A DNA stretch of 42,194 nt from a virus: the IMG/VR virus record IMGVR_UViG_3300023172_000061, positions 1 to 42,194 of that record, one strand, 5' to 3'. Made by a program: the position numbers and the translations under genes. This document shows positions 1 to 42,194 of this stretch, one piece after another. Each line of letters begins with the position of its first letter. Within the stretch, counting starts at the first letter, position 1. The notes beneath the pieces are model-generated. The model was not told the origin of the DNA. It did not search any database and was given only the letters and a program-made list of their open reading frames with translations.

Positions 1-2772
1 AGTTAAAATGATCCCAAGTAACTCTTTTTCAAATTCTCTTCTTTCTCTTTTTGAAAGTTGTCTTGTTTCAAGAAAATCAAACGCTCCAGCATTAAACAAT
101 GCTTTTGCTTTATTTGCGCCAAGACGCTGCTTAGGAGAAGGACCATCTACTTCACCGTTCTTCTTTTTAGAAAGAAACTCTTTGTTTTGACTTTCTAACA
201 AAGCAAGCATTTGGTCATAAGATTCAAATGGACGATTCTCAATTACCCATTCTGCGCCCTTTGATACTCCCTTAATATCTTTTAAACCAAGATAAATCTC
301 TCCGTCAATAATATCCGTCTGAAACATAGACTTATTAACATCTGGTGGGTTTACTTTAATACCCATACGTTGTGCTTCCGCGATGAAGCGAGGAACATCA
401 TCTCTTGTATCTTCCTTTCGAATACATGCAAGTAAATATTCAGCAGGATACATATATTTAGTCCAAAGAGTCCAAAGAGTGATAATTCCATACGCAACAG
501 AATGTGCTTTATTAAAGGCATACTTAGAAAACCCAAGAAGTTCGTTCCACAACTCGTTTGCAGACTTTTCATCCATGTTTTGGATGGCCTTTTCCATGTA
601 ACGAGGATAGAACTCTTCCATTTCTTTTACTTTCTTTTTACCCATAATTCGACGCACATCATCTGCCTCTTCAAGAGTAAAACCCATCTTTGTAAACAAA
701 GAGATTACCTGCTCTTGATATACAAAAACGCCGTATGTATCTTCAACAATGTCTGCAATAAAGGGATGAAGAACTTCATAATCAGTTCCCCCTCTTCTGT
801 CTATATACATATCAACATATCCGGCTCTAAGGGGGCCGGGTCGGTTAAGTGCAACAAGCACAGCGAGGTCTTCAATATTTCGACACTTCATATGAGAAGC
901 AATCCTTTTTGCAATACCTCCATCTTCTACTTGGAAAACTCCAATAGTTAGACCACGATCTAGAAGATCCCAAAACTTTTTATTCTCTAGATCTTCGTTA
1001 TGATGTAACTTCTTGAAATCCCAATCAACATCATGATTTCTTTTAATTAACATCTGTGCTTCTTTAAGAACAGAAAGATTCTTAAGGGCAAGAAAATCTA
1101 ATTTCATAAACCCAAGACTTTCAATTTCATGCATATCGAATTGAGTTGCAATTTCGCCATCTTTGCGACCCGCGCTTTTATCTAATCTAAGAGGACAAAT
1201 AGCAGCAAGAGGTTCATCGCCAACAACAAAACCACTAGCATGAACACTGCTGGCAAATATTCGACCATGCAAGTCTCCTGCGAGATTAAATAGATCTGGA
1301 TACTTTGCAATCCAGCCTTGTAGTTCGCCAACTTCTACAATATCATCCCAATCAGCCATAAGGCCAGCATCTGTAGTTGTATCAACAATGTTTTTAATTT
1401 CTTCAATATCTCTAATAGGTATTTCTAGAAATTTACCAACCCTTTCTAGGGCAGACTTACCATGCAACTTCATAACAGTGCCGATATGAGTTACACAATC
1501 TTCGCCAAAGGTATCACGCATAAATTGCTTGATCTTGTCACGATCTTCAATAGCAAAATCTGTATCAATATCAGGCAGACCACCCTTTTCACGACCTTTA
1601 TTATAAAAGCGCTCAAAGATAAGTCCATACTTAATTGGATCAATATCTGTAATCCCAAGAAGATATGCGACAAGGCTGCCGCCTACAGAACCACGACCCG
1701 GACCTCTAAGAACATCGCTATTTTCAGCATATTCATTAACAAGATGTTCAATCAAAAAGAAATCAGACAGTTCTGCTTCAAAAATAGCGTCAAGTTCTTT
1801 TTCAACTCTTTGCATGTAAATACTTTCAGTATCTAATTCTGACACCTTCTGATAATAACCTTCTTCTACAAGACCAACCAGTTTTGAAGGACCGTCTTGC
1901 CCCCAAGTTGGAATTCTTTTTCTTTTCATTGGAAGTTCAACTTCACTCATTTCAGCAATAATATGAGTATTATTAATTGACTCTTCAACCACACTTTTTG
2001 GAAGGTAGTTTAAAGATTCACGAATCCCATCTTCATCCATGATCCACATGCAAGGTGGGTGATTTCTATCTACTTCTGAAATCTTCTTTCTCATTGACAT
2101 ATTGACAAATGCTTCGTGATTATGATATTGATCACCACAAGCATAATGAGCATCAGTAGCATAGACAAAAGGAATCCCCTTCTTTTGTCCAAGACGTACT
2201 AATTCAGTATTTACTTCTCTTTGATTATCACTGTCATATGTATGAAGTTCTATGTAAAATTTATCATCAAAAATATTTAAATATTGATCTAATATTGACT
2301 CTGCATTTGCTTCTTCAAGAATGGCAGAAGATACTTTACCGCCCATACAAGCAGAAGTCAGAATAAGCCCCTCTTTGTGTTGTTCAAGAATCTCCCAATC
2401 AACGCGAGGCTTATGATAAAACCCCTCAAGGTATGCGCGAGTTGATAGTGTCCAAAGATTATTAACGCCTTCTTGATTATAAGCAAGAATAATCAAATGA
2501 CTTCTATCATTTTTTGGACGATTACCTTTAAGATCAGATTTGTGATGATTTAATCTGCTATCTCTAGCCTGATACGACTCAATACCGAGGATTGGCTTTA
2601 TTCCACGCTCTGTTGCTTTTCTATAAAACTCCACATGCCCAGCCACAGTTCCATGATCAGTTAATGCAACAGCGTTAGAACCAATCTCTTGAACACGATC
2701 AAGAATTTCTTCTACTGTTGCATAACCATCAAAAATAGAATAATGGCTGTGTTGATGAAGTGGTACGGCCAA
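1..2772 (-). CDS. dnaE: DNA polymerase III alpha subunit (DnaE-like), C-terminus beyond window
   Basis: Replicative C-family DNA polymerase. The first 924 codons are present and the frame is open through base 1, so the C-terminal part lies outside. The translation opens AVPLHQHSHYSIFDG, a PHP-domain metal motif, followed by ALTDHGTVAG. A mid-protein GPGRGSVGGSLVAYLLG and GLPDIDTDF give the palm acidic residues (E. coli counterpart PDFDVDF), and later NRPGPL and GVFVYQEQ match the fingers region. I chose a TTG start at 2772 because AGGAGA (2777-2782, overlapping the RNase H stop) sits just upstream and the PHP motif begins immediately after. It is the last gene of the replication operon seen here, downstream of primase, ssDNA-binding protein and RNase H. 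The family call is firm; the exact start is less so. Confidence 0.95.
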   Translation of the reverse strand, partial: MAVPLHQHSHYSIFDGYATVEEILDRVQEIGSNAVALTDHGTVAGHVEFYRKATERGIKPILGIESYQARDSRLNHHKSDLKGNRPKNDRSHLIILAYNQEGVNNLWTLSTRAYLEGFYHKPRVDWEILEQHKEGLILTSACMGGKVSSAILEEANAESILDQYLNIFDDKFYIELHTYDSDNQREVNTELVRLGQKKGIPFVYATDAHYACGDQYHNHEAFVNMSMRKKISEVDRNHPPCMWIMDEDGIRESLNYLPKSVVEESINNTHIIAEMSEVELPMKRKRIPTWGQDGPSKLVGLVEEGYYQKVSELDTESIYMQRVEKELDAIFEAELSDFFLIEHLVNEYAENSDVLRGPGRGSVGGSLVAYLLGITDIDPIKYGLIFERFYNKGREKGGLPDIDTDFAIEDRDKIKQFMRDTFGEDCVTHIGTVMKLHGKSALERVGKFLEIPIRDIEEIKNIVDTTTDAGLMADWDDIVEVGELQGWIAKYPDLFNLAGDLHGRIFASSVHASGFVVGDEPLAAICPLRLDKSAGRKDGEIATQFDMHEIESLGFMKLDFLALKNLSVLKEAQMLIKRNHDVDWDFKKLHHNEDLENKKFWDLLDRGLTIGVFQVEDGGIAKRIASHMKCRNIEDLAVLVALNRPGPLRAGYVDMYIDRRGGTDYEVLHPFIADIVEDTYGVFVYQEQVISLFTKMGFTLEEADDVRRIMGKKKVKEMEEFYPRYMEKAIQNMDEKSANELWNELLGFSKYAFNKAHSVAYGIITLWTLWTKYMYPAEYLLACIRKEDTRDDVPRFIAEAQRMGIKVNPPDVNKSMFQTDIIDGEIYLGLKDIKGVSKGAEWVIENRPFESYDQMLALLESQNKEFLSKKKNGEVDGPSPKQRLGANKAKALFNAGAFDFLETRQLSKRERREFEKELLGIILT

Positions 2773-2780
2773 GTTTTCTC

Positions 2781-3365
2781 CTAGATATTAGTTATTGGGA
2801 TTGGATCACCTTGACTCTTGCGAGCCTCTTTAGCAAGTTTATCACAATAATCGTTTAACTTATCACCACTATGGGCTTTTACTTTTATAAACTCAACATC
2901 GTTTATATTCAACAAATAAATTAACTCTTTCCAAAGAACGGCATTTGGTGTAGCCAATCCATTTCTTTTAACCCAATTATTTTTTTCCCAGTCTTTCCAC
3001 CAAGAATTTTTAAGGGTGTTAATCATATAAGCAGAATCAGAGTAAAGTTCTATTTGACACTTTTGATTTACAAGAGACTTTATGCCCTCAATTGCTGCTT
3101 TAAGTTCCATGCTGTTATTTGTAGCACCAACCTCATAGCCATAGTTTTGGTTAATAAAGCCTTCTTCGCCTAAAATAATATAAGCCCAACCACCTTCATT
3201 GGTAACATGCGAAGAAGAACCGTCTGTATATAAATAGTAGAGGGGGAGGTCTTGCCTCCCCCTCTTTTTGTTTTTACTTTGCTGCTGCTTGTCGCTTAAT
3301 CCGTTCGAAAGCAGATTCTGCATCCTCTTCTGCTTCTGCGTTTTCCTTCTTGCGGATTGGACCAC
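2781..3365 (-). CDS. rnhA: ribonuclease HI
   Basis: RNase H-fold nuclease, expected to remove RNA primers from RNA-DNA hybrids. The four acidic residues of the fold are visible: YTDGSSS (first Asp), NNSMELKAAIEG (Glu), LYSDSAYMI (second Asp) and KAHSGDKLNDYCDKLA (His plus last Asp). The open frame begins at a GTG (3365) inside the upstream ssDNA-binding gene and overlaps it by 92 bases. An internal ATG gives a 180-aa alternative. The RNase fold itself starts only around residue 42 at LYYLYTDG, and no ATG, GTG or TTG lies between a strong hairpin (3239-3265) and that point, so translation seems to read through the hairpin. The first 40 or so residues are Lys/Gln/Arg rich and may not be a conserved part of the protein. 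The family call is sure; the start is uncertain. Confidence 0.9.
   Translation of the reverse strand: MVQSARRKTQKQKRMQNLLSNGLSDKQQQSKNKKRGRQDLPLYYLYTDGSSSHVTNEGGWAYIILGEEGFINQNYGYEVGATNNSMELKAAIEGIKSLVNQKCQIELYSDSAYMINTLKNSWWKDWEKNNWVKRNGLATPNAVLWKELIYLLNINDVEFIKVKAHSGDKLNDYCDKLAKEARKSQGDPIPITNI
3239..3265 (+). terminator. 11-bp GC-rich hairpin with T-run on the plus strand
   Basis: AGAGGGGGAGG (3239-3249) pairs perfectly with CCTCCCCCTCT (3255-3265) around a 5-base loop. On the plus strand it is followed by TTTTGTTTTT, the form of an intrinsic terminator. No plus-strand gene feeds it, so it would stop antisense transcription. On the minus strand it lies just after the ssDNA-binding stop and inside the RNase H frame, and could attenuate or stabilise that mRNA. 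Confidence 0.6.
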
Positions 3366-4125
3366 TATTATTCTCTTCCTTGTTTACATACATTTGCTTT
3401 TGAGTTTGCCAAAGGTCTTCGTTTCCAAGATACATCTCATACCTCTCCTTAGAACCAAGTCCTTCAAGAATCTCATTAATTGAGGGAATGTTTATATCAC
3501 GATAGTCAATCAATTCTGCCTTATCAACTTCATACCCATGATAAGTTGTTGACTGATCTGCTCCTTCACGAATGATCTTCCAAGGATTGGCAGTAATAGG
3601 GCCAATCTGATCACTGTGGCTAGTGAACTGCTGCCAGAAGTTTTGAGCAGCCTGAAATACAACGACGTACTCAGGGAAAAAGATTTCTGTACCATCCTTA
3701 GTAGTATACTCATTTCCACGAATGTTAAAAGAAGCAATATCTGAAATTCTTTTAGTTGACGCAGATGAATCGTATACAGGATCAAGCAATACCGCTACAG
3801 CAGCAAAATTTTCCTTCGGAACGTGACCAATCTTGTCACAAAGAATACAGGAACCATCTCCATCATCCCAAGCATCCATCTTGCGACAGGCAAAATCACG
3901 ATAACCCGTCTTTGTTTCTCCATTCTGTTCCCAAGAAACCTTCACATAACGGTGAAGGCTCACTAGAGGCACTTCATCAATATCAGTAAAAAATTGAAGG
4001 AAAGCCTCTTCTCCATCCTTAAGGGAAAGGAAGGGAACAAAGTCAGTTGCACGATGGGTTCTTGCACCACCGCCACCTTGACTCTTCTGCTTAATCAAAT
4101 CACTACCTGTTTTAAATGTCGGCAT
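3274..4125 (-). CDS. putative single-stranded DNA-binding protein
   Basis: 283-aa soluble protein. The N-terminus (residues 1-30) is basic and glycine-rich (KSQGGGGARTHR). A central region has cysteines that could bind zinc (FACRKMDAW then SCILCDKIGH, near residues 80-105). Hydrophobic beta-rich stretches follow (FFPEYVVVFQAAQNF), then a charged C-terminal segment with an acidic run (AEAEEDAESAFER) before a short basic end. Basic core, cysteine pair and acidic tail recall T4 gp32-like ssDNA-binding proteins, and the gene sits between primase and RNase H. The assignment is inference from layout and position; I see no diagnostic motif. The start ATG is preceded by a purine-rich GAAAGAAAGTGAG and an extended -10 promoter at 4169-4177, so this gene probably begins its own transcript. 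Confidence 0.55.
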   Translation of the reverse strand: MPTFKTGSDLIKQKSQGGGGARTHRATDFVPFLSLKDGEEAFLQFFTDIDEVPLVSLHRYVKVSWEQNGETKTGYRDFACRKMDAWDDGDGSCILCDKIGHVPKENFAAVAVLLDPVYDSSASTKRISDIASFNIRGNEYTTKDGTEIFFPEYVVVFQAAQNFWQQFTSHSDQIGPITANPWKIIREGADQSTTYHGYEVDKAELIDYRDINIPSINEILEGLGSKERYEMYLGNEDLWQTQKQMYVNKEENNSGPIRKKENAEAEEDAESAFERIKRQAAAK

Positions 4126-4168
4126 TATGTCTCACTTTCTTTCGTGTTTTTGACTTGCCATAAAACAT

Positions 4169-4177
4169 ATTATATCA
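4169..4177 (-). promoter_or_regulatory. extended -10 promoter upstream of ssDNA-binding gene
   Basis: TGATATAAT on the minus strand. Transcription would start near 4162, leaving a leader of about 37 bases before the ATG at 4125. I see no good -35, which is normal for TGn extended -10 promoters. The same 9-mer pattern recurs at several gene starts in this window. Confidence 0.6.
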
Positions 4178-4180
4178 AAT

Positions 4181-4336
4181 TTATTCTTTATTTTCATTTA
4201 ATTCTTTATTAAGTTCTTCTTTTTCTTCCTTAGTCAATTGATCATAATTTACTTTACCAACTCTTCTAAAGTAATTTTGAACTTTTTCAGTTTTGACTGT
4301 AAGAGATTCAGAATTTGTAAACTTTGTAAAAGCCAT
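4181..4336 (-). CDS. hypothetical 51-aa protein
   Basis: Small charged protein beginning MAFTKFTNSESLTVKTEK. I chose this ATG because TGGAGGAAATA is an excellent ribosome binding site directly upstream; the frame is open further but has no comparable site. Its ATG shares one base with the primase stop (TAATG), so the two are probably translationally coupled. The C-terminal half is lysine/glutamate-rich and likely helical (LTKEEKEELNKELNENKE). I do not recognise it. Its place between primase and ssDNA-binding protein suggests a replication accessory, without direct support. Confidence 0.75.
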   Translation of the reverse strand: MAFTKFTNSESLTVKTEKVQNYFRRVGKVNYDQLTKEEKEELNKELNENKE

Positions 4337-5313
4337 TATTTCCTCCAGTGGACGTAATATTCTGCTTTGTTCAAATACTTCTCCCACTCATCGTAGGGGA
4401 TATCAGCAGGGTCGCCCTTCGGTACTTCAACAGGAGGGACTATATAAACTTCGCAATAGTCCTTCAGATAATTAAGTGCCGTTAAAGTGGCTTTTGCTCC
4501 TGCTTCATCGTTATCAAACCATAAAAATATATTCTTATAGTCCCACAACAAAGACATTTGCTCTTCTGTTATTGAAGCCCCAAAAGTGGCTACAACATTA
4601 TGATAACCAACACCCCACATTATTGCAGCCGTCTTTGGTGACTCAACAACAATTATATAATCTGTATCATTATTGCATTTACAATCTTTATGATAAAGGG
4701 TAGTTGCCTTTGGAAAATCAAGAGTATTTATATACTTTGCTCTTTTTGTTCCGCTCAAATCTCTCGTTTGCCAACCGACAATTTGATTATTAACCATATG
4801 AGGGAAAATAACACCGTCTTGCTTTTCATCATAGGTAATCATAAAATGCTCTATTGCCTCGTCTGTTAAACCTTGGGTATACATCCACGGATGCTTTTTA
4901 TTTTCGTGTGATATTTTATAAAAAGGAAGTTCTCTTTTCCCAATAGTTTTTCTTGGAGGCTCTTCTTCTAAAACTCTAGCAAGAAGTTCTTCTTTATCCC
5001 AATCATCATCAAGTATATTAAAATAATTAGATTCAATCCATTTTTCCGATTCATCATAAGAATCGAATCCTTTGATTTGATAAACCATATTAACAATGTT
5101 TCCACCGCCACATGCAAAACAGTGGTACAAACCATACTTATTAGAAGTTGGATTAATGTTTATACTAAAACTTGGATTACTATCATCATGAAAAGGACAA
5201 CGGCACCATAGTTCGCCGCGAGAGTCTTCATAAAACTCTTCGTCAGGAAGGATATCTTTAACAATATTTTCTACCGGGATTTTATTCCGATGCTCTTGAA
5301 ACAACCGGGCCAT
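4336..5313 (-). CDS. DnaG-like DNA primase (CHC2 zinc finger and TOPRIM)
   Basis: Makes RNA primers for phage replication. The N-terminal CHC2-type zinc-binding domain is visible as LWCRCPFHDD (near residue 37) and YHCFACGGGN (near residue 65). The TOPRIM catalytic domain follows with YIIVVESPKTAAIM (the acidic first motif), a GASIT turn, and FLWFDNDEAGAKAT (the DxD motif) near residue 265. At 325 aa it is shorter than bacterial DnaG and lacks a clear C-terminal helicase-interaction domain, as is common in phages. The ATG at 5313 lies inside the helicase gene (32-base overlap) with only a weak ribosome binding site, so expression may depend on helicase translation. Gene order loader, helicase, primase is a classic replisome block. 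Confidence 0.93.
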   Translation of the reverse strand: MARLFQEHRNKIPVENIVKDILPDEEFYEDSRGELWCRCPFHDDSNPSFSININPTSNKYGLYHCFACGGGNIVNMVYQIKGFDSYDESEKWIESNYFNILDDDWDKEELLARVLEEEPPRKTIGKRELPFYKISHENKKHPWMYTQGLTDEAIEHFMITYDEKQDGVIFPHMVNNQIVGWQTRDLSGTKRAKYINTLDFPKATTLYHKDCKCNNDTDYIIVVESPKTAAIMWGVGYHNVVATFGASITEEQMSLLWDYKNIFLWFDNDEAGAKATLTALNYLKDYCEVYIVPPVEVPKGDPADIPYDEWEKYLNKAEYYVHWRK

Positions 5314-6523
5314 TGAATGTAAATTCTGTTTTGTTTTGCAAGTTTATCTTTATACCCCACATAGCGTTACTTTTACAGTATCTTCCTTCAAGGATTCTCA
5401 TTCTTACCATATTCAAATCTGCTTCGTCCTCATTTCTATGAAGAGCAATAAGAAGATCTGCTGTTTCTTCAATTGAACGAGACAAACCGATCTTATCTGC
5501 GCCAGCAAGATCTTCTACTTGAGCGGCTTCACGATTAAACTGACAAACACAAATATATGGAATTTCTTGTTTTGTAGCAGCAACCTTCATTGCATGAACA
5601 ATTGACTTGGTATTCTCGTCTGTTCTGCCAGAGTTATTTTCTGGATGGACAAAAGAAAGTTGATCAACTAGAACAACATCGGCATCTACCTTAGTTGATT
5701 CAAGAACAAAATTCGAAACCTTACGCTCTTCAAATCCGGGGTGAACAATATAAGCGGGACCAAGAGCATTGAACTCTTCCATTGCTGTTTCAATCTTTTT
5801 CCATTCTGAAGGCATCAATGAATTCTTTACCATCCTGCTATAACTTACTCCACTTACCATGCACATCAAACGCTTATACATATCTTTTTCAGTGAGTTCT
5901 AGAGTAAATAAGATCGGCACAAGCCCTTGTCTTCTCTGTTCAACAAAAGCATTTAGTAAAAACCAAGACTTAAATCTTTTAGGACGAGCCACAAAGAATG
6001 TTAGATGGCCCGGGCCTGCGCCACCTGTATGCTCATCAACATCCGGGAATCCATATGTAGCGCCTTGCTCGCTATTTTCAGCAGACTGCTTAAACTCTTC
6101 AATAACCTCTTTATAGTCTTCAGAAGAAAGAATATGCTTCTTACTGCTTACTTGTGACCACATATTGTGAGCATTAGAGATTAGAGTTTCAACAAAATGC
6201 TCTGGCTCTCTAGCGTCTGCCAAGTCATTAAGAATAGACTTATGACGAGAACGGATAAACCTCTCCTTAAGTTTATCCGCAAGAAAAGCAGGCTCTACGC
6301 TTGGGCCTGTCTTTTGGATATTCTCAAACTCGTAATCAATAACCTTTTCATTAGGTGGAGTTCCATACTCTGTTAGATAGTTAAAGATGAATTGTACAAA
6401 TGGTTTCAGGTTGGTATCTCTAACCATATGAGGACCAACACCAGCATTCTTAAGTTCAATAAGGTTTTCTGGAACTAGAATTTGTTGAACAAGTTCGTTA
6501 TCAAGATCAATTCTATCACTCAT
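5282..6523 (-). CDS. DnaB-like replicative helicase
   Basis: RecA-fold hexameric helicase expected to unwind the fork. The N-terminal part (about residues 1-150) is helical, as in DnaB. The RecA domain begins near residue 165 at GFPDVDEHTGGAGPGHLTFFVARPKRFKSWFLL. In this Walker A region the usual GxxxxGK[ST] is changed: the second Gly-Lys-Ser is Phe-Lys-Ser. Walker B is DVVLVDQLSFV (near residue 290), and ICVCQFNREA matches the DnaB motif H3 region. The altered P-loop keeps the Lys-Ser pair, so ATP binding may persist. It overlaps the loader by four bases (ATGA) and the primase by 32. Role is confident from fold and context. Confidence 0.9.
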   Translation of the reverse strand: MSDRIDLDNELVQQILVPENLIELKNAGVGPHMVRDTNLKPFVQFIFNYLTEYGTPPNEKVIDYEFENIQKTGPSVEPAFLADKLKERFIRSRHKSILNDLADAREPEHFVETLISNAHNMWSQVSSKKHILSSEDYKEVIEEFKQSAENSEQGATYGFPDVDEHTGGAGPGHLTFFVARPKRFKSWFLLNAFVEQRRQGLVPILFTLELTEKDMYKRLMCMVSGVSYSRMVKNSLMPSEWKKIETAMEEFNALGPAYIVHPGFEERKVSNFVLESTKVDADVVLVDQLSFVHPENNSGRTDENTKSIVHAMKVAATKQEIPYICVCQFNREAAQVEDLAGADKIGLSRSIEETADLLIALHRNEDEADLNMVRMRILEGRYCKSNAMWGIKINLQNKTEFTFNGPVVSRASE

Positions 6524-7296
6524 CGAATGGGCCTTACCTCTTTGTTTGTAATTAACATATCAACTATATCTTTTGCTTGTGATGCTCTAACATCTGAACC
6601 AGAAACTTGTATCGGAATCTGAACCATATTCAGTAGACTCCATACTCTAGGATACCATTTTTCATGCTGTTCTGTATCCAAGTTCGTGCCAATAAGCGTT
6701 GGCAAAGAGTTTTCTACTCTGTATCTTATCACACTTTCGTATACTTCAGAAAAATATTCGTGCTGACGAGAAGACATAGGTTCAATAACCTCATCAAGTG
6801 CAAAAATTTCAGCAGAACGAACGTTGTTCATTAAATACTTCTTACTATCCACTTCAGAGTATTGGGTAACAACGTTTGTAAAGGAATCAAACCAAGCCTT
6901 ATAACCTTCTTTGATAAGAGACTTGAGTATAAGTATTTGAGCAAACGTTTTGCCTGTTCCTAGTGGTCCATAAAAAGTTACACCACGGCCATATCTTGCA
7001 TTAGAATCAAAGTTTTCTATGTACTCTTCCAAGAAGAGTCTAAGATCATCTTTTTCTTCATATAGATCATCAAAAGAAAGAGAATGATATCTGATCCCGA
7101 TATTTGCATAAAGATAATGTCTTCTTAGGCCCCTCTGAACATCACAATCACATATATGTTCTTCACCTTCGAAAACATACTTTTCATTATCATTACAAGT
7201 TGGGCAAACATTTGCTGTCGCTCTTAAAGTGGGGAATCTTTCCCAAAGATTCTCATATTCACTGTTTGAAATATTTCTCCATACTATATTAGTCAA
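6520..7296 (-). CDS. DnaC-like helicase loader (AAA+ ATPase)
   Basis: AAA+ ATPase of 258 aa that likely loads the adjacent helicase. The N-terminal 60 residues carry a cysteine cluster (VCPTCNDNEKY and HICDCDVQRG) typical of phage DnaC-type loaders with a zinc motif. Walker A is FYGPLGTGKT near residue 112, and Walker B is IFALDEV near residue 165. TLIGTNL near residue 205 fits sensor 1, and R-rich ends follow. The start overlaps the stop of the upstream P-loop gene by eight bases, and its own stop overlaps the helicase start. It sits directly upstream of the helicase, in the usual loader-helicase order. Confidence 0.88.
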   Translation of the reverse strand: MTNIVWRNISNSEYENLWERFPTLRATANVCPTCNDNEKYVFEGEEHICDCDVQRGLRRHYLYANIGIRYHSLSFDDLYEEKDDLRLFLEEYIENFDSNARYGRGVTFYGPLGTGKTFAQILILKSLIKEGYKAWFDSFTNVVTQYSEVDSKKYLMNNVRSAEIFALDEVIEPMSSRQHEYFSEVYESVIRYRVENSLPTLIGTNLDTEQHEKWYPRVWSLLNMVQIPIQVSGSDVRASQAKDIVDMLITNKEVRPIR

Positions 7297-7765
7297 TTGT
7301 TATTATCTTCTCCTTAAGATAAAACTCTTTAATTGCATTCTTAATACATCTGTCCATATAGAAAGAAAAAGTATCCTCTTCTTTTTTATAAGGCAGATAA
7401 TATATCTTATCATACCACAAAGAGTCTAGTGCTATTCTACCCATCGCCATCATATGCCATAAAATATCAAATTTTTTCTCTGTATCTTCTATAAGAGTTG
7501 CTTTATATGCAAAATGACAATATGTATATAGTGGCCCGGCTGTTATTATATAATCTTCTTTTTCATATTTATATTCCTTAAGAAGAACATCTCCAGCGAA
7601 TATAAAATCTGTTCTATAATCACTAAATTGACCTAATGCAAGATCAGTCTTTTTTACAAATTTTTGAGGAAGCCGATCTAAGATTTTTAAATTTCTTTCT
7701 TGACTTATTTTTTTAGCCATCTTACTTTTCCCGCTTCCGGGCGCACCTAACATTAAAATCTTCAT
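7289..7765 (-). CDS. P-loop NTPase, possibly a nucleotide kinase
   Basis: 158-aa protein starting MKILMLGAPGSGKSKMAKKIS, a perfect Walker A at the extreme N-terminus, as in adenylate/thymidylate-kinase-fold enzymes and NadR-like kinases. A likely second-strand acidic motif is TDFIFAGDVL near residue 55, and DYIITAGPLYTYCHFA near residue 75 could be a substrate-site region. I cannot name the substrate. The ATG overlaps the upstream stop as TAATG, so it is co-translated with the coiled-coil gene 7765-8295. It could equally be a small ATPase of unknown use. The position in the replication operon supports a role in nucleotide supply. Confidence 0.7.
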   Translation of the reverse strand: MKILMLGAPGSGKSKMAKKISQERNLKILDRLPQKFVKKTDLALGQFSDYRTDFIFAGDVLLKEYKYEKEDYIITAGPLYTYCHFAYKATLIEDTEKKFDILWHMMAMGRIALDSLWYDKIYYLPYKKEEDTFSFYMDRCIKNAIKEFYLKEKIITID

Positions 7766-8295
7766 TAGTCTTCTTTTTTCCTTGATTTAGAAACAACAAA
7801 AGAAACAGAAGGCTTATCCATTTTAATAGTTTCTTCTAACACATTAAGAAATTCTGGATTTTCTTCCAATCTTTGATTGATTTTTTCTTCGTTTATTTCA
7901 GGAACCATCATTACAATATCTGAAAAGATTTCTGGATAGCCTTTTTGTAATTCCCAAAGGTCTACCCTAACCTTTCCTTTTGATATTCTTCGATAAGCCT
8001 GCCCTCCATCTGAAAATTCCATCTTTTTAGGAACAAACTCATCTTTCTCTTTTATTGTAGCAGTTCTATTGTCTTCATTAATTTTTACAATTTCATATGA
8101 AGGAAATCTTCCTTCAAGATATGAATTTGTATTTTCTACAAACTCTGGAATAAAAACAACTTTAATTTCAGCATCTCTTGCTGAATCTACCAATTCTTCA
8201 AGTTCTTTTTTAAATGTTTTTATTTCTTTATCAATTTCAGATTTTTTATCTTGAAGTTCTTTGATTTTTTCGTAAATATCATTTTGTTCACTCAT
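7765..8295 (-). CDS. hypothetical protein with N-terminal coiled coil
   Basis: 176 aa, not recognised. Residues 1-45 are strongly heptad-like and charged (EKIKELQDKKSEIDKEIKTFKKELEEL). A mixed alpha/beta domain follows (AEIKVVFIPEF, GGQAYRRISKGKVRVDLWEL), with a lysine-rich end. The frame is open to 8361, but the ATG at 8295 has GGAGGAAGATT immediately upstream and overlaps the SWIM-gene stop, so I take it as the start. The stop is shared with the next gene as TAATG. Confidence 0.75.
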   Translation of the reverse strand: MSEQNDIYEKIKELQDKKSEIDKEIKTFKKELEELVDSARDAEIKVVFIPEFVENTNSYLEGRFPSYEIVKINEDNRTATIKEKDEFVPKKMEFSDGGQAYRRISKGKVRVDLWELQKGYPEIFSDIVMMVPEINEEKINQRLEENPEFLNVLEETIKMDKPSVSFVVSKSRKKED

Positions 8296-8476
8296 AATCT
8301 TCCTCCAAAATTTTTTTAACATGAGAACAAGTTCCATTAAAGCGAAACCCCCGGCAATCACAAAAAGGATCGCACAAGGGGTAGCCTATACCTACAACTG
8401 TATATACGTTTCCTCTTGGAGAAACGACTTTTACTTCATTTGGATAATCTTCAATTATTTTCGGTTTTTGATTCAA
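8288..8476 (-). CDS. small SWIM-type zinc finger protein
   Basis: 62-aa protein carrying CDPFCDCRGFRFNGTCSHV near residues 35-53, which matches the SWIM pattern CxC...CxH. SWIM fingers bind nucleic acid or protein partners. The rest is a short N-terminal beta-rich segment (VVSPRGNVYTVVGIGYP). The start is a TTG at 8476 inside the upstream gene (26-base overlap) with a poor ribosome binding site, so translational coupling is likely. A second SWIM finger occurs in the large enzyme at 23015-24997. Confidence 0.7.
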   Translation of the reverse strand: MNQKPKIIEDYPNEVKVVSPRGNVYTVVGIGYPLCDPFCDCRGFRFNGTCSHVKKILEEDYE

Positions 8477-8828
8477 GTACAGTCTCTTTATAAGATTCGT
8501 ATTTTACATTAATATGTTTTAAATATTCTTGCATAAGCGTAATTAATCTGAAAGTTATAATTTGACTAACAATATCATGTAAATTATATTTTCCACCTTG
8601 TTCAAATTCAACTATATCATACATCATATCTTTATCTTCTACAACAACATCAAGTAAATTTACTTGTTCTATAATTTCAGATTCAAACAAAGCCCCAACA
8701 GCAATATCTAAAAGCACATTAAATTTAACTGGAAGGTCTATTTGTTTAGAGTTCAACAAGTTTTCTAACGTAGTGAGAGTTTTTTTTGAAATTTCAAATA
8801 AAGTTTTTTGTTCTATTATTTCACTCAT
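8451..8828 (-). CDS. hypothetical 125-aa helical protein
   Basis: Begins MSEIIEQKTLFEISKKTL. Mostly helical by composition, acidic in the middle (DVVVEDKDMMYDIVEFEQGG), no membrane segment, no motif I recognise. I prefer the ATG at 8828 (AAAGAAG just upstream) over an in-frame ATG at 8873, because the latter falls inside the 36-aa zinc gene, whose stop overlaps this start by eight bases. It lies in a run of small genes upstream of the loader. Confidence 0.7.
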   Translation of the reverse strand: MSEIIEQKTLFEISKKTLTTLENLLNSKQIDLPVKFNVLLDIAVGALFESEIIEQVNLLDVVVEDKDMMYDIVEFEQGGKYNLHDIVSQIITFRLITLMQEYLKHINVKYESYKETVLESKTENN

Positions 8829-8931
8829 CTTCTTTCCAAAAAAGGTCTTCAAATGGACAGTCTGTATTGCCACAGTACATTGGATTTAATTCATTACACT
8901 TGGAGCAAACAATACTGTTTTGATCGTTCAT
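8821..8931 (-). CDS. 36-aa putative zinc-binding peptide
   Basis: Very short gene starting MNDQNSIVCSKCNELN. Cysteines at 9, 12, 20 and 25 give a CxxC-x7-CxxxxC arrangement able to bind one zinc. GGAGGAAAAATAAA precedes the ATG, an excellent ribosome binding site. It starts one base after the stop of 8933-9220 and overlaps the next start (ATGAGTGA), which supports it being real despite its size. Function unknown. Confidence 0.65.
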   Translation of the reverse strand: MNDQNSIVCSKCNELNPMYCGNTDCPFEDLFWKEDE

Positions 8932-8932
8932 T

Positions 8933-9220
8933 TTATTTTTCCTCCGTTTTATGTCCGAATGCAAATTCTCCACACTCTTCGCATAAAGAAATAAATCTAT
9001 TTTTAGAATCTATAGCCCAAAGAACATCGTCATGAGAACACTTTTCTGTTTCATCGTTAGGCCAAATTTTTTTTAAATTAGAGTCGGTTGCAATCATTCT
9101 CCACACAAATGTTTTACCAAACTCTTGTGTTTTTTGACCTTTGAGTTCTAATAAAACATCTCCTTTTGATGGAGAAAATTTTTTAATACCACAATCTTCA
9201 TTATGGTCTTCTTCAGACAT
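8933..9220 (-). CDS. hypothetical 95-aa protein with Cys pair
   Basis: Starts MSEEDHNEDCGIKKF, with AAGGAT upstream overlapping the stop of the 1022-aa gene. A C-terminal SLCEECGEFAFGHK resembles a zinc knuckle, and a further cysteine and histidine lie nearby (EKCSHDDVLW). The core (GDVLLELKGQK, FVWRMIATDS) looks beta-rich. It is one of three adjacent tiny cysteine-containing genes at the head of the replication block. I do not recognise the family. Confidence 0.72.
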   Translation of the reverse strand: MSEEDHNEDCGIKKFSPSKGDVLLELKGQKTQEFGKTFVWRMIATDSNLKKIWPNDETEKCSHDDVLWAIDSKNRFISLCEECGEFAFGHKTEEK

Positions 9221-9228
9221 AAAAATCC

Positions 9229-12200
9229 TTAGATAAATAAATCAAAATCTTCTATAAAAAAATCTTTTAGAGGAATTTCTTCTAGATCTATTTTATCATT
9301 TTTGCTTGTTTGCATCAATGTTGGATAATGCGTACCTTCTAAATTTAAGCGATCCATATTGCGAGCAATACCTTGTTCTTCAATAAGCGCCCTTTGCTCG
9401 TTTGTACTTAAGGTGGACTCAGATAGGAAAGAAGTTTTTTGAGAATCTTTTTCAATTGGCTCAAAACTATAATTTGATTGCCTTATTTCTGATTCACTAA
9501 GACTTACATCTAAGTCGCCTCTTGGGATATATAGATCCAAACGAGTTCCATTGTTTACTATTCTAACATAGTCAGGAATTTCATAATCAGATGAAGTCAT
9601 CTTATACAATTTATCTTTAACTAAAACATTTCCTCTTACGTCTTTCCATGCAGCAACTTTTGAAGTTGTTGCTGAAGAAAGCCCTTGACCAGCGTTAGTG
9701 GCTGTTTGACCGGCAGAAGACTGTTGTTCAGCAGTTTGCATTGGGTGCCCCGATGACTGTTGTTGCTGTTGTTGTCTTTGCAACCACTGTCTTGTCATAT
9801 CAGTTGGCACGTTTGGATACATTTCTTGCAATTGCGCCTCTTCTTCTTGTTGCTGTTGAAGTTGCCCAAGAACGCCGGGATCTGGAGTCGCATCAGAACC
9901 TGCTTGATAGGCTTGCTGTGTCATAACAGCATCGCCCATTTGAGATGTTTGTTGAGCAATCCCCATTGTCTGATTATACGATTGATCGTAAGGAGATGGA
10001 GTTTGTGCTAACGTATTGTTGGGTAATGATGTGAAATCAGATTCTTTTTTTTTAGATTCTCTTGGTAAATCTATTCCAAACTGCCCTAACGCTCTTCTGT
10101 CTCTTTCATCCATTTGAAAATCTTCTGGGTCTTTAATAATTGTTCTGGGATCTGCAAAAACACCTTGCTCTTCTTGCAGTCTTTCTGACTTTTCGATATC
10201 TTCAGGAAGAAAACCAATTTCTGGACCAATGTTGTCTTTAAACATTCCAGAAACTCCTTGAATTTCATCAATTATTGCTTTTATTCCAGCATTAAACTCT
10301 TCTACACCCATGCCTAATGAGTCTAACTGTTGCATCATAGCGTCTGTATTACCCATTATCTCTGGAGGCATAACTTCAGCAAGCATTTGAAGTCCTTGTT
10401 TTATTCTTTCATTTTGTGCCTGAAGACTTCTAATGGCTAACACAAAAACTTCTTCAACTAACTCTTTTGCTTCCATAGGGTCTATATCTCTTCCACTTTG
10501 TTCGATAGATTCTTCAACTACTTCATCTGAATAAACATTATTTATTGCAGTTTCAAGATAGTTTTCAGCATAATCTTCAATAAATGCTTCAATATTTTCT
10601 AGATCGGCCATAGCCTTTCTTGAATCTCCAGTATTTACGACTTCTTGTGCAAGAAAATGGTAAGGATAGAACAATTTTTTTTCTAAATACGCTTGAGGCA
10701 TTAATTGCAATGCATCTTCATCATGTTGCAATTCTTGATTCATAAGAAGATAATCAGCAGCAGCAACTTTTTCTTGTTGCGGAGTAATCATTCCAGAAGT
10801 TTCTTGCTGATTAATCTTTTCTTCAGAATTTGCTCCTACATTTTCTCCTTTTGAGGGGAATTTGTTATTAGTTCTTTCTTTCTTTGCTTTTTCTTTTTTC
10901 TCTTTTTCAACATCTTCAAGCACTTCCATGATATCCATCTGATGCATACCTTCTGGTAAATCATGCGGGTCATTCCCTGCTTCTTTCCATTCAATTCCCA
11001 TATTAACAATTGAAGGATCTACTAGCGGATCATTGCTGGCTACTCTCTTTACCTGTTCAAGCGCCCAAATAGTATATTCGTGCCCATATGATGGATAAAG
11101 AGTATTAATAATATCGCTTTCGTGAGTTCCCGCTTCCATAAAAGCCGCTACTCTTGCGAGAACTGGACGGTCTTCTTCTACATAACCATCAAATTTTGAT
11201 TCATCAAGAGAAGCAAAAACTGGCTTTACTCTAAGAGAATCGTGAGATGCCGCTACTGCTCCGGGAATAAGAGTTTGTTGGTTTTGAGGCATCTTAGGTG
11301 GCGTTCCTACTCCATCAATCGGAATAGGACTCATATTTGTATTTGTTGGAGACATAGCATCTGTGGGAGATGATGGTTCTGGCAATCCAGTATTTCCTTC
11401 TGGGGGAGCCTCTTCCTCTAACCCAACAGGAGTATTCAAAACAGAATTGTGATATTGTTCTGGAACAGCAGTTAAAATAGAAGAAAGTTCAGCAATTGTT
11501 TCCGCTTCGTGAGCATAACTATAAAGTGCCCACCAGACAGCGCGGTTCTCTGTAACTTCACCAGATTTTGCCCATTGAGTTAACGCAGAATTAACTTGCG
11601 CTCTTAATGATTCAATATCTGAATCCTTCTTCTTAATTCCTGAAGCGGCTTCAAACATTAAATTATCTGAGATGTGATCAAATGGCATATCAGAACGGCT
11701 TACTGATGCTTGTGGAGCCATACCCGGGGCTGTTGTATTCATCATTTGAATTGGTTGAACGGCTTCCTCTTGTCCACCACCACCAAACAAATTACCAACA
11801 ATTGGAACGTTACGAAGAGCATTACTAAGACCTACTGCTGAAAGACCCTTTTTTACATATGGCATAATTTTGGGCAAACCAGATTTAACCAATTGTGGGC
11901 CAAATACGGCGGCAGCAGCCGCTAGGGGTAGAGCAGACTCTTTTTGATAATTAGAAACAGAACTAATTCCGTTATAATTTTTATCTTGCGTATTCATCAC
12001 TTCAATAATAAAACCAGTTCCGGGTAGATCTTCTTCTCCCAATTCTGGGTCTGAACAAGTAGTTAAGAAATCCATAAGATAGCCCTCAAATTCATCAACA
12101 TCTTCAGTCTTAAACTCTTCTTTTCTACGAAGAGAGTTTACATTCTGTAAAAGTTGCTGAACAAAACTATCTGGCTCACTTAGGGGGTCGGGCCATTCCT

Positions 12201-12297
12201 CTCCCTCTGGATCATAATTTTCATCGGCTGGACTTACTTTTTCACCCATTGCTAATTTTCTATCTTTCTTGGACATTTTAAACGCGAAATCAGACAC
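9229..12297 (-). CDS. large glutamine-rich protein, probably virion-associated
   Basis: 1022 aa, unrecognised. The GTG start at 12297 has AAGGAG six bases upstream. Regions in order: a charged N-terminus (1-120); an Ala/Gly-rich hydrophobic patch (LAAAAAVFGPQLVKSG to VPIVGNLFGGGG, about 125-175); helical segments; a lysine/glutamate stretch (EKEKKEKAKKERTNNK) near 480; a long helical region 530-730; a Gln-rich low-complexity stretch (about 780-880); and a C-terminal small domain after KVAAWKDVRGNVLVKDKLY. Short look-alike pieces recur (GIKKKDSDIESL and SKKKESDFTSL; KVAADY and KVAAWK). Size, composition and a place between fibre and replication genes suggest a minor virion or cargo protein, but there is no diagnostic domain. 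Confidence 0.6.
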   Translation of the reverse strand: MSDFAFKMSKKDRKLAMGEKVSPADENYDPEGEEWPDPLSEPDSFVQQLLQNVNSLRRKEEFKTEDVDEFEGYLMDFLTTCSDPELGEEDLPGTGFIIEVMNTQDKNYNGISSVSNYQKESALPLAAAAAVFGPQLVKSGLPKIMPYVKKGLSAVGLSNALRNVPIVGNLFGGGGQEEAVQPIQMMNTTAPGMAPQASVSRSDMPFDHISDNLMFEAASGIKKKDSDIESLRAQVNSALTQWAKSGEVTENRAVWWALYSYAHEAETIAELSSILTAVPEQYHNSVLNTPVGLEEEAPPEGNTGLPEPSSPTDAMSPTNTNMSPIPIDGVGTPPKMPQNQQTLIPGAVAASHDSLRVKPVFASLDESKFDGYVEEDRPVLARVAAFMEAGTHESDIINTLYPSYGHEYTIWALEQVKRVASNDPLVDPSIVNMGIEWKEAGNDPHDLPEGMHQMDIMEVLEDVEKEKKEKAKKERTNNKFPSKGENVGANSEEKINQQETSGMITPQQEKVAAADYLLMNQELQHDEDALQLMPQAYLEKKLFYPYHFLAQEVVNTGDSRKAMADLENIEAFIEDYAENYLETAINNVYSDEVVEESIEQSGRDIDPMEAKELVEEVFVLAIRSLQAQNERIKQGLQMLAEVMPPEIMGNTDAMMQQLDSLGMGVEEFNAGIKAIIDEIQGVSGMFKDNIGPEIGFLPEDIEKSERLQEEQGVFADPRTIIKDPEDFQMDERDRRALGQFGIDLPRESKKKESDFTSLPNNTLAQTPSPYDQSYNQTMGIAQQTSQMGDAVMTQQAYQAGSDATPDPGVLGQLQQQQEEEAQLQEMYPNVPTDMTRQWLQRQQQQQQSSGHPMQTAEQQSSAGQTATNAGQGLSSATTSKVAAWKDVRGNVLVKDKLYKMTSSDYEIPDYVRIVNNGTRLDLYIPRGDLDVSLSESEIRQSNYSFEPIEKDSQKTSFLSESTLSTNEQRALIEEQGIARNMDRLNLEGTHYPTLMQTSKNDKIDLEEIPLKDFFIEDFDLFI

Positions 12298-12340
12298 TTT
12301 AACTCCTTGTTATGAAGATCTACCCTTTATTATCAGGAAA

Positions 12341-13756
12341 CTACAACAATACAGGTTCCGTACCACCAACAGATATATCAATTATATCACCCGTTACGCT
12401 GCCATGAACAGTTGGAGTGTCATTAACATTTAATACAATAGGAGCGGCTGTTCCAATTGCAGTTTTTTCTTTAAATGTAATCAATTGGATAGTGTTTGGG
12501 CTTATACTTATATTAAAATCAGTGACTACAAAAATATCAAAATCTTCTTTAAGAATTGTTGCCCGAGCAATTTCAGATATTAAGAAAAAATAGTCTAATC
12601 TTGAATAATTTGCATCATAATATGGGATTTCTATTAATGTTGCTGTTTCTTTAACGTTTAATAACAATCCATTATTAATTTCTGTCAATTGTCCAACATC
12701 ATCTGTTGATGCGGATACTTCGACTCCGACAAAATCTTGCAATGTGCTGATATCAGAAGCAATCGCTCCAATTATTGGAGTGTCTGTAAGATTTGATTCA
12801 TCTAAAGATGATAAAGAATTAGAAACTGCTTCAAATAGTGTAATATTTTCAATTACATAAACTTCAATTGATACATTTTCAGATAGTTGAATTTGCTCCA
12901 ACCCAATAGCATCGGCTTCTAATGAATCAAATTGATCTGATGCTGACGAGGTATCTGAACTTCCAATATCATTAGATATATTAGGTGTTTCTATTAAAGA
13001 TGAAGAATCTGAACTTTCAGCATTTACATTTGACAAAGTAGATTCTGAAAGTTGTGCATCGTCGCTGATTTCAGGGGCTATTTCAACAAACTCTGCAAGA
13101 TTTGACTGATCTTGCGATCTAAACCCGATGTTAGAAGTATCTTCAAAAAGATTTGAAAGGTCATCAGATGACAATTCAGCAGATATTAAAGGAATATCCG
13201 TTGTAGAAATATTATCAGTTCCGGGCGCTTCTGCTGCAACAAAATTGCTTGATTCTAGTAGAAAACCATCTGAATCAGAGGCTACTAGATCTGTAAAGAC
13301 TTGAACGTTTTCAGATTCAATTCCTGAGTCAAGAGCATTTAGATCTATTGTGTTGACAAACTCAGATAATGTAGAAAAATCTTGTATATTGTCTAATAAT
13401 ATTTGAGTTATTTCTACTAATAGAGAACTATCACTAGAACTCAATGATGCTGCAATAGATTCAGAAAGGGCTATGCTATCTTGATTTGTAAGAAACAAGC
13501 CACCGTTTGAATCTGACAACGATAAACTATCGCTAGAAGATAGTCTTATATCAATGAATTCATTAAAAGTTACACTATCTATGTTTGCAACTGAAACAGA
13601 AAGTGTAAGTAAAATATCTGTTAAAGATAAAGAATCAACAACAGAATCTAAAAAGATTGATGAAACATTATCTATTAATACAGCAGAATCTGAAGATGTA
13701 ACTGTTTTATATGGAATAGTAATTACATCATCAATAAATGTAAAATTAGTAGTCAT
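12341..13756 (-). CDS. acidic repeat protein, putative adhesin or fibre
   Basis: 471 aa. Residues about 20-330 consist of degenerate repeats of roughly 17 residues with the pattern D-x-x-x-L-x-E-x-x-x-[IV], for example DSIALSESIAASLSSS, DSSLLVEITQILLDNIQ and DFSTLSEFVNTIDLNAL; I count about fourteen. The first 370 or so residues contain only three basic residues that I can find, so the protein is extremely acidic. The last 100 residues differ (aromatic, then VTGDIIDISVGGTEPVLL) and may form a folded tip or attachment domain. No good ribosome binding site precedes the ATG, which lies ten bases after the collar-fibre stop. Probably a calcium- or surface-binding fibre part; function not established. 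Confidence 0.65.
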   Translation of the reverse strand: MTTNFTFIDDVITIPYKTVTSSDSAVLIDNVSSIFLDSVVDSLSLTDILLTLSVSVANIDSVTFNEFIDIRLSSSDSLSLSDSNGGLFLTNQDSIALSESIAASLSSSDSSLLVEITQILLDNIQDFSTLSEFVNTIDLNALDSGIESENVQVFTDLVASDSDGFLLESSNFVAAEAPGTDNISTTDIPLISAELSSDDLSNLFEDTSNIGFRSQDQSNLAEFVEIAPEISDDAQLSESTLSNVNAESSDSSSLIETPNISNDIGSSDTSSASDQFDSLEADAIGLEQIQLSENVSIEVYVIENITLFEAVSNSLSSLDESNLTDTPIIGAIASDISTLQDFVGVEVSASTDDVGQLTEINNGLLLNVKETATLIEIPYYDANYSRLDYFFLISEIARATILKEDFDIFVVTDFNISISPNTIQLITFKEKTAIGTAAPIVLNVNDTPTVHGSVTGDIIDISVGGTEPVLL

Positions 13757-13766
13757 GTTTATTTAA

Positions 13767-14645
13767 TTAAGTTTTAATAATGTAATTCATTACAAGATAG
13801 GGCTGCATATTTGTATGCGGTGAGTTCCCACCAGTATTTCCAACAGATATACCAGTTGTATTACTATCAACTACTTGACCGGGAAAACTACTATTTGGTG
13901 ATTGACCAGCACCTTGGAGAGAAGTCGCGCCACCGGGACTGTTACTAGTTGTATAATTTATAGTCATTGTATGACCATGACCGGGATCGGTAATTGGGTG
14001 GCTGTGGGAGGGAAGTTGACTAGTTGATAAGGTAACATTTTCTGTTCCACCTGAATCACCTTCTGTTCTTCCATTTCCTGTGCCAATTGGCATCCTAGTT
14101 GAAAGATCTGGGACATTAAAGGCAGTACCACTAGCAGTACCACTATAAGTATATCCAATTACACCAAAAAGCCCGGGATAATCTGCCGTTCCATAACTTG
14201 TTCCATCACATAATAAATAACCAGATGGGGCAACTGTACCCGCAAAAGACAAAACTGCTCCTGTTGGATTAAATCTTTCATCAGTAGATAAGTTTGAAAC
14301 TGAACCTGCAATTGAAGAAACTGAGCCAAGCGTGGCATTATCAGTGTAGACTAAGTTGCTTGTGTCTGTAATCCCATGAACGGATGTTGTAGCAGCGTTA
14401 TGAGTAATTACAGACCCTTGAGTTGCAGTTACAGACCCTTGAGTTGCAGTTACAGACCCTTGAGCGTTAGTTACGCTTCCAGCAATAGCAGTAACTGAAT
14501 TAGATACTGTTGTAACTGTCCCTGCTACATAATTTAATTCGCTTTCAACATCAAGAATGCCTTCTTCTATATTATTAAGATTGGCCGATGAAATGGGAGT
14601 ATTTGTGCTTGGTGAATCTTCCCATGTAGTTCTACTATATGCCAT
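13767..14645 (-). CDS. tail fibre protein with phage tail-collar domain
   Basis: 292 aa. The N-terminal 110 residues hold repeated GSVT-type units (TATQGSV repeated, IAGSVSNL), probably a triple-stranded shaft. From about residue 130, PTGAVLSFAGTVAPSGYLLCDG, DYPGLFGVIG and VPDLSTRMPIG define the Phage Tail Collar domain, ending with His-rich LPSHSHPITDPGHGHT and a C-terminal MQPYLVMNYIIKT. It is a paralogue of 38538-39134: the collar core and final YLVMNYIIKT are nearly identical, while the N-terminal shaft differs. Expected in the tail fibre or baseplate, contacting the host. Confidence 0.88.
   Translation of the reverse strand: MAYSRTTWEDSPSTNTPISSANLNNIEEGILDVESELNYVAGTVTTVSNSVTAIAGSVTNAQGSVTATQGSVTATQGSVITHNAATTSVHGITDTSNLVYTDNATLGSVSSIAGSVSNLSTDERFNPTGAVLSFAGTVAPSGYLLCDGTSYGTADYPGLFGVIGYTYSGTASGTAFNVPDLSTRMPIGTGNGRTEGDSGGTENVTLSTSQLPSHSHPITDPGHGHTMTINYTTSNSPGGATSLQGAGQSPNSSFPGQVVDSNTTGISVGNTGGNSPHTNMQPYLVMNYIIKT
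14408..14470. repeat. 21-bp tandem repeat in tail fibre gene
   Basis: Two identical 21-bp units (ttacagacccttgagttgcag) and a third diverging near its end. They encode the seven-residue shaft repeat TATQGSV in the collar fibre. Near-identity at DNA level suggests recent duplication and a site where the shaft length could change. Confidence 0.85.
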
Positions 14646-14683
14646 TTTTTCTCCTTGGAATTCCTATTAATTAAATTGTCGGA

Positions 14684-14709
14684 AAACACAGAAACCCGCC
14701 GTAGCGGGT
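14684..14709 (-). terminator. intrinsic terminator
   Basis: ACCCGC and GCGGGT (14694-14709) form a six-bp GC stem with a four-base loop. On the minus strand it is followed by a T-rich stretch (TTTCTGTGTTTT). It lies between the stop of 14738-15310 and the start of the collar fibre, so it would end transcription coming from the fibre operon. I see no other feature in 14646-14737 except a GGAG ribosome binding site for the collar gene. Confidence 0.75.
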
Positions 14710-14737
14710 AACTGATATTAAATTTATTTAGTTTGAC

Positions 14738-15310
14738 TTAAGCCAATGAAAGTGATACAGAAAATGTCCATGTTGAAGCAGAAGTTTTTGAACCAAGATC
14801 TTCTTGCTTGCGATTGAGCATTCTTCCACCAGATGAGCCATTAAATACACCCCACTCATACCAAGTGAAGTTTGCATCTGCGGTTCCAAACGTAGAACGG
14901 AAAGTAATCGTACCGGCTCCTGCACCAGTTCCGTCTGAGTGTTGTGGATATGTTGCATCCATTCCTACACGAATTTGATTAGCAGTTCCGGCTGACGCTT
15001 GTAAATCATTTTGAGTAGCAGCAGCGGCAATTGTACCATTTCCTACTCCAATGTGAGCATTAGTATTGTCAAAGTAAGTTAGATTTTGACCACTTGATGC
15101 ATCGCCATTTCCAATAAGAGTTTGCCAAATGCAAGAAGCCCCACCATTCATAAGAAGATTGCCCTCTTTTTCAACAACTTCATAAGGCTCAGATAAATCG
15201 TTGCCATGATACTTTTCGACCTTCCAACGGGCTTTCCATTGAACAGGTTGGTGAGTCTCATAATTAGCGCCAATTACGCTAGCCTCACCCATTTTTGCTG
15301 ATTCATTCAT
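14738..15310 (-). CDS. virion protein, paralogue of 19229-19780
   Basis: 190 aa starting MNESAKMGEASVIG. I chose this ATG over an in-frame one at 15340 because AAGGAA stands nine bases upstream. Conserved pieces shared with 19229-19780: W-K-x-x-W-x-V-x-K-Y near the N-terminus, EPYE, GNLLMNGGAS, YFDNTNAHIGVG, YPQHSDGTG, SFGTADANFTWYEWGVFNG and MLNRK. The pattern is beta-rich without a signal peptide or membrane segment. Similar proteins sit among fibre genes of other phages, so a tail or decoration role is likely. It is the first gene after the GC-rich cassette and ends at a terminator. Confidence 0.7.
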   Translation of the reverse strand: MNESAKMGEASVIGANYETHQPVQWKARWKVEKYHGNDLSEPYEVVEKEGNLLMNGGASCIWQTLIGNGDASSGQNLTYFDNTNAHIGVGNGTIAAAATQNDLQASAGTANQIRVGMDATYPQHSDGTGAGAGTITFRSTFGTADANFTWYEWGVFNGSSGGRMLNRKQEDLGSKTSASTWTFSVSLSLA

Positions 15311-15445
15311 TTTAAATAATTCCTTTCTTTTTACGCGCATAAAAAGAGTTTAAACCTTTCTTATATTAGAATAAGGAAAAGTTTGTAATAAAGGGATAAA
15401 AATACAAGAACAAAAACCGGCGAATAGGAACAGGATGCTTATGCG
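15311..15445. other. AT-rich leader between GC-rich cassette and virion gene
   Basis: A 135-base gap. On the minus strand it contains a T-rich tract after the cassette (GGTTTTTGTTCTTGTATTTTT) and TCTAATATAAG, which could be a -10 element for 14738-15310. Neither is strong. Base composition falls sharply from GC-rich to AT-rich near 15430. Confidence 0.4.
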
Positions 15446-16423
15446 CTAGGCAATCTCGTATGTCGTGGTAAACGAGATAAAGTCGCCAGACGCGACGGCC
15501 TTACTTGGGCTTGCACCAAACCGACCGCCGCCATAGGCAGCAAACGGTGCAGAGTCATAGCCGAAAGCGATTGAGGTTGCAGTTGGCAGCGTTTCTACAT
15601 TGAGTTGCCAGCGGAGCGTTCCGTCCCAGTAAACGGCGTTGCCAATCACGGTGTAGTCGCCAGCGGCTTCTGCCGAGTAGGGGAGGTTGCGAATCTCTAT
15701 CTGCTGCCCAGCAACTCCTGCCTGAGTCGCGCTGACCTTCGCCTGCACGATTGCAGTGTCACCGATGCGGGTGTAGCGGGCGTGAGGGGTGGTGCTGGTC
15801 AGGTTGCCGTTTTGGTACAACTGCGGCGTCCACGTTGACCAGCCGCCAAGAGAGTTGGTCTGCACCCACGCGCTTGAGTCGTAAGTCAACTCGCGGTCGT
15901 TGTCAGTCTGGTAAATCTTCTGCCCCTCAAACGGACTCGCGGGCCGCGTGGAGGAAGTGCAGATGATGGTGCTTGTGGTGACGGCGGGCCACTGGGTTGC
16001 TTGGACGATCTTGCTGACGCGGATAAAACCGGGACCGCCGTTTGTCGTGGGGGCGGTGTCAAACTGGAATGTTCCAGAACTAGCGTTGACAAGTGCGCTC
16101 CACTGGAAAGTGTGCGAACCGGCTGGTGGTGTGAGGCGAACCTTCGCGTAGAACGGCGTTGTGTCGTTGACCTGCACACCGACACGCTGCTGAAATGAGC
16201 CGTCAACGTAAAGGGACGACACCAAGTAGTAGTTACCGATAACGGAATAAGGGCAGAACATTTCTACAATGATTGGCGAGCCATCGCACACCGCCGTTAC
16301 GGAACCGCCCACGTTCTGACCAGTTGTTGACGTAACGACAACCGCGCTTGTCAGGTCAAGATGGGCCAACTCCACCAGCCCGCCGCTCGCCGTCACTACC
16401 TGTGTGTCTGTGAGTGAGGTCAT
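15446..16423 (-). CDS. tail fibre/receptor-binding-like protein (GC-rich cassette, gene 2)
   Basis: 325 aa of beta-rich sequence. The N-terminal half shares GGLVEL, CDGSPIIVE, PAGSHTFQ and FIRVSKIVQ with its neighbour 16420-17451, so the two arose by duplication. After the shared part, residues 150-200 include RPASPFEGQKIYQTDNDRELTYDSSAWV, a short motif common before the C-terminal domain of actinophage fibres, then SLGGWSTWTPQLYQNGNL and a unique C-terminus. Base composition is much higher in G+C than all surrounding genes (60 bases at 15841-15900 hold 36 G or C), pointing to acquisition from another phage. The start overlaps the upstream stop (ATGA). Confidence 0.7.
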   Translation of the reverse strand: MTSLTDTQVVTASGGLVELAHLDLTSAVVVTSTTGQNVGGSVTAVCDGSPIIVEMFCPYSVIGNYYLVSSLYVDGSFQQRVGVQVNDTTPFYAKVRLTPPAGSHTFQWSALVNASSGTFQFDTAPTTNGGPGFIRVSKIVQATQWPAVTTSTIICTSSTRPASPFEGQKIYQTDNDRELTYDSSAWVQTNSLGGWSTWTPQLYQNGNLTSTTPHARYTRIGDTAIVQAKVSATQAGVAGQQIEIRNLPYSAEAAGDYTVIGNAVYWDGTLRWQLNVETLPTATSIAFGYDSAPFAAYGGGRFGASPSKAVASGDFISFTTTYEIA

Positions 16424-17451
16424 GCGGACACCGCCTTGACGTATGCGTTTCCAAAGGTGTTGAGGTACGCAGTATTCGGATAACTCAACTGAACGTAGAA
16501 GCGATACGACTTGCTTGCGTACAGGTACGCGGTCATTGGGTTCGGAGTGCTAAACCGCGTGTGGTAGTAGTAGCCGTTGAAGTCTTGGCAGTAGTTCAAC
16601 TGGATGTACTGAGAACCGTCAGTTGCTCCAAAGTGAATGTAGATGCCAATGCCGGTGTTCAGTTCAATCATCCCCGACCTTTGAGAAATCTCGTACCATC
16701 CGTCCCACGGCGGAGTAAAGGTCAGACTGTTGTAGTCACCACCTGTCTGCTGGACGATGCTGGATGTGGTCAAGGTCATTCTGTTAGAGCCGGATGACCA
16801 TCGGCAAAGAGTCGCCTGTCCAAGCGGTAGCCACTTGGTGCCGTCGTACTGCATTGGAAGCACCGCGCCAATGTTCCCCGCAGCAGAGTGCCTGTAGTGA
16901 ACAACGTCGCCGTTTTCTGGATTCGACGGCAACTGCGTCACAATAGGCGGGGTCCAGAAGGGCTTAAGGCCGTCGTTCTGCTGGACGATCTTGCTGACGC
17001 GGAGAAACTGCGGAGGGTATGGCGAACCTGCTCCAACGTATCCGTTCCTTGATGCGTTGCTGACGTAGCCGCCAACCCTAAAAGTGTGCGAACCAACAGC
17101 CGGGGTCATGCGGTATTGCAGCGCCACAGGGACAAGATGCCCAATAGCGTTCGTGCGGTTGGCGACCCTTCCCCAACTGTCCTCTTGCACAGAACCGTCA
17201 TAGACAAGAGAGAAGTTGAGTTGGTCGCCGGTTCCCGCAGCGTCCTGCGTTGCCCTAGCGATTGGCGCGTAGTATTCGACAAGAACTGGTGAGCCGTCGC
17301 AAACCAACGTCATTTCCGGCGTAAGCCAGTCGGGTGACGCAGACGATGTAGCAGTGAGGGTGACGGCGTTATCGTTCTCCGAGTACCCCAACTCCACCAG
17401 TCCACCCGGAGTGATGGGCTGCGCCCCGCCGAACGCTGACAGGTTCGCCAT
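16420..17451 (-). CDS. tail fibre/receptor-binding-like protein (GC-rich cassette, gene 1)
   Basis: 343 aa paralogue of the next gene in the N-terminal half (GGLVELGYSEND, CDGSPVLVEYYAP, AVGSHTFRVGG, FLRVSKIVQQ). The linker holds QLPSNPENGDVVHYR, and MQYDGTKWLPLG follows. The C-terminal 130 residues (SLTFTPPWDGWYEISQRSG, IYIHFGATDGSQYIQLN, YRFYVQLSYPNTAYLN) resemble a C1q/TNF-like jelly-roll tip, often used for receptor binding. The gene is GC-rich while its upstream neighbour is AT-rich. The junction falls exactly at the TGATG stop/start overlap at 17451, as if a whole cassette had been exchanged between gene borders. Confidence 0.7.
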   Translation of the reverse strand: MANLSAFGGAQPITPGGLVELGYSENDNAVTLTATSSASPDWLTPEMTLVCDGSPVLVEYYAPIARATQDAAGTGDQLNFSLVYDGSVQEDSWGRVANRTNAIGHLVPVALQYRMTPAVGSHTFRVGGYVSNASRNGYVGAGSPYPPQFLRVSKIVQQNDGLKPFWTPPIVTQLPSNPENGDVVHYRHSAAGNIGAVLPMQYDGTKWLPLGQATLCRWSSGSNRMTLTTSSIVQQTGGDYNSLTFTPPWDGWYEISQRSGMIELNTGIGIYIHFGATDGSQYIQLNYCQDFNGYYYHTRFSTPNPMTAYLYASKSYRFYVQLSYPNTAYLNTFGNAYVKAVSA

Positions 17452-18335
17452 CAGTCAGCCTCCGTAAAATAACTAATAACTTGACTTCCGCTAGACGCTA
17501 TAGCATATATTGCAGAGGTTGGAGCCTTATCAATTACTAATGATTGACTGGGGGCAAGTCTGGCGCCTGTATTGACAACAATTGCAGTTGATCCGCCAAT
17601 CCATACATAGTCACTCCCAAGATTTTGGAGTAAAATTGTTCTTCTGTTTGCATCTGCTGTTAATACTGTTCCCATACTAGTAGTAATACTAGCAGATCCT
17701 TGATCAATTGTCGAACCACGTTCAATAACATTTGCAGTTCCCGCAACAGAAACTGTACCCTGAGTGTATATAGCGCCTGTGTCTGCGTTAGTAACGGTAG
17801 TTGTTCCAGCGACATAAGCGGGAGCAGAGGCTGGAATAGTTACTGTACCAGCAATATATCCGGGAGCAGTGTTTGGTATTGTTGCAGTAGTAGTCCCCTG
17901 TACATAAAGTGCGTCAGTTGATGGATTTGTAACTGTTGTAGTACCTTGTATATACAAAGCGCCAGTATCAGCATTAGTTGCAGTTGTTGTTCCTGCAACA
18001 TAAGCAGGGGCTGTGTTTGGTATCGTTGCAGTTGTTGTTCCTTGCACATAAAGTGCGCCAGTATCAGCATTGGTTGCCTCAACAGTTCCGCCAACAAACC
18101 AGTTACCTGATTGGATTGCAGTGACGGGCCAAGTTCCAGAACCAACATCAGCAGTTACAGTCCAAGCGCCACCTTGATTGACGGTTCCACCTACATTCCA
18201 CACTCCAGATTGAATAGCATTTACATTCCATGTTGCGTTTTGATAAACCGTACCAAGCACAGGAACCGTTGTTGACGGATCAGCAGTTACTGTACCTTGA
18301 ACCTTAACGGTATTTACTACAATTGGAGCGCCCAT
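17451..18335 (-). CDS. repeat-rich fibre-shaft-like protein
   Basis: 294 aa. Residues 20-200 are short beta repeats of two kinds. Near the N-terminus they are WNVNAIQSGVWNVGGTV-like; then units of about 16 residues alternate, such as TNADTGALYVQGTTT and IPNTAPAYVAGTTT. The C-terminal 80 residues (TVLTADANRRTILLQNLGSDYVWIGG to SQVISYFTEAD) form a compact beta domain like those in small virion decoration proteins. Repeats are visible in the DNA as well. Expected to be extracellular on the virion. It overlaps both neighbours at stop/start. Confidence 0.65.
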   Translation of the reverse strand: MGAPIVVNTVKVQGTVTADPSTTVPVLGTVYQNATWNVNAIQSGVWNVGGTVNQGGAWTVTADVGSGTWPVTAIQSGNWFVGGTVEATNADTGALYVQGTTTATIPNTAPAYVAGTTTATNADTGALYIQGTTTVTNPSTDALYVQGTTTATIPNTAPGYIAGTVTIPASAPAYVAGTTTVTNADTGAIYTQGTVSVAGTANVIERGSTIDQGSASITTSMGTVLTADANRRTILLQNLGSDYVWIGGSTAIVVNTGARLAPSQSLVIDKAPTSAIYAIASSGSQVISYFTEAD

Positions 18336-18688
18336 TATGCTGTAATCCTATTCACGAATCCACCGACATTAACAACTGATCCAACGTCGGCATATGCTTT
18401 CACAACAAGTCCATTTTGTAAAACAAAAGACGGGATAATTTCAATAAGACCCACATCTGGAGGAAGTGTGAATGAAACTTCATTATTTGCACCAGTTCCA
18501 CCGTACTCAATTGTTAGAGTTGCATCGCTAGTGTGATAATTGGTTGCAAAAATGTGAAGTTCATCAATGTCATCGGTGCCGGATACGGCAGTATGGATTG
18601 TATTAGCCCCAGCAGTTGATGTTCCTGTTATTTGAATAAACCTACCATTAGTAGATCCAGATAGTAAAAGTTTGCTAATAGATGCCAT
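18335..18688 (-). CDS. hypothetical virion-associated protein
   Basis: 117 aa, beta-rich (GRFIQITGTSTAGANTIHT, ATLTIEYGGTGANNEVSFTLPP, GLVVKAYADVGSVVNVGGFV). It looks like a small jelly-roll or decoration-type protein. The C-terminal half resembles the C-terminal domain of the neighbour 17451-18335 in layout (response to position, then VINRIT). Starts and stops overlap neighbours by one base. No motif that I can name. Confidence 0.6.
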   Translation of the reverse strand: MASISKLLLSGSTNGRFIQITGTSTAGANTIHTAVSGTDDIDELHIFATNYHTSDATLTIEYGGTGANNEVSFTLPPDVGLIEIIPSFVLQNGLVVKAYADVGSVVNVGGFVNRITA

Positions 18689-19224
18689 TATCCGAATACC
18701 TCTTTGTTAAGTTTGACTAAGAGGGCTAAATCATCCCCTCCTACATTAAGATTCGTGCCAACAACAAATGTTCCATCTGTTGTTAATTCAGCAGAACCTG
18801 AACGATATAATTTTGTATCTTCTGTCGCAGAACCTGAACCCCACTCAACCGTACCACCAGCATCAATTGTTAAACGAGGATTACTATCATCATCGTCTTT
18901 TATCTGGAAATTATTATCATCAAGAGCAGTTCCTTGAAGTAATGATTGTTGTGGATGATCTACATAATAACGAGAAGTTGCAGTTCCAAAAGAAGAAGAT
19001 ATTTCTATATCATATACACCAATTGTGAGCCAACCATCAAACGATCCGTCAGCATTAGAAATAAGTGGTTGAGTGACTGTGCCCGAACCAGTTTCAGCAT
19101 CATAAACAGTCGCTACGCTAGCGCCGGGGACGGTGGTAATGTTTGCAGTGGCCCCCTCAATAGCGTTACCATTTAAATCTAATACTTTTCTAGTTATTGG
19201 TGTTCTTAAAGAATCGTAACTCAT
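18688..19224 (-). CDS. fibre-associated protein with carboxypeptidase-regulatory-like N-terminus
   Basis: 178 aa. Residues 1-95 (TRKVLDLNGNAIEGATANITTVPG, YDAETGSGTVTQPLISNADGSFDGWLTIGVYDIEIS) look like an Ig-like beta-sandwich of the kind that precedes phage fibres: a parameter, a default and a supplied value. An acidic hinge (LDDNNFQIKDDDDSNPRL) follows, then a small beta tail with LYRSGSAELTTDGTFVVGTNLNVGG, a motif often seen at the start of fibre shafts. Probably a fibre N-terminal connector. Confidence 0.6.
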   Translation of the reverse strand: MSYDSLRTPITRKVLDLNGNAIEGATANITTVPGASVATVYDAETGSGTVTQPLISNADGSFDGWLTIGVYDIEISSSFGTATSRYYVDHPQQSLLQGTALDDNNFQIKDDDDSNPRLTIDAGGTVEWGSGSATEDTKLYRSGSAELTTDGTFVVGTNLNVGGDDLALLVKLNKEVFG

Positions 19225-19228
19225 ATTT

Positions 19229-19780
19229 TTAACTCAATGTAATATTGATAGTAATTTCCCAAGTTTCGCCAACTTGCTTTGTCCCGATGTAATCAACTTT
19301 TCTATTCAATACACGACTTGTTGCAACTGTTCCATTTAATATTCCCCACTCATTCCAAGGAAACACGGCAGCGGCACTTCCAAAAGAACTTCTAAAAGAT
19401 ATCGTTGAATTAGCAGAACCCGTTCCGTCTGAATGAAGTGGATACCCTGTTTCCATCGTACCATATGCTCTATAGGTGTCTGTTGTTCCTAAAGCCCCAG
19501 TGTCTAAATCTGTTTGATTAGCAGTTGCCGGAAGAATAGATGTTCCAATTCCAATATAGGCATTATTTGCATCAAAGTATGATAAAGCAGAACCTCCACC
19601 ACTAATTCCATTTCCTAGCATGAATTCCCACATAGCAGATGCTCCACCGTGTAGCAATAGATTTCCTTGTCTTTTAACAGTTTCATAAGGTTCTATTAAT
19701 TGTTTTTTAACTATCTCAATAGAATCTGCTTTATATTTATTAACTTCCCAATTAACTTTCCACTTAAAAGAATCTGACAT
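19229..19780 (-). CDS. virion protein, paralogue of 14738-15310
   Basis: 183 aa starting MSDSFKWKVNWEVNKYKAD. I prefer this ATG (ATAGGAAATAAA directly upstream, one base after the previous stop) over an in-frame start at 19801. It shares with 14738-15310 the series W-x-V-x-K-Y, EPYE, GNLLLHGGAS, YFDANNAYIGIG, YPLHSDGTG, SFRSSFGSAAAVFPWNEWGILNG and VLNRK. Duplicate copies bracketing the fibre genes suggest two versions of one structural element, perhaps for different fibres. Confidence 0.7.
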   Translation of the reverse strand: MSDSFKWKVNWEVNKYKADSIEIVKKQLIEPYETVKRQGNLLLHGGASAMWEFMLGNGISGGGSALSYFDANNAYIGIGTSILPATANQTDLDTGALGTTDTYRAYGTMETGYPLHSDGTGSANSTISFRSSFGSAAAVFPWNEWGILNGTVATSRVLNRKVDYIGTKQVGETWEITINITLS

Positions 19781-19781
19781 T

Positions 19782-20177
19782 TTATTTCCTATAATAAGCA
19801 ATTATTGAATCGTTTACACCCGGAGCGGTTGCCATTGTAATAGTAGACGTTCCTAGTGTATAATCTCCAGCCGTTCCTGAAGTCATCAAAAGTCCTCCTA
19901 CATAAAGTCTTAGACTTTCTGGGGGAGTTGGAGTTCCCGCAAGCGTAAAGGTCACATTTACGTTATTTTTAGTTCCTGAAGGAACTTCGTTATCAACAAA
20001 AGTAGTTGATGTTGGTAATGCTGTTGGCACATATGCTGTTCCGTTAAAAATCAACGCTTGACCAGAAGTTGCTGAACCAGCAGATAGGTTAGAAACGCTT
20101 AAACCAGCAGTGCCGATATCTGCATCTTCTATATTTAGAGGGCCTAATCTGCTTTTTGGTACTTTTGAATTACTCAT
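19782..20177 (-). CDS. hypothetical fibre-region protein
   Basis: 131 aa. The first half contains IEDADIGTAGLSVSNL and GQALIFNGTAYVPTALP, a motif typical of phage fibre shafts. The second half (NNVNVTFTLAGTPTPPESLRLYVGGLLMTSG, DYTLGTSTITMATAPGVNDSIIAYYRK) is a compact beta domain widely found at tail-fibre ends. No signal peptide. It is likely a structural part of the tail tip, translated directly before 19229-19780. Confidence 0.65.
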   Translation of the reverse strand: MSNSKVPKSRLGPLNIEDADIGTAGLSVSNLSAGSATSGQALIFNGTAYVPTALPTSTTFVDNEVPSGTKNNVNVTFTLAGTPTPPESLRLYVGGLLMTSGTAGDYTLGTSTITMATAPGVNDSIIAYYRK

Positions 20178-21053
20178 TTAAATAATTCTCCATTTGCTTT
20201 TTGATGTAGTGTTAAAATAATTCATCCAATATTGTTCATGTTGTTTTTTAGGACTTACTATATCAAGAACAGGACTTTCTTCTAATGATTGTATATTTTG
20301 TGGTGTTTGATTTTGTGCAGAAAAAGTTTTATTGTATTCTTCTAAGGTTTCTTCTGGAACTTTTAAGAACATTTCAACTATTTGTTGAAGATAAAGACTA
20401 GTATTTTTAGAAAAGTTTGTTTTGAGCCATTCTTGTGGAGTTGAACTTTTTTTAAAATTTTCTACTTCTTTTTCTTGTGCCTGTTCAATTTCTTTTAGCA
20501 CTTTATAGTATTTATTATCAATAAAAGTTTTTTTTGCTTCAATATTTTGCATATAAAATTTATTATATTGATTATTAATATTTAAATATTCGTCGAAAGT
20601 TAAGTTTCTATTTTGATTTTGTAAACGTTCTTGTAGAAGTTGAAGATAATAAAGAGAATCATTAAGTTTTTTATCAGTTTTAAATATTTCTTGTGAAATT
20701 CTGTTATAAAACAAGTCATGAACATATTTTGGTAAATCAATTGAATAAGTATTCATAACTTTTGCAAATTCAAATATCGTATACTTACTGTTTTCTTTCC
20801 ACCAAAAAAGGCCACCGACTGACGCTATGTAGTTGTTTTGTTTTGCTCTTGCAATTCTAGCATTAATTTGTTGATAATTTGGTTGTTCAAACCCATACCA
20901 ATAGTTGCGCCAATTTTCACTTTGCCATAAGTCTTCAGTTGAAAAACCAAATTCGCCATTAGCATGGTTTCTTGTTAGCGCAAATTGTCTAATTATATTT
21001 GCACCTTCTTCAATTGAAGGCCCAAGTCCCCTTGGCATAGATTTTTTCCACAT
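20178..21053 (-). CDS. hypothetical helical protein ending SKWRII
   Basis: 291 aa, not recognised. Begins MWKKSMPRGLGPSIEEGANI. Rich in Asn, Tyr, Gln and Lys; long helical stretches (YLQLLQERLQNQNRNLTFDEY, KVLKEIEQAQEKEVENFKK) suggest an elongated helical protein. It ends TSKSKWRII, which resembles the NKWKRI and LKWKRI ends of the two big proteins at 23015-24997 and 28930-30501. Composition is extremely AT-rich here, for example 20521-20580. It lies between fibre and lysis genes with no gap to the next gene. Confidence 0.55.
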   Translation of the reverse strand: MWKKSMPRGLGPSIEEGANIIRQFALTRNHANGEFGFSTEDLWQSENWRNYWYGFEQPNYQQINARIARAKQNNYIASVGGLFWWKENSKYTIFEFAKVMNTYSIDLPKYVHDLFYNRISQEIFKTDKKLNDSLYYLQLLQERLQNQNRNLTFDEYLNINNQYNKFYMQNIEAKKTFIDNKYYKVLKEIEQAQEKEVENFKKSSTPQEWLKTNFSKNTSLYLQQIVEMFLKVPEETLEEYNKTFSAQNQTPQNIQSLEESPVLDIVSPKKQHEQYWMNYFNTTSKSKWRII

Positions 21054-21054
21054 A

Positions 21055-21432
21055 TTAATTCATTCCTGTTGGATTTGTTCTTGGAGGTCTACGATCTGGG
21101 AAATAACTTGGTCCTCTAGAGGGTCTAGTCCCTCTAACAACTCTTTTAAAATTAGAAGTAAAACTTTCTGCTTTAATAAGATGAGGTTCAAGTGGTCCCG
21201 TTGTATGTAAATCGTAAGTAACAATAGTAGTTATATCGTCAGAATACATAACTGTTCCGACTTGACCTTCTCGTATCCTAACTTTTTGATTAATTTGAGT
21301 ATCTGGAGTTGGCCCGCTTTTACCGGGATTAACTGTAGGATCTGTTGGATGATCCTGTGGACGATACTCAACTACAGTACCCTCAATCTCAACTAAATTT
21401 TTAACGTATTCCCCGCTTTTAAATGCACTCAT
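21055..21432 (-). CDS. hypothetical 125-aa protein
   Basis: Starts MSAFKSGEYVKNLVEIEGT with a weak ribosome binding site. Residues 10-80 look like a small beta-barrel (LVEIEGTVVEYR, KVRIREGQVGTVMYSDDITTIVTYDL), reminiscent of an SH3- or baseplate-type domain. The tail is Arg/Pro-rich (VVRGTRPSRGPSYFPDRRPPRTN). It is the first gene downstream of the lysis terminator. Function unknown. Confidence 0.5.
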   Translation of the reverse strand: MSAFKSGEYVKNLVEIEGTVVEYRPQDHPTDPTVNPGKSGPTPDTQINQKVRIREGQVGTVMYSDDITTIVTYDLHTTGPLEPHLIKAESFTSNFKRVVRGTRPSRGPSYFPDRRPPRTNPTGMN

Positions 21433-21462
21433 CTCTTATATTAAGTCAAAGTCATACAATAA

Positions 21463-21490
21463 AAATGAGCCTCACAATGGAGGCTCATTT
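21463..21490 (-). terminator. intrinsic terminator after lysis genes
   Basis: AAATGAGCCTC (21463-21473) and GAGGCTCATTT (21480-21490) make a perfect 11-bp stem with a six-base loop. On the minus strand the stem is followed by ATTTTTATT. It lies just after the holin-like gene stop at 21502, so it should end the lysis transcript. The other strand also has a T-rich run, so it might act in both directions. Confidence 0.85.
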
Positions 21491-21501
21491 CTTTTAATTT
21501 A

Positions 21502-21873
21502 TTACTGTTCTGGAGTAATCGGTGGACTAAGATCTGTATCTGAAACTACAGGATCGTCAACAAATACTTCCACATCATTGCCAACATCTGCGGTCAAAGA
21601 TGCAGGATTTGCATAGGCTTCAGCACTAGCAAGTTGCACCTTTGAATTAGCAAAGTATGAACGTGATGCTGCTACAATAGCCTGAGAAAGAGCAGAAACA
21701 ATACCTGCGATAGTCGCTAACCAAAAACCGTACTTATCAGATACTTCTGCTGGCAAAGCGCCAGTAAGCGTTGTTAGAAAAGTTGCTACAGAAAGCAAAC
21801 CAGCAGTTACTGCGGTAATAATACCAGTAATAGTTACTGGACCCCAACCAACGCTAATGTTTGGTGTGTTCAA
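21502..21873 (-). CDS. holin-like membrane protein
   Basis: 123 aa. Two hydrophobic segments are visible: about residues 12-38 (VTITGIITAVTAGLLSVATFLTTL) and 46-70 (YGFWLATIAGIVSALSQAIVAA). An Ala-rich then acidic C-terminus (VEVFVDDPVVSDTDLSPP) follows. Size, two membrane spans and a place directly after the endolysin fit a class II holin that releases the endolysin. The family is not provable from sequence alone. Its gene ends before the terminator at 21463. Confidence 0.7.
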   Translation of the reverse strand: MNTPNISVGWGPVTITGIITAVTAGLLSVATFLTTLTGALPAEVSDKYGFWLATIAGIVSALSQAIVAASRSYFANSKVQLASAEAYANPASLTADVGNDVEVFVDDPVVSDTDLSPPITPEQ

Positions 21874-21887
21874 TTTAATCTCCTAAG

Positions 21888-22646
21888 TTAATTAACTTTC
21901 TTACTAAAACGACGCAATCTTCTACCTAAGCGCTTCTCTAGAGATTTTTGCGCCGCATTTCTATACTCTATCTTATTCCAAGGACCGTAATAACGCAAGT
22001 CACCTACTCGGATAAAGTATCTTTTATTTCTTCCCTCTCCACGACTGACTGGAGCGAGAGTTGTTCCACGATAAAGTGGGCTATTCTTAATTTGATTTAG
22101 TACCTTATCACGATATTCTTTTTTCTTCCAGCGTGCAATCTTACCATTGACTGTAAGAAGTTTTTGTTGCGCTCCTAAATCTTCTAGCCAATATTTACGA
22201 CGAACTGGATTTGGAACATAATCATCTACAGCAGGAGGTACAATAATTGTTGCTCCAGCAATCGGTCTACGACCTGTTGCTACCATATTATTTTTATTAC
22301 CTTCTATTGTTGATACTGTTCCGTCGCTGTTGTGAGCAGTGATAATAGCAACGTGAGTACCACAATTTACCCACAAAGATCCGGGCGGGATCTTCCCTTT
22401 TCCATTCCACTTATATTTTTTACCTTTTTGGCAAATAACAGCAGTAGAAGGGTGATTGATTCCTGCATCATCAACTCCTGCTTCTGAAAACATTGCGTCT
22501 GAAAACATTCCGCACCAAGGTTCGCCTTTCATGCCCCATCTGGCTTCCCAGCGGTCAATATCTTTTCCACGGTTTGAGCCATAGGGTACTTCTCTGACTC
22601 CTAAATATTGAAATGCTTTTTTTACTACTTTTTCACCTTTTGTCAT
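21888..22646 (-). CDS. endolysin with CHAP domain
   Basis: 252-aa peptidoglycan hydrolase. The N-terminal CHAP domain (about 1-150) shows the cysteine motif EPWCGMFSDAMF near residue 45 and the histidine motif CGTHVAIITAHN near 98, followed by STIEGNKNN. CHAP enzymes cleave amide or peptide bonds in the cell wall. No signal peptide is seen, so it probably needs the adjacent holin. The C-terminal 100 residues are strongly basic (KIARWKKKEYRDKV, RRLRRFSKK) and could bind the wall, though no known binding repeat is visible. The start codon has a modest AAGG upstream. Confidence 0.88.
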   Translation of the reverse strand: MTKGEKVVKKAFQYLGVREVPYGSNRGKDIDRWEARWGMKGEPWCGMFSDAMFSEAGVDDAGINHPSTAVICQKGKKYKWNGKGKIPPGSLWVNCGTHVAIITAHNSDGTVSTIEGNKNNMVATGRRPIAGATIIVPPAVDDYVPNPVRRKYWLEDLGAQQKLLTVNGKIARWKKKEYRDKVLNQIKNSPLYRGTTLAPVSRGEGRNKRYFIRVGDLRYYGPWNKIEYRNAAQKSLEKRLGRRLRRFSKKVN

Positions 22647-22655
22647 TTTACACCT

Positions 22656-23012
22656 TTATGGAATCATATAGCCTAGTACTAGTCCTAAGACAGCACCTAC
22701 TAATGGACCTATCATAGCAGCAATAATTGCAACTGTCAAGGTTCTTCTATAATTTCTATCTTCTGTTGTTTCTGTTTTTTCTTCAAACATTTTCTTTTCA
22801 GTTTGATTTAGTTGATACTTAAGTTGATCAATCTGTAATGCTTGAATTTCATTTTTTATACTTTCGATTTGTTCCCCCAACCCTGAAAACTTTTCATCTA
22901 GTGCTATTGTCAAACTATCAAACGCATCTCTGCTTTCCTGTCTAAAATCTTCAAATTCTCTATAGTTAACATAAGAAGGTTGACCATTCATTTCGGGAAA
23001 ACTGCTTGACAT
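22656..23012 (-). CDS. coiled-coil membrane protein, possible holin partner
   Basis: 118 aa from MSSSFPEMNGQP. I chose this ATG because AAAGGATTTAAAA precedes it and it follows the upstream stop by two bases; an in-frame ATG at 23030 lacks such a site. Residues 20-85 are heptad-rich and charged (IESIKNEIQALQIDQLKYQLNQTEKK). The last 30 residues (VAIIAAMIGPLVGAVLGLVLGYMIP) are a single membrane span with a hydrophobic end. Topology resembles XhlA/hemolysin-type lysis accessories. It lies directly upstream of the endolysin and probably helps lysis. Confidence 0.65.
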   Translation of the reverse strand: MSSSFPEMNGQPSYVNYREFEDFRQESRDAFDSLTIALDEKFSGLGEQIESIKNEIQALQIDQLKYQLNQTEKKMFEEKTETTEDRNYRRTLTVAIIAAMIGPLVGAVLGLVLGYMIP

Positions 23013-23014
23013 TT

Positions 23015-24997
23015 TTAAATCCTTTTCCATTTATTTTTAATTGACGATCTTCTTTCCCCCTCTTCAAAATTAGGTGGAGCAGGAGATTGTCCTTGCGGCA
23101 TAGGAGGAAACTCAGAATTTTGATTTTCTAACTCTAACGGATTACCTGCTTGAGAAACATCTTGTTGAACAACTTGATAGTTTGGAGCATCTGGTTCAAA
23201 ACTGTAAGTTTGATTAGGATCAAACTCTGCTCCAAAATACCCTACTGGTAAGGATCTTGACTCCCAAAACATTGCCATAACGTGAGAACATGGCCGACCT
23301 TCAAATTTCTTATATTTTCTTGTTCTTCCGTATGCATACTGACCCCATTTACACTCACAGTTCCAATGCGTAATTCTTTGACTGCTAGGGTCTTCTCTAT
23401 ATATTATGCATTCGTAAATACCATTATCACCCTGTACTACTCCTTCAACTGCATTTTCAGCATTGGTGTTTATTACTACTTGACCGCCATCTTTTAGACG
23501 TTTTGCTTTCATTTCAACGTCGCGCCAAGCGGCTTCTCTTCTAATTTGCTTTGATATTTCAAGAATTGCTGACTCTACATTTGATGAACTTTTATAGAAG
23601 TTATTAATAAATGAAGACAAGTTATCTTTTGTATTCATTTCAGGATTGTCAACAACAATATCCATCAAAGATTTCAGTATTTCTCCCACTTGAGGGCCAC
23701 TATCAATGCCTAAAAGTTGCATAACTTCGTTGCCATTAATTGCTAAATCTTTGGGAGTAAAAGCATTTTGTGCTTCATATTCAGCATCAATTAATTGCCT
23801 CATTAAATCAGACATTTCTCTTGTAGCACTATCATTGCCTTTACCTAAATAATCTGACTCTTTAAGATCAAGTAAATTATGAGCAATTTCGTAAGAACCG
23901 GCTTGATTAAGAAACTTTCTTGCTCCCTTTGATGAATTAAAAATGGGGAACATATGATTTTGAATTAATTGTTTAATTCTTGCTATTCTGTTTGCAGGAT
24001 ATCTTAATCTTCTTAAAATATCTTCAGCCATTTGTGCGCCAACAGTTTCATGGTCTTGTCCTTGACCAGAATCATTTTTATAATAGTGACCATTTCCCTC
24101 TTCGTCGTACCAAACAGAATCTGGTTTGCCAATATCGTGAAACAAAGCCGCGAGTCTCATATCTGTATCATCAGATCTGCGAGCCATATTTTTGACAACT
24201 TCCATCAGGTGAGTCCCTAGATCATAATTATGATGTTTGTTTTTTTGATCGTAACCAAATGTTGTATGAACTTCTGGCAAGAAGTGTTCTAATACTCCGG
24301 TTTGTTGACCAATTTGTATTGCTTGATGAGGATGTTCTCCGCTGAGTATTTTATCTAATTCCATGCCCATAATCTCTGGAGCGATTTTAGCCAAGTACGG
24401 GCCATATTTACGCATTTGTTCTTTAGTTTTTTCATCTGGTTGTAAACCGTGCTTGCTTATTGCAGTTAATGCTCTAAGCGTTCTTGAAGGATCATCTCTA
24501 AAAGAGTTTTCATTGATAACTCTTAACAATCCCTTTTCAATATCATCAATTCCATTTAAAGGATCTACAATCTCTCCGGTTTGAGCGTTTACGGCAATTG
24601 CGTTTGCAGTAAAATCTCTTCTTTCTAAATCTCTTTCAATTCGAATAGACGGATCACTTTTAAATTCCCAATCTTTACTTTCTTCTCCAACCTTAGTTTC
24701 TATTCTTGGTAAAGCAATTTCTACTTCTTCGTTTTGATATCTAAACCTATATACTGGAAACTGTTTTCCAGTTTTATTTAATGTTGCATTTGGGAAATTA
24801 CTTAATACAGACTTAATTGTATCTTCGTCTACTCTTGCTACCAAATCTATGTCTTTTGGTTTCTTTTGAAGAAGAACATCTCTAACCGCTCCACCAACTA
24901 CATAAACTTCTCCAAATGGAGATAATAGTTCAACAACTGTTTTTGCCGCAGGATTATTTCTTACTAATCTTAGTATATATTCACTTAGATTATCCAT
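23015..24997 (-). CDS. CCA-adding/poly(A) polymerase-like nucleotidyltransferase with HD and SWIM domains
   Basis: 660 aa. Residues 25-150 are a class II tRNA nucleotidyltransferase head: VVGGAVRDVLLQKKPKDIDLV (GG plus DxD metal site), RRDFTANAIAV and DDPSRTLRAL. Residues about 250-360 are an HD phosphohydrolase-type domain (LFHDIGKPDS, DHETVGAQ). Near 545-590, WNCECKWGQ and RPCSHVMAMFW form a SWIM zinc finger. The protein ends SSIKNKWKRI. The head is the enzyme type that adds CCA to tRNA ends. This phage's tRNAs and tmRNA all lack encoded CCA, so it probably matures them; it could instead act as a poly(A) polymerase. Fusion to a SWIM finger is unusual. It starts one base after the 24998-28945 stop. 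Confidence 0.85.
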   Translation of the reverse strand: MDNLSEYILRLVRNNPAAKTVVELLSPFGEVYVVGGAVRDVLLQKKPKDIDLVARVDEDTIKSVLSNFPNATLNKTGKQFPVYRFRYQNEEVEIALPRIETKVGEESKDWEFKSDPSIRIERDLERRDFTANAIAVNAQTGEIVDPLNGIDDIEKGLLRVINENSFRDDPSRTLRALTAISKHGLQPDEKTKEQMRKYGPYLAKIAPEIMGMELDKILSGEHPHQAIQIGQQTGVLEHFLPEVHTTFGYDQKNKHHNYDLGTHLMEVVKNMARRSDDTDMRLAALFHDIGKPDSVWYDEEGNGHYYKNDSGQGQDHETVGAQMAEDILRRLRYPANRIARIKQLIQNHMFPIFNSSKGARKFLNQAGSYEIAHNLLDLKESDYLGKGNDSATREMSDLMRQLIDAEYEAQNAFTPKDLAINGNEVMQLLGIDSGPQVGEILKSLMDIVVDNPEMNTKDNLSSFINNFYKSSSNVESAILEISKQIRREAAWRDVEMKAKRLKDGGQVVINTNAENAVEGVVQGDNGIYECIIYREDPSSQRITHWNCECKWGQYAYGRTRKYKKFEGRPCSHVMAMFWESRSLPVGYFGAEFDPNQTYSFEPDAPNYQVVQQDVSQAGNPLELENQNSEFPPMPQGQSPAPPNFEEGERRSSIKNKWKRI

Positions 24998-27900
24998 TTA
25001 AATTCCTCTTCGCCTACTTGTATCTGGGGCAAATCCTTCAGAACCCCAACTATCTTCTCCCTTATAAGGTTCTGTAGTCGCTAATAAACCTTCTTGTGCC
25101 CTTTCCCATCTTTCGAATTCTTCTGTGCTAGGTTCTGGCGGCATCATATAAAAGTTTATTTGCCCACCAGCAATTCCTCCTGCTCCAGCGTCTGGATTTT
25201 CATTCATATAAATAGTATTTTTTGCATATTCTAATAAATTAATTAATTCATTCATGCTTCTTTCCAAAAATCTAGAATTATATGATCCAAGTTGAAATCT
25301 GTCATTGAACATTTTATTTATTGGATTTACAATTGCATTTAATCCTGTTTCTTTAGCAATGTAGTATACAATATCTCTTAGTTCTCTAAGTTTTGTTTCA
25401 TACAGACCAGAATCATCAACTTCTTTTCGCAGAAGGTCTTGTTGTATCAATTTTCTTTCTTTATCCGAATCACTATCTCCCGGCTGAATTTGTTTTTCTT
25501 CAAGTTCTAAAGGAGGTCCAGTTAATGTATTTTCATTTTGATTAAACCAAATTGTTCTTTGAATAGGAGAGTTTAAATTTCTTTCAAAAAAATTTCTCGT
25601 CAATTCTTTTATTTCTTCAGACAAATTAATTGCATATTGAACATAATTTATTAAATATGTTCTTGATTGATTAATTTCTTCTTTAGGCATTGATTTTGGC
25701 TCTATTTGAAATTCAACGTAAGAATTTTCAAAGTCGTAATTATAGTTCCAACTTCCATATTCACTTTCTAGACTTTTAGAAATTTCTGAATCATCAAACA
25801 AATGGTATATATCATTTACCGAAGTTGTATAATCAACACTTGAAATTAAATCTTTTAAAACTATTCTAATTCCATTTAAAATTGCAATTTTGTTTTTTTT
25901 GTTTTCTTTGTAAAACATAGATGTTTGTTTTTGTACATAAAAATCAAAAGCATTTACATAGGTATTAATAATTTTTTCAATTTGTCCTGTAGAAATAGAG
26001 GTTAAAATAATATATGTTCCAAGTCCTTTTACTGATTCATAAAAATCCCATATTTCATCTGAAATATTATTTTCTTCATCAAAAAGCAAATTTTCGTATT
26101 TTTCTACAATAGAATTTATAAAATTAAAAACATTTGAATATGACCCGTCAAAAGTATATGGCTCTACTATTCTAACGAGAGCATATCCATAGTCATCTCT
26201 TTCTAGTTCCTCTACCGGGGTGTCTTCATCTGGATAATAATAATTCATCATATCAAACAAATAAGCGCTCTCGCCATAGTCACCTTCTACCCATTGCCAG
26301 AGCGTTTCTAATTCATCACCACTAGATATTTCGGGTATATTTGAAAGTCCCCAAAAAACATCTGGTTCCATATGATATTCAGTTGTTTCTATATCTTCTT
26401 CTGCAACGGGCAAATCGCTCTCATAATAAAGACCACTTCTTTGTCCTTCTGGTTTATCAAACCAATCGTGACCAGCACCATATGCCGCAACTGCTTTGAG
26501 TCCTTTTATTTCTTCTTCATAAGCCCATCGGGGGTAATCAAATGGAAGTGGTATGCTTTTTATTGCCTCTTTGTGTTGTTCGACTGCATCTTCTGTGCTT
26601 GATGCGTTATAAACATACTCTTTACCATTTCTTGTTCTGACTATATATTTATTTGGATTTTTGCTTTGTCTTTGAAAACTTTCTTGTCCGAAGAAAGCAT
26701 TTAAAATCTTTTGTTCATTTTGTCTTACGGCATGATCCTGACGACCAAACGCTTGTCCCAGAATCACCCCTTCTTTATCTAATTCCAAAGTTGTCCAAGG
26801 AACTCCATCCGGGTCGCGCACAGAATAAACAGTATTAAGATCTTCATCCCTTCTTCTAATATGAGGCTGTTCCCAACTTCCAATACAGTGGTTACATATC
26901 CTTCCTTCTAATTCTAAATCGTCTGTACTTTCAAGTCGGTATACTCCCCAAACTCCCGGTTTTGCTTTTTCGGGATTACCTTTTTTAACTTCAAAAGTAA
27001 AAACAGGACTATCTGATTCGTATGCGACTTCTCCTTCTTTAAATTGTCTTAATAATTCTTTATATTCTTCTCTTTCTTTTGTTTCTGTTTCTATCTGACG
27101 AAGAGAAAGGCTTAGTTCATTAAAACTATCCATTCCTTCTAAATTTGTAGGAAATCTTAAGTCTTTATATTCATTTAAGAGATATTGAAGCCTTATACTG
27201 TTCATATATTGAATTGCATTTACGGCACCTTCAAATATAGTATTTCTAGCCGGATAGTTAGACCTGTTTTGTACATAGAAATCTAAAACTTCTTCTGGAC
27301 GCATTTTAAATATTGATCCGTCTAAAATCATATCTAATATATTTTCAAAATTTTCTACATAGTTTCCATATCTATCGGTTAATAGCATAGAAACTTTATT
27401 TAAGGTAGTCAAAAACCCAAAATCTAGATGATTATCTTTTTTCATTTCTTTAATTTTTTGATTAAAAAGATTTTCAATTTTTTGCAATTTATTGTTTAAT
27501 TGATTATTGTCTGAGTTTTGTAAACTAAACCACCAGCGCCAACTAAAATCTATTTCTTCATCTAAAGAAATATCTGTGTAAAGTAAGCGATCTATTGTCC
27601 CAATAAACTCTGATTCGGCGCTCCAGTCATATGATTCGCCAAGAAACTCATAGTTTTCACTATTAATAAAATCTCCAACTTTTGTATTTTTACCAAAGTT
27701 TCCCGTCCAAAGTTTTCTAAAATCTTCTTTATAAGATTGTAAATAATCTTTATCTCTATATAAAGGATCAGTTGGTCCACTAAAAAGATACATTCTATAT
27801 GCATTATTATTGATCATCACATCATTTCTTTGTACTGCTTTTTTGTACAAAGAAATAATTCCTCCCCAAAATTTAATGCTTTCTTCCGTTAAAACGCCCA

Positions 27901-28945
27901 TATCAACAATAGATTGTAAACGCTCTTTCCAAACGGGGTATCTTTTATTCCATTTTGATTCTTCACTGATCTGCTTATCAAGGATTTTTTGAGCGATTTG
28001 CTTTATCTTGGATTCTTCACCCTCGTTGCTATTTTTATTAAAACTGAATTTAAAATCTTCACTATCGGTTTTATTTATATTATTATAATATTGAGCAACT
28101 GCTTTTAGGTCTTTTTTGCCAAAGGTGCAGTCGCAAGGATACCCTTTAGAGTTTAGATGTGTTTTTTGACGAAAAGATCTATTATAAAAAGTAGATTCAT
28201 AATAATAATTTACAAAATCGTCTTTTGTAAATGCTTCTTTTTGAAAAGCAATTCTTTGTCCAACATTTTTTAGGCGATCAAATGTTCCGTTATTATCTAA
28301 AAATTTATAAATAACATTACCTTCGCTGTAATCGCCATAGTCAATCTGATCTTCTTTTCTTTTTTGATGCACTTTTTTATACATTGCCTTAGCATCTTCA
28401 TATTTATGATTATCAATCAAAGTATTAATTTTGTCAGATACCTGAACCCCCATTAGAATCCAATCAGGCTTTTCTTTTTTAATATCTGTAGTTGGTCTTT
28501 TTGGTTTAAGAACCCATTCGTTTTTTTGAAAATCCCACGCGCTTCTAAGACCGAGAATAAAAAGGTCTTCAATGTCTACACCAATTGGTTGAACAAAATG
28601 TTGATATTGGTGTTTAGTTCTAGGAAAGAAGGTGCCGTCTAAAGATTCAATCACAATAGCAATAAGATCTGCACGATCTTCTTCATCAAACTCGTCGGCG
28701 TTACAAACAATAGAAATGTCTACATCTGATTTTTCCGAATATTGATATGTACAAAGAGAACCTGTTAAATAGAAATCAAAAGCATATGGGTTAAAGTTGT
28801 TTTGTCTAAAAACTTCTCTAACGTGATCTAAGTGATATTCAAAAAAAGCACTTTTGGGAGTCATCCCGTTAAATACATCTTGATCTAAAGTATCGTGAAT
28901 CGGATCTAGAATGTTAGACTTTTTATGGATTAAATTCTCTTCCAC
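24998..28945 (-). CDS. giant protein with N-terminal nucleotidyltransferase-like and central PcfJ-like regions
   Basis: 1315 aa. I prefer the GTG at 28945 (GGAAGG seven bases upstream) over an in-frame TTG at 28960. Near residues 60-85, DFYLTGSLCTYQYSEKSDVDISI follows the pol-beta nucleotidyltransferase pattern G-S-x(n)-D-x-D. A central block near 640-765 (GRICNHCIGSWEQPHIR, NTVYSVRDPDGVPWTTLEL, GVILGQAFGRQDHAVR) resembles the PcfJ-like family of conjugative elements. The remainder is helical, acidic and not recognised. The start overlaps the stop of 28930-30501, so the three large genes form one unit. The domain readings come from motif inspection only. Confidence 0.6.
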   Translation of the reverse strand: MEENLIHKKSNILDPIHDTLDQDVFNGMTPKSAFFEYHLDHVREVFRQNNFNPYAFDFYLTGSLCTYQYSEKSDVDISIVCNADEFDEEDRADLIAIVIESLDGTFFPRTKHQYQHFVQPIGVDIEDLFILGLRSAWDFQKNEWVLKPKRPTTDIKKEKPDWILMGVQVSDKINTLIDNHKYEDAKAMYKKVHQKRKEDQIDYGDYSEGNVIYKFLDNNGTFDRLKNVGQRIAFQKEAFTKDDFVNYYYESTFYNRSFRQKTHLNSKGYPCDCTFGKKDLKAVAQYYNNINKTDSEDFKFSFNKNSNEGEESKIKQIAQKILDKQISEESKWNKRYPVWKERLQSIVDMGVLTEESIKFWGGIISLYKKAVQRNDVMINNNAYRMYLFSGPTDPLYRDKDYLQSYKEDFRKLWTGNFGKNTKVGDFINSENYEFLGESYDWSAESEFIGTIDRLLYTDISLDEEIDFSWRWWFSLQNSDNNQLNNKLQKIENLFNQKIKEMKKDNHLDFGFLTTLNKVSMLLTDRYGNYVENFENILDMILDGSIFKMRPEEVLDFYVQNRSNYPARNTIFEGAVNAIQYMNSIRLQYLLNEYKDLRFPTNLEGMDSFNELSLSLRQIETETKEREEYKELLRQFKEGEVAYESDSPVFTFEVKKGNPEKAKPGVWGVYRLESTDDLELEGRICNHCIGSWEQPHIRRRDEDLNTVYSVRDPDGVPWTTLELDKEGVILGQAFGRQDHAVRQNEQKILNAFFGQESFQRQSKNPNKYIVRTRNGKEYVYNASSTEDAVEQHKEAIKSIPLPFDYPRWAYEEEIKGLKAVAAYGAGHDWFDKPEGQRSGLYYESDLPVAEEDIETTEYHMEPDVFWGLSNIPEISSGDELETLWQWVEGDYGESAYLFDMMNYYYPDEDTPVEELERDDYGYALVRIVEPYTFDGSYSNVFNFINSIVEKYENLLFDEENNISDEIWDFYESVKGLGTYIILTSISTGQIEKIINTYVNAFDFYVQKQTSMFYKENKKNKIAILNGIRIVLKDLISSVDYTTSVNDIYHLFDDSEISKSLESEYGSWNYNYDFENSYVEFQIEPKSMPKEEINQSRTYLINYVQYAINLSEEIKELTRNFFERNLNSPIQRTIWFNQNENTLTGPPLELEEKQIQPGDSDSDKERKLIQQDLLRKEVDDSGLYETKLRELRDIVYYIAKETGLNAIVNPINKMFNDRFQLGSYNSRFLERSMNELINLLEYAKNTIYMNENPDAGAGGIAGGQINFYMMPPEPSTEEFERWERAQEGLLATTEPYKGEDSWGSEGFAPDTSRRRGI

Positions 28946-30501
28946 TTCAATACCTTCCAACTTGATTCTTTTGTATTGTTAATCCAATGTTCGTAAATTT
29001 CTTGCCAGTTCACTTTGGACTCATCTAGCCAATGATTTGCTATATCTGTCGGTTCAGGAATTCCCATTAGGCCATAAACAATCTCTCGCATTTTTCTAAT
29101 ATAATCTTCTTGAGCCTCTGGATCGTCTGGATATCTTCTTTCAGCATCGCTTCGCCATTTTTGATCATCATTTTCTAATTGCATTAAAATTTCTTCTTCA
29201 TCGGTATATTCAGCAAAATCGTTTCTAAGTTGTTCATTATATGGACCAATTACTCTTTCGATTGCTGCCATAGCAAAGTCATCAACAGAAATATTTTTCT
29301 TTGCTAACTCCGTAAAATACAAATAGTCATCATAATCGTTTTCCATCATAAGATTAACGTTCCAAGTTTCCCAGTTTGTCCAGCCATTATGATCTGAGAT
29401 TTTATTCCATTTAGACCCTTTCCACCAACTTTCGGGTTCCCACTTATCTAGAATTTGATTTTTTCTTTGTAAAGAATAAACTTCATCGTAACCTAATTCT
29501 TCGTTTACTTTTTCAAACCAATGACCTAAAATTTCATCAAAGTCTACTTTCAGAATATCATCAATTCGTTCTGTTTCGTCACAGGTTCTGTTATGTACAT
29601 CAATAACCATTTCTTCAATTTTTTCACGCCAAACTTCTTTTAATTCAAAAAAAGTTTCACTTGGGTATTTACTAATGGCTTTTTTTGCTAAATCTAAAAA
29701 ATATTTATATATATTAAATTCGTTTTCCATAATGTTATTTGTCAAAAACGTTTCCCAGTTTGTCCAGCCTCCATAGTCAGAAACTTTTTCCCATTTAGAA
29801 AACAAATTAAATGAATTGCCAAATTCTCTTAATAGTAAAGATCGAACTTCATTCCAGTTTATCATTCCCTCATCTATGATATATTCCGCAGGATCAAATG
29901 GAACTCCATCCATTTCCCATTTATCCATCATTGCTTGAGTTAAAGAATTAGCAAGTTGTTGATCGCCTCTTGATATATTATTTGCAAAATATTCTACATA
30001 AGCAAAAACTTCTTCTTCTGATAAGGCTCTCCATTGCTTTGCGTTTCTAGGAAGGTTGTCAGGGAATTGCTTAAAAGTGTTTTGATTAAACTTCTTTATA
30101 AAAGGAATAAAGTATCTTCTTACATCATCGGGAGTAGGATTTGCTTCAAAAAGTTTATCTAGATTTAACATACTATCTTGACCATGTTCAGCAATTAAAA
30201 ACTGGGCGACCAACTTTTCTTCTTGACTTGAGGCAAGTCTAACGTTTGAAACTTTATTTAAACTCACTACCTCTACTCTTTCTCTAACAATCTCTTTATC
30301 TGGTTCAGACGCTTTCCATAGACGAACAAAATAATCTAAATTTATTGGAACTTTAACATCTTCTTTATATAAAGAAATAGATTTATCAGCAGGAAGATAG
30401 TCTCCTGTGATATAATTATCTTCTAGGGGTTCTTCAAAATCAAAATTATTTACAAAGTGAATTTGATCTTGATCTATATTCCAAATAAATCTATATTGCA
30501 T
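28930..30501 (-). CDS. protein with two NWETW-type repeats
   Basis: 523 aa; first gene of the long minus-strand operon. Two copies of a domain that starts SDYGGWTNWETFLTNN (near residue 240) and SDHNGWTNWETWNVNL (near 370) are each followed by about 100 helical residues; this GWTNWETW motif recurs in many phage proteins of unknown function. Each copy is introduced by SKW: FSKWEKVSDYGG and GSKWNKISDHNG. The protein ends SSWKVLKWKRI. No catalytic motif is visible. The ATG has AAAGAGAAT upstream. The two domains clearly arose by internal duplication. Virion incorporation is possible but unproven. Confidence 0.65.
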   Translation of the reverse strand: MQYRFIWNIDQDQIHFVNNFDFEEPLEDNYITGDYLPADKSISLYKEDVKVPINLDYFVRLWKASEPDKEIVRERVEVVSLNKVSNVRLASSQEEKLVAQFLIAEHGQDSMLNLDKLFEANPTPDDVRRYFIPFIKKFNQNTFKQFPDNLPRNAKQWRALSEEEVFAYVEYFANNISRGDQQLANSLTQAMMDKWEMDGVPFDPAEYIIDEGMINWNEVRSLLLREFGNSFNLFSKWEKVSDYGGWTNWETFLTNNIMENEFNIYKYFLDLAKKAISKYPSETFFELKEVWREKIEEMVIDVHNRTCDETERIDDILKVDFDEILGHWFEKVNEELGYDEVYSLQRKNQILDKWEPESWWKGSKWNKISDHNGWTNWETWNVNLMMENDYDDYLYFTELAKKNISVDDFAMAAIERVIGPYNEQLRNDFAEYTDEEEILMQLENDDQKWRSDAERRYPDDPEAQEDYIRKMREIVYGLMGIPEPTDIANHWLDESKVNWQEIYEHWINNTKESSWKVLKWKRI

Positions 30502-30578
30502 AATTATTCTCTTTAGATATCTATATCTTAAGGCTTAGAATAACAACCTTATTTAGTGAAAAAGGGGTCATTACTTAA
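30502..30578. promoter_or_regulatory. divergent intergenic region with inverted repeat
   Basis: Separates the leftward and rightward operons, so it should hold promoters for both. AGATAT-CT-ATATCT (30515-30528) is a short inverted repeat and could be an operator. On the minus strand TGTTATTCT (30537-30545) is a weak extended -10 for 28930-30501. Rightward, a TGATATAAT lies 163 bases upstream of dUTPase inside the leftward gene (30408-30416). Confidence 0.35.
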
Positions 30579-31013
30579 ATGTTTCATTTACCTATTATTT
30601 TATCAAATAATAACGCTGTAGTCCCAGAAGTTGCTCACAATGGAGATGCTGGTCTTGACTTGGTTGCCTGTGAAGACTATACTCTATACTTGGGTGAAGT
30701 AAATTCAGTTAGTACCGGGATAGGCATTGCTATTCCATTAGGATATTGCGGATTAGTACTTCCGCGCTCTTCTATGGGCAAGAAAGGCATTATCATCCCT
30801 AACGCTCCCGGACTTATTGATTCTGGATACCGTGGAGAAGTAAAAGTAATGCTTTTAAATTTGTCTAACAATATCTATAAGATTAAAAAGGGAGACAAGA
30901 TCGCGCAATTAGTTATTGTTCAACATGAGCGCGTTTCTCTTGAAGAAGTTAACGAACTTCCACCTTCACACGACGGTAGGGGTGTCGGCGGGTTCGGATC
31001 TTCTGGAAAGTAA
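30579..31013 (+). CDS. dut: dUTPase
   Basis: Trimeric dUTP nucleotidohydrolase that prevents uracil in DNA and supplies dUMP. All five motifs are present in order: NGDAGLDLVA, PRSSMGKKG, NAPGLIDSGYRGEVKV, KKGDKIAQLVI and DGRGVGGFGSSGK. At 144 aa it has the usual length. The nearest plausible ribosome binding site (AAAGGGG) is about 12 bases from the ATG. It opens the rightward operon and is followed by ribonucleotide reductase, a common nucleotide-pool pair. Confidence 0.96.
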   Translation: MFHLPIILSNNNAVVPEVAHNGDAGLDLVACEDYTLYLGEVNSVSTGIGIAIPLGYCGLVLPRSSMGKKGIIIPNAPGLIDSGYRGEVKVMLLNLSNNIYKIKKGDKIAQLVIVQHERVSLEEVNELPPSHDGRGVGGFGSSGK

Positions 31014-31077
31014 GATCTAAATTATTTTTAGTTACTGTAATGTAAAGTGTACTTTGTTGTATTTAAAGGAGCGTAGA

Positions 31078-32886
31078 ATGGAAGAGAACGAGAAGCAGCA
31101 AAAGTTTAGTCCGTCTGGACTTGGAGAGATTATTTTTAAAGAGAGATACGCTAGAAATGAAGAAGAGACTTGGGAAGAAGCCTGCGAAAGAGTTGCGCGT
31201 CATATCGCTGACGCAGAGACTAATGGAAAAGTTAACAAGTACTCAGAAAAATTTTATGAGGAATTGGTAACAAATAGGTTTATGCCCGGTGGTCGTATTT
31301 GGTACGGGGCTGGTCGTCCAAAGGGACAGTTACTTAACTGTTTTGTTATTCCAGTAGACGATTCCCGAGAAGGTTGGGGAAAGATGCTTTATGACACTAC
31401 TGTTATTTCAGGTTTAGGTGGCGGCATTGGAGCAAACTATTCAAAGCCCCGTCCTCGCGGATTCGCAATTAAGGGAACTGGTGGAGTATCAACAGGTGCT
31501 GTGTCTGCTATGAAGATGCAAGACGGTATCGCTAATGAACTTCGTCAAGGCGGTGGGCGTCGTGCTGCTCTTATGCAGTGCCTTAATATTAATCACCCAG
31601 ATCTTGAAGAGTTTCTTCACGTTAAACTAGATCGTCAAGAACTTGAAAATGCAAACATTTCTGTTGTTCTTAATATGCCAACAGAAGAATTTGTAAGATT
31701 AGTTCAAGAAGATGGTGATATTGTATTAGAATTCAATGGACTCCCAACTGGTGAAATCCTTAAGGCTAAAGAAGTTTGGGAGACTCTTGTAACAAATGCG
31801 TGGAATTCTGGTGAGCCGGGTGTTCTTAATGGGCACCTTGCAAACAAGATGAACAACATATACTACTATGAAGAACTTATTTCTACTAATCCTTGTGGTG
31901 AAATTTGGTTAGGCGCATATGATTGTTGTGATCTTGGCTCTTTGGTCCTTCCAAGATTTGTTAAGGACGGAGAATTTGATTGGGACCAGTTTGATGCTTC
32001 AATTCGTCTTGCTGTTCGTTTCTTAGATAATGTACTTGATGTTAATCATTTTCCTCTTCCTGAGATTCAAGAGAAGTGCCACATGAACCGTCGCCTTGGC
32101 GCTGGCGTTATGGGACTTCACACTATGCTTTTAAAATTGGGTCTTCGTTACGATTCAGAAGAAGGATTTGAATTCGTTAATAAACTATTTGAGTTTTACA
32201 AGAATGTAGCCTATGATGCTTCTGCAACTCTTGCTGCTGAGAAGGGACCATTCCCCGGTTTTGATCGTGACAAATATTTGCAAGGTGGTTTTGCTAAGAC
32301 GCTTAAGCGTGGTATTCGTAACAAGATCAAGGCTCACGGTCTTCGCAACTGTGCCCTTATGACTATTGCTCCTACCGGAACTACTTCTATGGTATCTGGT
32401 GTAACTAGCGGCATTGAGCCTTTGTTTGCTCCCGTATACTGGCGTCGTTATCGTGTTAGCGATGAAAAAGGTCGTGACCAGAAAAAACAAGAACTTGTTA
32501 TTACAGATGAATATAAGGAGTTTGGTGAGATTGCCGTTGGTGCTTATGACATTCCTGTAGAAGCACATTTTGAAATGCAGAAGACTGTGCAAAAGCACAT
32601 TGATAATGCAGTATCAAAGACAATTAATCTTCCAAAAGAGTATCCACTTGACAATCTTAGCGACTTATGGTTACAATACCTTGATTCATGCAAGGGAACA
32701 ACTATTTATCGTCAAGGTTCTCGCGGAGAAGAGCCACTAGAACACATTCCTGTAGCAGAGGCTAAAAAGATTATTGAAGAGCAAGGTATTGTCATTGAAG
32801 GATCTAACTTTGCTGAACTTAATTCTCTTGAGTGTGTTGGTGGGGTTTGCGATATTCCAGATTTAGAAGAAGTTGCTGCTGCATAA
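31078..32886 (+). CDS. nrdJ: class II (adenosylcobalamin-dependent) ribonucleotide reductase
   Basis: Reduces ribonucleotides to deoxyribonucleotides. About 602 aa from the ATG at 31078, which has AAAGGAG upstream (an ATG-like start further up at 31054 lacks one). Visible features: LLNCFVIPVDDS near residue 86 (redox Cys), GGGIGANYSKPRPRG, TNPCGEIWL near 271 (thiyl radical Cys and catalytic Glu), LGAGVMGLHTML, APTGTTSMVSGVTSGIEPLF, and a C-terminal ECVGGVCD cysteine pair for re-reduction. No small-subunit gene is present, which fits class II. Use of B12 depends on the host making or importing it. Confidence 0.93.
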   Translation: MEENEKQQKFSPSGLGEIIFKERYARNEEETWEEACERVARHIADAETNGKVNKYSEKFYEELVTNRFMPGGRIWYGAGRPKGQLLNCFVIPVDDSREGWGKMLYDTTVISGLGGGIGANYSKPRPRGFAIKGTGGVSTGAVSAMKMQDGIANELRQGGGRRAALMQCLNINHPDLEEFLHVKLDRQELENANISVVLNMPTEEFVRLVQEDGDIVLEFNGLPTGEILKAKEVWETLVTNAWNSGEPGVLNGHLANKMNNIYYYEELISTNPCGEIWLGAYDCCDLGSLVLPRFVKDGEFDWDQFDASIRLAVRFLDNVLDVNHFPLPEIQEKCHMNRRLGAGVMGLHTMLLKLGLRYDSEEGFEFVNKLFEFYKNVAYDASATLAAEKGPFPGFDRDKYLQGGFAKTLKRGIRNKIKAHGLRNCALMTIAPTGTTSMVSGVTSGIEPLFAPVYWRRYRVSDEKGRDQKKQELVITDEYKEFGEIAVGAYDIPVEAHFEMQKTVQKHIDNAVSKTINLPKEYPLDNLSDLWLQYLDSCKGTTIYRQGSRGEEPLEHIPVAEAKKIIEEQGIVIEGSNFAELNSLECVGGVCDIPDLEEVAAA

Positions 32887-32891
32887 GGTTA

Positions 32892-32913
32892 GTTGCTATA
32901 ATTAAATAGCAAC
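32892..32913 (+). promoter_or_regulatory. hairpin containing extended -10 upstream of tRNA-Asn
   Basis: GTTGCTAT and ATAGCAAC are perfect 8-bp arms around AATTAA. TGCTATAAT (32894-32902) lies in the left arm and would start transcription near 32909, seven bases before the tRNA. The hairpin has no T-run, so it is a weak terminator for nrdJ at best; the promoter reading is better. Confidence 0.55.
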
Positions 32914-32915
32914 GT

Positions 32916-32987
32916 TCGGGAGTAGTTCAGTGGTAGAACAGTCGGCTGTTAACCGATATGTCGCAGGTTCGAATCCTGCCTCCCGAG
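32916..32987 (+). tRNA. tRNA-Asn (GTT)
   Basis: Seven-bp acceptor TCGGGAG/CTCCCGA, D-arm, anticodon loop CTGTTAA (GTT) and T-arm GCAGG TTCGAAT CCTGC. No CCA is encoded. It is the first of the tRNA group, just downstream of the class II reductase. Confidence 0.95.
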
Positions 32988-32990
32988 TAT

Positions 32991-33061
32991 GCGGCTATAG
33001 TTTAGGGGTAAAACGTTGGCCTTCCAAGCCATATTCGTCGGTTCGATTCCGACTAGCCGCT
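32991..33061 (+). tRNA. tRNA-Gly (TCC)
   Basis: Acceptor GCGGCTA/TAGCCGC, anticodon loop CTTCCAA (TCC, reads GGA), T-arm GTCGG TTCGATT CCGAC. Only three bases separate it from tRNA-Asn. CCA is not encoded. Confidence 0.94.
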
Positions 33062-33068
33062 TGCAGTA

Positions 33069-33077
33069 TGATATAAT
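33069..33077 (+). promoter_or_regulatory. extended -10 promoter
   Basis: TGATATAAT. Start would be near 33084, giving an 18-base leader with TTGGAG before the ATG at 33102. Confidence 0.6.
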
Positions 33078-33101
33078 GTAAAAAACAGATTGGAGTATGA
33101 T

Positions 33102-33281
33102 ATGGTTAATGAGCGTAAGAAGAACACAGATCCTCGCAAGGGGACTCCCGAAGTACTTCATCCAAATAAGTCAGAGCAGGATCGCATGCCTTCGGCAGAG
33201 CGTCCTCGCGTTAAGAAAGCCCAACAGTGGGCAGATCAGATGCAAAAGGATAGACCAAGCGGTATAGGATTAACAGGTTAA
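33102..33281 (+). CDS. hypothetical basic 59-aa protein
   Basis: Starts MVNERKKNTDPRKGTPEVLH; I chose the ATG after TTGGAG (33090-33095) rather than an in-frame TTG. Strongly charged, Lys/Arg/Pro-rich, probably disordered (PSAERPRVKKAQQWADQM). It sits inside the tRNA group with its own extended -10. No function recognised. Confidence 0.7.
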   Translation: MVNERKKNTDPRKGTPEVLHPNKSEQDRMPSAERPRVKKAQQWADQMQKDRPSGIGLTG

Positions 33282-33288
33282 TAATCCT

Positions 33289-33361
<73 letters not shown>

Positions 33362-33364
33362 TTT

Positions 33365-33438
33365 GGGCGAGTAACTCAGTTGGTCAGAGTGCCTGCTTTA
33401 CACGCAGGAAGTCGGGGGTTCAAGTCCCTCCTTGCCCA
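33365..33438 (+). tRNA. tRNA-Val (TAC)
   Basis: Acceptor GGGCGAG/CTTGCCC (one G-T pair), anticodon stem CCTGC/GCAGG with loop TTTACAC (TAC, reads GTA), T-loop TTCAAGT. No encoded CCA. Confidence 0.93.
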
Positions 33439-33441
33439 TGA

Positions 33442-33523
33442 GGGGAAGTGGTGAAATTGGCAGACACGACGGACTCAAAATCCGTTGCCGCAAGGCGTGG
33501 GGGTTCAAGTCCCTCCTTCCCTA
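33442..33523 (+). tRNA. tRNA-Leu (CAA)
   Basis: Long variable arm (GCCGCAAGGC region) marks a class II tRNA. Anticodon stem ACGGA/TCCGT, loop CTCAAAA (CAA, reads TTG). Acceptor GGGGAAG/CTTCCCT with a terminal G-T pair. No CCA encoded. Confidence 0.93.
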
Positions 33524-33524
33524 C

Positions 33525-33596
33525 TGGCCCATCGTTCAACGGTTAGGACGCGACTCTTATAAAGTCGTAATCTGGGTTCGATTCCCAGTGGGCCGA
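33525..33596 (+). tRNA. tRNA-Ile (TAT)
   Basis: Anticodon stem CGACT/AGTCG with loop CTTATAA (TAT). This reads AUA directly without the lysidine-modified CAT tRNA normally used by bacteria. Acceptor TGGCCCA/TGGGCCG ends in a U-G pair, so the exact end is uncertain by one base. T-arm CTGGG TTCGATT CCCAG. Confidence 0.88.
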
Positions 33597-33637
33597 TGAA
33601 AAGAACTAATATGAGCATACATGACAAAAAGAAATAA

Positions 33638-33720
33638 GGGGGCGTGGCGGAATTGGCATACGCAGAGGACTTAAAATCCTTAACCTGTAAGGTTTGTGGG
33701 TTCGACTCCCACCGCCCCTA
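33638..33720 (+). tRNA. tRNA-Leu (TAA)
   Basis: Class II tRNA with a long variable arm. Acceptor GGGGGCG/CGCCCCT, anticodon stem AGGAC region with loop CTTAAAA (TAA, reads TTA), T-loop TTCGACT. No encoded CCA. Confidence 0.93.
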
Positions 33721-33780
33721 CTAAAAAAATAGTGCATAATTATTTTCTATTACGGAAACTAATAACAAAGGATTGCGACT

Positions 33781-33987
33781 ATGGTTGAAGAAGAAACAAT
33801 GACTAATGATATAGATTATAGACCAATGGATGATCCGTTTGATGAGTTCCAAAGGGCTAAATCTGACTACATTCATATAAGTAAAACTTATAAAAATTAT
33901 TTTTCTGCTGAATCATACCTAGAAGCAGAAGAAAAAGCATGGATAAGATTACAAAATGCTTTAAAAGATCCAAACTTAGAACTATAA
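33781..33987 (+). CDS. hypothetical 68-aa protein
   Basis: Starts MVEEETMTNDIDYRPMDDPF; AAAGGA lies nine bases upstream. Acidic N-terminus and a helical C-terminus (SYLEAEEKAWIRLQNALKD). A later in-frame ATG is possible. It lies alone between tRNA-Leu and tRNA-Glu. Not recognised. Confidence 0.6.
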   Translation: MVEEETMTNDIDYRPMDDPFDEFQRAKSDYIHISKTYKNYFSAESYLEAEEKAWIRLQNALKDPNLEL

Positions 33988-34002
33988 AAACTATTTTGGT
34001 TT

Positions 34003-34011
34003 TGATATAAT
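34003..34011 (+). promoter_or_regulatory. extended -10 promoter for tRNA-Glu
   Basis: TGATATAAT, with a start near 34018, five bases before the tRNA. It overlaps a small inverted repeat (TTTGAT...ATCAAA). Confidence 0.6.
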
Positions 34012-34022
34012 CAAACTTATAG

Positions 34023-34095
34023 GGCGCATTCGTCTAGTGGTCTAGGACTCGGGACTTTCATTCCCGCAACAGGGGTTCGAACCCCCTATGCGCTA
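34023..34095 (+). tRNA. tRNA-Glu (TTC)
   Basis: Acceptor GGCGCAT/ATGCGCT, anticodon stem CGGGA/TCCCG, loop CTTTCAT (TTC), T-arm AGGGG TTCGAAC CCCCT. No CCA encoded. Confidence 0.94.
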
Positions 34096-34120
34096 TCACT
34101 ATTTAAAAATAGGAGGAATA

Positions 34121-34288
34121 ATGGCAAGAGCAAAGCATCGGTGGCGTAGACAACGTGATCAAATGTGGGCGTTAATAAATAAAGTTGAACGTCAACGAAA
34201 GCATCAAGAAATGCTAGAAGAGCATAAAAATATTAAAAAGGCTGGGTTGCGACCCACTAAACAAGAAGAAGTACAAGTTACTGAATAA
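34121..34288 (+). CDS. hypothetical basic 55-aa protein
   Basis: Starts MARAKHRWRRQRDQMWALIN after AGGAGGAATA, a perfect ribosome binding site; an upstream in-frame start at 34088 falls in the tRNA-Glu end and is rejected. It is highly basic with a helical centre (NKVERQRKHQEMLEEHKNIKK). A nucleic-acid-binding role is possible from charge alone. Confidence 0.78.
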   Translation: MARAKHRWRRQRDQMWALINKVERQRKHQEMLEEHKNIKKAGLRPTKQEEVQVTE

Positions 34289-34295
34289 GTTTTAC

Positions 34296-34366
34296 TCCGG
34301 GATCGTCTAATGGTAGGACAGAAGGCTTTGGACCTTCTAATCTAGGTTCGAATCCTAGTCCCGGAT
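34296..34366 (+). tRNA. tRNA-Gln (TTG)
   Basis: Acceptor TCCGGGA/TCCCGGA, anticodon stem GAAGG/CCTTC, loop CTTTGGA (TTG), T-arm CTAGG TTCGAAT CCTAG. No CCA encoded. Confidence 0.94.
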
Positions 34367-34412
34367 TTTATTTATCTTTTATTACTAAGCATAAGTAATA
34401 GAGGATAATATT

Positions 34413-34637
34413 ATGAATATCTATATACTTTCTTGGGTGCTTGCAGTACTCAGTTTAATTGGAATGTGGAATGTAGGGAAATACCGACTTTGGGCTTGGA
34501 TTTATTTAGGTTGCCTAGAAATCCTTTGGACTTTTTATGGTATAATGACTAAACAATACGGATTTATCTTACTCACCGTTGGATACATAACGATTTATGT
34601 GATAAACTATAAAAGATGGAAACAGAAAGAAAACTAA
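34413..34637 (+). CDS. small membrane protein, about three spans
   Basis: 74 aa starting MNIYILSWVLAVLSLIGMWNVG with AGAGGA upstream. Hydrophobic stretches at about 1-18, 27-45 and 48-66 with aromatic edges, then basic KRWKQKEN. Similar tiny multi-span proteins are common among actinophages; function not known. It lies between tRNA-Gln and tRNA-Lys. Confidence 0.75.
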   Translation: MNIYILSWVLAVLSLIGMWNVGKYRLWAWIYLGCLEILWTFYGIMTKQYGFILLTVGYITIYVINYKRWKQKEN

Positions 34638-34724
34638 TTGAATTGGCAGTGGTATGACTGGTTTTTCTTTGTAGTCCTTGTTATAATATTCTTATGGTTT
34701 TTATATTGGGGACTTAAAGATTAA
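34638..34724 (+). CDS. putative 28-aa single-span peptide
   Basis: A TTG immediately after the stop of the membrane protein (TAATTG) opens a frame encoding LNWQWYDWFFFVVLVIIFL and WFLYWGLKD, an aromatic-rich membrane span with charged end. AGAAAG upstream may serve as its ribosome site. Co-translation with the previous gene is plausible. Size makes this tentative. Confidence 0.4.
   Translation: MNWQWYDWFFFVVLVIIFLWFLYWGLKD
34679..34687 (+). promoter_or_regulatory. possible extended -10 upstream of tRNA-Lys
   Basis: TGTTATAAT, about 43 bases upstream of tRNA-Lys. It falls inside the putative 28-aa frame, so it could be a chance match. Confidence 0.35.
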
Positions 34725-34729
34725 TATAT

Positions 34730-34801
34730 GGCTCTATGGCGTAATGGCAGCGTAGGGGACTTTTAATCCTTCAGGTCTAGGTTCGAATCCTAGTGGGGCC
34801 A
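34730..34801 (+). tRNA. tRNA-Lys (TTT)
   Basis: Acceptor GGCTCTA/TGGGGCC with two G-T pairs, anticodon loop CTTTTAA (TTT) on a stem with G-T pairs, T-arm CTAGG TTCGAAT CCTAG. No CCA encoded. Confidence 0.9.
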
Positions 34802-34803
34802 CT

Positions 34804-34968
34804 ATGACTAATCAACAAATATTATATGCAATAGAAAAATATCCTGATAATATGATATCTTCAATTGAAGTTATATGTGATATCTATAACATAGACATTT
34901 TTCATGCTTATGCTATAGTTCAAGATGAGCATGGACCGTTATATGATAACTCTCCATTATTAAAATAA
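34804..34968 (+). CDS. hypothetical 54-aa protein
   Basis: Starts MTNQQILYAIEKYPDNMISS only three bases after tRNA-Lys. No ordinary ribosome site exists outside the tRNA; the nearest purine run is TGGGG in the tRNA acceptor. The frame ends 20 bases before the methyltransferase start. Compact mixed-composition protein (VICDIYNIDIFHAYAIVQDEHG). Likely real but start and expression uncertain. Confidence 0.55.
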   Translation: MTNQQILYAIEKYPDNMISSIEVICDIYNIDIFHAYAIVQDEHGPLYDNSPLLK

Positions 34969-34988
34969 TATAGAGAAAGGACTGTAAT

Positions 34989-35516
34989 TTGAATACAGCC
35001 ACTGACAGCCGTAATGTTATTGATTACTATAAGTATTGGAATGAGGATGCTATTAAGGCATCTTTAGATAAGGTGAGGTTTCCGTTTGTTGTTGCAATCG
35101 AAAACTTTGACAAGGATTTTAATATTTCCACTACCATTCGTAATTGTAATGCTTTTACTGGAAAAGAAGTATGGATTCTTGGGCGTCGAAGGTGGGACCG
35201 TCGCGGTGCTGTCGGTACTCATCACTATGAGCATCTTAAGTTTGGTGCATCTCTACAGAATACGGTAGATGCTCATCCTGACTATCGTGTGGTAGTATTT
35301 GAAAACTACAATAATGCACAGGATATCCGTGAGTATGATTGGAACGAAAAGACTATTATGGTTTTTGGGCAGGAAAGCATTGGAGTTACCGACAAGGCTA
35401 TGGATCTTGCTGACGACGTTGTTTATATTCCTCAGTTTGGATCTACCCGCTCTCTTAATGTTGGAGTGGCTAGCGGTATCGCAATGTATTCTTATATTCA
35501 GCAGTTTGGAGGTTGA
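34989..35516 (+). CDS. SpoU/TrmH-family RNA 2'-O-methyltransferase
   Basis: 175 aa. Start is TTG at 34989, with AGAAAGG upstream. The SPOUT fold motifs are clear: STTIRNCNAFTGKEVWILG (motif 1, with the catalytic Arg), VFGQESIGVTDKAMDLADDVVYIP (motif 2) and STRSLNVGVASGIAMY (motif 3, the knotted SAM site). The target may be a tRNA or rRNA ribose; its place among the tRNA genes suggests tRNA. Similar proteins add Gm18-type marks, but specificity cannot be read here. No extra RNA-binding domain is present. Confidence 0.9.
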   Translation: MNTATDSRNVIDYYKYWNEDAIKASLDKVRFPFVVAIENFDKDFNISTTIRNCNAFTGKEVWILGRRRWDRRGAVGTHHYEHLKFGASLQNTVDAHPDYRVVVFENYNNAQDIREYDWNEKTIMVFGQESIGVTDKAMDLADDVVYIPQFGSTRSLNVGVASGIAMYSYIQQFGG

Positions 35517-35518
35517 TA

Positions 35519-35680
35519 ATGAGTTATCGAATTAAAGAAATTCGCACTACATTAGCACAGGCTAATTATTATCCAGCAGGGTTGAGTGCAGATCTAGACG
35601 CGCAGTTGCGAGATAAGATGCAAAGCGATATTGAATGGTTGTTGAATGAACTTGAACGTCTGCTAAAGGAAACAGTATGA
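35519..35680 (+). CDS. hypothetical 53-aa protein
   Basis: Starts MSYRIKEIRTTLAQANYYP, with TTGGAGG six bases upstream at the end of the methyltransferase gene. Helical, acidic-basic mix (DKMQSDIEWLLNELERLLKE). Ends in an ATGA overlap with the next tiny gene. Function unknown. Confidence 0.75.
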   Translation: MSYRIKEIRTTLAQANYYPAGLSADLDAQLRDKMQSDIEWLLNELERLLKETV

Positions 35681-35769
35681 GTGACCGCCTCGCAGAGATA
35701 CGCGCACGGCTGGATGCGGCTCCATCGGCTTGCGACTGGTGGGTAGAAAAACTTCCAGATAAGGAGTAA
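35677..35769 (+). CDS. 30-aa peptide resembling the start of an actinophage domain
   Basis: MSDRLAEIRARLDAAPSACDWW then VEKLPDKE. The IRARLDAA...W pattern is the opening of a domain common in actinophage proteins, here stopping after 30 residues, so it may be a remnant. It is visibly GC-richer than its neighbours (CTCGCAGAGATACGCGCACG). Its ATG overlaps the previous stop (ATGA), and its stop codon overlaps the deaminase ribosome site (AAGGAG). Confidence 0.55.
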   Translation: MSDRLAEIRARLDAAPSACDWWVEKLPDKE

Positions 35770-35772
35770 TTA

Positions 35773-36201
35773 ATGGCTAATAAGATTGAAGAGTTTCTTG
35801 CTGTAACTGAGAATATGGCAGAGCGCTCTACACTTAAGCGCTTTCAGGTCGGTGCCCTTATCCATAGAGATGGAGAGATTAGTACCGGATGGGCGCATAT
35901 GTCCGATCTTAAGTTGCAGAGTTATATTTCTATTCATGCAGAGATTCATGCCCTTTGGAGGGCTAACCCTAAGTTCCTTGAAGGAGCAGATTGTTTTCTT
36001 GTAACTCTATCTGCCAAGAGTAAGAATCGCACTAATAGCAAGCCCTGTAAGTCTTGTATGGCCCACCTTTACGATGCGGGTATTCGTAAGGTCTATTATT
36101 CTGTAAGTAATGATGAATATGGCGAGATTGATTTTAGGCATGGTTTTCCTGATATCAAGATGATTAAGGCTCGCACGGCAGAAGATTGGAGTAATAATTA
36201 G
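35773..36201 (+). CDS. cytidine/deoxycytidylate deaminase-family protein
   Basis: 142 aa zinc deaminase. SIHAEIHALWR holds the metal His and catalytic Glu (HAE), and SKPCKSCMAHLYDAGIRKVYY holds the PCxxC pair. AAGGAG precedes the ATG. Phages commonly use dCMP deaminase to feed dTMP synthesis, and dUTPase and RNR are encoded upstream, but I cannot separate dCMP from free cytidine or a tRNA substrate from the sequence. No thymidylate synthase is in the window. Confidence 0.85.
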   Translation: MANKIEEFLAVTENMAERSTLKRFQVGALIHRDGEISTGWAHMSDLKLQSYISIHAEIHALWRANPKFLEGADCFLVTLSAKSKNRTNSKPCKSCMAHLYDAGIRKVYYSVSNDEYGEIDFRHGFPDIKMIKARTAEDWSNN

Positions 36202-37296
36202 ATGTATGACTATCTAGTGGTTGGAGCAGGATTATTTGGAGCAACGTTTGCTCGCATCATGACCGATTCTGGAAAAAGTTGTTTAGTAATTGATAAGCGA
36301 GAGCATATTGGCGGCAACGTATATACAGAAAAGCATGAGGGCATTCATGTTCATAAATATGGTCCTCATATTTTTCATACATCAAATCAAGATATTTGGG
36401 ATTTTGTAAATAAATATGCAGAGTTTAATAATTATACTCATAGGGTTAAGGCATTCTATAAAAGAAAATTTTATACTTTACCTTTCAATTTAAAAACATT
36501 TAATGAAATTGCTAATGCTTCTAGTATTAAACAATTGCAAGGTTGGATTGAACAATGGAACGAACTACCAAACAAACAATCTAATTTAGAAACTTGGGCA
36601 ATATCACAAGTAGGTCCAGAAGTTTATAAAACGCTTATTAAAGGCTATACAGAGAAGCAGTGGGGCAAACCTCCGTCAGAGTTGCCAGCAGATATTATTA
36701 AACGTCTTCCTATTCGTATGACTTTTGATGATAACTATTTTAATGATACTTATCAGGGTATCCCAGTAAACGGATATACAGATATGATATCTAATATTCT
36801 TAAAGATATTCCATATCTAACAAATATGCCATATGCTCATCATCTTAAAGAATTGGCTCATAAAGTCGTTTACACAGGACCAATTGATGAGTTTTTTGAT
36901 TATGAACTGGGTAAACTTGAATATCGTTCATTAGATCTTGTAAATGAAGTTTATGAGTCTGAATATTATCAAGGTTGTGCCCAAATAAATTATACAGAAA
37001 AGTTTATTCCTCATACGAGAATTGTTGAGCATAAGCATTTCTACCCCGGACTAAAAACAGACAAAACAATCATTACTAGAGAATTTCCTACAAAGTTTGG
37101 CGAACCTTATTACCCAATAAACGATAAGAAAAACAACGATCTATATAATGAATATAGAAAAATGGCTAAGGTAAAAGCACCAAAAGTTATTTTTGGAGGT
37201 AGGCTTGGCAACTATAAATACTATGATATGCATCAAGTTATTGGACAAGCAATGAAATATGCTAAACTAGAAAAAGAAGAAAAAACGAACAATTAA
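36202..37296 (+). CDS. glf: UDP-galactopyranose mutase
   Basis: 364 aa flavoenzyme that interconverts UDP-galactopyranose and UDP-galactofuranose. The FAD motif VVGAGLFGATFA is at the N-terminus and REHIGGNVYTEKHEGIHVHKYGPHIFHT follows, both hallmarks of Glf. TEKQWG, EYRSLDLVNEVYE and IPHTRIVEHKHF match the substrate side, and the C-terminus has IFGGRLGNYKYYDMH. Length matches bacterial Glf. The ATG follows the deaminase stop with no spacer; GGAG is 11 bases upstream. Galactofuranose occurs in actinobacterial walls, so the enzyme may alter host wall sugars or glycosylate virion parts. That is inference. Confidence 0.95.
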   Translation: MYDYLVVGAGLFGATFARIMTDSGKSCLVIDKREHIGGNVYTEKHEGIHVHKYGPHIFHTSNQDIWDFVNKYAEFNNYTHRVKAFYKRKFYTLPFNLKTFNEIANASSIKQLQGWIEQWNELPNKQSNLETWAISQVGPEVYKTLIKGYTEKQWGKPPSELPADIIKRLPIRMTFDDNYFNDTYQGIPVNGYTDMISNILKDIPYLTNMPYAHHLKELAHKVVYTGPIDEFFDYELGKLEYRSLDLVNEVYESEYYQGCAQINYTEKFIPHTRIVEHKHFYPGLKTDKTIITREFPTKFGEPYYPINDKKNNDLYNEYRKMAKVKAPKVIFGGRLGNYKYYDMHQVIGQAMKYAKLEKEEKTNN

Positions 37297-37309
37297 ATAG
37301 TGGTTACTT

Positions 37310-37591
37310 GGGGATGAATTAGTTTCGACCTATAGAGAAGCCAAATCAATCAGCGGTTAGTTACCTCATAACTCCTGCTTGGATAAGCAAATAAACATAA
37401 ATGGCAACTTAAATGAAGTCATCGTTCCAGACACTTTCCCCGCCTCATGGGTAGAGGAATTTGCTGGAGTAGCCGCTTAGTCTACAACTACTAAGCACAG
37501 TAGTAAACCGAAGTACAATGTAGTATAATATGCTGTATAAGTTGATTTGAGGGAACTATATGGGACACCGGGGCAGAGCCGGTCATCTCCA
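37310..37591 (+). ncRNA. ssrA: tmRNA (ssrA) with unusual T-loop
   Basis: Rescues stalled ribosomes by tagging peptides. The 5' end GGGGATGAATTAGTTTCGACC is the conserved tmRNA start. The 3' end gives GGGAC, stem ACCGG/CCGGT (37567-37583) and acceptor CATCTCC pairing with GGGGATG, then A. The T-loop at 37572-37578 is GGCAGAG instead of TTCRAxx. The tag frame ends GAATTTGCTGGAGTAGCCGCTTAG, i.e. EEFAGVAA-stop, like the usual ALAA proteolysis ends. A resume codon at GGC (37403) would give a 25-residue tag; the resume position is inferred. No CCA is encoded. Confidence 0.9.
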
Positions 37592-37596
37592 TACAA

Positions 37597-37669
37597 CGCG
37601 GGGTGGAGAAGTGGTTATCTCGTCGGCTTCATGCGTCGAAGATCGAAGGTTCGAATCCTTCCCCCGCTA
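37597..37669 (+). tRNA. tRNA-Met (CAT)
   Basis: Anticodon loop TTCATGC on a TCGGC/GTCGA stem, T-arm GAAGG TTCGAAT CCTTC, acceptor GCGGGG/CCCCGC plus a C-U mismatch at the first pair. Bacterial initiators carry a first-pair mismatch, but the three G-C pairs of an initiator anticodon stem are not present, so its role (initiator, elongator, or Ile2-type) is unclear. It begins five bases after the tmRNA. Confidence 0.85.
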
Positions 37670-37697
37670 TATGTTACATAACAAAAATAAAATTAAG

Positions 37698-37726
37698 AAG
37701 GCCCGCATAAAGCGGGCCTTTATTTT
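37698..37726 (+). terminator. intrinsic terminator after tRNA-Met
   Basis: AAGGCCCGC (37698-37706) and GCGGGCCTT (37712-37720) pair over nine bp with a five-base loop, followed by TATTTTT. It closes the tmRNA/tRNA-Met transcript. Confidence 0.88.
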
Positions 37727-37784
37727 TGGGTTAGTAACACTAATTGCAAACTTACTATATAAGAAAGGAGTAGTATATAAGAAG

Positions 37785-37877
37785 ATGATAGGACAGTTTA
37801 TTATTATTTATAGCGCCGCTTTGCTTGACATACTGTATGGTGCTGCTGCTATAATACATAAAGGAAAGGATGAATAA
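37785..37877 (+). CDS. putative 30-aa membrane peptide
   Basis: MIGQFIIIYSAALLDILYG then AAAIIHKGKDE. The frame is open upstream through the terminator to 37672, but that part would cross the terminator hairpin. This ATG has AAGAAG next to it and an AAGGAG 15 bases upstream. Its stop overlaps the next start (TAATG). A good promoter (37825-37855) sits inside, so the frame may be incidental. Confidence 0.4.
   Translation: MIGQFIIIYSAALLDILYGAAAIIHKGKDE
37825..37855 (+). promoter_or_regulatory. strong promoter: TTGACA, 19-base spacer, TGCTATAAT
   Basis: TTGACA (37825-37830) and TATAAT (37850-37855) with a TGC extension. Spacer of 19 is longer than ideal. Start would be near 37862, leaving a short leader with AAAGGAAAGGATGAATA before the ATG at 37877. 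Confidence 0.75.
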
Positions 37878-38125
37878 TGGAAGTATGGATTAGAGATAAT
37901 GAAAGTGTGGCTCTTTTATATAGAGTCCATGAAGAAGAGCGCACAATGTTTAAAGAATTTGCATTTGATTTTTACCAACGCTCACCCCTCGGATGGGTAA
38001 AAATTGGCAACACGCATAATTTTTCATCAAAAAAGACCGCCATTAAAAGTTTGTCTAGAATGGGTTATCAGAAAGATCCTGATCAGAAAGATCTATATCC
38101 AGTTGGGGATCTTCTTTCGCTATAA
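37877..38125 (+). CDS. hypothetical 82-aa protein
   Basis: MEVWIRDNESVALLYRVHEEERT and onward; preceded by GGAAAGGATGAATA. Mixed charged protein with FDFYQRSPLGWVKIGN in the middle. Its last 71 bases overlap, on the opposite strand, the end of 38055-38525, so the two genes converge tail to tail. Not recognised. Confidence 0.7.
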   Translation: MEVWIRDNESVALLYRVHEEERTMFKEFAFDFYQRSPLGWVKIGNTHNFSSKKTAIKSLSRMGYQKDPDQKDLYPVGDLLSL

Positions 38126-38525
38126 GAAGTTCAAGAGTTTGCTCTGATTCTTCCTCTACCTCTCTCATTATGGCTAAAATATTCTCTAAAGAAAAATCTA
38201 TCTGGTCGTAAGAGGGGTTTCCAATAGATAGATGCATAATTTTTTTACACCATTCTATTGCCTCTTTAACATTATAACGATCAGATAGTTCCTTCTTAAT
38301 ACAGCGTGGGGGACGAACTCCAATAAAAAATGCATGAGTTCCTTCTTTGTCTTTTAGAAAGTCCTCAAGCATATCTGCTCGTATTTCTTCTGTTTGGTTA
38401 TTAGCAAAAGAAGAGATGAGTAAGTTGCCCTTACCCTTTGGTTCAATAAGATAAATACCTTTTTTATCTTCTATACTAAGTATTTGTTCTTCTATTTCTT
38501 GAAAAGAACCATATTTAATAATCAC
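38055..38525 (-). CDS. hypothetical 156-aa protein, possibly leaderless
   Basis: Starts MIIKYGSFQEIEEQILS from GTG at 38525. A TGATATAAT lies so close upstream (38532-38540) that transcription would begin at or next to the start codon, and there is no ribosome site, so the mRNA is probably leaderless. The protein has helical charged ends (REVEEESEQTLELL) and an acidic C-terminus (LDIDLSDQDLSDNPF). Cysteines occur but no clear zinc pattern. Function unknown. Confidence 0.7.
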   Translation of the reverse strand: MIIKYGSFQEIEEQILSIEDKKGIYLIEPKGKGNLLISSFANNQTEEIRADMLEDFLKDKEGTHAFFIGVRPPRCIKKELSDRYNVKEAIEWCKKIMHLSIGNPSYDQIDFSLENILAIMREVEEESEQTLELLIAKEDPQLDIDLSDQDLSDNPF

Positions 38526-38531
38526 TATTAC

Positions 38532-38540
38532 ATTATATCA
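38532..38540 (-). promoter_or_regulatory. extended -10 promoter giving a leaderless start
   Basis: TGATATAAT on the minus strand; its TGA is also the stop codon of the collar gene (38538-38540). Six bases separate it from the GTG start codon. Confidence 0.65.
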
Positions 38541-39134
38541 TGTTTTAATAATATAATTCATTACTAGATAGGGTGGCATATTTGTGTGAGAAGATCCCCC
38601 ACCAGTATTATTAATTGTCACATTTGCGTATCCAGTATTTGTTGTTAGCGACCCGTTTGCTCCATAAGTGGCAACATCAAATGCTCCAGTATCACCACCA
38701 CCTAAACTATCACCACCAGCACTTGTTGGGTATGTATGAGTGTGACCAGAATCTGTTGCAACGTGAGAGTGAGAAGGTATTTGTGTTACATCAAGAGTAA
38801 CATTTTCTGTTCCTCCAGCATCTCCTTCTGACCTTCCATTTCCCGTACCGATAGGCATACGAGTAGAAAGATCTGGAACATTAAAGGCAGTACCACTACC
38901 ACCATAATTGTATTGAACAACTGCGAATAAATCTGGGTAATCTGCTGTACCGATAGATGCTCCATCGCACAATAAGTATCCACTAGGGGCAGAAGTTCCC
39001 GCATAAGGTAAAACGGCTCCTACTGGGTTAGCGTAACTATTTAAATGGTTTAAATTGTCTCTTACTTCTGTATTCCACATTGTAACGGTTAAAGTTCCGT
39101 TACCAACGGCAGTAGATGGTGTTGTGTAACTCAT
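38538..39134 (-). CDS. second tail-collar fibre protein
   Basis: 198 aa. MSYTTPSTAVGNGTLTVTMWNTEVRDNLNHL is a short N-terminus. NPVGAVLPYAGTSAPSGYLLCDG, DYPDLFAVVQY and VPDLSTRMPIGTGNGR are the tail-collar core, then PSHSHVATDSGHTHTYPTS and a final MPPYLVMNYIIKT. The core is nearly the same as that of 13767-14645, but the shaft is shorter and the C-terminal loops differ, giving an alternative tip. AAGGAAC lies seven bases upstream. It ends at the promoter of 38055-38525. Confidence 0.87.
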   Translation of the reverse strand: MSYTTPSTAVGNGTLTVTMWNTEVRDNLNHLNSYANPVGAVLPYAGTSAPSGYLLCDGASIGTADYPDLFAVVQYNYGGSGTAFNVPDLSTRMPIGTGNGRSEGDAGGTENVTLDVTQIPSHSHVATDSGHTHTYPTSAGGDSLGGGDTGAFDVATYGANGSLTTNTGYANVTINNTGGGSSHTNMPPYLVMNYIIKT

Positions 39135-39155
39135 TTTTGTTCCTTAATATTTATC

Positions 39156-42100
39156 CTAATCATTACCAAAAGTAGACTCATCAAATATAGCCTGATCGAA
39201 TATAATTCCTTGATTTGTATCTTCTGTTGCTGAAAAAGAATCGTCAACAGTAATTGATCTGCTAGACAATTCTCTTAATCTCCCCATCTTTGCATAATGA
39301 GGAATTATTTCATATCCATATATCCAAGCGTTTGTTGTGTATGCTCTTGCTCTAACTTTTAATTTATTATATTCAGAAATTGCTGCAATATAATCCTTAT
39401 TTATTTCATTTTGATCAAGAACTTCTTGATGGATAGAGATATTATCTATGAATATAAACGGGTAGTCTGGATTAAAACTATTAAAAGTATTATGAGGAAT
39501 AGTTGCTGTTGGTCCCGGTATTTTTAATTTATAATCAAAAATTAGATCTGATGACAAGTTTTCATTAGCGATCAAATCTCCATCCCAGTATAAAGTTAAA
39601 ATACTTCCGTGATAGTCATATGTAAAACATGCTGTATGCCAATTTTGATCGTTCCAAGTAGGAACAGTTGCAGTTACTGTTCCTACATTATTAGAAGTAA
39701 AGACTAAATTGTTTGTATTTTGAATTGAGAAAGACCAACTATTTGTATCAGAAGCAAGAGCATCTTGACAAGAAAGAATTGTAATATCATTATTAATTGT
39801 GTCTGTATAAAATCTTATTGAACCAGTTATATTTGTTGCAGAACCCACTCCAATTCCAAATATTTCTCCTAAAGTTACAGTTCCTCTTGTTTCTAAATAA
39901 CTTTCAGTACCTCCATAAATTGCAATTGCTTTGTTATTTTTAAACTTTTTAACACTTTCAGGAATATAATAATCATTTGCTCCAACAGAACCTACTCCAG
40001 AAATTGCAATTGACTCTCCTGTTGGAGATAACCAGCCGGGAGTATTCACAAGATAGTCATTTAGGCTACCAATACTTGTTGTTATAAATTCTCCAACCGT
40101 ATAACTAACGTCGTCTTTTGGCAGCACATATCCAGCATCCCCTGTATTAAATTCCCAAAGTATATAAGGATTTTTATTAATGATTGATGTATAGTAATTT
40201 TGAGATGCAAAATTGATAGATTTGTATTCTCCATTGATTGCATCTAAAAATGGAACATAAGTTCTTCCGTCGTTATTTGATGCTTCCCATTCTACTGCCT
40301 CTAGCGTTAGTTGAACATCTTCAATCCAAAAATATCCATAGGGATCTGTAATGGGTGGGATAGGTTCTATTTCTCCATAATGACCAATTTCTAAAACAAA
40401 TTGATTATTATAAAGCACATTAGTTGATAATGGAATATCAACTTCATTCCATTCGTTTGGTACAAGATCGGGCAAATCTTGAAGATAAAGAACTCTTGTT
40501 TTATTTTCGTTCCAAAATACAATTCTAAAATCTCCAACATTTAATAAATCATTAAATCTTATTTTTGTTTTAAATATAAGTTTTGAAAAATCATTAATTT
40601 TTAATTTTGACTTATATTGAACAGCAGCAATTTTTGCATCTTCTTTTTTAATAATTTTAAGAGATTTTGATCTATAAAATATATTTGTATCTTCTTCTAC
40701 AACAACATCATCAATATCTGCATTTTGTGGATTTGCAATAAAGCCGCATTCTGTTTTTCCTGAAAAATTAAAATTGTTAGTATTTTGTACTCTTTCAAAA
40801 TCTTCAATATTTCCAGATAGTAATTCAATATCTGGAACAGAACTTGAAAATAAACTGACTGCTTTTACAGGACTATAAGAATTAAAAGTTTTAGATTCAT
40901 ATTCTGCAAGAACTGCTTCTTTTGAATAAATGTAATCTACATTAAATCCACCTACTTCAGAAGGTTTAAATTGATATCCTGCATACCCTTTACCATAATC
41001 ATCTAAATCTATATCTAAGACTTTGCCTCTAAGCCAAGGATTAGAAATATTTTGTTTTCCTGTTTCAATAATTCTTTCTTTTACAAAACCAGAGCCATCT
41101 TCACTTGAAAATAATATTGATTCCCATTTATTTCCAACAAAGTTTGTTACAAAAAAATAATCTCCTTGCGTTATGGGTTCGTCGTGGATAATATTAAAAA
41201 CTTCATTATCTAAATTACCTAAATGGTCTTCATACATTTTAATTTCTATATTATTTGATGTAATTAACAATTTAGAACGTAAATATGAATTAGCGTCTGC
41301 TGCAATCGTAGGATAAAAAGCAGTCCCGGGATATACACCGCTGGTACTTGGATAAGTAACACTACCACCACTAATAGCCGCTGTTCCAAAAATAAAATCA
41401 GGATTTACTCTCCCAAACATGGAAAATTCTGTTGTTCCAGAACTCGGCGCAGTCTGCAAACTAATTTTTGCAACATATGTAAAATCTTTAACTTTTAAAC
41501 CATTTTGTATTAAAACAGGCATATCATTTTGAGATACAGTGGGCCAAGTTTCTCTACTCAAAACTCCAGTTTTATTATTTACATTAGCATAAGAGTGTGA
41601 ATATGTGGTTGGAACCATTTTTAGTTGACCAGTTCTAAATACAAAAGACCCACCATTGCTAACTATATTAAATTTAATTCTTTTTAAAGATGAAAGATCA
41701 ACGACTCCAGAATCAGGAATTGATTGATTTGTCAAAACATTTCTATTAATTTTCCATAAATGGTCTGCGGTCCCAGCGTCAATTATTGGTATCTCTAATT
41801 CGCTTGAATCAAATGGTATTGTAACAGTATTTGCAGGGTCTAGATTTAAAGAAGAACTAAAAGTGACAGTACTAGCGCTTAAGTCTATTGTTGTAAGATC
41901 TGCTGTACCCGGTAAGTCCCATAATGCCATTTGAAGGTAATGAGTTCCTGTACTAAAAGAACCTTCTAATAAATTATCATCATAAATAGTTTCAAACTCA
42001 ACTGTTCCATTAACTGGAACAGCAATTCCGTCGTCATAATTTCCATTAGCATTATTATTGATAGGGACTCCAGTTTCTAATTGAAATTGATTTTGAGAGT

Positions 42101-42194
42101 TTGCTATAAACTGAGTATAGTCATTTAAAGTTCCCTGATTTATTCCAGCATACACCCAATTTTCTTGGTTTTTTGTTAAAACAGTTCCTATTGT
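39156..42194 (-). CDS. large virion adhesin/fibre with LamG-like domain, N-terminus outside window
   Basis: The frame is open to base 42194, so the start is outside; 1012 codons are seen. Beta-rich sequence throughout (DLPGTADLTTIDLSASTVTF, GSFVFRTGQLKMVP). Near the C-terminal third, TGSIRFYTDTI, NWHTACFTYDYHGSILTLYWDGDLIANENL and FIFIDNISIHQEVLDQNEINKDY form a LamG/concanavalin-like carbohydrate-binding fold. The final region ends SFSATEDTNQGIIFDQAIFDESTFGND. Expected on the tail, touching host sugars. It is upstream of the second collar fibre, so both may belong to one fibre system. Confidence 0.75.
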   Translation of the reverse strand, partial: TIGTVLTKNQENWVYAGINQGTLNDYTQFIANSQNQFQLETGVPINNNANGNYDDGIAVPVNGTVEFETIYDDNLLEGSFSTGTHYLQMALWDLPGTADLTTIDLSASTVTFSSSLNLDPANTVTIPFDSSELEIPIIDAGTADHLWKINRNVLTNQSIPDSGVVDLSSLKRIKFNIVSNGGSFVFRTGQLKMVPTTYSHSYANVNNKTGVLSRETWPTVSQNDMPVLIQNGLKVKDFTYVAKISLQTAPSSGTTEFSMFGRVNPDFIFGTAAISGGSVTYPSTSGVYPGTAFYPTIAADANSYLRSKLLITSNNIEIKMYEDHLGNLDNEVFNIIHDEPITQGDYFFVTNFVGNKWESILFSSEDGSGFVKERIIETGKQNISNPWLRGKVLDIDLDDYGKGYAGYQFKPSEVGGFNVDYIYSKEAVLAEYESKTFNSYSPVKAVSLFSSSVPDIELLSGNIEDFERVQNTNNFNFSGKTECGFIANPQNADIDDVVVEEDTNIFYRSKSLKIIKKEDAKIAAVQYKSKLKINDFSKLIFKTKIRFNDLLNVGDFRIVFWNENKTRVLYLQDLPDLVPNEWNEVDIPLSTNVLYNNQFVLEIGHYGEIEPIPPITDPYGYFWIEDVQLTLEAVEWEASNNDGRTYVPFLDAINGEYKSINFASQNYYTSIINKNPYILWEFNTGDAGYVLPKDDVSYTVGEFITTSIGSLNDYLVNTPGWLSPTGESIAISGVGSVGANDYYIPESVKKFKNNKAIAIYGGTESYLETRGTVTLGEIFGIGVGSATNITGSIRFYTDTINNDITILSCQDALASDTNSWSFSIQNTNNLVFTSNNVGTVTATVPTWNDQNWHTACFTYDYHGSILTLYWDGDLIANENLSSDLIFDYKLKIPGPTATIPHNTFNSFNPDYPFIFIDNISIHQEVLDQNEINKDYIAAISEYNKLKVRARAYTTNAWIYGYEIIPHYAKMGRLRELSSRSITVDDSFSATEDTNQGIIFDQAIFDESTFGND

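Follow-up and report, generated by a model that had tools for sequence, protein, structure and literature searches.

A short tryptophan-containing peptide of the K-W-x-[KR]-[IV] type occurs five times in three proteins encoded by a stretch of viral DNA (the 42,194 nucleotides of IMG/VR virus record IMGVR_UViG_3300023172_000061, here called the window), and the question is what such a peptide is for. The initial annotation proposed a capsid-packaging signal, a processing site or a docking tag. All five peptides are present at the expected places in genes on the minus strand (Table), and the assertion that the three proteins are otherwise dissimilar stands, with no match among them at E < 0.5 when the called ORFs of a near-identical record were all compared with one another by BLASTP. 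The wider question is how phages choose the proteins that they package in the head, and for the N-termini of the packaged anti-restriction (Dar) proteins of P1 the authors of one study found no consensus by BLAST (PMC9024508). If giant cargo proteins do have a standard boundary peptide, it would provide a handle to recognise cargo, help to show whether these proteins are cleaved into separate units, and offer a view of the exchange of effector domains between phages.

Table. Positions in the window of the proteins and peptides discussed in the text
Feature	Position	Strand	Remarks
523-aa multi-module protein	28930..30501	-	N-terminal module (residues 4-97), middle module, two NWETF/NWETW (DUF7249-like) modules
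Junction linker SKWEKVSD	29776..29799	-	Residues 235-242, ahead of first NWET module (NWETF); Ser codon TCT
Junction linker SKWNKISD	29392..29415	-	Residues 363-370, ahead of second NWET module (NWETW); Ser codon TCT
Linker DKWEPESWWKGS in 523-aa protein	29413..29448	-	Type repeated in giant protein outside the window
C-terminal VLKWKRI, 523-aa protein	28933..28953	-	Overlaps start region of next ORF (1320 aa)
CCA-adding enzyme fused to SWIM domain, 660 aa	23015..24997	-	CCA-adding enzyme, residues 3-470; SWIM domain, residues ~479-583
SWIM domain border REAAWRDV	23516..23539	-	AAWxDV at this place in E3, I3 and Stormageddon
C-terminal IKNKWKRI, 660-aa protein	23018..23041	-	DNA has AAAAGGA upstream of the ATG of the next gene
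291-aa protein	20178..21053	-	Family not assigned: no Pfam match above cut-off, no PHROG match
C-terminal SKSKWRII, 291-aa protein	20181..20204	-	DNA has GGAG upstream of the ATG of the next gene
1022-aa protein	9229..12297	-	Homologues in G005 and G006

The 523-aa protein is found at 99-100% in four IMG/VR contigs. One of them is the near-identical record mentioned above (G001, 92,173 bases), in which the window begins at about base 50,360. G011 is a further contig of the same species, and G005 (129,640 bases) and G006 (110,395 bases) are terminase relatives at 83-84%. The terminase of this clade is 33-38% identical to those of Rhodococcus phage E3, Gordonia phages and Mycobacterium phages such as I3, and the capsid protein of G005 is 53% identical to the E3 capsid protein. 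G005 also encodes a head maturation protease (54915-57389; phrog_18299, 4.9e-24) that is 38% identical to E3 gp77 over 228 columns. Its counterpart in the window's species (G011, 32241-34988) has an insert, SSLKKWQKELKGRGFSFNKSGGGHIKITHQ, which by eye looks like a HicA-type domain and is absent from the G005 protein. The 523-aa protein matches PF23907 (DUF7249) in two stretches with an E-value of 1.7e-7, and its N-terminal module is 33% identical to the product of G005 14172-15107; a search of the phage collection with the protein gave no match at E 0.01. A comparison of the 291-aa protein with the called ORFs of G005, G006, G009, G010, G011 and L090 gave no homologue at E 1e-3.

Many further copies of the peptide occur in giant proteins of the clade. 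The motif [SGK][KR]W[KRENLI][KRIVLTM] is present 12 times in the giant protein of G005 and 8 times in that of G006, between differing domains, and 13 of these 20 copies read S-K-W-K (8 in G005, 5 in G006). The genome totals are 14 for G005 and 11 for G006, where shuffling of the whole genome gave 2.1 and 1.7 on average and at most 8 and 5; for G001, 10 copies compare with a mean of 1.8 and a maximum of 7 in 200 shuffles. The G001 giant, a 3236-aa ORF (2904-12614) that lies outside the window, contributes only three motif copies, two of them S-K-W-K, and has repeated DKWEPxSWWKGS together with some S-K-W linkers. It also contains a longer linker, LGPxxTDxNEAxKHRxxIxDKW, four times with variations. 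What precedes and follows the linker changes from copy to copy and includes ParB-like and HExxH peptidase-like domains and, by eye, PcfJ-like and SHW-repeat domains; in the G005 giant, ParB_N (3.4e-6), phrog_3170 (2.6e-26) and a HELQH motif are found, the PcfJ-like stretch being recognised by eye only. One of the copies with KK (NGKKWKKVR), located in sequence common to the giants, may belong to a fold and not be a linker. When cargo and head proteins are compared with other ORFs of at least 150 aa, with the caveats that the first class was picked by hand, partly with the motif already known, and that most of the G011 giant is common to the G001 giant, KW[KR] is found 12 times (1.8 expected) versus 2 (1.3) in G001, 13 (1.8) versus 2 (2.0) in G005, 12 (1.3) versus 2 (1.6) in G006, and 11 (1.6) versus 0 (0.8) in G011. 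K-W-K-V also appears near the N-terminus of two tail-type proteins (SFKWKVN in window 19229-19801 and KAKWKVE in G005 128214), without the Ser of the pattern.

The linkers coincide with the places where homology between the giants breaks off. Using HSPs between the giants of G005, G006 and G001 and the N-terminal piece from G011, an HSP end was found within 12 residues of 9 of 11 linkers in G005 and of all 7 in G006, where rotation gave means of 3.2 and 2.5 (p 0.0014 and 0.0056). With the linkers masked, ends within 8 residues were again seen for 9/11 and 7/7 (means 2.3 and 1.8; p 0.0012 and 0.0028), and rotation p values ranged overall from 0.001 to 0.009. Only a minority of all HSP ends lie at linkers (11/45 and 8/35). 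The KKDAW module of about 109 residues is 85-90% identical in the three giants of G005, G006 and G001, with neighbours that differ from giant to giant; in G005 and G006 it is bordered by S-K-W linkers, and no S-K-W is present at the G001 borders. The KEAPARSKAQ module, which also occurs in differing contexts, is shared by G005, G006 and G011 at 73-77% identity. Of the 26 differences between G004 and the window in 21.6 kb, 17 fall within 102 bp (28892-28993), probably a short tract of recombination that covers the 523-aa protein's tail and the beginning of the following ORF.

In five alignments of G005 with G006, the codon was changed at 15 of 37 identical residues near G005 linkers (14/34 if three rows without a G006 linker are dropped), while the fraction elsewhere in the segments was 0.37-0.52. 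Synonymous codons near linkers thus change as fast as elsewhere, and it is therefore the peptide itself that is kept. The share of changed codons is uneven, with 9/13 in one segment and 2/11 at the KKDAW module. For the linkers, a DNA repeat instead of a peptide is ruled out by the same 15/37 changed codons, despite a bias at the Ser: of 21 copies, 19 have the codon TCT (binomial 9e-7, tested against 38%), with mixed Lys codons. The copies thus have part of their descent in common and are not independent. S-K-W-[K/E/N]-x-[I/V]-[A/S] is a linker that is found repeatedly between domains of different kinds, lies where homology breaks off and is conserved as a peptide. For this clade, the data support well a recurring module-boundary peptide that is under selection in giant phage proteins with shuffling domains.

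Pattern searches returned only contigs of the window's species for KWEPxxWWKG and only G005 for GARTCTAARTGGAARAARAARTCNCA. A search with TCTAARTGGAARATHGC gave 31 stretches, of which 27 were new (parts of contigs of 2.6-14 kb), and in these no ORF had more than one [SGNTA]KW[KREN]. Within these searches, the repeated linker is therefore found in this clade only. The clade resembles E3 and I3 in having a homologous terminase, a SWIM domain and the N-terminal domain of the giant, and for E3 also in capsid protein and protease, but in the parts of their genomes that were covered, neither phage has a repeated S-K-W linker. Across parts of the E3, I3, Stormageddon and Myrna genomes, 241 ORFs of at least 100 aa contained four single motif matches, none with S-K-W.

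Several hints connect the proteins with the virion. The first domain of the giant matches E3 gp205, annotated as 'structural protein', and I3 gp111, which is encoded three genes after a head decoration gene; a weaker match is a Planktothrix phage 'large polyvalent protein'. The SWIM domain lies within E3 gp76, I3 gp102 and Stormageddon gp12, and in all three phages the gene is located directly before a protease-type gene and three genes before the capsid gene. A proteome study of E3 reportedly identified 28 virion polypeptides by mass spectrometry. We infer that the giants are virion cargo, with linked modules packed into the head. The linker of this clade of uncultured relatives of E3 and I3 would then join the modules of large, shuffling and probably head-carried 'polyvalent' proteins.

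According to a published proposal (Iyer et al. 2017, PMC5512222), polyvalent proteins are predicted to be packed in phage heads and may be processed by a peptidase that they carry themselves. The giants are similar in combining many unrelated domains in one polypeptide, including ParB-like and metallopeptidase domains; the G005 giant falls within the 2 to 15 unrelated domains given for such proteins, and G001 has the associated portal-terminase packaging genes (portal match 1.8e-165, terminase match 8.6e-11). They differ in the uniform boundary peptide, which is not found in the main text of that paper as far as considered here, where 'linker' and 'tryptophan' have no occurrences. In T4 internal proteins and P1 DarB, short targeting peptides bring cargo into the head, and the T4 capsid targeting sequence is removed by the head protease (PMC9024508, PMC5694885, PMC7411985 and PMC12810830, each in part). 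The T4 and P1 sequences are N-terminal, whereas the peptide of this clade is internal or C-terminal, with many copies per giant protein. In the literature consulted, which covered polyvalent proteins, the targeting of cargo to capsids, packaging signals at C-termini and linkers common to several proteins, no common peptide of this kind is named.

Since the peptide is kept at the protein level, it could serve as a processing site or as a docking tag. Our first choice, ahead of docking, is that the linker is read for processing by a protease, although we put this forward tentatively. A processing protease would cut near [I/V]|[A/S] and release the modules; candidates would be the head protease of the phage and the HExxH peptidase-like domain of the G005 and G006 giants. 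The pattern [SGA]KW[KRENL], up to two residues, [IVLMT] has 27 distinct matches, six of them in non-cargo proteins and one C-terminal (SKWRII). The residue after [IVLMT] is Ala or Ser in 17 of the 20 internal cargo copies and in 0 of the 6 non-cargo matches, against a background of 14%. The distance from the Trp to [IV]-[AS] differs between copies by up to two residues, which is odd for a protease site, and at least seven linkers outside the 20 scored (SKWKKKSHW type, SKWIKKEA, GKWKKAEK) lack [IV]-[AS]. The homologues of the 1022-aa protein in G005 and G006 carry, by eye, NRAAKWKPINKTANLS at the site of FLRTAGR in E3 gp76, with AKWKPINKTAN in the position of RTAG in E3 gp76 and I3 gp102. R[TS]A[GS] is perhaps I3's own boundary peptide: it occurs 8 times in 16 tested proteins of the I3 head region (about 1.0 expected) and 0 times in 9 tail and replication proteins (about 0.6 expected). 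For E3, [RK][TE]A[GS] was observed twice in nine proteins (about 0.9 expected), without clear enrichment.

In our second choice, which we consider doubtful, nothing is cut, and S-K-W is a docking or capsid-targeting motif on each cargo module, which would be taken into the prohead alone or as part of a fusion. A short Trp-plus-basic motif with loose spacing fits this role, as does the retention of K-W while synonymous sites change, and the targeting sequences of P1 DarB and the T4 internal proteins are at least a precedent (PMC9024508, in part). These are at the N-terminus, however, and [SK]KW[KREN] is present in the first 20 residues of 0 of 617 called ORFs. Unlikelier still is a peptide that has no reader and is merely copied with the domains by recombination. 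The shared descent indicated by TCT, the position of the linkers at breakpoints and the 102-bp tract of G004 all speak for such passive spread, but the peptide persists despite the changed codons, an argument that is weaker near the KKDAW module, where only 2/11 have changed. Whether for processing or for docking, the linker is most likely read by a factor of head assembly. Going further, the injected effector domains may be plug-in cassettes with a standard end peptide, C-terminal on single-module genes and at joints in giants, so that any domain that gains the peptide would become cargo once a head-assembly factor reads it; we regard this as a rather speculative possibility.

The C-terminal tails may be a different matter. 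The suggestion that one peptide is shared by tails and junctions is supported and could be extended for the domain junctions of probable virion proteins, and is less well supported for the tails: two of the three lack the junction Ser, and they overlap sites where ribosomes bind or where translation of the next gene starts. [KR]Wx[KRI][IV] is C-terminal in 3 of 130 mechanically called G001 ORFs, more than composition would give by chance (300 random draws had a mean of 0.0). Among ORFs of at least 100 aa in eight records, KW[KREN] is found in the last 12 residues only in these three, in the tails of the G005 and G006 SWIM proteins, and in ISKKWRNK of G006. The SWIM domain, fused to the CCA-adding enzyme in the window, is a separate 185-aa protein in G005, G006 and G012, and in G005 and G006 the CCA enzyme is a gene of its own. 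The search for the tail in the genome and its relatives, which the initial annotation had suggested, had a divided outcome. The SWIM proteins of G005, G006 and G012 keep the tail, while the distant SWIM protein of L090 lacks it, as do the separate CCA enzymes of G005 and G006, so that the objection that homologues lack the tail holds by half. KWKRI is invariant in three proteins of the SWIM alignment, although the preceding stretch is gapped and less conserved. A profile search of the genome contigs with the SWIM alignment found no relative, and a predicted structure of the SWIM protein (mean pLDDT 39.7) was set aside.

We slightly favour the view that, in the tails only, K-W-[KR] results from translation of the next gene's ribosome-binding site or overlapping start and resembles the linker by coincidence. 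The DNA of the 291-aa tail reads AAATGGAGAATTATTTAA directly before ATG, and that of the 660-aa tail AAATGGAAAAGGATTTAA before AAATG. Proteins of G006 and G005 that are dissimilar to the 291-aa protein end in ISKKWRNK and IAKQWRKVNELF, respectively, at the same site and before the same next gene, and the 325-aa protein at 4336-5313 ends HWRK on TGGAGGAAATAA. Three comparisons each gave 0 of 3 synonymous changes for the K-R-I codons of the tail, a small number that points only weakly to constraint on the DNA, and the first three Ser codons of the next gene are likewise unchanged. In 163 closely packed minus-strand ORFs, the last 8 residues contain W[KR] in 10 cases and KW[KR] in 5. On the other hand, a ribosome site does not need the Lys before the Trp, yet this residue is kept in the SWIM tails across an AAA/AAG change, which is weak evidence for the peptide. 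Moreover, AAATGGA or AAGTGGA lies upstream of four ATG starts out of 198, each of the four at one of these tails, and is therefore no general ribosome site. For the 523-aa protein, the tail of which is VLKWNRI in G004, the next ORF may start at a TTG at 28960 or, by eye, at an in-frame GTG within the K-W codons of VLKWKRI. On balance, start signals have probably shaped the tails, which consist at least in part of start-signal DNA of the following gene and are perhaps not the same element as the linkers. Given the start-signal DNA and the codon comparisons, KWKRI of the SWIM proteins was dropped as proof of a C-terminal tag.

Some minor observations concern the same DNA. The window contains 11 tRNA genes (32915-37669), and the CCA-adding enzyme is encoded by the same phage. 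By eye, three paralogous protein pairs are of tail type, namely 13767-14645 and 38538-39134, 14738-15340 and 19229-19801, and 15446-16423 and 16420-17451. Finally, an 808-aa protein of G001 (38378-40804) has 7 copies of [RK][TEI][AS][GSD], where 0.57 are expected and the shuffle maximum is 4.
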